Below, piece by piece: positions 1-64,000 of a DNA stretch of 64,000 bases. Source of the DNA: Thelephora terrestris (Eukaryota; Basidiomycota; Agaricomycetes; Thelephorales; Thelephoraceae); the NCBI GenBank assembly GCA_015956445.1, contig WIUZ02000011.1, positions 948,501-1,012,500 of the forward strand, written 5' to 3'. How positions within the stretch are numbered: position 1 is the first letter of the stretch; each line of letters begins with the position of its first letter. The position numbers were made by a program, and so were the translations under genes. Below the pieces are notes generated by a model. It was not told the origin of the DNA and did no database searches. It worked only from the letters and a program-made list of their open reading frames with translations.

Positions 1-615
1 GAAGTTTTAGTGGTGTTGGTGGGAAAGGAAAAGAGACGATGGGAGGAAAGAACCAATAATCCCCCTAGATTATATACGGCCAAGTCAATAGGAAACCGAA
101 AAGGGAGAACAACAAACCACCACTCATTACAATCCCGATTAGGGTAAACGAACCCTCAACCCCAATTGTGATCCCATCAAAACCCGGGAAATCCCCAACG
201 ATCACGAGAAATCCCCACCACACTTCTATCGCTACCATCAGTCCAGAGAAATCCCCATCACGCTTCTATTACTACCATGAAACACAAGAAATCCCCTAAT
301 ATTTCCATCAGCTCGCACCTCTATTGTCTCCACATTAGCAATTACCATCTGTCATTCTAAGTTCCCCCTTTCTGACTCATTCGACCTACCCTAAAGTACG
401 CACAGACCATGTGGGTCCCTATTTGGTTCGTTGTAGAAATAGTGACTCCTGTAGAGGATTGGGTATATAAGGAAGAGCGTTCGCTCCTTTCTTTTCCCCA
501 TTCTCAATCTCTTCTGTACTCTCCTACGCACAACCTCAATAAAAGTAAGCTGAGGAATTCTCCTCACGTCTTACACCTTCTGACTCATTCAAAGCAGGAA
601 TTCTCCTGCTAGTGT

Positions 616-2218
616 ATGTTCAGCGCCCCTAACCCATTCCCCTCTACTAGTCCTCTCCAACGCCCGGTCATACCAGATGCCCGAAGGTCTATCTGGGAGT
701 ATAAACTCATCAGAAGTCTTCAAGTAAACTGAACCGCCGCTTTACTCACACATTTCCCTTATTATCGACCCTTTGCAGCCCTCGACTCCGGAGTCACCAC
801 TCCACCCTTCCTCCTAGGAGCCGATCATCAGTTCCTTTGGAACTCAGACATTACTGAGAGCGTTGTCGTGACCGTATTTCGGACACTATCTGGAATCGCG
901 ACCTTCTCTCAACTATTGACAACCGCTGCACGAGGTCTAGATGACTTCCCTCAGCATTCTTGACTGTCCCGACGAGGACTCACCTGTCCCTTTGCTTCGC
1001 TACACTTCCCTCTCTCCTTATCCCCCTTTGCGACATTCCGACGTCCCGACATTTTCCCCTTTCGACCTGCGACCTGCGACTTAGACCTGTGACCTGCGCC
1101 CCCTCAACCCGCGACCTGCGACCTGCGTTCCCTAGCATTTAGTATCCCTAGGACTTTGTTTCCTTCACATTCCCTCCCGATCACGTCCCGATCAGTCCCG
1201 ATTGTGTCCCGACTTTTCAGTACGTTTTATATCTTTAGTTTTCATCTCCCTATCTCCATTCCCTGCGTCCCGATCACGTCTCGATCGATCGCCCTGCTTG
1301 CGACTCCAGACCTCCCTCTGGTTCGTTTCTCAACCACATTCCTTTCCTTCATCATTCCCTTCGATCCCCCACCTTCCCTATGTCATAGACTCGTCATAAG
1401 GTCTTTTGACATCACTTTGGTTCGTTTCCTTTGGTCCCTTCGTTCTCAGAGTCCCCAGTATTGTATATAAAGGCCCCTGTATTTGATAGACCCAGAATCA
1501 ATCAGCAGCGTTCCCTCTCTCTCTCTTCCTCTCTCTCTCTCTCTCTTCTGAGGCCTAGCAGCATTGCTACAGTCCTCCCTTCGGTTCCCTCGTCGTCTCA
1601 CCCTCGTTCTTGTTGTCCCTCTGGTCTCTTGTGTCCCGCTGGTGTCCCGATTTCTGACTCTCTTGTCCCGACGTTTCCCAACGTCTCCCTTAGTTGACTA
1701 TTGGTAGTTTCGTGCCCTGGCTTTCCTGTTGCCTTCTGCCTCGTTCTCCTGTTCTCTTCCCGACTTTCTCTCTCACCTTTCGTTAGCTTCCCGCAGATTT
1801 CCTAGAGGCTCGCGCCTCTAAACCAAGGACCCGACCTTCTAACTGCCATCTCTGCCCTCTCAGACTCCGAAGGCTTTGTGGCTAGTTCAGCGTCCTAGCG
1901 ACCGTCTACTTCAGTATAAGTCCGGCCTTCTACTTCCCAAATCCTCGCATTCACCTTACCACTAACGTTCACACCCATTCCCCTGCGATTATTGTCTTGT
2001 GGTGGGAAATCCCAACTGAATTACCTTATTCAGTTATAGAATATCTCGTAAGCTTTGAACGCCTCAGCGACCAAGACTTCGATCCGTTCATTCAACAACT
2101 GAGTCAATTCTGCCAAGACTATCACTCACCTGTTCACCCTTACCAAACCAATTCACCACTCGCCCTTGATATTCCCCCCTCCCTCACCTCCACACCCGGA
2201 ACCCCCCTCAACGTTTGA
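616..2218 (+). pseudogene. B1 copy of the 207-aa sense gene, broken
   Basis: A decayed copy of the family-B sense gene that is intact in B2 (8246-8869) and B3 (23947-24570). The ATG at 616 begins the same protein (MFSAPNPFPSTSP). An in-frame TGA in the codon after QVN replaces the arginine codon of the sister copies, a CGA-to-TGA change. The coding sequence is then cut by the solo LTR 864-1889 (TSD GCGT) and resumes at 1894 with VLATVYFS-like coding. The C-terminus is also altered: it ends at 2218 after TPLNV, before the ...PHKQ tail of the other copies. Function unknown. Confidence 0.7.
864..1889 (+). mobile_element. Solo LTR of the Ty3/gypsy family
   Basis: Starts TGTCGTGACCG and ends GGCTAGTTCA. 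It aligns with the 3' LTR at 32472-33478 and is flanked by the 4-bp TSD GCGT (860-863 and 1890-1893). The uninterrupted site exists in B2 at about 8490 (GAGAGCGTCC). It has a TATA box (TATATAA near 1466), a CT-rich microsatellite after it (about 1507-1550) and CpG-rich downstream sequence. The several ORFs inside it are low-complexity and not believable genes. Confidence 0.9.
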
Positions 2219-2377
2219 CCCGACACTCCTCACCCGTCCGCTGATCCTCTAGCGTCCCTTAAACAGTAAGCAGGCCCACAACCCTGACAACAACTTGGTT
2301 GGAGGTGTTTTGGTTTAATGTAGTTGGTCACTCACTTGTGAGATGGTGAACAGGGGTTTTTCTGGGGAACCCCTGTG

Positions 2378-2760
2378 TGTCAGGAACATGGTATTTTTCA
2401 ACTTTTTATAACAACATTCTTTCTTCAAATTTTTTGTTATCTTCCCTTATTGTTTGAACACTTCACACTCATTCCCCTCTATTCTTTTATTTACACAGAA
2501 AGGCAAAGCGCAAAAGGAGTTATCAATTCATATCGTAGCCAGATAACTCTGGTTATGGTACATGCGGAACAACAAGCCTATGTAATGTTCAACGTCCAAT
2601 CCTAGTTGACAGGCTCCACAACCTCTTCGCCAGTGGGCTGATCCTCAGCACAGTCAATCATCATCCCCATGATCATGATTGCATCCCCGTCCTCAAGCCC
2701 GACTTTCCCTGTGAGCTATAGGCGATAGCCCTGCCCACTTCCCAACAAACCAAGCTGACC
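2378..2760 (+). mobile_element. 5' fragment of an A-type element
   Basis: Begins TGTCAGGAACATGG, the shared left end of A-type elements at 8932, 38594 and 43549, and matches them for roughly 70 bp before diverging. On the minus strand it contains the tail of an antisense gene, with an in-frame acidic end ...GEEVVEPVN and a stop at about 2602-2604. It stops abruptly at 2760, where element A1 begins. The rest of this copy was not found. 2290-2377 is an 88-bp spacer in which I see nothing. Confidence 0.5.
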
Positions 2761-4250
2761 TGTCAGGGCCACTCTTCGCCCTTCAGGTACCAGTGCTGTT
2801 GGTGAGTCGCAACTCCAACCAACAAGAGTCAATGGGGCAAAGGGGGAACAACTTCCCTATATCCACCCAAAGTCTACGTGGTCCAAAACGCGATGGACGA
2901 GCGTTCTCCGGTAGGTTGTCCAAATTCACAGCAGGAGTGCCGAGCCTCTATCTAACAAATCCCTGTTGTCGTCTGAGGGTAGATGTAAGAGCCCGAGGAT
3001 GGCGCCTCAAACTGGTGCTTGATCAAGAGAGCGACGAGGAACTCCTTTTCGTAAGTGCGTTCGCCGATTCTTGATACAAGGCTGAGAGAGAGAGGAGAGC
3101 AAACATGTTCAAAGAGGTACTTGATAAGCTCTTCAGTGGCCTACAGCAAATACACCGATGCTGCAAGGAGAAGAGGACTTCCCGAGATATCAAAGATCGG
3201 GAATCCTCAGCTACTCTACTGGTACTTATATAGGAGAGTGGCCGGGACAGAGATAACCCTATCTAATAATAACTCGGAGCAAAGAAGGGCCGAGAGTAAG
3301 CCAGAGCAGTAAGCGGTCCGGAACATAGAATACAAATGATAAGAGAATGACTAATGGGTCAGGGTTCGTGAGAAAACAAGAAAGGGGTCATGACATCGTG
3401 TGGGAAAGGAATGACAAAGAACAATATCACATGTGAAGACAAACCAATAGGAGGACGACACGTCAGCTCATCTGATCAGGATAACAAACAACCGAGTGGG
3501 TTTTGAATGTCCAGGCGAATGTATGGGGAGTCTGGACCGGTGAAACGATGGACCGATCCAATGGCGAATATGGCGCGAGCACTACCGATGATCGGATAAA
3601 GTGTAGTGTTAACCGGCTGTTGGATCCATCAAACTCCCTTCTCCCCAAACCAACATTCCCACCAAACAACTACTCATCCTACCATGCCCATGATCTCTGA
3701 TCGCATCTTCCGTGCTGAGAACAGCACTGCTACCATCGAGTCCGTGGATCCACGGTCTGTAGGAAACAAGGGATACTTCCTTCCTACTTCCAGCGTGGCG
3801 TACCCCAGTTATCGAGAGGCGTGTTGTCATGTGCATGCCGGTTGTTGGCGTCAACTGACATCGCATTCGTAGATCTTTGCAGTCGCCGACAAGGTGGATG
3901 CTCGTCAACTGGAGGCGACAATCGTTAATCCTCCCAAGTACTTGACCATGGACGACGAGTTGTGGTTTCACAACTTGATTGACCACAAGCTGCAAGAGTC
4001 GATGCGTGGGGTGACGTTCGATACTGAATTGCACATGCCGTGGGAGACTCCTGTGGCGTCTGTGTTGTGGGGTCTTCTGCGGCTGGGAATCTACGACCTA
4101 GGAAACAGCGAAGGAAGGTGGCCTGGAGCTACTCGTTCCCAACACTACACAGCAGCCGTTGGTCACCGCCTTTGGTTCCTTTTGCGGACGGAACAGAAAG
4201 CGGTGAGTTGATCTGTGCATCCCGCTTGTGGGATAACACTGATTGGCTTT

Positions 4251-4975
4251 CACTGGGGGCAAGGGGGTACTTACCCAGTGGGTACATTGTGAGTTCATTG
4301 TAGGTTTTGAAACCATTCGCCCAGTCATTACCCACCAGGTACTTTTTGGGTACTTTTTGAAAGATACCCATCAATTCACCCACATTTTACCCACTGGGTA
4401 CATGGTGGGTATTTTGTAAAAGTACCCACTCAGGAACCCAGTGGGTATTTTTTGAGCGAAACCCCTGGGTTCTTTCACAATTTACTTTCCAATGTGCCCA
4501 TCACAAACTTGAGCCACTCGTTGAGAGTTCTTTCACAAAATACTCACCGATCTGATCAAAATGTACCCAGTGGGTTTTTTTCAAAGAACTCACAAAGAAC
4601 TAACAGTGTGGCTCAGTTTTACCACAAACTCTCAAAGAACCCATTGAGTATCTGGTTGAGTACATTGTGATCAGATCAGTGGGTACTTTATGAAAGAACT
4701 CTCAATGAGTGGCTCAGATTTGTGATGGGCACATTGGAAAGTGAATTGTGAAAGAACCCAGGGGTTTCGCTCAAAAAATACCCACTGGGTTCCTGAGTGG
4801 GTACTTTTACAAAGTACCCACCATGTACCCAGTGGGTAAAATGTGGGCGAATTGATGGGTATCTTTCAAAAAGTACCCAAAAAGTACCTGGTGGGTAACG
4901 ACTGGGCGGATGGTTTCAAAACCCACAATGAACTCACAATGTACACACTGGGTAAGTACCCCCTTGCCCCCAGTG
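4251..4975. mobile_element. M1: palindromic CACTG element, TSD TTT
   Basis: Ends are CACTGGGGGCAAGGGG and CCCCTTGCCCCCAGTG, with the 3-bp TSD TTT (4248-4250 and 4976-4978). The two halves are inverted copies of each other along most of the length. Repeated ACCCAGTGGGTA-like blocks resemble CACTA subterminal repeats. It encodes nothing. It lies in intron 2 of the A1 gene, directly before the splice acceptor. Confidence 0.93.
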
Positions 4976-6176
4976 TTTGTAGAATGAACATTTGAAGCGT
5001 GAGGTGAAGGAAGCGAAGGACGACGCTCGTAGGATGTATTCGGAGATGCTGGACACTGAGAAGACTCTCCTCTTGATGAACGACACGCTTCGTGTGACGT
5101 TCAAGAGTGAGATGCTGGCGATGCGAGAGGAACACAACCGACTGGTCGAGTCATTGAAGGAACAAGACGACACCATACAGAAGGACTTGATCAAGGTCGA
5201 CCGGCGGCTCAACCGTCATAGAAGGGCTCTGAACGAGTTGGACACCAAGGTTGGCGTGATGTTCCCCCGTAGTTGCGGAGGAAACTCATTCCACTTCTTA
5301 GGTTGATACGTTGGATGACGCCTTACCCTTGCTGGGTGCTCAGGTCGAGTCCATGAGTGAACGGTTGTGCCATTGTTGAACCGGAGGTCTATGCCCGGCA
5401 ACAGGTCAACCGGCTCCACCGCTTCAAGCGAGAGCCGATGCCGGAGAGCGCTCAATAAGCGACCCAAAGGGACGGTATCACATCAGTGATCCGATCGATC
5501 GGTATGACGCGTGCGTGCCTTAAGCTGCCGCATGGACCCTGCATCAGTCACACTGTATAGTTGTGACTCCAATAGAGTAGAAAGATATATATACCCCACA
5601 TGTGTAGATAGATCAATCAATCGCTTCTCTCTCTCTCTCCCCCACTAGCAACTATAAAAGCCTCTCCCCTTCAGGTAAGACTTAGAGTACCCGTGTGGTA
5701 GTATAGTATTATACTCTACCTGCTCAACAGCCATTGCCGTACTCGTTCGGTGGCGGCCGTTCGTGACGAGTCCGATGACGAGTCAATTCCGGACAGGATG
5801 GCTTCGCCAGCCTCTGGCGGTTCGTACCACACGCTGGCGTGTACCGATGGCGGGGAGGAGGTTGTTTGTGAGACGTCTGAGGAAACGGCGGTCAACCCGG
5901 TTAGTAGCTTGCCCGAGTTGGAGTACGCGGGGGAGAACGAGGTGGCCATTCCGGTTCCGCCTCCTTCAATCTCTCCGGTGCGTGGACAATGTTCCATTCG
6001 TGCCCATCGATGGGTTCCTTATAACGGTGCTCATCGTCCAGCCCATCGAATGTGTCCCAGCAATCCCAACGCTGTGTCACGAACACGTGACATAGTGTCC
6101 AAAATCACACAGATAATTCAAGACATTGGTCTTATTCGTCGTAATAATACAAAGGCAGTTAAAACACACTACAAAA

Positions 6177-7610
6177 CTAAACCAGAACAAAGGGGTCTAC
6201 ATCACAAGCACACTCCTGAGCCATCGGGCAACGATGAGCAAAGTGATGAAGGTTGTAAACGCTCTGGGGGCAATACGTATATGCCCGAGTTACCGGATCT
6301 TGCCAACACTCCCTACACCCCAACACATCATGATACAGACTATCATGCATCTCCCGTTTCACGTCTGACAAGGCGGCGCTCACTAAGGCAAACCCATAGC
6401 GGTCTTGGAGACCCGCAACTTCTACCTTCAACTTCATCCGAACCTGACGTGACTTGTCGGAGGGACGACAGTGTTGACCAGAACGAGTCATCGGACTCTT
6501 CCGGTTCTTCTTCCTCTGGGACCTCTCCACCATCTGGCGAACTGGGGCAGGACTCCAGGGAGGGGATGGAGGGAGAGGAATGCCCTGATCCTGGCGGTGG
6601 CGAAGGGATGACTGGGGACTTGCAAGGGGGGTCGGTGCAATAAGCCCCATGGCACTGGTGTCCGAAATATCGGAAGAGAGACGCCTGGAAAGGTCCCCAA
6701 TGTTCCAAAGCAAAGTGAGAGAAGTCATCATTCAAACTATTCATGATGACGTACATGAGGTCCACACACTTCTCCAACTTCGCAATTCGATCCTCCCGTT
6801 CCCTCTCCATGGCGTCCAACAGAAGGACGGCTCCAGGGTGTCTAGCCTCAACCTGAGGCCTAGCAAGTCGGGGATCTTCATACCCGGCCTGTTCCCAGAA
6901 CTCGGCGGGGGCGTTGTCACTGGGGGCAAGGGCCTGAATACCCACCGGGCACATTGTGATTACATTGTGGTCACAGTCAAAAAGTGACTCCAATGTGCCC
7001 AGTGGGTACATTGTGAACACATTTTGAATGTACTCCATCATGTGAATCAAATTTTGCCATCACCAAACATGTAGATCACATTCAAAACTTGCCCTAAAAA
7101 GTTTTTCGAATGCGATCGACGATCACATTCACAATGTATTCAACATGTGGAGGAATTGGTGGGGTACATTGTGAACACATTTTGAATGTCGTCGATTTTA
7201 CAATGTGAATCGAATGTATTCAAAATATGCCTAGGACATGCGTTTTGGTGCATTATGGTCACATGACTGGGTACATTGTAAATGCGATCAGTATTTGCCC
7301 AGCGGTAATATTAAATTCACATTTTTGGGCACATTTTGAATGTACCTGATTTTTACCCACCGGGCACATTGGGATCACTTGTTGACTGTAACCACAATGT
7401 AATCACAATGTACCTGGTGGGTATTTGGGCCCTTGCCCCCAGTGTGTGGGCGGTGAGGAAGTTGATGGCAACCTGGTTGTCGTGGGCGATGTTGGCAGGA
7501 GAGTCATATAAATGTTGCTCCACGTCGAAGGGAGCGTCCGTCTCGAAGGACGGAGTGAAGGGGGTGGCGGCAGCGTTAAGTACGGCGTTGCTGGCAATGA
7601 AAGCAGACAT
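6177..7610 (-). pseudogene. B2 antisense gene, split by M2
   Basis: Copy of the family-B antisense gene. It starts at ATG 7610 (MSAFIASNAV), runs to 7445, is cut by M2, and resumes at 6917 (NAPAEFWEQAGYEDP). One frame ends at 6343 (...RRETGDA). The alternative C-terminal frame, ending at 6177, carries a Cys/His-rich tail (GCRECW...HHFAHRC...CACDVDPFVLV) conserved in B3 and B4. A short intron probably joins the two frames. Function unknown. Confidence 0.65.
6918..7444. mobile_element. M2: palindromic CACTG element, TSD TGT
   Basis: Ends CACTGGGGGCAAGGGC and GCCCTTGCCCCCAGTG, TSD TGT (6915-6917 and 7445-7447). Nearly identical to M4 in the gypsy pol region, so both are probably recent. Non-coding. 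Confidence 0.93.
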
Positions 7611-8245
7611 GGTAGTGATGGATGTTTAGGAGAGGGTGGTGGTTGGTTTGGTGGGAGTGGAAAAGAGACGATGGGGGAAAACGATCATTAATCCCCCTGA
7701 CTTAAATACACCCTGATTCAAAGAAACCAAAAGGGGAGAAACAATAACCTATTATCCATTAACATCCCCATTAGGATAAACGAACCCTCAACCCCAATCG
7801 CGATCCCATCAATTCAGAGAAATCCCCATCCGTCTTCTACTGCTACCGTGAAACAAGAGAAGTCCCCATCGATCAGGAGAAATCCCCACCAGTCTTCTAT
7901 TACCACCATCGATCGTGAGAAATCCCCATTATGCTCCTAAATGACTCCTTCACTATTGTTCCCCTATTTCATTTCATCATTTGTTGTTCCAAAGTCCCAC
8001 TCCCCTGACTCGTCCAACCTACCCTAAACTACGCACAGACCATGTTGATTCCTGTTTGGCTCGTTGTAAAATAATGACTCCTGTAGAGGATTGGGTATAT
8101 AAGGAAGAGCGTTCGCTCCTTTCTTTCCCCATTCTCAATCTCTTCTGTACTCCTCTACCCACAACCTGAATAAAAGTAAGCTGAGGAATTCTCCTCACGT
8201 CTTACCTCTTCTAACTCCTTTCAGCAGGAATCCTCCTGCCAGTGT

Positions 8246-8869
8246 ATGTTCAGTGCCCCCAACCCTTTCCCCTCCACAAGTCCAGTCCAGCGACCAGTCG
8301 TCCCTGACGCCAGGAGATCTATCTGGGAGTATAAACTCATCAGAAGTCTCCAAGTAAACCGAACCGCCGGCTTACTCACCCATTTCCCTTATTACCGCCC
8401 CTTTGCAGCTCTCGACGCCGGAGTCACCACTCCCCCTTTTCTCCTGGGAGCAGATCACCAATTCCTTTGGAATTCGGATCTTACTGAGAGCGTCCTCGCG
8501 ACTGTCTACTTCAGTATTAGCCCAGCCTTTTACTTCCCCTCCCCACGTGTTCATCTCACCACTAATATCCACACCCATTCCCCTGCTATCATTGTTCTTT
8601 GGTGGGAGATCCCAACTGAATTACCTTATTCGGTTATAGAATACCTCGTCAACTTCAAACGCCTTAGCGATCAAGACTTCGAACCCTTTGTGCAGCAACT
8701 CAGCCAGTTCTGCCAAGACTACCACTCACCCGTTCACCCTTATCAGACAGAGTCGCCCCTCTCTCTTGATATTCCTCCTCCTCTCGTTTCCACACCCGGA
8801 ACCCCTTTCAAAACTAGACCCGACACCCCTCACCCTTCCGCTAATCCTCTAGCGCCCCACAAACAGTAA
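8246..8869 (+). CDS. Family-B 207-aa sense protein (B2), function unknown
   Basis: Uninterrupted ORF, ATG at 8246 to TAA, 207 codons, about 145 bp downstream of a TATA box on the same strand and so probably its own transcript. The same 207-aa ORF is intact in B3 despite many base differences, and its remains are in B1. Visible features: a basic N-terminus, aromatic segments (WEYKLIRSLQV, FPYYRPF), a helical stretch (LSDQDFEPFVQQLSQF) and a proline-rich tail. There is no signal peptide, zinc knuckle or catalytic motif that I recognise. The position between promoter and right end would be R-U5 if the element is an LTR. A gag-like N-terminal protein is a guess only. Confidence 0.55.
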   Translation: MFSAPNPFPSTSPVQRPVVPDARRSIWEYKLIRSLQVNRTAGLLTHFPYYRPFAALDAGVTTPPFLLGADHQFLWNSDLTESVLATVYFSISPAFYFPSPRVHLTTNIHTHSPAIIVLWWEIPTELPYSVIEYLVNFKRLSDQDFEPFVQQLSQFCQDYHSPVHPYQTESPLSLDIPPPLVSTPGTPFKTRPDTPHPSANPLAPHKQ

Positions 8870-8931
8870 GCAGGCCCACAACCCTGACACACCGTCCGAC
8901 AGGGAGGAGACATCAAATCCACCGTCCTATT

Positions 8932-9786
8932 TGTCAGGAACATGGTATTTTTAAACTTTTTATAACACGCTCTTTCTTCGAACTCTTCTTACCATTCCTT
9001 ATGTTTGAATGCTTCACACCCCCTATCCTTCACACCAAACATTCAAAACACACACGCGCGTACTATTCCCAGCAAATCGTAACAACATGGCTATATACGG
9101 TGCTATCCAAGTCCCATCAGAAATCGACTCTATCTACGGCAGGCCTAAAGGTCATCAGCTGTCCATCCCGGAGATTGTAGTGCTGGCCCCTCCTCGCAAG
9201 GACCTCCCACTGGGGGCAGGGGCACCTGGAATCAGTGATTACATCTTGATTACATGGTGAATTCATGTGCACTTTTCAATAATTGTAATTGCCGGTTCCA
9301 GGTTGATTACATTTCAAATGTTACCTTGACATGTAATCCAACCGTTGCCACCAACTCCATTTGAAATTTCCTCAAGATGTTCCCAAGCAATGTTTCCCAA
9401 ATGTGTGCAGTGGGTACATTGTGAAAACATCTCATGTTTTTGAGTGCATTTAGATTACATCTCAGATGATTGAAGAACATGCTAATTACATTGCAGTATC
9501 ATTTTTGCTGACAGGTCAAAAGCATCCCAGAAACATTTCTTGAGAACATTTCAAATGGAATTGGTGGACATTGGTTGGATTACATGTCAAGGTAACATTT
9601 GAAATGTAATCAACCTGGAACCGGTGATTACAATTATTGAAAAGTGCACATGAATTCACCATGTAATTAAGATGTAATCACTGATTCCAGGTGCCCCTGC
9701 CCCCAGTGTCCCCGAACATGGCGTCACCATCTTCGGCACTCAGCTGAACGATGAGTTCAAGCCGATAAGAAGAGATGCCTTCGAGC
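8932..9786 (+). mobile_element. A-type element, left part (rest at 33479-35515)
   Basis: Starts TGTCAGGAACATGG at 8932, just after A1 sequence ending CTATT. It matches 38594-38947 once M3 is removed, then stops at CTTCGAGC, where the palindrome begins. The sequence expected next (equivalent of about 38950-40690) is missing. The same element resumes at 33479 in the antisense exon-2 region. The minus-strand ORF here is the end of the antisense gene. Confidence 0.65.
9208..9708. mobile_element. M3: palindromic CACTG element, TSD TCC
   Basis: Ends CACTGGGGGCAGGGGC and GCCCCTGCCCCCAGTG, TSD TCC (9205-9207 and 9709-9711). At 501 bp it is the same subfamily and length as M14 and as M10 without its cargo. 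It splits the last exon of the antisense gene of the surrounding A-type element. Confidence 0.93.
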
Positions 9787-11085
9787 CAGCTGTGGTGACA
9801 ACCATTTATGTAAAAAGTGTGGCAAGAGTGCCATTTTATGACAGTTAATCAGTGGGAAGGATTTGATAGTAAATGTGTGGGAAGCACAAAGGGGTGGTCA
9901 AGTAGCGTTTGGGGCCTAATCGGGACATATTTGGGCCTGATGGGATTACATAACAGGAGCATCAGTAGGAACAGAATTGTTCGTGTGAGGGGGTCATGTG
10001 ACCAGATGATGTTGGCAGACGGGGTTTTGATGTTAAATCTGTGGGAAGCACAAAGGGGTGGTCAAGTAGCGTTTGGGGCCTAATCGGGATATATTTGGAC
10101 CTAATGGGGGTATATGACAGGGGCATTGGTGGGTCTGTGATGGATTGTGTGAGAAGGTCATGTGACATGGCCAGGAAAGGGAATTCCAAAAGGGGAAGTT
10201 TTTATGGCTTATATAAGCAATGATGGAGAGGTGTTGTGAGGGAATATTCCAAATGAAGATATTTTGATGGCCAACACAAGCTGGTCATGTGATGTATGAG
10301 TGAGAGAGGATTATGTAAGCAAGTCATGTGACTGACCAAAAAAGGAAATTTTTGATGGCTTACATAAGCAACTCAAAAATGATTTTGGCATTGAATTTCT
10401 TTTTTGGGAAATTTTGATAGCTGACATAAGCAGATCATGTGACTGAAAAAGTGGGTGTTGCTTATGTAATCAGGTCATGCGACTGACCAAAAAAGGAAAG
10501 TTTTGATGGCTTACATAAGTGTCTCAAAAATGCTTTTAGAAGGTTCTTTCCCAAAAAAAAAATTTTTTAGGAAATTTTGATTGCTTACATAAGCAACTCA
10601 ATGAGATTTCCCAAACAGGAAATTTCCTTTTTAGGAAAGACATTCCAAAATAGACAATTTTGATGGCTTACATAAGCGACTCAAAAATGGTACTGGAAAC
10701 AATTACCAAAAAAAGGAAATTATATGTTAGAAAATTCGGAAAAATACCAGAAAAATCCTAAAAAATACTGAAAAAATTCCCACAGACCTAGAAAGTGCCA
10801 AAAAAATGCAAATAAATCCTACAAATATCCAAATAAATTGTTTTTCTGGCTGGAAAAATCAGGAAAAAATCCGAAATAATTTCCAAAAAAATACAGAATA
10901 TAGATAAATATTTTATAAAAATTATTTCGATTTTTTTCGTTCATTGAATAGCCTATAATTTTGATATTAATGTATTTTCTGCCCAAAAAATGCATAGAAA
11001 TCCTAAAAAGGTAATTGAAAATTAAAAATGACAATTATATCTAAAATATTCATTATATCATAAAGTTCAGATCTATTTGTAGTCA

Positions 11086-11500
11086 TAAACTAACCCTAAA
11101 TCTAAACCTAGTGCTAGACATAACCTAACCTAACCCTAAACCTGTCCCTAACCCTAAACCTAAACCTGCCCTAAGCCTAAACCTACCCTAAACCTCAATC
11201 TAATGCTAAACCTAACCTGCCCTAAACCTAACCTGCCCTAAACCTAACCTGCCCTAAACCTAACCTGCCCTAAACTTAACTGCCCTAAACCTAACTTGCC
11301 CTAAACCTAAACCTAACCCTAAACCTAACCTAACCCCAACATAACCTAAACCTAAACCTAAACCCAACCTGTCCTAAAACTAACCCAAGTCTAACCTCAC
11401 CTAGTCCTACCCTGACCTGGCCTAGTTTGGCCTTATCTTATCTTATCTTATCTTATCTTATCCTATCTCACCCACCCTAAACCTAACCTAATCCAGCCTA
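11086..11500. repeat. Telomere-like CCCTAAA/CCTAAC array and TTATC array (left arm)
   Basis: Degenerate C-strand telomere-like units (CTAACCCTAAACC, CTAACCTGCCCTAAAC), including several near-tandem TAACCTGCCCTAAACC copies around 11215-11300. A short (TTATC)n run follows near 11432-11466. The mirror copy is in the right arm. The units are too irregular for a working telomere. Confidence 0.8.
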
Positions 11501-12038
11501 GCCTAACCTGACATAGTCCACTTAACCCAGTCCACCACAGATCACTCAACCTAACCTAAAGTGGTCCACCTGACCTAGCCTGATGCAACTTGACCTGATC
11601 TTATCTAATCAGCTGTCATCTTATCTAACCTTAATCTAAATACCCTAGCTAACCAACATCTAACCCAACCTCACCTGGCTCACCAGCACATGACTGGGTT
11701 ACAGGAACACACTGTAAGCCATACCATCCCATATCCTGTATCCAACCGTCACTCAAGCACATCAACTGTGGTGGACCTACAAGTCAGTGGACCTATAAGC
11801 CCACAGACCCACACCCACAGACTGCTCACTCAGTAGTGACATCTGTTATCCAATTTCACCCACATACCACCCTCACCCTGTGTGTTCTGTGCCAGACTGC
11901 AAGCCAGACTGATATAGGCTACAAGTTATGCATCCATGGATTTGTAGACCTGAGAATACATGGTTTCAGCCAGGTGGCTGAACTTAAGTTGTGGTGAAGT
12001 TGCAGTCTGGCGCAGAACACAGGGTGAGGGTGGTACGT

Positions 12039-13031
12039 TGAACAGGGGCTATGTGGGCTAAGGTCAGATGGGGAGGAGATGGGGTGCCCTGTCAACGTCG
12101 ATGAAGGTGGTCCTTGGTCGTACGATGCCTCCTAGCTCCGTAGGGACATGTAGGGAACTGTAGGGAAATGTAGTGAAACGTCGGGAACGTCGGGAACGTC
12201 GGGACGTGTAGGGAGAAGTAGATATCAAGAGGGAATTAAAGATAACTAAAGATAACAGAAGGGAATCAATGAAACAGATAAAGGAACGACGAGGGAAAAC
12301 TTCGGGACGACGACGAGAACTTCGGGAGGTCAGGATCTTTGGGATGACAACAGGACGCTAGAGACGACGACGAGAACACAGGGACGCAGGTATGACAACG
12401 ACGAGAGGAGAACGATAGGGAGAGGAAAACATGGGAATCAGTCCCCTGGATTGGTCTCTGGTGAGTCTATCAAATACAGAGGCTTATATACTAATCTAGG
12501 AGGCTCTGAGAACGTAGGAAGCAAGAGGGAATGAACCAAATGATGTCAAAAGACCTAATGACGAGTCTATGACATAGGGAGGGTGAGGGATTGAAGGGAA
12601 CGACCAAGGAAAGAGATGTGGTTGAGAAATAAACCAAAAGGGAATGATCAAGCATAGGGATCGAGAGATCGAGGGGAATGGTGTAGGGAGATATCACGAA
12701 GGTATAGGGAAGTCGGGAGAAGATATAGGGAGGGGTCGCAAATGGTGTAGTGTTGGGAGGGATATAGGGAGGTCGGGGGGGTAGCGAGAGATAGAGAGGA
12801 TACCAAAACATCGGGAAGGTCGCGAAGCATCGGGACGAGTATGTTAGTATAGGGAAGGGAGTAGTGAGGTAAAGGGAGATATACAGGTATGTAGGGAAGT
12901 ATAGGGATGCATAGGGAGGGGTAGGGAGGTATAGAGAGCATAGAAACATCGCGAAACGTCGCGAAGCATCCCGAGGGAAAGGGACGTAGGGAATGTTGCC
13001 AACGAGTACTCCAGAGAATGGAGGCATGTCA
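12039..13031 (-). mobile_element. Diverged gypsy solo LTR in the palindrome loop region
   Basis: Reads on the minus strand. Its plus-strand ends are TGAACAGGGG and GGCATGTCA, with the 4-bp TSD ACGT (12035-12038 and 13032-13035). The middle (about 12480-12640) is the reverse complement of the LTR segment with the TATA box and the TCATAAGGTCTTTTGACATCA block seen at about 1393 and 32965. It is much more diverged than the other LTR copies. Removing it restores pairing of the palindrome arms. The minus-strand ORF 12491-13027 is low-complexity and rejected. Confidence 0.75.
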
Positions 13032-13419
13032 ACGTGGGTGGGGTTGAATAATAGATGTCTCTACTGAGTGAGCAGTCTTCAGTTATGGGTCTGTGGGCTT
13101 GTGGGTCCACTAACTTGTAGGTCCACCACAGTTGTTGTGCTTGGGTGACAGATGGATATAGGATTGGATGGTGCAGCTCACAGTGTGTTCCTGTAACCCA
13201 GTCATGTGCTGGTGAGCCAGGTGAGGTTGGGTTAGATGTTGGTTAGCTAGGGTATTTAGATTAAGGTTAGATAAGATGACAGCTGATTAGATAAGATCAG
13301 GTCAAGTTGCATCAGGCTAGGTCAGGTGGACCACTTTAGGTTAGGTTGAGTGATCTGTGGTGGACTGGGTTAAGTGGACTATGTCAGGTTAGGCTAGGCT
13401 GGATTAGGTTAGGTTTAGG

Positions 13420-13812
13420 GTGGGTGAGATAGGATAAGATAAGATAAGATAAGATAAGATAAGGCCAAACTAGGCCAGGTCAGGGTAGGACTAGGTGAGG
13501 TTAGACTTGGGTTAGTTTTAGGACAGGTTGGGTTTAGGTTTAGGTTTAGGTTATGTTGGGGTTAGGTTAGGTTTAGGGTTAGGTTTAGGTTTAGGGCAAG
13601 TTAGGTTTAGGGCAGTTAAGTTTAGGGCAGGTTAGGTTTAGGGCAGGTTAGGTTTAGGGCAGGTTAGGTTTAGGGCAGGTTAGGTTTAGCATTAGATTGA
13701 GGTTTAGGGTAGGTTTAGGCTTAGGGCAGGTTTAGGTTTAGGGTTAGGGACAGGTTTAGGGTTAGGTTAGGTTATGTCTAGCACTAGGTTTAGATTTAGG
13801 GTTAGTTTATGA
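13420..13812. repeat. Telomere-like TTAGGG/TTTAGGG array (right arm)
   Basis: Reverse complement of the left-arm array, with GGTTTAGGG-type units plus a (GATAA)n run at about 13436-13463. The order across the palindrome is CCCTAA then TTAGGG. That is the wrong order for a head-to-head telomere fusion. Confidence 0.8.
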
Positions 13813-14387
13813 CTACAAATAGATCTGAACTTTATGATATAATGAATATTTTAGATATAATTGTCATTTTTAATTTTCAATTACCTTTTTAGGATTTCTA
13901 TGCATTTTTTGGGCAGAAAATACATTAATATCAAAATTATAGGCTATTCAATGAACGAAAAAAATCGAAATAATTTTTATAAAATATTTATCTATATTCT
14001 GTATTTTTTTGGAAATTATTTCGGATTTTTTCCTGATTTTTCCAGCCAGAAAAACAATTTATTTGGATATTTGTAGGATTTATTTGCATTTTTTTGGCAC
14101 TTTCTAGGTCTGTGGGAATTTTTTCAGTATTTTTTAGGATTTTTCTGGTATTTTTCCGAATTTTCTAACATATAATTTCCTTTTTTTGGTAATTGTTTCC
14201 AGTACCATTTTTGAGTCGCTTATGTAAGCCATCAAAATTGTCTATTTTGGAATGTCTTTCCTAAAAAGGAAATTTCCTGTTTGGGAAATCTCATTGAGTT
14301 GCTTATGTAAGCAATCAAAATTTCCTAAAAAATTTTTTTTTTGGGAAAGAACCTTCTAAAAGCATTTTTGAGACACTTATGTAAGCC

Positions 14388-17300
14388 CAAGCGGCCGGCA
14401 GGCCGCAAGCGCCCGCGTATGGACCCGGGTGGTGGTGGTGTTCTTGCACGTGCGCGGAGACTGAAACAAGTCTACTTTGCGTTCGGCGAAAACTTAGGGT
14501 GTAGATATTCAGAATACAGGGAATTACACCTAAATACTTGATAGATGCCACCACTGGGCATTCGCACAAGCAGCCAGGGCATCGACATGCCAGGCCAGCA
14601 AAAAAGGAAAGAAGAAAACGGAGCCGGTACGTGAGAGACTCTAGGGGTCACGAGTTGACCCACCCCTATCACATCATCACGTTCCCGTCATCAAGCCCGC
14701 AGCAGGCCACGTATGCTTGCCTCGCCAACATCTCCCACGCATCGCGCCGAGCCACCACCCCAAACCATGCCCAACCCCCCCATCCTTGCACCTGAATCTC
14801 AGAGTGAAGGCAATGCATATTGCCAGCACGAAAACGGATCTTTTTCACGACAATGTTCAATTTGTGGCAAGTGGATTGGCCTCGGGCCAAAAGGAGGAGA
14901 GTGGTCATACCGGTTGCACGTCGGTTCATCTTCTTGCACGAAGGAACGAAAGAAAATCAAACTAGCTGCTACCCAGGCCCACCCACTATCAAAATCTACA
15001 AGCTACAATGACATCCTGACACTCCCTCCATCCCCCCTTATATCTTCTTCGGCTTCAACGCTCGTCAATATCCCTTCCGCGCCTCATCTTTCGGCCAACC
15101 TCTCACCTTCAACCATGGAATCACACCTACTACCATTCTTCGACCCTCCTTCCCTATCACTCAAAACTCCCTCGTGGTCTGCCCCGAGTTCGCCGCAGAT
15201 CTGCGCCACTCCTTCGTACATTTCCAGCCACATCGCCCTCCCTTCCCTCTCGCTTGAACCCAGCTGGCAATTGCATTGGCCTGTAGCAACCCCACTTGTG
15301 CAGAAAAGGTGTCTGGGCTCCCTCATCTTATGGGAGCCTGGTGACCCCGCCACTACCTACCCATTCAACCTTCACAGCTGTAGCGTGAAAGGTTCTGCTG
15401 CATTGCCATGGACGGTAGCGATCGGCGAACGTCCCGGGTCACTTCGACTACGTTCCAACAACTGCAGTGGTATTTGCAGCCCTTCAGAACCTTGCTGTCG
15501 CGACTGTGCTGAAATCACGTTATCTGCCAAATATCAGCAAGTCGAAGATCGCGCAACGAACGACCACAGACATCGGGCGTACGATAAACTCAATTGGGAA
15601 CAACTAGTAGGAAGAATGCGGGATAAAAGTGATCTCCTTGCGAAGGAGCGATCAAAGGTTTGGCTGTTCAGTATCTGAACGAACACTCCAGTGGTTGACG
15701 AGTCCCTCCAAGGTTGAATCATTAGGTCACAAAGCCCACACCCTCTCACGAAAGTCAAGCGACTGGGAACGGCTTGCACGACACATCTGTGTTTCCGATT
15801 ACAAGAATGCCGCTCATGTACTCTCCGTTGCAATGAAGAACGGGTCTTCCCCATCTGCCATGGTTATCCAACTGACTAACGCCGCTCACGGTCTCTACAC
15901 CCCACACCCTACCCCCAGTCAATTTGATATTGATCTTGCTTACCTCACCCAGTCAATTGGAGGACCAAGGCTGTTGTTCGCGATGAACAGGTCCTTTAAC
16001 CTGCCATCATACCGATCCCTCATGCGACGACAAACCGTTCCAGTACTAGCTCCAAGCATATCTGCCCCCTCTTTTCTGGAGGTCAACAAGAACATCGAGC
16101 ATTTCTTCTGCGAGCAACAACAACCAACCTCGGCTATCTGCGGCCATTCACTTCTCGTTGACGGTGTCGCACTTGAGGAAAAGTGTCGGTACTTACGGTC
16201 CACCGATAGCATTGTTGGTATGTGTAGGGAGCACGGATCCGCACTTGACCCTCGTGTTCGGTCACAAGAATCTTTGGCCGACATTGAGGAAGCACTTCAT
16301 GGTGAAAGACCACGGGCACATTACGCCAGTGAAGCAACAGTAGCGGCCATTACACCGTTCCGAAATTCGTCGTATTCTGCAATCCCGGTCGCGCTCTCTG
16401 GGAGTTGCAAAGCAGAGAGTGGTGAGGGGATGGCTCTGTGGATCAGGGGGCTTCTCAAGGCATGGAAGGAGAACGAGGATGGTGAGAAGAGACATGGCCC
16501 CATTTGGTCCATCGCTACTGATGGAGAGTCCACCATGCGCTCATGTCGGTTTCAAGTCTGCATGTCCCAGGAGCTTGCCGCTTCAAGTCCGCTTTATCCT
16601 ATACTTCATTATCTCGACGGCCTCAATCTCTCTACCGGTCCAAATGATGTGACCATGACATGTGACCCGAAGCACATTTTCAAGAGTACGTGAGAACAAT
16701 GGACCCCAAAATTAAATAGCTGACATGAATGTAGGGTTTGCAACCCTATTACGAAGTCGTGAAGGCCTGCTCATCCACACCACCGTTGTTAACAAGAACC
16801 ACCTCCGCTCTCATCTCATTCAGCTCACAGATGTCACTGAGAAGACAATTGAATCCTTGATTGACCCTGCCGACAAACAGAATGTGCCAAAAGCGGTCGC
16901 ATTAATCCAACGCCTCAGCCAGCTTCATGATCTCGCCACATCATCTTACACACCTTCCCAACTCGAGGAACACCGTGCGCTTACAACTCTGGGAGAAGTA
17001 TTCAACTCTTTCACACGTCCATTCATTGACGTCCAAATGTCGCTCACCGATCAACTCACCTCCCTCATCAAATATGCCCACCTCACGTTCTTCCTGTACC
17101 GAAAACACGGGACTCAGTTCATGACTTCTGCACTATATTCTGATAGTCAGGCCACAGTCAAGGATATCCTCTTCTGTGTTGCCAAACAGAAGTTGTTGGA
17201 CCCGTCAAAGCCATTCTATATTATTCAAGTTGGATCCGATCGCCTTGAGGCATGCTTCTGCAACGCGCGGACACAAACCCATCACAGGAACTTTGATATC

Positions 17301-19548
17301 CTCGAGCTCTCGTACAAGCTTGCCATGGCATCTATCATCACCTCCATCTACCTCCGACACCCCGATTTGGATGCTGGTTCTCGACGCCTTAACCTCACGA
17401 ACGCGATTGGGGTTGATCATGTGAACCCGAAGTCATGGGTTGGCGACGTCTCTGTGGACAATGTCTCGCTACAACTGTGTTGGCAGAAAGGGAAGGCTGA
17501 TGCAGGCACCTTTTTATCTTCTATCTTTCCCTCGAACGAACGCGACGACCCTTTCGGTACTTTCTCACACCCAGACTACGACCTCCTCCGCCCGTTTGGA
17601 AAATATGTTGGATTCTCTGGGGACACAGACCCCTCTGTCGAAAAATTCGATGATGAACCTGAGGACACTGACTCCGGGGAGGATGGGGAGGTGAAGGTGG
17701 TGGAACCTGAGGGAAGTTCAGTGGATGTCGAGGAGCTGGATACCACCGAGCTGGAGGAACTTCTGCCGGACATTATCGGGGATCCTATTATGGACGACAT
17801 TCCGAGGGACTGGCTGGAAGTTGATGGTACCTTGTACCGCAAGTCATCAGTTGTGGCGCAGCGTCTGAAAGCCAATCGATCCAAGAAAGTTGTAGAGCGG
17901 ACTCTGCGAGTTCAAGGCCTAACACTTGAGGATCTGCGCAAGCGCTCCTCTGTCGGTATCCAGACTAACACGACCGACTTGGATCGCTTCTGTGTTGGGG
18001 ACGTCACCGCCACCCTGGTTCGTTCGGGTTCCTCGATTTGCTTGGCGATCATCCAAACAATTGCAATACGAAAGGAAAAACTGTCACTCCATTCAATCGA
18101 AGCACACCTCTTGCAGGACCTGAAATCGGAGTTCTCAGTCCAGGCCCAAGCCATTCATCTCACCCAAGTTGGCTCTCATTGGGCTTGGCTCCCCAATCGG
18201 TTTCTCAAGGTCTCGAACCCAAAGAAACGTTCTTCAAAACCCACTATCCACAACTTCACAATCACATGCCCAGGCTGGCTTTGCTCTCCGGTAAACCCCA
18301 AAATCCAGGCAGTCCATGACTTATTCGAGGATAATGTGCCTACATCTATCCCGAGTTCCTCTCCAGACCGAACGTGGGTTTTCCCCGGGGAGGACCTTAG
18401 TGTGCTCACAGAAGATATCTGGGGGAAAATGAAGTCAGATGGTACCCGTGATATCAAGACTGTGGTAGAGACTTTACCTTCAATCGAGAATCCAGATGTT
18501 TTGCCATACAAGGATCAAAGTGGTGAGCCGTTTTGCTCTGTTGTGTCGCACACTTGCTAAACCTGCTTCTGGACCCACAGGTGTGGCCTGTTTCGTAGTC
18601 AACGGGGTCAGAGCGACAGCAGGTGCACCCACAATGGACAAGAATTCCCATGCCAACTGCCTTCTCTGTGGTGTTTCTGTCCTGTCAACACAGATGCGTG
18701 TGCATACCGGACGGCATATCATACACCGATTGTACGGGATGGATGAAAGCGGTCTGACACGAGAAGTATGTGATTAGTTGATCTAGCACCACCTCTATAT
18801 TAACGGCACTCTCAGGTTGGTGACCACGCCTGTGGGTTCTGTGGTGGGGACGAATGTACGACAACGATGGCTATCTCCAAAGGTGGCAGTCGAGTCATCG
18901 AATCAAACTGTCAATACCAACATTCCTTCCGCTACGGGGCCGCGGTTGGAAAGAAGTCACCATGTACCAATGTCCCGGTTCACTGTCCTCACTGTGACTC
19001 TGGGTCACACAAACTCACCATCTGGAAGTACAATGCCCTCGGCCACATCCGGACTGTCCACCCTGACATTATCTCTGGTGGTCTTGACAAGGCTCTTCGG
19101 TTGGACATCCAGATCACGCGTCAGGAAGAGAAAAAGATGGATTTAACACCGGAGTCAATCGAGGAGTTTCGCGCCGCCGAACGCTCCCTCCTTCTGAGCG
19201 ATGCAGAGATATCTTCACTCAAGTTGGAAGTTGAAGCAGAGGCGTCACTACTCAAGAAGTCAAACAAACGCAACCGGCGCACTTCAGACATCTCGCACAT
19301 CTCGGCTGCTCCCACGAAGAAGAAAAAAGGTTAACCGGGTAATACACACCTCGATTTCTCGTTGATTTCTCCCCCTGTGAAGAGAACGAAGGGTTTTTAG
19401 CTACTGATGGTACTTGCCTCGTAGTCAATGATTTTTTGTTTGTAAGCATGACATCATATATTGGAAATCAGTATCCGTATTCGGGTGGTCCCACACGCGC
19501 TAATTTAGTTGGGTCGATACGAGAAATTTGCGGCCTGCCGGCCGCTTG
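14388..19548 (+). mobile_element. DNA transposon, 21-bp TIRs, 8-bp TSD, P-element-like
   Basis: Perfect 21-bp terminal inverted repeats (14388-14408 and 19528-19548) start CAAGCGGCCGG. The 8-bp TSD is TGTAAGCC (14380-14387 and 19549-19556), and the empty site is seen in the opposite palindrome arm near 10510-10525. Each TIR is itself a hairpin (GCGGCC, GGCA loop, GGCCGC). The 5,161-bp interior holds one spliced gene. An 8-bp TSD fits hAT, P and KDZ; the protein favours a P-like element. Its insertion postdates the palindrome. Confidence 0.93.
14713..19334 (+). CDS. Probable DDE transposase, 5 exons, 1,469 aa
   Basis: Exons 14713-15657, 15713-16685, 16735-18522, 18581-18765 and 18816-19334. 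The introns are 49-58 bp, all GT..AG, and the joined frame is open to the TAA. The N-terminus has a zinc-finger-like CSICGKW...H...C segment (about residues 48-75). The core has ATDGEST followed by CDPKHIFKRFATLLRS. The D-x2-H-x2-K signature resembles the second catalytic aspartate region of P-element/THAP9 transposases, which have an RNase H-like fold. An acidic linker follows (EPEDTDSGEDGE). The C-terminus is Cys/His-rich (NCLLCGV, CGFCGGDEC, CPHCDSG...H) and ends in a coiled, basic tail. The superfamily is inference; a hAT-like origin is the main alternative. The start codon is the first good ATG; an upstream exon cannot be excluded. Confidence 0.8.
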
Positions 19549-20275
19549 TGTAAGCCATCAAAACTTTCCTTTTTTGGTCAGTCGCATGACCTGATTACAT
19601 AAGCAACACCCACTTTTTCAGTCACATGATCTGCTTATGTCAGCTATCAAAATTTCCCAAAAAAGAAATTCAATGCCAAAATCATTTTTGAGTTGCTTAT
19701 GTAAGCCATCAAAAATTTCCTTTTTTGGTCAGTCACATGACTTGCTTACATAATCCTCTCTCACTCATACATCACATGACCAGCTTGTGTTGGCCATCAA
19801 AATATCTTCATTTGGAATATTCCCTCACAACACCTCTCCATCATTGCTTATATAAGCCATAAAAACTTCCCCTTTTGGAATTCCCTTTCCTGGCCATGTC
19901 ACATGACCTTCTCACACAATCCATCACAGACCCACCAATGCCCCTGTCATATACCCCCATTAGGTCCAAATATATCCCGATTAGGCCCCAAACGCTACTT
20001 GACCACCCCTTTGTGCTTCCCACAGATTTAACATCAAAACCCCGTCTGCCAACATCATCTGGTCACATGACCCCCTCACACGAACAATTCTGTTCCTACT
20101 GATGCTCCTGTTATGTAATCCCATCAGGCCCAAATATGTCCCGATTAGGCCCCAAACGCTACTTGACCACCCCTTTGTGCTTCCTACACATTTACTGTCA
20201 AATCCTTCCCACTGATTAACTGTCATAAAATGGCACTCTTGCCACACTTTTTACATAAATGGTTGTCACCACAGC

Positions 20276-20470
20276 TGACTATTGGTAGTTTTGTGCCCTG
20301 GCTTTCCTGTTGCCTTCTGCCTCGTTCTCCTGTTCTCTTCCCGACTTTCTCTCTCACCTTTCGTTAGCTTCCCGCAGATTTCCTAGAGGCTCGCGCCTCT
20401 AAACCAAGGACCCGACCTTCTAACTGCCATCTCTGCCCTCTCAGACTCCGAAGGCTTTGTGGCTAGTTCA
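20276..20470 (+). repeat. 5' LTR remnant, with primer-binding-site candidate
   Basis: Only the last ~195 bp of the ~1 kb LTR remain, from TGACTATTGGTAG to GGCTAGTTCA. Directly after it, TGGAACCCACGCC (20473-20485) begins with TGG, as expected of a tRNA primer-binding site. The tRNA was not identified. Confidence 0.75.
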
Positions 20471-20825
20471 TCTGGAACCCACGCCGGGACCGGTTTTTCC
20501 GTTCCTTTGACTCATTAAGTCTTCCATCATTCCCTCTACTCACGCAGAGAAGCGTCTCTCTGACCTTCGGGATTATCTGTCTGAGACAGTCCCACCCTTC
20601 CCACCCACTTTTAGTGATCCTTTCATTGAAGGTTTCTCTCCCCCTTATCCCGCTGTTCCCGATAATTCTGTGGACGTTCCCAACAATTTTGATCTTTTAG
20701 ATTCAAGTTCCCTTACTTCCCTGATAGATTCATCGCGATCCCCATTTCATATTCCCTCTGCCACGGTCTCTTCTCTTTCGTCCATAGCTTCACTTTCTCC
20801 CAGCCCTCCACCTACACAGCAGACC

Positions 20826-22334
20826 ATGGTGGCACCTCCCTTCTACATGCCTCTCTCGCACACTCGCGACGCTCCCAAGTTCCGAGAGGATGAGCGAGGC
20901 TTCAAGGCCTTCTTCAAGAACATCTCGGAGCTCGTGAAACGTGCGGGACTCACAGACGCTGATGCTATTGAGTGGGCGATCTCCTATGGCGGCGACGAGA
21001 GCGAAAACTGGGAGAATGTCGCTTGCATGGCTCCTGGTCGCATTCCCCCTCCTACCCTCGACAAATTTAGGGAGGAAGTACGTCTGCGGTACCCCCACCT
21101 ACTCAGCGATCATCGCTACAGCATCATGGACCTCCACAGACACATGGAGGCGACCCAGTGCTTCCGCACAATGTCTCAGGACGAAGTTGGCGCATACTAT
21201 CGGAAGTTCACCACGATCTCGGACTATCTTATCGCGCAGGATCGTCTCTCCACTCGCGAGCGGAACACCTTCTACCTAAAGGGTTTCCCGCAGTTTATCT
21301 GCACCTTGATGAAGCAGAGGCTCGTGATAAAGAAGCCTGATGTTTGTCCTGCAGATGGCTATAGCTTGGAGGACCTCCACAAGGCCGCTATCTTTGCTGT
21401 GGATTCCCGAGATCCCGACAGCGAGATAAAGGTCGAACCGGAGATCAAGGTTGAGAAGAATGGACAGATGGAGGAACTGCTGAAGATGGTGGGTACCCTT
21501 CTCACTCAGAATCAGCACAACTCAGCCCCTCCCGTCGCGACGCAGCAGTATCCCAGGACGGATGGTTACCCTACTCCGGGAGGAGTAGCACAAAACCCCC
21601 CCCAGTGGGAGCCCCAGCCTTGTTCTCAGAGCTACTGCATGTTCTGCAATGCTCCCAACCACTTCCTCTGTGTCTGTCCCATTGTTGGGCAGTACCTCCA
21701 GCAGGGAAAGATCATTAAGAACAGCGATAACAAGATTACTCTTCCCGATGGTCGATTCCTCCCTCGAACGGTTCCTGGCAATTGCATGCACGAACGTCTT
21801 GACAATTACGCCAACTGGAAACGTCGCAACCCCCAGAGGAACCAGTACGAGCCCGCCACGACCAACTTCTTCGAGAGCAATGACGAGTATGCCTTTGAGG
21901 TTGAGGTCTCCTCCTTCGAGCCTGACGATTCCGACGACGAGCTAAACATCGCGCACGCAAGATTCCAATCCCTCTACGAAGCTCGCAAGGCTCATCACGA
22001 ACAGTTCGATGGTGTTGAGGTCCCTCCCCGCAAGACTGGGTTCCCTTCCCGCCAGAAGGCCCCAGCTCCTCCTCCTGCTTCCTCTCCTGCTCCCGCTCTC
22101 CCTCAGCCGAATATCTACGGCCAGCGAGTTCCCCTAAAGCCATTCCCTCATCGGGATACCCTTCCTCACCTCGCTGGGAAGCCTGGAGCACCCGTAGATC
22201 CTCCCGCTCGTCCCCAAGGTCCTATGAAGCCTCTCAACATGCCCCCCAAGCCTTCTGCCAATGACTCGAAGCATCACTACCACTCTGCAATTGAGTCTTC
22301 TGTCAATGTCAACGACGTTGTCACGAACGCGTGA
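20826..22334 (+). pseudogene. Gag part of gypsy polyprotein, cut by B3
   Basis: The frame is open from upstream of the ATG at 20826 (good context, CCATGG) to a TGA at 22334 that belongs to inserted B3. It has a capsid-like helical region (FREDERGFKAFFKNISELV, YRKFTTISDYLIAQDR), then a CCHC zinc knuckle CMFCNAPNHFLCVC (C-x2-C-x4-H-x4-C, near 21638-21680), then a proline-rich stretch. In the empty state it continued in frame into 24596 (…VNDVIDRA), so Gag and Pol were one frame. No ATG lies further upstream in the same open frame, so I start at 20826. Confidence 0.85.
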
Positions 22335-22423
22335 CATAGTAACCAAGATCTCACAAATAATCAAAGACATTGGTCTTATTCAAACTAATAGAAGTACAAC
22401 GGGAACTCGTAACAGTCGCAAAT

Positions 22424-23327
22424 CTAAACCAAAACAAAAGGATCTACGTCGCAAGCACAGTCCTGAGCAAACGGACAACGATGAGCGAAATGGTGCGGAT
22501 TATGCACGCTCTGAGGACAGTACGAATACGCTCGCGTTACCGGATCCACCCAACACTCCCGACATCCCAACACATCATGATACAGACTATCATGCATCTC
22601 CCGCTTCACGTCCGACAAGGCTGCGCTCACTAATGCAAACCCATAACGGTCTTGGAGACCCGCCACCTCCACCTTCAACTTCATCCGAACCTGACGTGAC
22701 TTGTCGGAGGGACGACAACGTTGACCAGAACGAGTCATCGGACTCTTGCGGTTCTTCTTCTTCTGGGACCTCTCCACCATCTGGCGAACTGGGGCAGGAC
22801 TCCAGGGAGGGGATGGAGGGAGAGGAACGCCCTGATCCTGGTGGTGGCGAAGGGATGACTGGGGACTTGCAAGGGGGGTCGGTGCAATAAGCCCCGTGAC
22901 ATTGGTGTCCGAAATATCGGAAGAGAGATGCCTGGAAAGGTCCCCAATGTTCCAGAGCAAAGTGAGAGAAGTCATCATTCAAACTGTTCATGATGACGTA
23001 CATGCGATCCACGCGCTTCTCCAACTTCGCAATCCGATCCTCTCGTTCCCTCTCCATGGCGTCCAGCAAGAGGACGGCTCCAGGGTGTCTAGCCTCAACC
23101 TGAGGCCTAGCAAGCCGGGGATCTTCGTACCCAGCTTGTTCCCAGAATTCGGCAGGAGCATTGTGGGTGGTCAAGAAGTTCACGGCCACCTGATTGTCGT
23201 GAGCGATGTTGGCAGGGGTATCGTACAAGTGTTGCTCCACATCGTAGGGAGCATCCGTCTCAAAGGACGGAGTGAAGGGGACGGCGGCAGCGTTGAGAAC
23301 AACGTTGTAGGCGACGAAGGCAGACAT
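22424..23327 (-). CDS. Family-B antisense protein (B3), function unknown
   Basis: ATG at 23327 (MSAFVAYNVVLNAAA), 244 residues to a stop at 22590 if unspliced. A charged helical segment (MEREREDRIAKLEKRVDRMY) could be a short coiled coil. It is followed by an aromatic segment ending CHGAYC and a Pro/Ser/Glu-rich acidic region. A second frame covering 22424-22630 encodes GCRECWVDPV...HHFAHRCPFAQDCACDV and is kept open in B2, B3 and B4. A short intron probably replaces the ...REAGDA end with this Cys/His tail, which could bind zinc. Exact splice sites are uncertain, so the span given includes both ends. No family recognised. Confidence 0.6.
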
Positions 23328-23946
23328 AGTAGTAGCAGATGTTTTAGGAGGGAAGTAGTGGTTGATTGGTGGGAGTGGAAAAGAGGCGATGGAGGGAACA
23401 ATCATTAATCCCCCTGACTTAAATACATCCTGACTCAAAGGAAAACCGGAAAGGGAAAACAATAACCCATTATCCATTAAAGTCCGAATTAGGATAAACA
23501 AACCCTTAACCCCGATCGCGATCCCATCAAACCCAGAGAAATCCCCATCAATCATGGGAAATCCCCACCACGCTTCTATTGCTACCATTGATCCAGAGAA
23601 ATCCCCATCGATCATGGGAAATCCCCATCACGCTTCTATTGACCCGTGCCCCTATTGTTCCCGTATGAGTAATTACTATCTGTCGTTCTAAGTCCCCTCA
23701 TTCTGACTCATCTATCCTACCCTAAACTACGCACAGACCATGTTGATCCCTGTTTGACTCATTGTAGAATAATGACTCCTGTAGAGGATTGGGTATATAA
23801 GGAAGAGCGTTCGCTCCTTCTTTTCCCCATTCTCAATCTCTTCTGTACTCCTCTACCCATAACTTGAATAAACAAAGTAAGCTGAGAAATCCTTCTCACG
23901 TCTTGCTTCATCTGACTCATTCAAGCAGGAATTCTCCTGCTAGTGT

Positions 23947-24570
23947 ATGTTCAGTCCCCCAAACCCCTTTCCCTCTACCAGTCCAGTCCAACGACCAAGC
24001 GTTCCTGACGCCAGGAGATCTATCTGGGAGTATAAACTCATTAGAAGTCTCCAAGTAAACCGAACAGCCGGTTTACTCACCCACTTCCCTTACTACCGAC
24101 CCTTTGCAGCTCTCGACGCCAGAGTCACTACTCCTCCTTTTCTCTTAGGAGCAGATCATCAATTCCTCTGGAATTCAGATCTTACGGAGAGCGTCCTTGC
24201 GACCGTCTACTTCAGTATCAGTCCAGCCTTCTACTTTCCCTCCCCACGTATTCATCTTACTACTAACATCCACACCCACTCTCCTGCTATCATCATTCTC
24301 TGGTGGGAAGTCCCAACTGAATTACCTTATTCGGTCATAGAATATCTCGTCAACTTCGAACGCCTTAGCGACCAAGACTTCGAACCCTTTGTGCAGCAAC
24401 TCAATAAGTTCTGCCAAGACTACCACTCGCCCGTCCATCCATATCAGACAGAGTCACCTCTCTCTCTTGATATTCCTCCTCTCCTCGTCTCTACGCCCGG
24501 AACCCCCTTCAAAGTCAGACCCGACACCCCTCACCCATCTGCTAATCCTCTAGTGCCCCACAAACAGTAA
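23947..24570 (+). CDS. Family-B 207-aa sense protein (B3), function unknown
   Basis: Intact ORF of 207 codons starting MFSPPNPFPSTSPVQRP, about 150 bp downstream of the plus-strand TATA box and 20 bp from the element's right end. It differs from the B2 copy at scattered sites without gaps or stops. It also has the same basic start, FPYYRPF and VLATVYFSISPAFYF segments, and proline-rich tail. The two family-B genes diverge from a shared promoter region. Confidence 0.6.
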   Translation: MFSPPNPFPSTSPVQRPSVPDARRSIWEYKLIRSLQVNRTAGLLTHFPYYRPFAALDARVTTPPFLLGADHQFLWNSDLTESVLATVYFSISPAFYFPSPRIHLTTNIHTHSPAIIILWWEVPTELPYSVIEYLVNFERLSDQDFEPFVQQLNKFCQDYHSPVHPYQTESPLSLDIPPLLVSTPGTPFKVRPDTPHPSANPLVPHKQ

Positions 24571-24590
24571 GCAGGCCTACAACCCTGACA

Positions 24591-26425
24591 GACGTCATTG
24601 ACAGGGCTCTAGATGCTAAGGTCCAGATCTCAGCTCGCGAGATCCTGGCTGTCTCGACGGATGCGCACAAGCATGTCAAGGACTTGGTCTCGACGTGAAA
24701 GGTTGTGGCAAACCTTATCGCGAAGGATTCTACGGATTCCTACCTTACCTCCTTCTTGGAGCCCGATTCCCCCGCAGTTTATCTCGACGACCACAAATAC
24801 GACCCGACGACTTCCTCTGCTGCTCCCTCCCTCCTGCTACGAGTCATCTATCCTACCTTCACACCAGGAGTCGAACCTGAGTCCATTCTGGACAGTGGAG
24901 CGCAAATCGTCATGATGCGGAAGGATATCTGGGAGAAACTTCGGTCTCCTATCACTGCCAACAAGGCGATGGCTATGGAGTCTGCAAACAGTGGTACTAC
25001 TCTGACCCTCGGGATGGTCGAGCAGCAACCTGTCACTCTAGGACAGATCACTGTCTTCCTGCAGATCCAGGTCGTTGAGGATGCTCCTTTTGAGGTTCTC
25101 CTTGGTAGACCCTTCTTTGATGTTCTATCTTGCATGGATATCAGCCACGCTGGCGGTATTCACAAGATTCATGTCAGAGATCCCAAGACTGGAACCCCCT
25201 ATGTCTTCTCGACGAGCCCTCGTCCGCCCAAGCCTTCGCGAGGGCCTGCCGTAAATTTTCGTTTGTGGGCGATTCTACGAGCCCCTCCCGACCACGTTTC
25301 AGTCATAGCGAAGCGTCTGGTCCCCTCCTAGAATCGTCGCAATCTTTCAGCTTCCTGCAGGCTCTCGATAGCAGAACTCCTCCCTCCTCTCAGCGATCAT
25401 ATAATCAGTTTTCATGTATGTCTCCCACGTTGCCTCTCTCCTCATATGCACCATCATCGGCATCGTTTTCTGGCTCTTGTCTCCCTTTCTTTCCCGACCC
25501 TGTTCCTTCGTTTTCTTCAGATGTCTTGCCTTTGCCTCCCGTTCCTTCTCCTACCTCCTGTTCCTTTTCGCGACTTGTTTCCGACCCTTTGGACTGTACT
25601 AATATTTCTTCGGACTCTTGTACTTCTTTGGACTTGGCACTTACTTTAGATTCTGACAATCAATCGTTTTCCTCTTATTCTGCGCATGACTTAAGTTCTC
25701 CCTCTTTGTTCTCCACAAGCCAGTTTGTTTCTCCCAACTTCTACTCCACTGCTTCTTGCTTTTCATTCTACGAACAGCCTTCTTTCGATATCTCCCCTCC
25801 CTCTTCCCCCGACGTTATTTCTACTTCCATTGGCTCATTCCCTATTGTATCTTCTCCCTCCCGCACTATTCCCCTTCCTTCTCGACAGGTTCCTGATTTT
25901 AGATCTAGATTCCCTTCTCCATCTTCTCTTTGTAGTACTGGTCCGATTGTCTCCTCCACATCTTCCACTTCAGTAGATTTCTATAGTTCTCTCACCTCCT
26001 TCTTCACCTCCTTCCCCTCCATGGATCGTCGCGACGCCTTCCTGTCTTTTGCCGCCCTCCGTAACGCCATCCCGCCATCCCCTACAAATCCCTACACACC
26101 TCTCCAGCTTGCTAGCGTCTGGCTTACTGAGCACTTCACTCAGAGCCCCTTCCTGGATCTAGGTTCTGATGGCGACTTTGAATCCCTTCTCTACAAGAAG
26201 GTGGCAAACAAGACTAGGCCGGTAGTGACGACCCTGCCAGAGAACTTCTGGATTGTCTGTCACGAGCATCCCGATCCCCTTGCAAATCTCCTCCCTCTCC
26301 CTTCTCATCCTCCCGACTTCATCCCGACGGGGAGATTCACTCGCGAGTGCCATGACAAGATGGACATCGGGAAGGATCTTCTCTGGCCTGAAGAGATCAA
26401 ACTAGCTGAGTGGATTGTTGCCCAC
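24591..26425 (+). pseudogene. Gypsy Pol, protease and linker part
   Basis: Continues the Gag-Pol frame after B3. A TGA lies at about 24696 (after KDLVST). The aspartic protease active site is ILDSGAQIV (D at about 24891), with a second protease-like block (FEVLLGRPFFDVL). The frame then breaks near 25210-25330: the first frame stops at 25331 and a second frame runs to 26425. The long Ser/Pro/Phe-rich linker (25330-26020) is unusual in length. M4 interrupts the frame at IVA|QHHAAF. Confidence 0.75.
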
Positions 26426-26951
26426 ACTGGGGGCAAGGGCCCAAATACCCACCAGGCACATTGTGATTACATTGTGGTCACAGTCAAAAAGTGACTCCAA
26501 TGTGCCCAGTGGGTACATTGTGAACACATTTTGAATGTACTCCATCATGTGAATCAAATTTTTCCATCACCAAACATGTAGATTGCATTCAAAACTTGCT
26601 CTAAAAAGTGTTTTGAATGCGATCGACGATCACATTCACAATGTATTCAACATGTGGAGGAATTGGTGGGGTACATTGTGAACACATTTTGAATGTCGTC
26701 GGTTTTACAATGTGAATCGAATGTATTCAAAATATGCCTAGGACATGCGTTTTGGTGCATTATGGTCACATGACTGGGTACATTGTAAATGCGATCAGTA
26801 TTTGCCCAGCGGTAATATTAAATTCACATTTTTGGGCACATTTTGAATGTACCTGATTTTTACCCACCGGGCACATTGGGATCACTTGTTGACTGTAACC
26901 ACAATGTAATCACAATGTACCTGGTGGGTATTTGGGCCCTTGCCCCCAGTG
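26426..26951. mobile_element. M4: palindromic CACTG element, TSD CCA
   Basis: Ends CACTGGGGGCAAGGGC and GCCCTTGCCCCCAGTG, TSD CCA (26423-26425 and 26952-26954). Nearly identical to M2. Its removal rejoins gypsy pol in frame. Confidence 0.93.
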
Positions 26952-29648
26952 CCAGCATCACGCAGCTTTCACCTGGACTGACAAGGAACGAGGTGCCTTT
27001 GATCCCCAGTACTTCACGCCCATCGAGATCCCTCATATCTTGCATGTTCCGTGGATTCTGAAGCAAGGCCCTATTCCTCGTGGCATCCTTCAGGAAGTCA
27101 TCAGGATCATCGAGGACAAGTGGCGGTCGGGTGTCTATGAACCCTCCTCTTCGTCCTACAATTCCTGATGGTTTTGTGTCTTCAAGAAGGATGGCAAGTC
27201 CCTCCACCTAGTCCACTCTCTGGAGCCGTTGAATGCAGTCACTGTTTGCAATGCCGCGATGCCTCCCTACACTGAGATCGTTGCAGAGGACTTTGCTGTG
27301 CGATCTATCTACACCACTCTCGACTTCTATGTTTCCTTCGATCAACGCCAGCTTCACGAGAGGTCTCGCGACATGACTACCTTCAACACTCCTCTGGGTT
27401 CCTTCAGGCTCACCGTTCTCCCGATGGGCTGGACAAACTCTCCCGCTGTTCTTCAGGGTGACGTCACTCACATCCTACGACCCGAGGTTCCTCACTGGAC
27501 TCAACCCTTCGCTGATGATGTCCCTATCAAAGGTCCTAAGTCTCGCTACGAGCTTCCCGACGGTTCCTACGAGACCGTTCCCGACAATCCCGATATTTGG
27601 CAATTTGTCTGGGAGCATCTCGAGGCTGTCCATTGTATCATCCAGTGAGTAGAGTCCTATGGAGCTACATTCAGCAGGAAGAAGGCCTTTATTGGTGTCC
27701 CTCGTGCTGATATCCTCGGACATGTTTGTACTTACGAAGGCCGAGTTGCAGATCCTTCGCACGTGCAGGCTATCCAGGACTGGCCCATCCTGAAGAGTGT
27801 CTCAGAGGTTCGCGCGTTTTTGGGCACTTGTGGAGTTCTCAGGATCTTCATCAAGGGCTACACACTCGTCGCAAGGCCTCTGATTCATCTCACTCAGAAG
27901 GGTATCACCTTTGAGATCGGCCCTCAGCAGCTAGAGTCTATGGTGAGACTCAAGGCTACCATCCTCTCCTCTCCCGCCTTGCGCCCCATCGAGTACGAGT
28001 CCGACAGACCAGTTATCCTCGCTGTCGACTCTTGCGCAAACGGTGTAGGGTACATTCTCTTCCAGATCGGAGAGAATGGGAAGCGCTATCCCAGCCGGTT
28101 CGGTTCCATCACCTTCAACGATCGCAAGTCCCGCTACTCCCAGGCTAAGCTCGAGCTCTATGGCCTCTTCCGTGCCCTCAAGCACACTCAGATCTTCACC
28201 ATCGGTGTGCAGAAGCTGGTTGTAGAGATGGACGCGAAGTTCGTCAAAGGCATGATCAACTCCCCCACCTTGCATCCTAACGACGCCGTGAACCGTTGGA
28301 TCTCAGCAATCCTCTTGTTTGACTTCGAGCTTGTCCCCGTTCCCGCAGAGAGGCACACAGGAGCTGATGGACTGTCCCGACATCCTCGCACTCCTGAGGA
28401 TCCTCCTCGCGACGATGGCGACGAGCTCGAGGACTGGATTGACTCGAACACTGGTTTCTATATTGACCTCCACACTCCCTCTTCTCATGACCCTCTTCTC
28501 TCCATAGTTCATTCCTATATTTCGGACTCACCCACTATTCCTTCATCTGTAGTTCCCGCTTTCCTGCTTCCCTCTTGTTCTCCTACTTTGCTTGTTTCTT
28601 CTTATTCTGCTTCACATGTTCCTTCGCCTTCTATTCGCTCTCCTTCCCCTCCATCTTCTCCCCCTCTCGAGATCCCTCGCTCGGTGAAGGCCCTTCGTCG
28701 CGATGACAGAGTTTCCCTTATTCGCCAGTTTTTGACCGATCTTTCCCGACCTCCCGACCTTTCTGACGAGCAGTACAGACTTTTCATCCGACAAGCCACT
28801 GACTACTTTCTCCACAAAGGTAGCCTCTTTCGGAAGCGTCAGTCGGGATCCCCTCAGCTTGTCCCGAAGCCTAGTGAACGCCTCGAGCTTGTTCGCTATG
28901 CTCACAATGTTCTAGGACACAAGGGTATCTTCACGACGACTCAGTCTCTCTCAGTCCAATTCTGGTGGCCCGAGCTTGCCAAGGACGTCCGCTGGTATAC
29001 TAGGACTTGCCACAAGTGTCAGGTGCGACAGACCAAGTACTTTCACATCCCGCCTGTCCCCTCGCTCTTTTGCAAGGCTCACATGGATCCCTTCCTCATG
29101 CCCCGTGTCGGGAACTATCGCTACGTGGTCCACGCCCGCTGCGCGATGAGTTCTTGGCCTGAGGGATGTGCTACCACTGTGGACTCTGCCAAGGTCATCT
29201 CGACGTTCATCTTCCAGGACATCCTCTGCCGTTGGGGCGGTCTCGACGAGATTGTCACTGACAACGCTGCTCCCTACATCGCCACTGTTGATATGCTTGG
29301 AGAACAGTATGGGATCCGACACATTAGGATCTCAGGCTACAACTCTCAGGCTAATGGGATCGTTGACTCGAAGCATTTTGACGTTCGCGAGGCTATCATG
29401 AAGACTTGTCAAGGCAACGAGGCCAAGTGGCGCGAGGTTCTCCCGCAGGTTTTCTGGGCTGAGCGCGTTACTATCCGCAAGGCGACTGGCTACTCCCCCT
29501 ACTTCCTGGCTCACGGTGTCCACCCACTCCTACCATTTGACATCACCGAAGCCACCTACCTAGCCCCTACCCAGGACTTTGGCATCACTACTGAGGAGTT
29601 AGTCGTGCTTCGTGCCCAGCAGCTCGCGAAACGTCCCAAAGATCTTGA
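26952..29648 (+). pseudogene. Gypsy Pol: reverse transcriptase, RNase H, integrase core
   Basis: RT: FDPQYFTPIEIPH at the start, LDFYVSFDQ, LPMGWTNSPAVLQ, and the catalytic box FADD (about 27508-27520) in place of YxDD. RNase H-like: ILAVDSCANGVGYILF, KLELYGLFRALK and AERHTGADGLSRHP. Integrase: HHCC finger (HNVLGHKG...CHKCQ, about 28900-29020) and core with MDPFLMP and TDNAAPY. The usual NGIVERKH motif reads NGIVDSKH, so the catalytic glutamate position is Asp. In-frame TGA at 27166 (before WFCVFKKDG) and about 27646. Both are consistent with CGA to TGA transitions. Integrase is then cut by M5. Confidence 0.85.
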
Positions 29649-31018
29649 CACTGGGGGCAAGGGTTGGTTTACTGAGTCAGTAAACTGTGAGTAAATCACA
29701 AGCAAATGGAAAAAGAACCCAGCGAAATACTTGCCTGGCAAGCACAAAACAAATTCACAATTTACTGAGCCAATTCACCTGCAATTTACTGGGTTCAGTA
29801 TGTGCTCAGTATGTTTGCAGTTTACTGGGTCATGTGACTATGGTTTACCCATTAGGTAAACCTCAGAAAAATTCACAATTTACTGAATAAATTTACCAGC
29901 AATTTACTGGGCCACTTACCCAATCAGTATGTTTTTAATTTGCCGAGTGATTTAATCACGATTTACTGGACTCAGTAAACTGGAAAAAAACCAAACTGGT
30001 TTACTGACGACGTCCCTGATTGGTCAATTTGAAAAATATCCAAAAATTTACCTGGACGTGTCATTGTCAGTAAACTGCAAGTTTTCTTTCAGTAAATTGG
30101 AAATACACGTCAGGTAAACTGGGAAAACACGTGACAATTTGATTGTGGTTTACTGGGCTCAGTAAATCAGAAAAAAACCTAACCAGTTTACTGAGGAGGT
30201 ACCTGATTGGCTAATTTGAAGAAAAAACTCGAAAATTTACTAGGACGTGTCTTCATCAGTAAACTGCAAGTTTTCTTTCAGTAAATTGCAAATACACGTA
30301 AAGTAAACCAGAAAACACGTAAACTTTGAATTTACTTACAGTTTACACGTGTTTTCTGGTTTACTTTACGTGTATTTGCAATTTACTGAAAGAAAACTTG
30401 CAGTTTACTGATGAAGACACGTCCTAGTAAATTTTCGAGTTTTTTCTTCAAATTAGCCAATCAGGTACCTCCTCAGTAAACTGGTTAGGTTTTTTTCTGA
30501 TTTACTGAGCCCAGTAAACCACAATCAAATTGTCACATGTTTTCCCAGTTTACCTGACGTGTATTTCCAATTTACTGAAAGAAAACTTGCAGTTTACTGA
30601 CAATGACACGTCCAGGTAAATTTTTGGATATTTTTCAAATTGACCAATCAGGGACGTCGTCAGTAAACCAGTTTGGTTTTTTTCCAGTTTACTGAGTCCA
30701 GTAAATCGTGATTAAATCACTCGGCAAATTAAAAACATACTGATTGGGTAAGTGGCCCAGTAAATTGCTGGTAAATTTATTCAGTAAATTGTGAATTTTT
30801 CTGAGGTTTACCTAATGGGTAAACCATAGTCACATGACCCAGTAAACTGCAAACATACTGAGCACATACTGAACCCAGTAAATTGCAGGTGAATTGGCTC
30901 AGTAAATTGTGAATTTGTTTTGTGCTTGCCAGGCAAGTATTTCGCTGGGTTCTTTTTCCATTTGCTTGTGATTTACTCACAGTTTACTGACTCAGTAAAC
31001 CAACCCCTGTCCCCAGTG
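29649..31018. mobile_element. M5: long palindromic CACTG element, TSD TGA
   Basis: 1,370 bp, ends CACTGGGGGCAAGGG and CCCCTGTCCCCAGTG, TSD TGA (29646-29648 and 31019-31021). Arms of about 680 bp are near-perfect inverted copies centred near 30334, rich in TTTACTG/CAGTAAA repeats. The two identical 67-aa ORFs (29687-29890 and 30777-30980) are mirror images and not genes. Confidence 0.93.
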
Positions 31019-31021
31019 TGA

Positions 31022-31444
31022 AGACATGCGTCAGAGGGTTGCGAAGTCTCGTCGGAAGAATCTGGAGCAGTTCGAACTGCGCCATGGTTCCCGCATTGTT
31101 GATTTTGACTTCGAGTCCGGAGCTTTGGTTCTGGTGCGCAACACTCGCGTTGAGGAGTCCTTGAACAGGAAGACCAAGCCTCACTACCTCAGTCCAATGG
31201 TTGTTGTGCGCAAGACAAAGGGGACATCATATATCGTGGCCGAACTCAATGGAGCACAGTCTCAGCTTCGCGTCGCAGGCTTCCGACTCATTCCCTACTT
31301 CCCACGCACAGCTACCGATATCCTGCTGGTCTCTGATCTGGACGATGATGAGGACTTCACTTGGGATGATCCCGAGGATGTCCGCTACCTTTCTTCCCTT
31401 CCCGACGACCATTCCTATGTTTCCCTATCCCCTCCTTCCCTTTA
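31022..31444 (+). pseudogene. Gypsy Pol C-terminus (integrase tail)
   Basis: Joins in frame to ...RPKDLE across M5. It contains the GPY/F-like integrase C-terminal module (RNTRVEE..., KPHYLSPMVVVRKTKGTSY) and ends in an acidic tail with a stop at 31442-31444. 31445-31501 and 32304-32471 are the 3' untranslated part, with a purine tract AAGGAGA just before the LTR. Confidence 0.8.
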
Positions 31445-31501
31445 ATTAGCACATCCCATCCCTATGTTACGCTACACTTTCTATATCCACAAAGCACCCC
31501 T

Positions 31502-32303
31502 CACTGGGGGCAAGGGGTCAAATACCCAGTGGGTACATGCTGAATACATTATGATCACAGTCAAAAAGTGATCACAATGTGCCCAGTGGGGAAAATTTGA
31601 ATACATTCAAAATGTACCTGGCCATGTGAACCCAATGTGCCCAGTGGGCACATTTTGATTGCGATCACAATGTACCCATCAATGTGATCCCAATGTGCCC
31701 ACTGGGGACATTTTGATTTTGATCACAATGTACACATCAATGTGATCTCAATGTGCCTGCTGTGCACATTTTAATTTCTTTCACAATGTCCCCATCAATG
31801 TGTTCTCAATGTACCCAGCTCATTACATGATAGTTTCTTTCACAATGTTGTCCACAATGTGTCCAGCATGTGGCTGAGCCACTCATTCAAAATTCTTTCA
31901 CAAAGTATCCAGTGATGTGTCTAGAATGTGTACAGCCATACAGATAGTGATTTCTTTGAAAGTTCATGATGAAATTGAACAATATTGTGATTACATTGTG
32001 ATTACTTCAAAAAGAACCCCCTGGGGACATTATGGACACATCACTGGATACTTTGTGAAAGAAGTTTGAATGAGTGGCTCAGCCACATGCTGGACACATT
32101 GTGGACAACATTGTGAAAGAAACTATTATGTAATGAGCTGGGTACATTGAGAACACATTGATGGGGACATTGTGAAATAAATTAAAATGTGCACAGCAGG
32201 CACATTGAGATCACATTGATGTGTACATTGTGATCACTTTTTGACTGTGATCACAATGTATTCAGCATGTACCCACTGGGTATTTGACCCCTTGCCCCCA
32301 GTG
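31502..32303. mobile_element. M6: palindromic CACTG element, TSD CCT
   Basis: 802 bp, ends CACTGGGGGCAAGGGG and CCCCTTGCCCCCAGTG, TSD CCT (31499-31501 and 32304-32306). Same subfamily as M9. Sits in the gypsy 3' untranslated region. Confidence 0.93.
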
Positions 32304-32471
32304 CCTTCTAGTTAGATTTCCTCTTGTTCCACACTTTCTCTAGCCCGACTTTTCCCTATTTCTCGCTATCCCTTTCTCTTGGCCTCCCGAGTTTCTATCA
32401 GAAGTCCCAAGGAGACTCCTCTTGCACCTCAAGACAACCGAGGACGGTTGCTCTCTGAAGTCCCAAGGAGA

Positions 32472-33478
32472 TGTCGTGACCGTATTTCGGACACTATCCA
32501 GAATCGCGACCTTCTCTCGACTATCGACAACCGCTGCGCGAGGTCTAGATGACTTCCCTCAGCATTCTCAACTGTCCCAATGAGGATTCGCTGTCTCTTC
32601 ACTTTGCCACACTTCCCTCTCTCCCTATTCTCCCTTGCAACTTCCCGATGTTTTCCCTTTCAACCTGCGACTTAGACCAGCGACCTGCGACCTGCGCTCC
32701 CCAGTAGATAGTTTCCCTTAGACTCTCTTTCCCTCATGTCTTATCCCGATTATGTCCCGACCAGTCCCAATCGTGTCCCGACTCTCCACTGCGTCTTGTT
32801 TCTTTAGTTTACATTTCTCTATCTTCATTCCCTGCGTCCAGATCACGTCTCGATCGATCGCTTCGCTCTCGACTCTAGGCCTCCCTCTGGTTCATTTTCC
32901 AACCACATTCCTTTCCCTCGCCGTTCCCTTCGATCCCCCGCCTTCCCTCTGTCATAGATGTGTCATTAGGTCTTTTGACATCACTTTGGTTCATTTCCTT
33001 TGGTCCCTTCGTTCTCAGAGTCCCCAGTATTGTATATAAAGGCCCCTGTATTCGATAGACCCAGAATCAATCAGCAGTGTTCCCTCTCTCTCTCTTCCTC
33101 TCTCTCTCTCTCTCTTCCTCTCTCTCTCTCTCTCTTCTGAGGCCTAGCAGCATTGCTACGGTCCTCCCTTTGGTCCCCTTGTCGTCTCGCCCTTGTTCTT
33201 GTCGTCCCTCTGGTCTCTCGTGTCCTGCTGGTGTCCCGATTTCTGACTCTCTTGTCCCGACGTTTCCCAACGTCTCCCTTAGTTGACTATTGGTAGTTTT
33301 GTGCCCTGGCTTTCCTGTTGCCTTCTGCCTCGTTCTCCTGTTCTCTTCCCGACTTTCTCTCTCACCTTTCGTTAGCTTCCTGCAGATTTCCTAGAGGCTC
33401 GCGCCTCTAAACCGAGGACCTGACCTTCTAACTGCCATCTCTGCCCTCTCGGACTCTGAAGGCTTTGTGGCTAGTTCA
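32472..33478 (+). repeat. Gypsy 3' LTR
   Basis: TGTCGTGACCG ... GGCTAGTTCA, 1,007 bp. TATATAA near 33034, followed by a duplicated (CT)n block (33083-33137), which explains a length difference from the solo LTR. Directly preceded by a purine tract. Confidence 0.92.
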
Positions 33479-33595
33479 CCGGACCCAGAGCTCATCGTCC
33501 CAGGTCAACCCCATCAAATGAGGAATCGTCTCCCTGAGACGTTCGGCATCCACCTGCTTGACGACCTCCAAGATCTAGAAGCCGTTAGCTTGACA

Positions 33596-33719
33596 CACTG
33601 GGGGCAAGGGGACCTGGAAACAAGTGATCACATGCTGAAAACATTGTGAGACCAGGTGCACTTCTCTCACAATGTTTTCAGCATGTGATCACTTGTTTCT
33701 AGGTCCCTCGCCCCCAGTG
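33596..33719. mobile_element. M7: 124-bp CACTG element, TSD ACA
   Basis: The smallest member: CACTGGGGGCAAGGGG ... GTCCCTCGCCCCCAGTG, TSD ACA (33593-33595 and 33720-33722). The halves form a simple hairpin. The empty site is visible at 40807 and 45259. Confidence 0.93.
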
Positions 33720-35107
33720 ACATCTACGCCAAAAGAACGTAACCTCTACCTAGAGGGAAAAGTTAGCACAAGCACAAGAAGCACTAGATCTTCCCCATAC
33801 CTGGTCATCAGTGGTATAGGGAACCCCCGCCTCACTGGCGTAGGTCTTACGGTTGGCGGCACGACGGTCGATGCGAGAGATGGTGGAGATACCATTGGCA
33901 ACTTTATAGGTGTGGTTGTTTGGGAAAGACATGTTGGTAAGATGATGGGGAAATTGCTGGTGTTGCTGATCAAGGATGGCTCCAAGAAGACGTCCTTCTT
34001 ATAGCCTAGATCGGTGATCCTTCACGTGACCTACCTCGACGAACCTCATTGGTCCGGGTCACATCAACTTCCGCCCCTGTACCATCATTGTCGGCTTACT
34101 ACATCAAGCTGACACCTCGGCCCGCGGGACGGCCTTGGAAGAACTTCGTTCCGGAACGCCTAGAACATGCACGCACTAAAAATAGGTCTCAAGACCCTGA
34201 TGACCCCTTTATGACATCACGAACCCCCTTTTTACGACTCCTCATGACTTTACGATTACGATCAACCCTGGACCCTGATCACACACGTGGACAGTCACAT
34301 CACAGTCTCCTAACCGGAGGAAGGAATCGCCGTTATTCGAAAGGAGTGCCTTAGACTCCTTTTGTTTAGCCCAGCGAATGTGGAGTAGCCGTTAGCGTGA
34401 AACACTGGCGAATCTGTAATCCCTCATGTCCCATGAGTCTAGGCCTGCGCTCCTCATGTTCGGACGTACGTTGAGGTTGCCACTAGTCCGTGATGCTGTT
34501 ACCGCCTACAGACAACAAGGGATGCTGCATGGTCTCTTATCTCGGAGCCGCTCGAAAATTGCACGAAGCAATGAGAGGTTTCCACCTGACCCTTGGGTGT
34601 GATCCCCAGGTACGAACTTTCATGACCCCATGTCTCTTTTTCTTTTAGGACTAGTGTTATCTTTACCCCTATGTTTCATGCGGACATTCCTTATCTTTTA
34701 TGCAATCCTTCACACGCTAGTAAGGCCCTTTGTCTTTTATTCTCCCATGCGTCACCTTGTTCGCTTCCCTTACTTAGTGTTCCCACACTCCTTATCTCCC
34801 TTTGTTCTGGCTTGATAAGGGTATATTAGGGTATTGACGTCATGGCCACTCCTTTAGTATAAGTAGCAACTGTGGCTGTATCGTAGTACCTTAGTTTTGT
34901 TACCTCAGGAAATCCTCTGCCCTTCTCAGCCCAGTTGCAGTTAAGGACAAGTCAGAGTTTCTTGTTTGATCCAAGACATCCCCCATCTGCTCTCCCTCCT
35001 GCTCTGCGCGTCAACTGCGCCTCGTGACTATAGAACCCCAGCGTTCATATTAGAAAACCTCGAGTGTCCAGTCGATCAACTGGTGGAGTCATCAATCCTG
35101 TTGTAGG

Positions 35108-35515
35108 GATAAACCCTTGTGTGTTAAACCGAACGAAGTGTGGTTTAGGTTGGGTTTCTCTTTAGGATTTCGACCTGACTTGCAGTGACCTCGGACAACC
35201 TACCGGAAGAATAGAGACGTGACCGTTCTCTCACAAGCTAGTTGGACTAGTGAGTATTCTGCGGAGTTGGCTCAGTGCACTGGTAGTTGTTGGGGTAGAG
35301 TGGCCCTGACAGATAAACCCTTGTTTGTTAAACCGAACGAAGTACGGTTTAGGTTGGGTTTCTCTTTAGGATTTCGACCTGACTTGTAGTGACCTCAGAC
35401 AACCTACCAGAAGAATAGAGACGTGATTGTTCTCTCACAAGCTAGTTGGACTAGTGAGTACTCTGCGGAGTCGGCTCAGTGCACTGGTAGTTGTTGGGGT
35501 AGAGTGGCCCTGACA
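35108..35515. repeat. Tandem duplication of A-type right end (2 x ~204 bp)
   Basis: 35108-35311 and 35312-35515 both run from GATAAACCCTTG to GGCCCTGACA with few differences. This may record abortive insertion or unequal exchange at the element end. Confidence 0.85.
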
Positions 35516-35764
35516 GTTTCTTCTTGTCTCAGGTATCTTCTTGTTCTCTGGTCTCGCGCTGATAGCTTCTTTCTTAGCCACATATCCCGCCATGACCCTC
35601 TTCGTTGCGACACTCGTCTATTGAGACTCTACTCTATCGCTACCACTTCCTATTCCCTCCCTACTTCTCCCTACTCCTCTCTACCTCTACCTGCCTTACC
35701 CTACCGATGTCTGCACAACTGGTCACCCACACCCTTCAGCTCCCTCTCCTTGCTACGTGTTCCC
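35516..35764. other. Unassigned 249 bp
   Basis: Pyrimidine-rich sequence between a duplicated A-type end and a truncated A-type element. I see no gene or repeat that explains it. Confidence 0.5.
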
Positions 35765-38700
35765 ATGACTTAGCGAGACTGGGTAGTTCAATGCGTGGGA
35801 GTAAAGGACAAAGGGCCTTACTAGTGTGTGAAGGAAAGCATAAAAGAACAATAGTCCACATGAAACATAGGGGGAAAGATAACACTAGGCCTAAAAGAAA
35901 AAAGGGACATATGGTCATTAAAGTTCATACCTGGGAACACACCCAAGGGTCAGGTGAGCAATCTCCTTGACATGCCTTTGCCAGCTGGATTCGGTAGTAG
36001 AGCTCTACACAACCCTTGTTGTCGGTAGGTGGTGACAGCATCATGGATTAGTGGCAACCTCAACATATGTCCAAACATGAGGAGGTAGGCCTAGACTCAT
36101 GGAACATGAGGGACTACATGCTTTGCTGGCATTTCACACTAACGGCTACTTCCACATTTGCTTGGCTAACCAAAAGGGTCCTAGAGGCAATCCTTTTGAG
36201 TAACAGTGATTCTTTTCTTTGGTTAGGAAGACTTTGATGTGATGTTCCACATGTGTGATCAGGGTCCAGGGTTTATCATTATCGTGATGTCATAAATGAG
36301 TCATCAGGGTCGTAAAAGGGGGGCATCAAGGTCATGAGACCTATATTTAGTGCACGTGCATTTGAGGTGTTCTGGAACGAAGTTCTTCCAAGGCCGTCCA
36401 ATGGGCCGAGATGTCAGCTTGATGTAGTAAGCCAATGATGATGGTACAATGGCAGAAGTTGATGTGACCTGGACCAATGAGGTGCGTCGAGGTAGGTCAC
36501 GTGAAGGAACACCACTCTAGGCTATAAGAAGGACGTCTTCTTGGAGCCATCCTTGATCAGCAACACCAGCAACTTCCCATCATCATACCATGATGTCTCT
36601 TACCACAACCACACCTACCAAGTTCCTCAGGGGATCGCCACTATCTCCCGTACCGACTGTTGTGCCTTCAAGGCCAAGGAGTACGCTTGCAAAGAGGGTA
36701 GCCTCTACATTTTGGATGACAATGTAGACCATCTTTTGACAGTTTTGTTTGTGAAAAGACAGGTCTAATGCCTTCCTAGATCCTTGCAGCCATAAAGAAG
36801 GTGGATATTGAACGCTTTAGGGAAACTATCCCACATCTTCCATTCTTGACCTGGGATGATGAGCTCTGGTTCAGTATCATGGTCGCCGAGAAGGTGATGC
36901 ACCAGATGAGGGGTCTTTTTGGGGAACTGGGGCATCCTGTCAAGAAGGAGTTGTGGTACACCCTGATGCGAGGGATTCACAATCAAGATCAGTTGGAACA
37001 TGGGGCTACCGTTCCTCAGGCTATCCGCCATGCCACCACGTCCACCACCCTGCTCTGGTCTCTGGTTCGAGAAGGGGACAGCAAGGTGGGTTGCCTTGGT
37101 GTTTAGAGTATGACTCTCTTAAACCAAGACTCCTTTAGGTCAAACATTTGGAATGTGAGGTGAAGGAAGTGAAGACAGAGGCGCTTTGTATTTCCGAGGA
37201 GTGTGCTAAAATGAAGGACACTGGGGGCAAGGGGTGGTGTTCCGGTCCAGAACATTGCAAGTTCATTGCAAGGAAATGGACGATGTACCTGGCAAAAACC
37301 CACCCAGTACATCACAAACTCATTCTGAATTTTCCAGGCTAATTTCTTGCAGTGTTCTGGAACAGAAGATGGTCAGTACATTCACAGTGTTCCAGTGATG
37401 TCCCCATTAGGTAATCCATCGGTACATTCAGAATTTTCCCAAAGAATGTAACCTCGATGTTGCTGATCAGCGCATTTACAATGTTCCTGGTCACACTGGG
37501 GACAAGGGGTCAAATACCCAGTGGGTACATGCTGAAGACATTGTGATCACTTGTTGACTGTGATCACAATGTGCGCAGTGGGGGAAATTTGAATACACTC
37601 AAAATGTGCCTGGCCATGTGAATCCAATGTGCCCAGTGGGCACATTTTGATTGCAATCGCAATGTACACATCAATGTGATCTCAATGTGGCTGCTGTGCA
37701 CATTTTAATTTCTTTCACAATGTTCCCATCAATGTGTTCCAAATGTACCCAGCTCATTACATAATAGTTTCTTTCACAATGTTGTCCACAATGTGCCCAG
37801 CATGTGGCTGAGCCACTCATTCAAAATTCTTCCAAATATTATCCAGTGATGTGTCCATAATGTCCCCAGGGGGTTCTTTTTGAAGTAATCACAGTTGAAT
37901 CTCAATATCGTTCAATTTCATCATGAACATTCAAAGAAATCACTATGTGTATTGTCAGGGCCACTCTTTGCCCTTCAGGTACCAGTGCTGTTGGTGAGTC
38001 GCAACTCCAACCAACAAGAAACAATGGGGCAAAGGGGGAACGACTTCCCTATATCCACCCAAAGTCTTCGTGGTCCAAAACGCGATGGACGAGCGTTCTC
38101 CGGTAGGTTGTCCGAATTCACAGCAGGAGTGCCGAGCCTCTATCCGATAAATCCCTATCTTCTTCTGAGGACAGATATAAGAGCCCGAGGATGGCGCCTC
38201 AAACTGTTGCTTGATCAAGAGAGCGGCGAGGAACTCCTTTTCGTAAGCGCGTTCGCCGATTCTTGACACAAGGCTGAGAGAGAGAGGAGACACTGGGGGC
38301 AAGGGCACCTGGAATCGGTGATTACATCTTGATTACATGGTGAGTTCATGTGCACTTTTCAATGATTGTAATCGCCGATTCCAGGTTGATTACATTTCAA
38401 ATGTTACCTTGACATGTAATCCAGCCAATGTCCACCAATTACATTTGCAATGTTCTCTACAAATGTTTCTGGGATGTTTTTTACCTGTTGGCAAAAATGG
38501 TACTGCAATGTAGTCAACATGGTCTTCAATCGTCCGAGATGTAATCTAAATGTGCTCAAAAACATGAGATGTTTTCACAATGTGCCCAGTGGGTGTCAGG
38601 AACATGGTATTTTTAAACTTTTTATAACACGCTCTTTCTTCGAACTCTTCTTATCACTTCTTATGTTTTGAATGCTTCACACTCCTTATCCTTCACACCA

Positions 38701-38777
38701 ATCATTCAAAAACACACACGCGCGTACTATTCCCAGCGAATCCACAACGAGCTATACAAAGTGCTATCATCGTCCCA

Positions 38778-41020
38778 TCAGAAATCAACTCTATCTACGG
38801 CAGGCCTAAAGGTCATCAACTGTCCATCCCGGAGATCGTAGTGCTGGCCCCTCCTCGCTAGGACCTCCCCAAACTTGGCGTCACCGTCTTCGGCACTCAG
38901 CTGAACGACCAGTTCAAGCCGATAGGAAGAGATGCCTTCGAGCGGACCGATCAGCCTCCCAGATGTCACCGAACTGCTGAACACCTGGTCCCACATCTCC
39001 ATCACCGGGTGACTGCTCGACAGCACTATCAACGTAGTCGGCGAGCGACCCTCCGTCTCCCTCATTGGACCCCTGGGTGGGATCCTGCCTTGCGAGGCGA
39101 AGCTGGTGTCGGAGTTGGATCTCGGACTCGACCTGTCGGTAAGGACAGTGGACCCAATATCGGAACCCTCGCTCCTCACCTCGACCAGATTGGTCACCAT
39201 CCGACTCAACTGGTCGAGGGTAAGGATTAGCCGACGCGGTCATACAATGAGCAGGACGGCGTCGAGAGCGTTTGCATCGTTGCCCCTTAGTCACCGGACG
39301 TACCTCGGTGACCCTCGGAGCATCTTCGGCTCGGTCAACTTCCATGACCTCATCATCGATCTTCACCAACTGATGGATCGGCTGCAAGACGCAACGCCCA
39401 CAGTTTTCCTTGTCGGAAGCGGCCAAAGTCGAAACCGGACCTGGAGTTGGCACGGGAACCGCGTTCTCGATCGAAGGCGTCACGTAGGACGACGGGGTAG
39501 GCGATGGGAGTACCACCTCGTCGGCGTACTCCAACTCGAATGGAACATCGGCTGTCCCCTGACCAACCAATTTGGGACCCTCCTGACAGTTGCAGGTCTT
39601 GTCCTGCAAGGACTCAACCTGCGCCGTCAGCACCGCCACCACGTTCTCGAGTTCTTCCGTCTAGAAGAAGTCTTTCAGTTATTGCACAAACTGCAAAGGC
39701 TGAAAGACGACCTTTTCGTCTCTCCTGGCCAACGCCCCTTTAATGTTGTTGTCCCTAACCTTCAACCCGGCGATCAACTCCTGATGGTTGGCGACCATTG
39801 CCTCCAACGCCTCATTCGTCCCTTGTTGGAAGGCTGCTAAGGTCTCCTTCATCTGAAGACCCTCCGCTGACAAACGAAGGACGTCTGCCTTCGCTTCTTT
39901 CACTTCACGCTCCAATCGTTCAACCTAGGCAGTCTGATTAGTCGAGAGTCATACTCGAATATTCAGACAGAAAACACTGGGGGCAAGGGCACCTGGAATC
40001 AGTGATTACATCTTGATTACATGGTGAGTTCATGTGCACTTTTCAGTGGTTGTAATCGCCAATTCCAGGTTGATTACATTTCAAATGTTACCTTGACATG
40101 TAATCCAGCCAATGTCCACCAATTACATTTGAAATGTTCTCTACAAATGTTTCTGGGATGTTTTTTACCTGTTGGCAAAAATGATACTGCAATGTAGTCA
40201 GCATGTTCTTCAATTGTCCAAGATGTAATCTAAATGCGCTCAAAAACATGAGATGTTTTCACAATGTGCCCAGTGGGCACATTCAGGAAACATTGCTTGG
40301 CAACATTTTGAGGAAATTCCAGATGGAGTTGATGGGCACAGTTGAATTACATGTCAAGGTAACATTTGAAATGTAATCAACCTGGAATCGGCGATTACAA
40401 TCATTGAAAAGTGCACATGAACTCACCATGTAATCAAGATGTAATCACCGATTCCAGGTGCCCCTGCCCCCAGTGAAACCTACCCGGCTTTCTCCTTCCC
40501 GAACGAGCGACCACAATAGACTAGTGGAAGCGGTGGCATGGCGGACAGCCCGAGGAACGGTTGCTCCGTGCTCCAATAGGGTCCTGATCGTAGATTCCCC
40601 TCTGCAGGGTGTACCAGAGCTCCTTCTTGATCGGATGCTCCAGCTCTCCGAACCTACCCCTCATCTGGAAGGCCACCTTCTCCGCAATTATCGTACGGAC
40701 CCAGAGCTCGTCGTCCCAGGTTAACCCCATCAAATGAGGGATTGTCTCCCTGAAACGTTTGGTGTCCACTTCTGTGATGACCTCCAAGATCTAGAAGCCG
40801 TTAGTTTGACATCAACGCCAAAAGAACGTTCCTCTACCTAGAGGAAGGCGTTAGTGCAAACATACTAAGCTCTAGGTCTCCCCCATACCTGGTCATCCGT
40901 GGTATAGGGAGTCCCAGCCGCACAGGCGTAGGTCTTGCGAGCGGCGGCACGACGGTCGATGCGAGAGATGGTGGAGATGCCGTTGGCAACTTTGTAAGTG
41001 TGGTTGTTGGGGAAGGACAT
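38778..41020 (-). pseudogene. Antisense A-type gene with frameshift and intronic M14
   Basis: Five-exon copy. Exon 1 is 41020-40889 (44 codons, MSFPNNHTYKV), exon 2 is 40790-40484, and later exons end at a stop at 38778. Exon 2 is 307 bp instead of 306: one extra G near 40578 shifts the frame (...YDQDPIGARS). M14 lies in intron 2, immediately beside the 5' splice site. Exons 3-5 stay close to the intact copy at 43735-45475. Confidence 0.75.
39975..40475. mobile_element. M14: palindromic CACTG element, TSD AAA, innermost layer
   Basis: 501 bp, ends CACTGGGGGCAAGGGC and GCCCCTGCCCCCAGTG, TSD AAA (39972-39974 and 40476-40478). Inserted in intron 2 of the antisense gene. The empty site is in the sister copy near 44930. 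Confidence 0.93.
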
Positions 41021-43734
41021 GTTGTGGTAAGATGATGGGGAAGTTGCTGGTGTTGCTGATCAAGGATGGCTCCAAGAAGACGTCCTTCTTATAGCCTAGA
41101 TTGGTGATCCTTCACGTGACCTACCTCGACGAACCTCATTGGTCCGGGTCACATCAACTTCCACCCCTGTACCATCATTGTCGGCTTACTACATCAAGCT
41201 GACACCTCGGCCCGCGGGACGGCCTTGGAAGAACTTCGTTCCGGAACGCCTAGAACACGCGCGCACTAAAAATAGGTCTCAAGACCCTGATGACCCCTTT
41301 ATGACATCACGAACCCCTTTTTACGACCCCTCATGACTTTACGATTACGAACAACCCTGAACCCTGGAACACACACGTGGGCACGGGGTATCAACATTTG
41401 GACACTGTGCTTCTAATCGGATAGTAACCCTATCTGATCTAGTTGTGCTTTGGAAGCAGAGTAGGCCCGAGCCGAGAACGGCGGCCGAAGAATATAATCC
41501 CTGGTGCCACTTAGGAAGAACAATATTCCCGGGTGCTATGCCTAATCAAGACTGGGTCTGATCAAGCGATTACGGTTGCAACTCCCAGGTTACTGCCTGT
41601 CCGTTGGTATCATACCACCTACCTACAACAAGGGATGTGTAGAGTTCCTTCGATCTCTAGCCAATCACAGAAGCTCAGAGACGGTGCTCACCTGACCCTT
41701 GGGTGTGGTCTAGATTCAGGTACGAACTTTCATGACCCATGCCCCTATTTCTTTTAGGACTAGTGTTATCTTTACCCCTATGTTTCATGCGGACATTCCT
41801 TATCTTTTATGTAATCCTTCACACGCTAGTAAGGCCCTTTGTCCTTTATCTTCCCACGCGTCACATTTGTTCGCTTCCCTTACTTGGCGTTCTCACACTC
41901 CTTATCTCCCTTTGTTCTGGACTTGATAAGGGTATATTAGGGTATTGACGTCATGGCCACTCATTTAGTATAAGTAGCAACTGTGGCTGTATCGTAGTAC
42001 CTTAGTTTTGTTACCTCAGGAAATCCTCTGCCCTTCTCAGCCCAGTTGCAGTTAAGGACAAGTCAGAGTTTCTTGTTTGATCCAAGACATCCCCCATCTG
42101 CTCTCCCTCCCGCTCTGCGCATCAACTGCGCCTCGTAACTATAGACTCCCAGCAGTCATATTAGAATACCTCGAGCGTCCAGTCGATCAACTGGTGGAGT
42201 CATCAATCCTGCTGTAGGGATCAACCCTTGCTTGTTAAACCGAACGAAGTACAGTTTAGGTTGGGTTTCTCTTTAGGATTTCGACCTGACTTGTAGTGAC
42301 CTCGGACAACCTACCGGAAGAATAGAGACGTGATCGTTCTCTCACAAGCTAGTTGGACTAGTGAGTACTCTGCGGAGTCGGCTCAGTGCACTGGTAGTTG
42401 TTAGGGTAGAGTGGCCCTGACAGTGGGCACATTCAGGAAACATTGCTTGGGAACATTTTGAGGAAATTTCAAATGGAGTTGGTGGGCACAGTTGAATTAC
42501 ATGTCAAGGTAACATTTGAAATGTAATCAACCTGGAATCGGCGATTACAATTATTGAAAAGTGCACATGAACTCACCATGTAATCAGGATGTAATCACCG
42601 ATTCCAGGTGCCCCTGCCCCCAGTGGGAGGAGGTTGTCCGCGAGACGTCTGAGGAGACAGCGGTTAACCCGGTTAGCAGTTCTCCCGAGTTGGAGTACGC
42701 CGGGGAGAACGAAGTGGCCGTTCCAGTTCCGCCTCCGTCGATCTCTCCGGTACGTAGACAGCGTTCCATTTGTGCCTGTCGATGGGTTCCTTACAACGGC
42801 GCACGTCGTCCAGCCCATCGTATGTGCCCCAGCAATCCCAACGTCGTCCGACAGGGTGGAGACATCGCGTCCACCGTCTTATTCCGACGCGACGATGTTA
42901 CAGTGTCGCCTGGATCGTGGCGACACTGGGGGCAGACCCCTACTTACCCGGCAGGCAAATTGAGGGTTTTTTGAGAGTTTTTCAACATTTTACTCACATT
43001 TTACCCAGTGGGTTAATTGTGAACAAATTCAAAACTTACCCACCACTTTGCCCACACTTTGATCAGTGGGTAAGTTTTGAATTTGTTCTGAACAAGTTCA
43101 TCAGTTAGCCCATGAGGTACTTCTTTGACAAACCCCAAGGGTTCTTTCACAAATCACACCAAATGTGCCCACCACATGCTCTGAGCCACTCATCAAGAGT
43201 TCTTTCAAAACTTGCTCACAACATACTCAGTAACATATTCACCAGGTTTTCTTTGATGTAATCACAACAAACTCTTGATATGCTCAGTTTCTTGACAAAC
43301 CCTCAACAATCCCACTGTGTACATGATTGAACATGTTGTGGGCGAATTTCTGGGTAATTTGTGAAAGAACTCTTAGAGTTTTGTCAAAGAAGTACCTCAT
43401 GGGCAAACTGATGAGCTTGTTGAGAACAATTTCAAAACTTACCCACCAATCAAAGTGTGGGCAAAGTGGTGGGTAAGTTTTGAATTTATTCACAATTAAC
43501 CCACTGGGTAAAATCTGAGTAAATTGTTGAAAAACTCTCAAAAAACCCTGTCAGGAACATGGTATTTTTAAAACTTTTTATAACACGCTCTTTCTTTGAA
43601 CTCTTCTTACCATTTCTTATGTTTGAATGTTTCACATTCCTTATCCTTCATACCAATCATTCAAAACACACCAACGCGCATACATTCACGGCAATACGGA
43701 ACAACATGGCTATACTAATGCTTATACAACGTCC

Positions 43735-45475
43735 TCAAAAGTCGACGCTATCTACGGCAGGCCTAAAAGTCATCAACTGTCCATCCCGGAGATCGTAGTG
43801 TTGGCCCCTCCTCGCTAGGACCTCCCCGAACATGGCGTCACCGTCTTCGGCACTCAGCTGAACGACCAGTTCAAGCCGATAGGAAGAGATGCCTTCGAGC
43901 GGACCGATCAGCCTCCCAGATGTCACCGAACTGCTGAACACCTGATCCCACATCTCCATCACCGGGTGACTGCTCGACAGCACTATCAACGTAGTCGGCG
44001 AGCAACCCTCCATCTCCCTCATCGGACCCCTGGGTGGGATCCTGCCTTGCGAGGCGAAGCTGGTGTCGGAGTTGGATCTCAGACTCGACCTGTCGGTAAG
44101 GACGGTGGACCCGATATCGGAATCCTCGCTCCTCACCTCGACCAGAGAGGTCACCATCCGACTCAACTGGTCGAGGGTAAGGATTAGCCGACGCGGTCAT
44201 ACGATGAGCAGGATGGCGTCGAGAGTGTTTGCAACGTTGCCCCTTAGTCACCGGACGTACCTCAGCGACCCTCGGAGCATCTTCAGCTCGGTCAACCACC
44301 ATGACCTCATCCTCGATCTTCACCAACTGATGGACCAGCTGCAGGACGCAGCACCCACAGTTCTCTTTGTCGGATGCAGCCAACGTGGAAGCCAGACCTG
44401 GAGTTGGCACGGGAACCGTGTTCTCGATTGGAGGCGTCGCATAGGACGACGGGTTAGGCGAAGGAAGTACCACCTCGTCGGCGTACTCCAGCTTGAACGG
44501 AACATCGGCTGTCCCCTCACCAACCAATTTGGGACCCTCCTTACAGTTACAGGTCTTGTCCTGCAAGGACTCGACCTGTGCTGTTAATACGGCCACTATG
44601 TTCTCAAGCTCTTCCGTCTAGAAGAAGTGTCAGCTTCCCTCATTTCGTCTTCGAGATGAGGAAAGCTACCTTTTCATCCCTCCTGACCAATGCCCCCTTG
44701 ATGTTGTTATCCCGAACTTTCAACCCGGCAATCAACTCCTGATGGTTGGCGACCATTGCCTCCAACGCCTCGTTCGTTCCCTGTTGGAAGGCTGCCAAGG
44801 TCTCCTTCATCTGAAGACCCTCCGCTGACAAACGAAGGACGTCTGCCTTCGCCTCTTCCACCTCACGCTCCAATCGTTCAACCTAGGCAGTCGGATTAGT
44901 CGAGAGTCATACTCGAATATTCAGACAGAAAACCTACCCGGCTTTCTCCTTCCCGAACGAGTGACCACAAGAGACTAGTGGAAGCGGTGGCGTGGCGGAC
45001 GGCCTGAGGAACAGTAGCTCCGTGCTCCAATAGGTCCTGATCGTAGATTCCCCTCTGTAGAGTGTACCAGAGCTCCTTCTTGATCGGATGCTCTAACTCT
45101 CCGAACCTACCCCTCATCTGGAAGGCCACCTTCTCGGCGATTATCGTACGGACCCAGAGTTCATCGTCCCAGGTCAATCCCTTCAAGTGAGGAATCGTCT
45201 CCCTGAGACGTTCGGCGTCCACCTCCGTGATGACCTCCAAGATCTAGAAGCCGTTAGCTGGACATCAACGCCCAAAAGAACGTAACCTCTACCTAGAGGA
45301 AGGCGTTAGTGCTAGCACACAAAGCTCTAGGTCTCCCCCATACCTGATCATCCGTGGTATAGGGAGTCCCCGCCGCACAGGCGTAGGTCTTACGAGCAGC
45401 GGCACGACGGTCAATACGGGAGATGGTGGAGATGCCGTTGGCGACTTTGAAGGTATGGTTGTTGGGGAAGGACAT
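43735..45475 (-). CDS. Intact 5-exon A-type protein, 479 aa, function unknown
   Basis: Exons (minus): 45475-45344, 45243-44938, 44882-44670, 44617-44261, 44166-43735. That is 44, 102, 71, 119 and 144 codons (last includes the stop). Every intron is GT..AG, phase 0 and 52-100 bp. Exon 1 is basic (MSFPNNHTFKVANG). Exon 2 is helical with TWDDELWVRTIIAEKV. Exon 3 is a charged coiled coil (LEREVEEAKADVLRLSAEG). Exon 4 has a Cys pair CNC, LVKIEDEVMVVD and a KENCGCC cluster. Exon 5 is Ser/Arg-rich then acidic. No enzyme motif, transmembrane segment or signal peptide is visible. It lies entirely in what would be U3 of an LTR and is transcribed away from the element's own promoter. Confidence 0.8.
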
Positions 45476-46376
45476 GTTTTGGTAAGATGATGGGGAAGTT
45501 GCTGGTGTTGCTGATCAAGGATGGCTCCAAGAAGACGTCCTTCTTATAGCCTAGATTGGTGATCCTTCATGTGACCTACCTCGACGAACCTCATTGGTCC
45601 GGGTCACATCAACTTCCGCCCCTGTACCATCATTGTCGGCTTACTACATCAAGCTGACACCTCGGCCCGCGGGACGGCCTTGGAAGAACTTCGTTCCGGA
45701 ACACCTAGAACACGCGCGCACTAAAAATAGGTCTCAAGACCCTGATGACCCCTTTATGACATCACGAACCCCCTTTTACGACCCCTCATGACTTTACGAT
45801 TACGATCAACCCTGGACCCTGATCGCACACGTGGACAGTCACATCACAGTCTCCTAACCGGAGGAAGGAATCGCCATTATTCGGAAGGAGTGCCTTAGAC
45901 TCCTTTTGTTTAGCTCAGCGAATGTGGAGTAGCCGTTAGCGTGAAACGCCGGCGAATCTGTAATCCCTCATGTCCCATGAGTCTAGGCCCGACCTCCTCA
46001 TGTTCGGACGTACGTTGAGGTTGCCACTAGTCCGTGATGCTGTTACCGCCTACAGACAACAAGGGATGTTTGCATGGCTCTACTCCTGAATCCGCTGGTA
46101 TAACTATGTAAAGGGAGATTGCCACCTGACCCTTGGGTGTGATCCCCAGGTACGAACTTTCATGACCCCATGCCCCTTTTTCTTTTAGGACTAGTGTTAT
46201 CTTTACCCCTATGTTTCATGCGGACATTCCTTATCTTTTATGCAATCCTTCACACGCTAGTAAGGCCCTTTGTCTTTTATTCTCCCACGCGTCACCTTTG
46301 TTCGCTTCCCTTACTTAGCGTTCTCACACTCCTTATCTCCTTTTGTTCTGGACTTGATAAGGGTATATTAGGGTAT

Positions 46377-46408
46377 TGACGTCATGGCCACTCCTTTAGT
46401 ATAAGTAG
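46377..46408 (+). promoter_or_regulatory. CRE-like site and TATA box of A-type promoter
   Basis: TGACGTCA (46377-46384) lies about 15 bp before TATAAGTAG (from 46400). The same pair is kept in the A-type copies near 34835, 41947 and 50293. TGACGTCA is the consensus for bZIP (CREB/ATF-type) factors. It points along the plus strand, opposite to the gene in the element. Confidence 0.65.
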
Positions 46409-48751
46409 TAACTGTGGCTGTATCGTAGTACCTTAGTTTTGTTACCTCAGGAAATCCTCTGCCCTTCTCAGCCCAGTTGCAGTTAAGGCCAAGTCAGAGT
46501 TTCTTGTTTGATCCAAGACATCCCATCTGCTCTCCCTCCCGCTCTGCGCGTCAACTGCGCCTCGTAACTATAGAACCCCAGCGTTCACATATTAGAACAC
46601 CTCGAGCGTCCAGTCGATCAACTGGTGGAGTCATCAATCCTGTTGTAGGGATAAACCCTTGCGTGTTAAACCGAACGAAGTACGGTTTAGGTTGGGTTTC
46701 CCTTTAGGATTTCGACCTGACTTGCAGTGACCTCGGACAACCTACCGGAAGAATAGAGACGTGATCGTTCTCTCACAAGCTAGTTGGACTAGCAAGTACT
46801 CTGCGGAGTCGGCTCAGTGCACTGGTAGTTGTTGGGGTAGAGTGGCCCTGACAAACCCTCAATTTGCCTGCCGGGTAAGTAGGGGTCTGCCCCCAGTGCG
46901 AGCTGATCCCAGTGGAGTCCGTCGACATGAACGGATTAACCAACCTTACGCTCTTGTCAGTCCAGCGTGCAGCGGAGGCCGTTCGCCTGGTGGCTCAACT
47001 GACCGAGAGAGTGGAGGGTTGGTCAGCCCAGAGGACTCTGGATCAGACTACGGTCGATTCAGCGAGGAACTGCCTTCGCGCCGAGGTTCAGCTGGCCGTC
47101 GCTCATCGTCTGGAGGAAGCTCGGGTCGTCGAGATGGTCAACGAGGAAGTCGATGAGAGTGCCTCGGAGGGGACGGAGGAGGAGGTTGCCAGTGCTGAGA
47201 AGTACTGGCAGACCAGGTCTTGACGTCTAGGGTCTGTACGCCTTAGTCCTCGTCCATAGAGTCCGTGCGGGTTCAACTCCGTCGGCTGATCGTCTTGTGG
47301 GTGCCCTTGTAATATCATCAGTGTCTTTGTCTGGTTTCCGATGACGTGTGAGTTGTGATAAGGGAAAGCGATAAGATAAGAAAGGGGTATAGGTAAGGAA
47401 AGTGGGCGAAAGTTGGGTGTAAAAAATAGTTCAAAAAGAAGTTGAAATTCAGCACGCTGACATGTATGACTGTACACATCCTAGATGCATCACTGGATGC
47501 TTTGTGAAAGAATTTTGAATGAGTGGCTCAGCCACATGCTGGGCACATTGTGGACAACATTGTGAAAGAAACTATTATGTAATGAGCTGGGTACATTTGG
47601 AACACATTGATGGGAACATTGTGAAAGAAATTAAAATGTGCACAGCAGCCACATTGAGATCACATTGATGTGTACATTGCGATTGCAATCAAAATGTGCC
47701 CACTGGGCACATTGGATTCACATGGCCAGGCACATTTTGAGTGTATTCAAATTTCCCCCACTGCGCACATTGTGATCACAGTCAACAAGTGATCACAATG
47801 TCTTCAGCATGTACCCACTGGGTATTTGACCCCTTGTCCCCAGTGTGACCAGGAACATTGTAAATGCGCTGATCAGCAACATCGAGGTTACATTCTTTGG
47901 GAAAATTCTGAATGTACCGATGGATTACCTAATGGGGACATCACTGGAACACTGTGAATGTACTGACCATCTTCTGTTCCAGAACACTGCAAGGAAATTG
48001 GCCTGGAAAATTCAGAATGTGTTTGTGATGTACTGGGTGGGTTTTTGCCAGGTACATTTTCCGTTTCCTTGCAATTAACTTGCAATGTTCTGGACCAGAA
48101 CACCACCCCTTGCCCCCAGTGGGAGACTCTGGCTAAGTTCCAGGCAAAAATGAACAAGGCATTGGAGGCGATGATTACCAACCATTGTGAGCTGATTGCA
48201 GGGCTGGGTCTTAGGGACGATAACGTGAAGAAAGCCTTTGACAGACGGGACAATCGATTGGATTGGCACTTGAAGAAAATTTGGGATGAGAGCAGCCGGG
48301 TAAGCGGCTTTCATTATTTCAATTGTGGAATGATAAAAGCTGACTTTCCCTAGGTCAACGAACTCGAGGATAAGGTTTCTGTGCTGACCATGATGGTCGA
48401 GTCCCTTCAGGACAAGATGTGTCGCTGCGATGAGTTGCCACAATTGGTGGGCCAAGGTTCAGCCGAAGTTCCTTTCGAGTTGGAGTACGCCAATGAGGTG
48501 ATACTTCCGTCGCCTAATCCGTTGTCCTATGCCACACCTCCCGTGGAGAACGAGGCTCCCATTGCCACTCCTGCTCTGACTTCCGCTCTGGCCAAGTCCG
48601 ACAAGGAGAACTGTGGTCGTTGCCCGTTGCTCCCAATTGATCAGTTGGTAATCAAGGTACATTTGGTCACTACTGGTCAGTGTTGTAAACCCTCCCGGTA
48701 TTGCCGAAGTCATTGCATGGAACTCTCGAATCCTTACCCCCTTCCAGTTGA

Positions 48752-49451
48752 CACTGGGGGCAAGGGGTCACTTACCCAGCAGATACATTGTGATTACATT
48801 GTGACTTTTTAGACAATGTGTCCAGCCTGTGGCCAGGAGGTACATGCTGAGTTCTTGTACAAAGCACCCATCAATGCGACCACAATGTGGCCAGTGGGTC
48901 GATCTTGATCAATTTTACAAAGTGTCCAGCATACACCTGGGCCACTCATTGAGAGTTCTTTCAGAAAGTATCCAGCAATGTGTCCACAAAGTATTCAACC
49001 AGATACTCAATGGTTTCTTTGGGAGTTTGTTGTGAAATCCAACAACATTGAGAGTTAATTGTGAAAACATCAAGAAGAACCCCCTGGGGACATTGTGGTT
49101 GTACTTTTTGAAAGGACTCTCAATGAATGGCTCAGGCACTCAGTAGGATACATCGTGAACAAAATTGTGAAAGAACCCAGGGGTTTCTTTCACAAAGTGC
49201 CCAGTGGCCACTTTGATGGATACTTTTACAATGTATCCTGCATGGACCCACAGGGCACATTGTGATTGAATTGATGGGCACTTTGTAAAATTGATCAAGA
49301 TCGACCCACTGGCCACATTGTGGTCGCATTGATGGGTGCTTTGTATAAGAACTCAGCATGTACCTCCTGGCCACAGGCTGGACACATTGTCTAAAGAATC
49401 ACAATGTAATCACAATGTATCTGCTGGGTAAGTGACCCCTTGCCCCCAGTG
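48752..49451. mobile_element. M12: palindromic CACTG element, TSD TGA
   Basis: 700 bp, ends CACTGGGGGCAAGGGG and CCCCTTGCCCCCAGTG, TSD TGA (48749-48751 and 49452-49454). Splits the second codon of exon 5 of the outer A-type gene. Confidence 0.93.
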
Positions 49452-50045
49452 TGAGTCAGATGGTGACCAATCTAGTAGAGATGAAGGAGGACGGTTTGAG
49501 TACCGAGTCCAGTGGCCATTCCGATAGGTCAAGTTGGAGATCCAGCGTCAGCACCTCACTCGACTTGCAGTCTAGGACTTCACCCAGGGGTCCGATGAGG
49601 GAGAAGGAGGGTCGCTCACTGATTACATCAACAGCGCTGCTGAGCGGACACCCGGTCCTAGAGATGTGTAACCAAGTGTTCAGGAGTTCGGTAACATCTG
49701 GTCGCCTGGTGGGACCTTTCGAGGGAGTCTCTTCTTATTGGCTTAAACTGACTATTCAGCTGAGCCCGGAGGATGGGGACACCATGTTTGGAGAGATGCT
49801 CACTGGGAGGGGGAGTTGGATGAATCTGGATGGAACCTTTGAGTGTTGGGTGACCAGGGAGGATACGATCGACTATTAGATAGACCTTGTTGTTCCGGTT
49901 AGGCCTTGAATACACTGTGCATTTAATGCTTTGAATGATGGAATGAAGGAAAGGGAGTGTGATGCATTCAAACAATAAGAGAAGGTAAGAAGAATTCAAA
50001 GAAAGAGTGTGTTTTAAAAAGTTTAAAAATACCATGTTCCTGACA

Positions 50046-50770
50046 GACCCTTGGGTGTGTTCCCAGGTATGAACTTTAATGACCATATGTCCCTTTTTAT
50101 TTTAGGACTAGTGTTATCTTTCCCCCTATGTTTTATGCGGACTATTGTTCTTTTATGCTTTCCTTCACACACTAGTAAGGCCCTTTGTACTTTACTCTCC
50201 CACACGTCATACTTGTTTGCTTCCCTTACTAAGCATTCTCACACTCCTGATCTCCCTTTGTTCCCTCTTAATAAGGGTATATTAAGGTTACTGACGTCAT
50301 GGCCACTCTAGTAGTGTATATAGAAACTGTGGCTGTATTGTAGTACCTTGGTTTTGTTACCTCAGGAAATTCTCTGCCCTTCTCAGCCCAGTTGCGGTTA
50401 AGGACAAGTCAGAGTTTTCTGTTTGAACACAAGACATCCCCATCTGCTCTCCCTCCTGCTCTGGGCTTCAACTACACCTCATAATTGTAGAACCCCAGTG
50501 TTCAGAACATAGAACACCTTGAGTGTCCAGTTGAACACCTGGTGGAGTCACCAATCCTGTTGTAGGGATAAACCCTTGTTGGATAAACCTAGCAAAGCAA
50601 GGTTTAGGTTGGGTTTCCCTTTACGATTTTGATCTGACTTGCAGTAACCTCAGACAACCTACCGGAAGAATAGAGGTGTGAACATCCTCTCGCAGGTAGT
50701 TGGACTAGTGAATACTCTGCAGAGTCGGCTCAGTGCACTGGTAGTTGTTGGGGTAGAGTGGCCCTGACAT
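50046..50770 (+). mobile_element. Promoter half of another A-type element
   Basis: Begins inside the family sequence (GACCCTTGGGTG), continues through TGACGTCA (near 50293) and a TATA-like GTATATAG, and ends GTGGCCCTGACA at about 50769. It is probably the outer host into which the 35765-50045 element was inserted; its other half was not found. More diverged than the nested copies. Confidence 0.7.
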
Positions 50771-50789
50771 GGAAGAGGGATTTTGAGGC

Positions 50790-50951
50790 GAGTTTGATGA
50801 GGATGTGAGTAATTTTGATGGAGATTGGGGGGTGGAGGCATCATCACTCCATGAAGAAAGTGACAAGGCTGGTTTTAACCAGGATGCTGGCAGTGGGGAA
50901 GAAGAGGGGATGGACAAAGATGAGGATTTGATGGATGTTGGCACAGATTAG
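50790..50951 (+). pseudogene. Acidic C-terminal coding fragment, unknown gene
   Basis: Open frame GEFDEDVSNFDGDWGVE ... EDLMDVGTD with a stop at 50949. A TGA precedes it. It looks like the acidic tail of a larger gene interrupted by the A-type element ending at about 50770. 50952-51142 shows no feature that I can support. Confidence 0.35.
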
Positions 50952-51268
50952 TATTGGTCATGAGAAATTCTTGTGACAAATATGGCAACAGGTGTGACGC
51001 ACCTTCTAAATGGGGTAGCTCAATTTGGTTCACATCACTCGTATTTTAGCCAACTCTTACATGTTTTACAACAGTATGAAAGAGGGACAAAGTAAAAACC
51101 TGGAGTGTAGGTATCGTTTTAGTTACAAATACAAGGGCTAGAAAAAAACCTGGTGTAAAATCTGCTGAATTGCAAGTGTGGTGGTCTAAAGTCGGAAAAG
51201 TGGTCCAAGGACCACTCAATCACTGTACATTGCACACACATTTGGAATTTTCCAAGTCAATTTCCTTG

Positions 51269-53686
51269 TGTGATGATTTCACCGTTTACCCCCTTTCATT
51301 TCCTTTATTTAACGCCTCATCACCACTAAGTCAGTTGGTGCCCTGCCCTAAACACAGCGGTAAACTGTTTATTATGCAGTATGCCCTATGCTAAACAACT
51401 CAAAGTCCAATACGTGGAACGTGCTACTAGTCAAGATACCCCAGAAGACCCGAGGTATAATACGTGAACATGTACCGGCGGACCTTCATACAAAGATCCC
51501 CCCTACCTGGCCCTCCGTTGCCCCTGGACGATTAGTAGATATTCAGGCTACCGACAACAAGGGATGTATTAATAAGCGTCGCGCGCTGACCTCTCGCAGA
51601 AGTCAACCGGCTTATTAATCTGACCCTTGGATTGGACTTATGAAAACCATTATGCTTTACGATTCATGGATCACACGCAATAGACAAGATAGGAGATAAA
51701 TTCCTTGGAAGCCAAATAGTACAAAAGAGTTATTTAATCAATATCTCTGCGAATCCTTTGTACTACTTCCAAGGCCGATCTCACCAACTCCTCGTTCAAC
51801 CAGTTCTGCTCCCGGATCTCGTTCGGGTCCACGTCCGACAAGTCATCGTAATCTGGAAGCTCCGTATCAGAGTTTGGTTCACTATCGGGAACGAACTCGG
51901 CGTACGGATCATACTCCAGAGCAGGCCATTGACGGCGACTACCCCAAGGAGTAGAAACGAACTCAGGACGAGGAGTGTCCCTACGGACGACTCCTACGTT
52001 CTGATAGAATTCGTCGCTCCCGATCTCAATGACCTCATCGTCGATGGGAACCAACCTGTTTTCGTGACGAACTAACAAACGAGCAGGCGGCGACTCAGCC
52101 CGGTTAGGGATGATCGGCGACCCGGCCCGATGCAGAACCTCTTCCTCTTCTTCTTCAACTCGGACCTCCGGCTCGTTGCACCTCCTCTGGAGATCCCGGA
52201 CTTCTCCGGTCAACTCGGAGACACGACGAGTAAGGCAAACCTAAAGGAATAGGGTTAGAAGATGACAATTATCTTCGATCCCAGTCCCAGTACCTTATCG
52301 TCTTCCAATTCTCCGGTCTTCGCAACGAGACTCCGGACCAGGTCCTTCAATGTGATCACCTCTCCCTAAAGGAAATGCTGGATTAGAGATGTCCAATATC
52401 TCCCGACCCCACATTTACCTTCAACCTGTCGATCGCCATACCATGCTGCTCCTGCTCATCTTCAATCTTCAAGATGCCCTCATGACATCCGAGGAACTCC
52501 TTCTCCAGCTTCTCGATCTCTTCGCGACGACCATCAACTCGCTCATTGACATGAGCAATCTCATCCATCAACATAGACCCAACGTTACCCGTATGGATAA
52601 CGCTGGCCTCCAACACGGAGTTGAAGGTCTCGTTGGTCTCGGTGACAAACTCGACACCCCTGTTGAGGAGTTCGGTCGCATAGGGGTTCGTCTCGATACG
52701 CGCCAACTTGCGCCGAGACACCCTACGAGAAGCCTGGATAAAATCCCTAAAGCCTAAAGCGGAACATCAGTAGACAAGCCAAATATGTCAACCGACATCC
52801 CGAACCTAAGTTGGTGAAACCCTTATTAGGATCGGTGGTGGCGGTACGGTCCATGACGTTTCCCAAAGTGGGATAAGGGCGAGAAGCATCACGACGAGCG
52901 TGAGAGAAGCGGTCGATATTGAAGTTGTTCTCCTGAACAGGAGAGTAGGAGGAAGAACGACGAGTGGGAACACGAGTAGAGGCACGAGGCATGTTGGCTA
53001 TGTGTAACAAAGGTGGGTTTGTTGAGAGACCCAGTCATCCAACCCCCTTTGGTTATATACCAAATGCCACGCCCCTTCCACGACTCAGGAGTTGAGTCAT
53101 CATTTCTATTGTTTACTGCGCATGACCCACATGACATCATATGCCCCCATCCTTAGTCATATGCTCCCCTTTTGCCATTGGCTGTTAGTCAGTCATACCC
53201 ACATTCCTTCCGAACATTCCCAGGCTACGTCATGCTTTGTAACTGCTTTGTAATGCTCTCAAATTGCTATTGGCCGCCACACTTTTGTTTATCAGCTGAT
53301 AATTTGTAGCATTAGTCACCACGTAACGCACAGACCATGCAGTGCTGTGCACGGACCATGTTTGTCTGTGTTTGTATTTTTAGGGTAGTTACATGTCACT
53401 GTCACGTCACAAATCTAAGTAGTATATATACTCAGAGTAGTTTAGCCTGTACTCCTTAGATTTGTTATCATCAGACTCTCTGTGACCTCTACTGCTGTGT
53501 GCTTAGAGCAAGAGTGTTTGAAGACCCTTGTCTCCTTCTTTCTCCTCTTCTCCAATCTAGTCTGTGAAGAGATTTCCGATATCCCTGGGTTTGCAACGGG
53601 GTTATAACTGTGTGTTTGACCCCTGTGTGTGATAGGTTTGGATAGCAAGAGTGCTATTGAACTGTAGAGGTCGCGTCGGCCTGACA
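51269..53686 (+). mobile_element. C: family-C gene-bearing LTR-like element, TSD CCTTG
   Basis: Starts TGTGATGATTTCACC and ends GTCGGCCTGACA, with a perfect 5-bp TSD CCTTG (51264-51268 and 53687-53691). 2,418 bp. The plus strand has ACGCACAGACCATG (53327-53340), shared with family B, and TATATATA (53423-53430). The minus strand carries an intact 4-exon gene. Outside TG..CA, its left end does not match the TGTCAGG of family A; this argues against simple TIRs. Confidence 0.9.
51734..52992 (-). CDS. Family-C 4-exon protein, 366 aa, function unknown
   Basis: Exons (minus): 52992-52806, 52753-52419, 52365-52294, 52240-51734. The joined frame is open for 366 residues. Introns are about 52-53 bp, GT..AG. 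Start MPRASTRVPTRRSSSY is basic. Exon 2 holds a helical/coiled region (ERVDGRREEIEKLEKEFLG). Exon 3 is a 24-residue heptad-like link. Exon 4 has a Glu run, then LVPIDDEVIEIGSDEF, which resembles LVKIEDEVMVVDRAED in the A-type protein, then an acidic tail. A remote family-A homologue is likely; the function is unknown. Confidence 0.75.
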
Positions 53687-54387
53687 CCTTGCAGCTTTCC
53701 AGCACAGAAAATGGTTAGTACATTAACCATGTTCCAGTGATGTTCCCATTAGGTAATCCATGGGTATGTTCAGAATTTTCCCAAAGAATGTAACCTCAAT
53801 GTCGCCAATTAGTACATTTACAACATTCCTGGTCAGGAAAATTCAAAATGCACCCAAACAGTGTTTTTGCAGTGTTCCAGGATGGTATATCCAGAATGTA
53901 CTGGTGCCACCAACCATAATGCACTGAGTTTGGCAAACATCAGGAAAACTGCACGAACACTGCAAGAAAACAGGAAAAACTGGGAACATTTTAAATGAAC
54001 TTATAATGTTTCCAGTTTTCCAGTTTCCTTGCAGTGTTCCTGCAGTGTTCCTGATGTTTGCCAAAATCAGTACTTTGTGGTCAACGATATTAGTACATGC
54101 TGGATGTACCATCCTGGAACACTGCAAAAACACTGTTTGGGTGCATTTTGGATTTTCCTGACCAGGAAAATTACAAAAGCCCCAATTGGTGATGTTGAAG
54201 TTACATTCTTTGGGAAAATTCTGAATATACTGACCGTTTTATGTGCTGGGACACTGCAAGGAAATGGGCCTGGACATTTCAGAATGTGTTTGCGGTGCAC
54301 TAGGTGGGTTTTTGCCAGGTACATTGTTCACTTCCTTGCAATGAACTTGCAATGTTTTGGGCCGGAACACCACCCCTTGCCCCAGTG

Positions 54388-54484
54388 TAATGAGGTTTCC
54401 AAGATCATCTAATCTCCTTATATCTGCCAGAAACAGCTGCTGGATCTTCTCTGCCTTCTCTCCCCTTACAACTTGAATTTCCAT
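54388..54484 (-). pseudogene. Short coding-like remnant beside M13
   Basis: Minus-strand frame EIQVVRGEKAEKIQQLFLAD looks like an amphipathic helix and ends at the M13 flank. Too short to assign. Confidence 0.2.
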
Positions 54485-55051
54485 AGGGGTTGATTAGATA
54501 TCCTATCACGATAATTGAACATCTGCCCTAAATGAACATTGCTGAGATTCCAACTCAGCCACAGGTTGATGTCAAGCCAGAGTTACATCCTGAGGAACAC
54601 AGCATTTTCAAACTGAAGAAGTTTTGTCCTGGATGACAACACTGCCTCTGTGGGGGGCCCTTGATCTCACACCACCACCAAGTGGTAGAGTTCCCACGCC
54701 TTCGGCGTAAAAAATCAAGGATTCGTGTCTACGACCGAACCGCCTAGCGCAACCCCCCCCTCCCTGGCAATAGGGAGAAGTAGCCTCTAAAAAGAGCCTA
54801 CACGCCCCAGAAATGGGTACTATCCCCCCAAGGATAGAAGGGGAACTCAAAACGAGTCCAAACCCCTGGAGGAGACCCGCTCTGACGTGGCGAAACACCC
54901 CCGCAACTCCGTAGACCACCGCACTAAAGCACGTGTACCCCAAACCAATACAAAGTACATAATATAACCCCCCCACCTGAACTTGATCCCCCCCCTCCTC
55001 AACACGTCAAAACCCCAAAGAAACCCGAGTGAGAAACGAAAGCACGGCAAC

Positions 55052-56710
55052 ATGGGCAAAGGCACAAAGAAACGCGGCCACAGAAACCGCAAATCCCTGA
55101 AACCCCCACCCGCAGCCCCCCAAAAACCCTCGATAAAATCACCTACCAAAACCGAAGCAACATCACCCATCCCTGCCGAGGTCCCCCCCCCAACAAAAAC
55201 CAAATTCGCTCCTCCGCAACCCAACCAGAGGTACCGAGACCCCGTCGACACTGACTCTGACGAGATGTCCGAAAACGACTGCGATAGCCTTACTCAACTC
55301 TCCCTCGCGAGCTCCACATCCTCCAGAGCCCAGGTAGAGCTAACTGTCGCACAACTCCAATCCTCCCAGAACTACTTTGCTGGCCTCGAAAACTCGCAAG
55401 ACCCCCACCCGATGGAAACAGACGACCTCACCATTCCCACCTCTGACCAGCACGCGCATAAGAGGAAGAGGGCAGACACAAACCCTGAAGACCAGGGCAC
55501 CCCGTCGCCAGCCATGCGCTCGACCAAATCCCAGTCCAACCACCCTCTCCCTCCCAACCAACTCGGCCTCTCTACCAGCAGCCGAACCCAGACCCCCCCG
55601 AGCACGACCAGCTCCCCGGCAGCCGAGAACACCCAACTGTCCCGCCTATCGCTTGGCTCGAACCTCTCCACGGCCGCACTACGCAACGACACAGTCCCCT
55701 CCCCCGGACGCCAGAGCCAATCTAACCAGCCCCAGTACCCCCCGTCCCAACCCCCACGCTCACGCGTAACCATCAACACGAGGGTTGTCAATCTCGAAAT
55801 CACGGGCTTCCTGGGGGAAAACCCCCTAATCGGCATAAATCCACCCTCTGCAGCCGGCTGGAAATCCATAGGCGACCTCAAGGCCCTCATATACCCCCAC
55901 GACGCATCCTTCGTCGAAGAGGAGAAGGGCGTCGTCACCGAAAGCATGATCCTAGTGGTGGCCCTCCACCTCAACTGCCACCGTCCCATCGTCACCACCC
56001 CCAAACAGGCCAAAGAATTCAAGAAGAGAAAGCCAGCAAATCGACGCCCCTGGGTCTTCATGATCACCGGCCTCTCTGAAGAGAACCTCAACACCATCCT
56101 CGCCAACCGCTTCATATCTAACCAACATGCCACTCTCCACGTCCTCCCCTTTGACCCCCCACCCTCCCACTACATCGGTCGCATCAAAAACCTCACCCAT
56201 GACACCGACAGACAGGACTCTGTGATATGCCTCATCCAAAACTCCATCGACACAGACTCCACAGTAAAGAGCTTCATCGAAGAGTTCATCCGGACCCACA
56301 ACGACAACCTGCCAAGATCGGTCCTAAGGAAGAGCTACCCCCTCGACTGGATCCTCAGCACTGTCAGAGCCTTCCCCATCCAGAGCGAGAAGAAACACGG
56401 CAAACCCTATTCCCAATGGAATTGGTACATCTTCACCCCGACCCGCATCCAGGAACACGTTGACGAATGGATCAAAACCCTCGCCACCGTCCAATTCGAC
56501 GCGATAACCCTCGGCGTTGGCGAAACCATCACCAACCTCAAGTGCACGAGATGCAAGTCCACCAACCACATCAACTCCGAGTGCCCCTTCACCGGTCGCA
56601 CCCCATTCGTCCCGACCCTCACAGCGCCGACCAACAACGCCCCCAGCACATCGAGAGGAGGCCGAGGAGGAGGCAAAAGAGGCCAAACCCGTGGCAGGGG
56701 GAGGGGGTAG
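55052..56710 (+). CDS. LINE ORF1 protein, 552 aa, nucleic-acid binding
   Basis: First ATG in the open frame is at 55052 (MGKGTKKRGHRNRKS). N-terminal half is basic and Pro/Ser/Thr-rich. The middle (about residues 255-500) is an ordered domain with VFMITGLSEENLN and WIKTLATVQFD. Near the C-terminus is one CCHC zinc knuckle, CTRCKSTNHINSEC (56543-56584), followed by a Gly/Arg-rich RNA-binding tail (RGGRGGGKRGQTRGRGRG). Presumably coats the LINE RNA. No stops or frameshifts. Confidence 0.85.
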   Translation: MGKGTKKRGHRNRKSLKPPPAAPQKPSIKSPTKTEATSPIPAEVPPPTKTKFAPPQPNQRYRDPVDTDSDEMSENDCDSLTQLSLASSTSSRAQVELTVAQLQSSQNYFAGLENSQDPHPMETDDLTIPTSDQHAHKRKRADTNPEDQGTPSPAMRSTKSQSNHPLPPNQLGLSTSSRTQTPPSTTSSPAAENTQLSRLSLGSNLSTAALRNDTVPSPGRQSQSNQPQYPPSQPPRSRVTINTRVVNLEITGFLGENPLIGINPPSAAGWKSIGDLKALIYPHDASFVEEEKGVVTESMILVVALHLNCHRPIVTTPKQAKEFKKRKPANRRPWVFMITGLSEENLNTILANRFISNQHATLHVLPFDPPPSHYIGRIKNLTHDTDRQDSVICLIQNSIDTDSTVKSFIEEFIRTHNDNLPRSVLRKSYPLDWILSTVRAFPIQSEKKHGKPYSQWNWYIFTPTRIQEHVDEWIKTLATVQFDAITLGVGETITNLKCTRCKSTNHINSECPFTGRTPFVPTLTAPTNNAPSTSRGGRGGGKRGQTRGRGRG

Positions 56711-57452
56711 ACACTCTAAGAACCAACCACAATAACTACGACCCGCATATCTCATACCATGTACGCCTGTTCTGTCCCTTAGAATTAGGGACTTGCCCGA
56801 AATATACAATGCCCTGTCCGCACCCCAACCCCAAACACCCCCCACACCACAGAAACCTCAAACCGACAGACCAAACACCCCCCCGCAAAACATCCCATCC
56901 TAGCAAAGCCCGGCTCGGCGCTGGAGCCACCAAAATACAACCATGAGCCGGCCATAGACGGCCCAAATACACTGACCGCTCGCGGGACAGGAAAGCGGAA
57001 TATGAACGACATAGGCCGACATAACGAGAGTGGCCTCGAGCTATACCCCCCGCCGCCGAATCCAGATAACGCGCGGGGACCTAGCATACTCTCACCTCCT
57101 GGTAGTGCTAGCCGCTCTCGATGGAGGTAAAAATAAAACTCGCTCATTCTACGCATATAAGTAACACCCCCCCCCCCCCACGGATATTCAATCGGCCTGG
57201 TTCAAACGCCCTTACCTCTCAGAGGAGGGGGAGTTCCGGCCATCAACCCCCCCTCCAATGACGAGAGACTAAGGTTTGGAGATGGTCCATCTATACCCCA
57301 CCCCCCCGGCGACGACGAATCTCCCCAGACGAACCGCCGCCACCTGGCTAACCAAAGCCAACGCCATGACTACCCACCGCCACCCGGCGATGGGGACATC
57401 GGGCCACCTCCCCCCCGAAACGCACCCCCCGACGGAACCAACAAACCCTTGA

Positions 57453-60400
57453 TTGAGAGACAACCTCAAAATCGCCACACTCAATATACGGGGAAGGAAC
57501 AGCAACCTACAAGGGTTTAGACAAGAGAAATGGTTCCATATATACAGAGTAATAAATTCATATAAAGTAGCAATACTAGCCGTGCAAGAATCACATCTCA
57601 CCGACGAACTCGCCGCAAATATTAACACGGCCTTTGAAACAAAACTATCAATTTTCCACTCCCCCCTCCCGGAAACGAGGAACACCGCGGGCGTAGCCTT
57701 TGTAATAAACAAAGCCCTCCTGAACGCCGAGAAAATAACATTTGAAGAGATCATCCCCGGAAGGGCGATCCTCGCTAAGATAAGATGGCACGGCAACACC
57801 ACAATCAAAATCCTAAATATATACGCCCCAAACGATACGGCCAACAATGAAGCCTTCTGGGAGAAACTCAGAGACCTAACCAGCCGCAAACCCGAATGGA
57901 AACCAGACGTCCTTCTCGGCGATTTCAACGTAGTCGAGGACAGCCTGGACAGACTCCCGTGCCACCCAGACAACGCCAGCGCGGTAGCCGCGCTCGGAGA
58001 ACTAAAAAGTCACCTAAACCTAATAGACGGATGGAGGAGAACCCACCCTGACAAACGCGAGTACTCGCACACACAATCATCCAACACATCCCAAAGCAGG
58101 ATAGATAGAATCTACATCTCGAATGACCTACTGGCCCCGGCCTCGGACTGGAAAATCGACCCCCCCCTCATCGAGACAGACCACTGGCTAGTAAGCGCCA
58201 ACATAACCACCCCAGAGGCACCCGAAATCGGAAGAGGAAGATGGCAAATACCGACGTACCTACTAGAGAACGAAGACGTCATGAGCGAACTAAACGTTCT
58301 GGGCAAAAAAACCCTCTACAACATCGAGGCCAACAAATACCGAAGGACCGACACGACCAACCCCCAGACGATATACGCAAAATTCAAGACCGACCTTGTC
58401 AGAACATGCAGGACCCACGCGAAAATCATACACCCCACGATTACCAACAAAATCGCGAAACTCAAGGAGAAACTCATCAAGGTAAACAACAACGAACACA
58501 TAGGAGACGACGACAAACTACTAGAGTCGATAGTTATTAAGACGGAAATCCTAGAACTAGAAAGAGTCCTCTTCGAATCAAACAGAGTATACGCAAAAAC
58601 AAAAAACCATGTACACGCCGAAACAATATGCCGCGACTGGATAAGAACAAACCGCCTTAAAAAGCCAAGAGATGTCATCTACAACCTCTACAACCCACTC
58701 GACGCAAACCCGACACCCACAAACGACTCACGAGAGATGGCCGAAACGGCAAGAAGATACCACCAAAGCCTTCAAACGTCAGACCGCGACCCCACCACGA
58801 CTCCAAACGCGGCAAAAACAACCGCCATCTTAAATAACATCACCGTCACCATCACCCCAGAGCAAAAAGCTGAAATGGCAAAATACCTCGAACGAAGCAA
58901 CGTACACGCAGCCCTGTCCGACGCTGCAAACGACAAGGCCGCAGGCCTCGACGGCATACCCGTCGAACTCTGGAAAAAGATGAGCTCCGCCCACGACAGC
59001 ACAGCTGACCAACCCGACAACTCCAATTGCGACATTGTAAAAGTGATGGTAGCGGTGTTCAACGACATAGAAAAGCACGGCATCGACCCCACCACACGCT
59101 TCAACGAAGGATGGATGTGCCCAATATACAAAAAAGGTGAAAGGAATAACATAGCAAACTATAGACCCATCACCGTCCTAAACACAGACTATAAAACCAT
59201 GACAAAAGCCCTCGCTAACAAACTAGCAAACATCGCGCCAACGATCATCCACCGCAACCAAGCGGGCTTCATTAAGAAAAGAAGCATATTTGACCAAGTC
59301 AAACTAGCGAAGCTCATGATCGACTATGGAAACACCGCAAAACGCAACGGAGCCATTATCGCACTTGACCAAGAAAAAGCATATGACAAAATACTCCACC
59401 CATATCTATGGGACGTCCTCGAAAAATTCGGCTTCCCACAACACTTCATCAAGACAGTGAAACACCTATACCAAGACGCAAAAACGTCGATCCTAATAAA
59501 CGGCATCCTGAGCGAACCGTACCTAGTCAACAGAGGCGTAAGACAAGGTGACGGACTATCCTGCCTACTATTCGACATCGGCATCGAACCCCTGGCAGCC
59601 ACCATAAGAAACTCGCCCATCCTAGGAATAAACATCAGAAACGCACCCGAAAACATCAAATGCAAACTTTTCGCAGACGACACCATGGTATACCTCAACG
59701 AAACAGACGACCTAAAAACCCTCGAGGACCACGCACTAAAACCGTGGTGCGAAATATCAGGAGCAAAATTCAACATCAACAAGACCGAAATCATCCCAAT
59801 CGGGACAAAGACGTACCGAGACAACCTGATACAAACCCGGAAAATAAACCCTACCGGCGTACAAATCAAAGCCAACATAAAAATAGCGACCGAAGGCCAA
59901 CCCGTCCGTGTCCTAGGCGCCTGGATCGGAAACGGAGTCGACCAAGCCACCCCCTGGACGTCCACGACAGAAAAAATAGCAACCAGCCTCAAAAGGTGGG
60001 AAGCCAACCACCCCACATCCGAAGGAAGAAGGCTCATCTCCCAAATGATAATCGGGGGCATGACCCAATACCTAGCCAAGGTCCAAGGCATGCCCGAAGC
60101 AACGATAAAAACCCTGGATAAACTTATCCGCAACTTTGCCTGGAGCGGCGAAAACAGACCAACCATTAGCATCGCGCAAATGTCCTCAAGTATGGAAAAA
60201 GGAGGTAAGAAAGTCCTAGACATACAAGCCAGAAACGAAGCGATCCAACTCACCTGGGTACAATCATACCTAAAAACAGGTGTAGACCGCCCCACATGGG
60301 CATACATAGCAGACGAAATATTCAGGAACGACGTACCAGGTGAACTAACATCCCTACTGGAAAACCCCGAAGCAAGGGAAAACCAATTCCTCCAGACGTG

Positions 60401-62345
60401 GCACTCCCGAATAAACAGGAAAAGAGCCACAGACCCGAGCAACCCAGAATCACCAAGCATCCTGAACGACCTCAGGGAGATGCTGAAAATTGCGAAGAAA
60501 TACGGCGTCAAACTAGAGGCGATCCACCCAGACCCAGAAGTAAGAGCGGAGCTCCCTGCAATAAGAAGCATCCAAACCAAACTACAGGAAAAACCAGACA
60601 CTCTGTGCGATAAATTCGGCAAATGCATAAGAAACACACACCGGGTACACACCCTACAAGACGTATCCGACATAGCGAATGAAGTCCCGAATAACCACAA
60701 ACGGAATCGGAAATGCAAGTGCGAAAAGTGCACCAAGATAAGAAGAGATACGAACAGCCGATGCAAACACCCGAACAAATGCATCGAAAGAGCCGCGAGC
60801 CTCCTGAAAACATTAAACGAAAAGTGGAACCCCAACATCCTACACCCACCGTCCTTCTTCACCGACCCCAAACCAGACGAAACAGGCACCAACCCCGAAG
60901 ACGAAGAATCAGACGAAAAACACATCACACTAGACCCGTTCAATGTCGAAACCACCCTGAGCGCATGTTACCGAGTCTTCACCGACCCGGAAATCGCCCA
61001 CACCGAAACGACCCTTCGCGCCCCAAGAACAACAGACGTAAGAAACCAACCAACCATAATATACACGGACGGCTCGTGCCTAAACAACGGCCAAGCCACG
61101 GCCCAAGCCGGAAGCGGCGTCTGGCACAAAGACGGCGACCCACGCAACGTGAGCCTGAAAGTCCCCGGACCCGACCAGTCAAACCAGACGGGCGAGCTGT
61201 ACGCCATCCTCCACGCAATCAAGACAACACCCACCGACCAAAGCGTCATCATCAAGACAGACTCCAAATACGCCGTCCTCGGCCTCACCGCCTACCTGAG
61301 AGACTGGGAAGACCACGGCTGGATGTACCAGAAACACGCCGCCCTGTTCAAGGCGATAACCTCATGGTCAAGATATCGCAGCAACATCACCCAAATGGTG
61401 TGGGTCAAAGGCCACAACGGAATAAGAGGTAACGAGGAAGCAGACAAGCTTGCGGGAGAAGGAGCCCTGAAAGAACCCCAGATAGATAGCATAGACACGA
61501 GCCTCCCCACAAATAACATCCCCTCGGGCGCAAAACTCGAATCCCTCTCGCAAAAGGACTTCTACCAAGGCATAAAGAGACTGAACCCTCCCCCTCCCAG
61601 ACGCAGCTCAGAAATCAATCTAGGCAGAATCCAAGCATGCGCCGAAGCATACTACAACACGTCCCCCACATACGAAGCGATCTGGAAGTCGACGAAGCAC
61701 AAAGACCTCACAAAAAAGACCAGAGAATTCCTCTGGAAAACCACCCACAACGCCTTCAAAATTGGAAAATTCTGGGAACACATAACAGAATACGAACAAA
61801 GAGGGATATGCGCACACTACAACACAACAGAATCAATGGAACACATCCTCACAGAATGCTCGGCACCAGGCAGAGAACAAATATGGACACTAGCCAACGA
61901 ACTACTCACAAAACGAACACAAACACGCATCCCGACCAACTACGGTGCCCTAATCGGCTGCTGCCTAACGGACTTCAAAAAAGAAAACGGAAAACCAGAC
62001 GTAGGCCTAAACCGACTCTTCCGAATCATCGTATCCGAATCGATGTACGCAATTTGGATGATAAGATGCGAACGTGCCATCACATGGAGCAACGACCCCA
62101 GCAAATTCCACTCGGAAATCGAGATACACAACAAATGGCTCTGAGCGATAAATACGAGACTAAAAATAGATAGCATACACACCAACCAGAAAATATTCAC
62201 GAAAAAGGCAATCAAAGCCAAACTAGTACTCCGAACCTGGGACCAATGCCTCAAAGACAACCTACACGAAACGCGAAACTGGTGCGGAAAAACGGGGGTT
62301 TTAGTGGGTATAGCGCCGAAACGACCACCGGGCAGGAACAGATAA
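57453..62345 (+). CDS. LINE ORF2: endonuclease, reverse transcriptase, RNase H
   Basis: The frame opens directly after a TGA (57450-57452). Endonuclease: LKIATLNIRGRN, VQESHL, LLGDFNVVEDSLDR, RIDRIYIS, TDHWLV. RT (about residues 545-830): NYRPITVLN, ALDQEKAYD, GVRQGDGLS, LFADDTMVY. A Cys-rich CKCEKCTKIRR segment follows. RNase H: YTDGSCLNN, GELYAILHA, KTDSKYAVL, VKGHNG...EADKLAG. The endonuclease has no methionine before about residue 278, so translation must start without AUG or by frameshift or re-initiation. The first stop is TGA at 62142-62144; the same frame continues 66 more codons (to 62345) encoding VLRTWDQCL ... GVLVGIAP, typical of the family's C-terminus as I recall it. So that TGA is a nonsense change or is read through. 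Confidence 0.88.
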
Positions 62346-62659
62346 CCTCCATGCCCACACCCGACGCGAGCCCCACACTCAGTCTACCAGACTAGTGCGT
62401 AAGTGCATTTCCTCCGGGTGTCATATAGAGCGACCGCGGCTCTACAAAATGACCAGCAATAGCTACTCCAAAAAAAAAAAAACAACACTGCCTCTGTGAT
62501 CTCACTAATAACTGTGCAGCAAAGCTTTGAAGTAGCTCTGACACTAAACCCCACTTTGCCAACCTAGTATGCAGTGTTGCAGATCAAGGAAAAGCCAATG
62601 GAACTGTCTTTTCAGGGGCATACTTCCCAAAGTCCCTTCTCACTCCTTTTTTCCAGCTC

Positions 62660-64000
62660 TGTCATGAACACGTGACATAGTGTCCAAAATCGCACAAGTA
62701 ATTCGAGACATTGGTCTTATTCGCAGTAGTAAAAATACAAAAAAAACTAATAAGCATTACAAAACTAAACCAGGACAAAGGGGTCAATGTCACAAGGACA
62801 GTCCTGAGGATATGGGCAACAATGAGCGAAATGGTGAGGGTTGTGTACGCTCTGAGGGCAGTACGAGTATATCCGAGTCACCGGATCCTGCCAACACTCC
62901 CTACATCCCAACACATCATGAAACAAACTATCATGCATCTCCCGCTTCACATCCGTCAACGCCGCACTCACTAATGCGAACCCATAATGGTCCTGAAGAC
63001 CCGCTACTTCTACCTTCAGCTTCATTCAAACCTGACGTGACTTGTCGGAGGGATGACAACGTTGACCAGTACGAGTCATCAGATTCTTGCGCTCCTTCTT
63101 CTTCTGGGTCCTCATCACCATCTGACGACTCGGGACAGGACTCCAAGGAGGGGATTGAGGAAGAGGAACTCCCTGATCGTGAAGGTGGCGGAGGGACGAC
63201 GGGGGAGTGGGAAGCTGCATCGGTGCAGTAAGCTCCGTGGCATCTAAGGCCGAAGTACCGGAGGAGAGATTCCTGGAAGGGTTTCCAATGTTCCAAAGCA
63301 AAGTGAGAGAAGTCCTCGTTAAGACTGTTAACGACAACATACATGACATCCATCCTCTTCTCCAACTTCAGAATCTGATCCTCCCTCTCTTGCTCCATCG
63401 CATCCTGCATGGGAGTAACTCCAGGAGCCCACCTTCGAGTCCTGTTGGGGTCTTCATACCCAGCTTGTTCCCAAAACTCGGCAGGAGCATTATGGGCGGT
63501 CAGGAAGTCCACGGCAACCTGGTTGTCATGGGCGATATTGGCAGGGGTGTCATACAAGTGTTGCTCCACGTCGAAGGGAGCATCCGTCTCGAAGGACGGG
63601 GTAAAGTCAAAGGGGGTGGCAGCAGCGTTAAGAAGAGTGGCGTTGGCAGCGAAAGCAGACATAGTAGCAGCGGTTGGTTTAGGGGGAGTAGCGGGGAGTG
63701 GTTTGGTGGGAGTGGAAAGGAGACGATGAGGGGAACAATCATTAAATTCCCCTGACTTAAATACATCCTGACTCAAGGAAAACCGGAAAGGGAAAACAAT
63801 AACCCATTATCCACTAACAGCCCAACTAGGATAAACGAACCCTCAGCCCCAATTGCGATCCCATCAAAATCCAAGAAATCCCCACCGATCATGGGAAATC
63901 CCCATCAGACTTCTATTACCACCATGAAACACGAGAAATCTTCATTGTACTCCTAATAACTCATTCACTATTGTTCCCCTATTTCATTTCATCATCTGTC
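62660..64000 (+). mobile_element. B4: family-B element, cut by window end
   Basis: Starts TGTCATGAACACGTGACATAG, aligned with the left ends of B2 and B3. The minus-strand gene is complete. The promoter and sense-gene part lie beyond the window. Left flank AGCTC (62655-62659) would be one TSD copy. Confidence 0.85.
62765..63662 (-). CDS. Family-B antisense protein (B4), function unknown
   Basis: ATG at 63662 (MSAFAANATLLNAAATPF). The main frame stops at 62931 (...CEAGDA). The Cys/His-rich alternative tail (GCRECWQDPV...HHFAHCC...CPCDIDPFVLV) ends at 62765. It keeps the MEQEREDQILKLEKRMDVMY helix and the acidic Ser/Glu region. It is the most diverged of the three copies, yet both frames remain open. 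Confidence 0.6.

Follow-up and report, generated by a model that had tools for sequence, protein, structure and literature searches.

The 64-kb stretch of Thelephora terrestris DNA analysed here (the window, 64,000 nucleotides) raises the question of what kind of mobile element is represented by single repeated units that end in TG..CA and carry spliced genes. The sequence-only reading of this locus left two possibilities, unusually long solo LTRs with proteins encoded in U3 or DNA transposons of an unfamiliar superfamily. Our explanation as a whole, which we hold to be very probable, is that the units are gene-carrying solo LTRs of Ty3-type LTR retrotransposons. Five units were re-read within the window, and the TG..CA ends and exact 5-bp target site duplications (TSDs) described previously were borne out in 5/5:

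37953-47462, minus (sense) strand: family D solo LTR, from a second Ty3 element; TSD TGTAT
38594-42422, plus strand: second family C solo LTR, with an insert of about 502 bp at 39974-40475; TSD GTGGG
43549-46853, plus strand: family C solo LTR of a Ty3 chromovirus, 3305 bp; TSD AACCC
51269-53686, plus strand: family B unit, an LTR by analogy; TSD CCTTG
22319-24590, plus strand: family B3 unit with two genes, an LTR by analogy; TSD GACGT

The units 38594-42422 (a copy of the 43549 family carrying the insert) and 43549-46853 are both nested within 37953-47462, which is interrupted by these two family C units and by shorter repeats. The right-end motif CTGACA is common to all families. No enzyme was found inside the window units, as the sequence-only reading had stated; its claim that the units lack a partner repeat held inside the window, but not genome-wide, where direct repeats flank gag-pol. 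A TATA promoter had been attributed to each unit, and a scan for TATAWA found boxes on both strands in B and B3, but in C only a single minus-strand box near the left end.

The possibility that the TSDs are chance matches was addressed with a larger set of copies. An exact 5-bp duplication of its own was present in 25 of the 26 distinct units for which both flanks were read, against 2/650 matches when flanks were paired across different units. The site L060/L061 was left out of this count, since it has the same flanks as L058/L059. The only exception, C56:1443253-1445673, is bordered by a 22319-type fragment to one side and by a D-LTR-like sequence to the other, and a rearrangement is therefore likely at this site. 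Right termini with up to 3 mismatches numbered 217 for the 51269 type, 317 for the 22319 type and 412 for the 43549 type, and the reversed-pattern control gave 0 matches; the unit families are genuine repeats.

Two such units in direct repeat around gag-pol had been proposed as the check on the LTR interpretation, and they were found. Elsewhere in the T. terrestris genome, the sequence of 43549-46853 lies in direct repeat around a 6-kb gag-pol region, with pairs at C56:2015667-2028263 and, around the L011 gag-pol, at C11:96422-109036. In the one provirus examined for these features, at C56, the LTRs were identical over 3300/3300 bp and the outer TSD was CTGCC/CTGCC. The interior of the family C provirus contains an open gag frame (CCHC) and a pol that comprises protease, RT, RNase H, integrase and chromodomain domains. 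The RT-RNaseH-integrase order between two direct family C copies is that of Ty3 elements (Metaviridae), and the chromodomain (PF00385) at the C-terminus of the C-type pol that was scanned scored 60.3 bits, against a cut-off of 25.1, as in chromoviruses. The purine-rich tract AGGAAGAGGATAA directly precedes the LTR start TGTCAGG in 8/8 C copies. We identified 8 C-type and 3 D-type pol copies, the two types being 61–62% identical. For family D, junctions with both pol and leader were found: at L029-L031, pol runs straight into the 47462 end (3' junction, 3/3), and at C12 the leader comes after the 37953 end (the one 5' junction examined). The LTR is 3.3 kb long in C and at least 2.1 kb in D. These observations show that the 43549/38594 family consists of the LTRs of a Ty3 element with a chromodomain pol, and that another Ty3 element has the 37953 family as its LTR. 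The reading of the units as unusually long LTRs thus stands for these two families and extends to 51269 and 22319 by analogy only; the encoded proteins would probably lie in U3.

The search for a primer-binding site, which had also been suggested, had a mixed outcome. A leader next to the 5' LTR is common to the C and D elements (GAGTAACAAAACTACCAGCC in C and ATATATCAAAGATACCAGCC in D), but both leaders lack a TGG start, and no primer-binding site for a tRNA 3' end was found beside the 5' LTR. The missing tRNA-type site weakens the priming model, but not the direct-repeat evidence. Ty3 elements also use other priming modes, Tf1 being the precedent for self-priming. Tf1-like self-priming was considered on the basis of complementary sequences near the LTR end and in the leader (CTGGTAGTT/AACTACCAG in C, CTGGTA/TACCAG in D), but is no more than a lead, the folds being no better than those of shuffles (z -0.91 and -0.53). 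Spacings near 5.2 kb at C4 and C5 had suggested a non-autonomous C element whose interior would measure 1.9 kb; this was rejected at C4, where the two units bear separate TSDs, GAGTA and GTCCC, and are therefore independent solo LTRs.

What these LTRs carry is, in family C, a gene on the antisense strand with the following structure:

45344-45475, minus strand: exon 1, with the ATG at 45475, coding MSFPNNHTFK...TTDDQ; dN/dS 0.085 (28 pairs, 8 copies), intact in 8/8
45287-45292, minus strand: probable 6-nt micro-exon (VE) flanked by two short introns that both contain a branch site of the CTAAC type
44938-45243, minus strand: exon 2; dN/dS 0.071
44670-44882, minus strand: exon 3, a putative coiled coil with heptads judged by eye; dN/dS 0.018
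43994-44617, minus strand: exon 4, with a CxC motif and a proline/acidic tail; dN/dS 0.112
43735-43929, minus strand: last exon, in a shifted frame and with an approximate splice border; mean dS 0.179, dN 0.022, intact in 8/8
45524-46853, plus strand: right-hand, non-coding portion of the LTR, where the promoters and the end presumably lie; no codon pattern

The annotated proteins P0017, P0019, P0029 and P0064 have VE followed by exon 2, with the models P0010, P0023 and P0025 differing at this point, and the C-terminus from the last exon is also present in P0017, P0019, P0021, P0023, P0025 and P0029. The borders of the intron after exon 2, GTAGGT and CTGCCTAG, are identical in 8/8 copies. Exon 3 resembles the family D antisense frame (34% over 97 aa); the antisense proteins of C and D appear to be homologous, and their similarity follows the pol relationship. 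The genes of the other two families are as follows:

51736-52992, minus strand: family B antisense gene of about 4 exons, with an ATG near 52992 and a TATAWA box near 53059
22427-23327, minus strand: family B3 antisense gene, with the ATG at 23327 and a frame change between about 22741 and 22690
23947-24570, plus strand: family B3 sense gene, 207 aa in one open frame; dN/dS 0.063, 0 stop cells

The family B gene has branch/acceptor sites, a dN/dS of 0.044 for three segments (6 pairs, 4 copies) and is intact in 4/4 copies, and the B3 antisense gene, also intact in 4/4, has values of 0.099 and 0.083 for its first and second parts (6 pairs). Taken together, the antisense genes have dN/dS values of 0–0.11 by exon and 0 stop cells in the chosen frames, against 1.35–5.1 in the other two antisense frames, where the C control frames are distorted by the last segment being read in the wrong frame. 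Every tested segment is intact in 16/16 aligned copies, with conserved splice borders. The mirror frames also have low dN/dS values (C sense 0.194, B sense 0.069, antisense mirror of the B3 sense gene 0.133), and the coding strand was decided by their 495, 84 and 101 stop cells, respectively, against 0 in the chosen frames. Judged from codon-phased substitution, the antisense genes predicted by the sequence-only reading are confirmed in all families as real and intron-containing. Their relatives in public records are spliced hypothetical proteins, in at least 70 clusters with 256 member sequences (from 8000 candidates scored), all 70 named T. terrestris; no significant relatives were found in Pfam or PDB.

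The C gene was compared with pol from late exon 2 to exon 4 in the same 28 pairs of 8 proviruses, giving a mean dS of 0.213 for the LTR gene and 0.175 for pol, with dN at most 0.018 and 0.009, respectively. In all 8 proviruses, with one LTR taken from each, exons 3–4 are intact. The LTR gene and pol accumulate synonymous changes at about the same rate, and the two evolve in a coupled manner. The antisense protein would most likely be an oligomeric accessory regulator of the expression or silencing of its own element, constrained like pol, although no known domain backing such a role was found in Pfam or PDB. We consider it rather unlikely that the protein is an anti-silencing factor similar to VANC of the Arabidopsis VANDAL transposons, with the conserved non-coding part of the encoding LTR as its target. 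Such a factor would be consistent with the retention of the gene in solo LTRs and with the right non-coding part of C, which has a mean pairwise difference of 2.3% over 1330 sites and is far more conserved than synonymous sites (about 20%). However, short motif arrays above shuffles are absent from the non-coding parts of C and B, where the top k-mers were reached by 70–200 of 200 shuffles, and repeats are present only in B3 (1–3 of 200).

By analogy, we take B and B3 as LTRs of the same kind as those of C and D, with proviruses that would be rare or lost. Of the same-strand pairs spaced at 20 kb or less (12 in B, 14 in B3), none proved to be a provirus with its own RT/integrase, in a scan that covered 100 listed of the 217 B termini, 100 listed of the 317 B3 termini and all 144 integrase, 99 RVT_2 and Ty3 RT places, and no leader was common to 13 further B/B3 right flanks. 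Two B3 pairs with spacings of 13,618 and 13,672 were rejected as proviruses, since their right flanks agree in 7/32 positions and have no common leader. B and B3, and perhaps many of the C solo LTRs, could instead be single-unit mobile elements that borrow the Ty3 integrase in trans rather than remnants of recombination. We regard this as improbable. It would fit the lack of proviruses among the listed B and B3 termini, the 412 C-type termini against only 8 C-type pol copies, the two selected genes of B3 and the shared right-end motif. However, family C, with 2 provirus pairs among 100 listed termini, predicts just about 2 per 100, and the absence in B and B3 is therefore weak evidence; moreover, C and D are proviral LTRs, recombination accounts for solo units with TSDs, and we know of no route producing LTR-only cDNA. 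Less probable again is that B, B3 and perhaps many C units are LTR-only elements of a distinct kind, bearing one or two selected genes, that travel as single TG..CA units with the help of a Ty3 integrase in trans and never had gag-pol, the C and D proviruses being a special case in which gag-pol lies between two units.

The sense gene within the B3 unit is unusual for an LTR. It was absent from the earlier account of 22319-24590. Its ATG and stop are kept in 4/4 copies, and relatives of the protein match at 72–86% over the full length, and another matches at 50% across 59% of the query. The public gene models P0001 and P0009 splice on an upstream exon, against the single-frame reading. A UBC/UEV (E2) fold was suggested by an order of helix, four strands and two helices in a very poor structural model (pLDDT 36.6), and was rejected: the hhalign score was 13.5, against a column-shuffled mean of 12.9, and was reached by 16/60 shuffles, and no UBC family was found in Pfam at E up to 10.

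A DNA transposon of unknown superfamily might be suspected from the short matching ends (3–7 bp), the single units and the lack of an enzyme inside them. This origin is refuted for C and D by the Ty3 gag-pol between or next to the LTRs, the direct pairs being accompanied by a purine tract and a common leader, and the selected sense genes are open and the antisense genes spliced, as an RNA intermediate requires; for the units as a whole we find it very improbable. Chance ORFs or decaying fragments of captured host genes, which would accord with the lack of significant Pfam or PDB relatives, can practically be dismissed in view of the low dN/dS values, the 0 stop cells, the 16/16 intact copies and the coupling with pol.

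According to the explanation that we prefer, gene-carrying solo LTRs of Ty3-type elements, each LTR would owe its length to a multi-intron accessory gene on its antisense strand, for which the conserved non-coding part presumably supplies a dedicated promoter. The element would be copied via genomic RNA from the sense strand, in which the introns of the antisense gene would therefore go unrecognised and be copied intact; sense-strand genes (gag, pol and the 207-aa B3 gene) would each need one uninterrupted open frame, which is what we observe. Recombination between the LTRs would later delete gag-pol, leaving a solo LTR with its 5-bp duplication. A solo LTR keeps the whole antisense gene, and proviruses and hundreds of solo LTRs could therefore supply the protein in trans.

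The usual view holds LTRs to be regulatory ends and takes solo LTRs for dead remnants; in T. terrestris, the LTR itself bears a spliced, selected gene. As recombination to a solo LTR spares this gene, several hundred copies remain potential protein sources, and, rather than being junk, many of the repeats left behind may be small units with a gene. There is also a warning for annotation, the at least 70 hypothetical protein clusters (256 member sequences) in T. terrestris being LTR genes or fusions with them. In the relevant passage of a review, the role of plant antisense accessory genes is called unknown (PMC7264820). The T. terrestris elements offer a clean case for the function of such genes in LTR retrotransposons, because constraint can be measured against pol.

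No precedent for a spliced antisense gene wholly inside a retrotransposon LTR was found in the open-licence literature consulted. The sag protein of MMTV is encoded within a long LTR (U3), on the sense strand and as an unspliced frame in the 3' LTR; it resembles the T. terrestris protein in being coded in a long LTR, but differs in strand and splicing. HBZ of HTLV-1 is coded mostly outside the LTR. HBZ and the claimed LTR antisense gene of HIV-1 are presented in the passages concerned as antisense genes under an LTR promoter (PMC10186651, PMC1654176). Unlike the fungal elements of T. terrestris, these are vertebrate retroviruses. Zhao et al. (2011) reportedly described a Boty-like retrotransposon of Botrytis with an antisense gene, brtn. 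The passages on the Boty-like element place brtn-106 with gag-pol in the interior and include a solo LTR with a 5-bp TSD (PMC4227169). The likeness is that both are fungal, encode gag, RT, integrase and a chromodomain, and bear an antisense gene; unlike the T. terrestris units, those passages give neither a spliced gene inside the LTR nor a measure of constraint. VANC of VANDAL DNA transposons is described, in the part of the source consulted, as an encoded protein acting on the non-coding DNA of its own element (PMC5735166); the analogy is functional only, that element being a DNA transposon with motif arrays, which were not found in C or B. Plant Ty3 elements (Grande gene23, RIRE2, Retand TRP28 ORFs) are described in the corresponding passages as having a conserved antisense accessory gene with a possible nuclear regulatory role (PMC7264820, PMC11963269), which is the feature they share with the elements studied here. 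However, as described there, the plant ORFs are internal, between pol and the 3' LTR, whereas the T. terrestris gene is confined to the LTR, occurs in two copies per provirus and is retained in solo LTRs.

On re-reading, all five units of the window had the TG..CA ends and exact 5-bp duplications that the sequence-only reading had claimed. These units and the other repeats seen in the window are as follows.

37953-47462: family D unit, enclosing both family C units
38594-42422: second family C copy, with an insert of about 502 bp, nested in the family D unit
43549-46853: family C unit, also nested in the family D unit
51269-53686: family B unit
22319-24590: family B3 unit
2761-3391 and 4977-6075: further pieces of D LTR
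39974-40475: 502-bp repeat with CACTGGGGGCAAGGG ends, inside the 38594 unit
42963-43549: inverted arms of 170 nt (95% complementary), directly adjoining the 43549 unit
10508-14387: long inverted repeat, arms of 1225 nt (100%)
29643-31024: long inverted repeat, arms of 678 nt (99%)

The short repeats with CACTGGGGGCAAGGG ends (repeat family D12; 10 copies, at 39974-40475 and nine further places) appear MITE-like, and 42963-43549 resembles another MITE-like insert in the family D unit. Both flanks were available for 26 distinct units, and 25 of these had a 5-bp duplication of their own; flanks paired across different units, as a control for chance duplications, matched in 2 of 650 cases. Thelephora terrestris is a basidiomycete of the order Thelephorales, and close relatives of the units' proteins bear its name (best 90-94% over the matched part). 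The genome assembly searched comprises 60 contigs and 40.6 Mb, with the window at C3:948501-1012500.

The family C unit as a query gave 40 scored matches among 637 first-look candidates, with 20 places spanning positions 1-3305. Two pairs of units in direct repeat around gag-pol, the arrangement proposed as a check, were found on contigs C56 and C11, the two units of each pair being 9.3 kb apart. Between the two C11 units, an open gag frame encodes 681 aa and includes a CCHC knuckle, its gag-domain match being below Pfam's cut-off; the pol frame there, 1322 aa long, covers protease, RT, RNase H, integrase and chromodomain. The C56 provirus, with one TGA in pol, is a young insertion, since its outer flanks are CTGCC/CTGCC and its LTRs are identical over 3300 bp. 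AGGAAGAGGATAA was found directly before the 3' LTR in all eight family C copies. A protein search of the genome yielded eight copies of C-type pol (98-100%) and three of a second type (61-62% to C-type pol), which run straight into the 47462 end of the family D unit. On contig C12, a leader resembling that of family C follows the 37953 end of family D, and the D LTR there is probably at least 2.1 kb long (1477 bp from one end and 639 bp from the other, with no overlap at E 1e-5). Families C and D are therefore LTRs, by direct repeats and by junctions with pol and leader, respectively, which bears out the LTR alternative of the sequence-only reading for these two families.

Solo LTRs are the dominant form over proviruses, with 412 family C right termini in the genome versus eight C-type pol copies. 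Families B and B3 had 217 and 317 termini, and reversed terminus patterns (C, B and B3) gave no match. Same-strand C pol copies or LTRs recur at 9.3- to 10.4-kb steps at C23:1034786-1048058 and C11:85972-109036, with both pol copies and LTR parts identical on C23; these series are either tandem provirus arrays or assembly duplicates.

For families B and B3, no provirus was found among the pairs that 100 listed termini of each family form within 20 kb (12 B and 14 B3 pairs on the same strand, 22 and 19 on opposite strands), and the pair spacings did not recur exactly. Only two cases enclosed RT or integrase, namely a C-type provirus within a B3 pair (C11) and an opposite-strand integrase within a B pair (C4), and no shared leader was found in 13 further B/B3 right flanks. 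The equal test on 100 listed C termini gave 34 pairs, five enclosing same-strand pol: two were C proviruses, a third, wider pair took in one of these proviruses, and two surrounded copia-type elements. The absence of B/B3 proviruses is thus weak evidence, because only about two would be expected per 100 termini at the family C rate.

The intron-containing antisense genes claimed for these units agree with codon-phased substitution, low dN/dS and conserved splice borders. In alignments of eight family C copies (among them both LTRs of the C56 provirus), four B and four B3, substitutions were concentrated at third codon positions of definite antisense-strand frames, which switch at intron positions. 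Nei-Gojobori dN/dS values were 0.085, 0.071, 0.018 and 0.112 for family C exons 1 to 4 (the last coding segment, which follows these and was read in its correct frame, had dS 0.179 and dN 0.022), 0.074, 0 and 0.055 for three family B segments (0.044 together), and, in the B3 gene, 0.099 for the first part and 0.083 for the second. The remaining antisense frames gave 1.35 to 5.1, a range in which the last segment of the family C controls was mis-framed. The mirror frame on the opposite strand, with which third positions are shared, also had low dN/dS, yet it contained stops. No stop or frame-changing indel was present in any tested segment of the 16 copies, which, as the best-scoring ones, bias intactness upward. 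Splice borders of the GT..AG type and their CTAAC/CTAAT branch sites were kept across copies: in family C, both borders of intron 2 and the GT of the first intron were present in 8/8 copies, and the GT after the micro-exon was missing in one of eight.

Spliced versions occur in public annotation as hypothetical proteins (70 clusters, 256 member sequences, all clusters carrying the T. terrestris name, among 8000 candidates scored). These models disagree over the central and final stretches of the gene, and some are fusions; the gene may be alternatively spliced or have overlapping frames, or the models may be wrong. At the frame-shift sites 22731-22851 (B3) and 43914-43974 (C), each of the two frames stays open and there is little synonymous change, a combination that could indicate overlapping coding or alternative splicing. 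By eye, the family C protein starts with a short N-terminal part, followed by a helical part and then a coiled-coil-like part that includes a CxC motif; its tail is acidic and rich in proline.

Beside its antisense gene, the B3 unit has a sense-strand gene (unit positions 1629-2252) for a 207-aa protein, with dN/dS of 0.063 and its ATG and stop kept in 4/4 copies. Related proteins comprise two records that carry the T. terrestris name (P0001, P0080) and JGI/ENA records; four are full length (72-86%), and one reaches 50% across 59% of the query. No significant relative was found in Pfam or PDB, and the structure model was too poor for use (pLDDT 36.6). The P0001 and P0009 gene models splice an upstream exon onto this gene, which speaks against a strictly intron-free sense gene unless they are mispredicted.

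Over the same 28 pairs of eight proviruses, mean dS was 0.175 for pol and 0.213 for the compared part of the LTR gene (late exon 2 to exon 4), with dN maxima of 0.009 and 0.018; one pair (L026/L027) was identical, and exons 3-4 were intact in 8/8 proviruses (one LTR each). The LTR gene is most likely constrained about as strongly as pol. Family D (three copies) showed a codon-phase pattern like that of C, and a three-sequence comparison matched their antisense exons at 34% over 97 aa (E 4e-11, a score that coiled coils can inflate); the CxC motif gave a second match and the tail a weak one. The agreement in exon order between the two is the better argument. This similarity and the parallel with pol suggest that the LTR gene was most likely inherited together with the element. 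The C, B and B3 antisense genes had no clear mutual similarity, the best B/B3-frame matches to the others being short (E 6e-4 to 0.01).

The right non-coding 1330 bp of family C differ by a mean of only 2.3%, the introns by 3.6%, 8% and 15%, the left end by 8.6% and synonymous sites by about 20%. The right part is either under strong constraint or homogenised by recombination between elements; the latter fits the change of nearest neighbours among copies from region to region.

An RNA intermediate would demand the pattern seen here, with open frames for the selected sense genes (gag, pol and the B3 207-aa gene) and spliced antisense genes in C and B, since sense introns would be removed from the genomic RNA and antisense introns, not being recognised, would be carried through. 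Being complete within one LTR, the gene also outlasts LTR-LTR recombination. We infer that the family C protein is an accessory regulator predicted to act in trans. Antisense accessory genes are known in Botrytis Boty-like elements (PMC4227169), and a search of open-licence papers found no intron-containing antisense gene wholly within an LTR. In plant Ty3 elements, as described in PMC7264820 and PMC11963269, antisense accessory genes lie between pol and the 3' LTR, whereas the family C gene of T. terrestris lies wholly inside the LTR and has introns.
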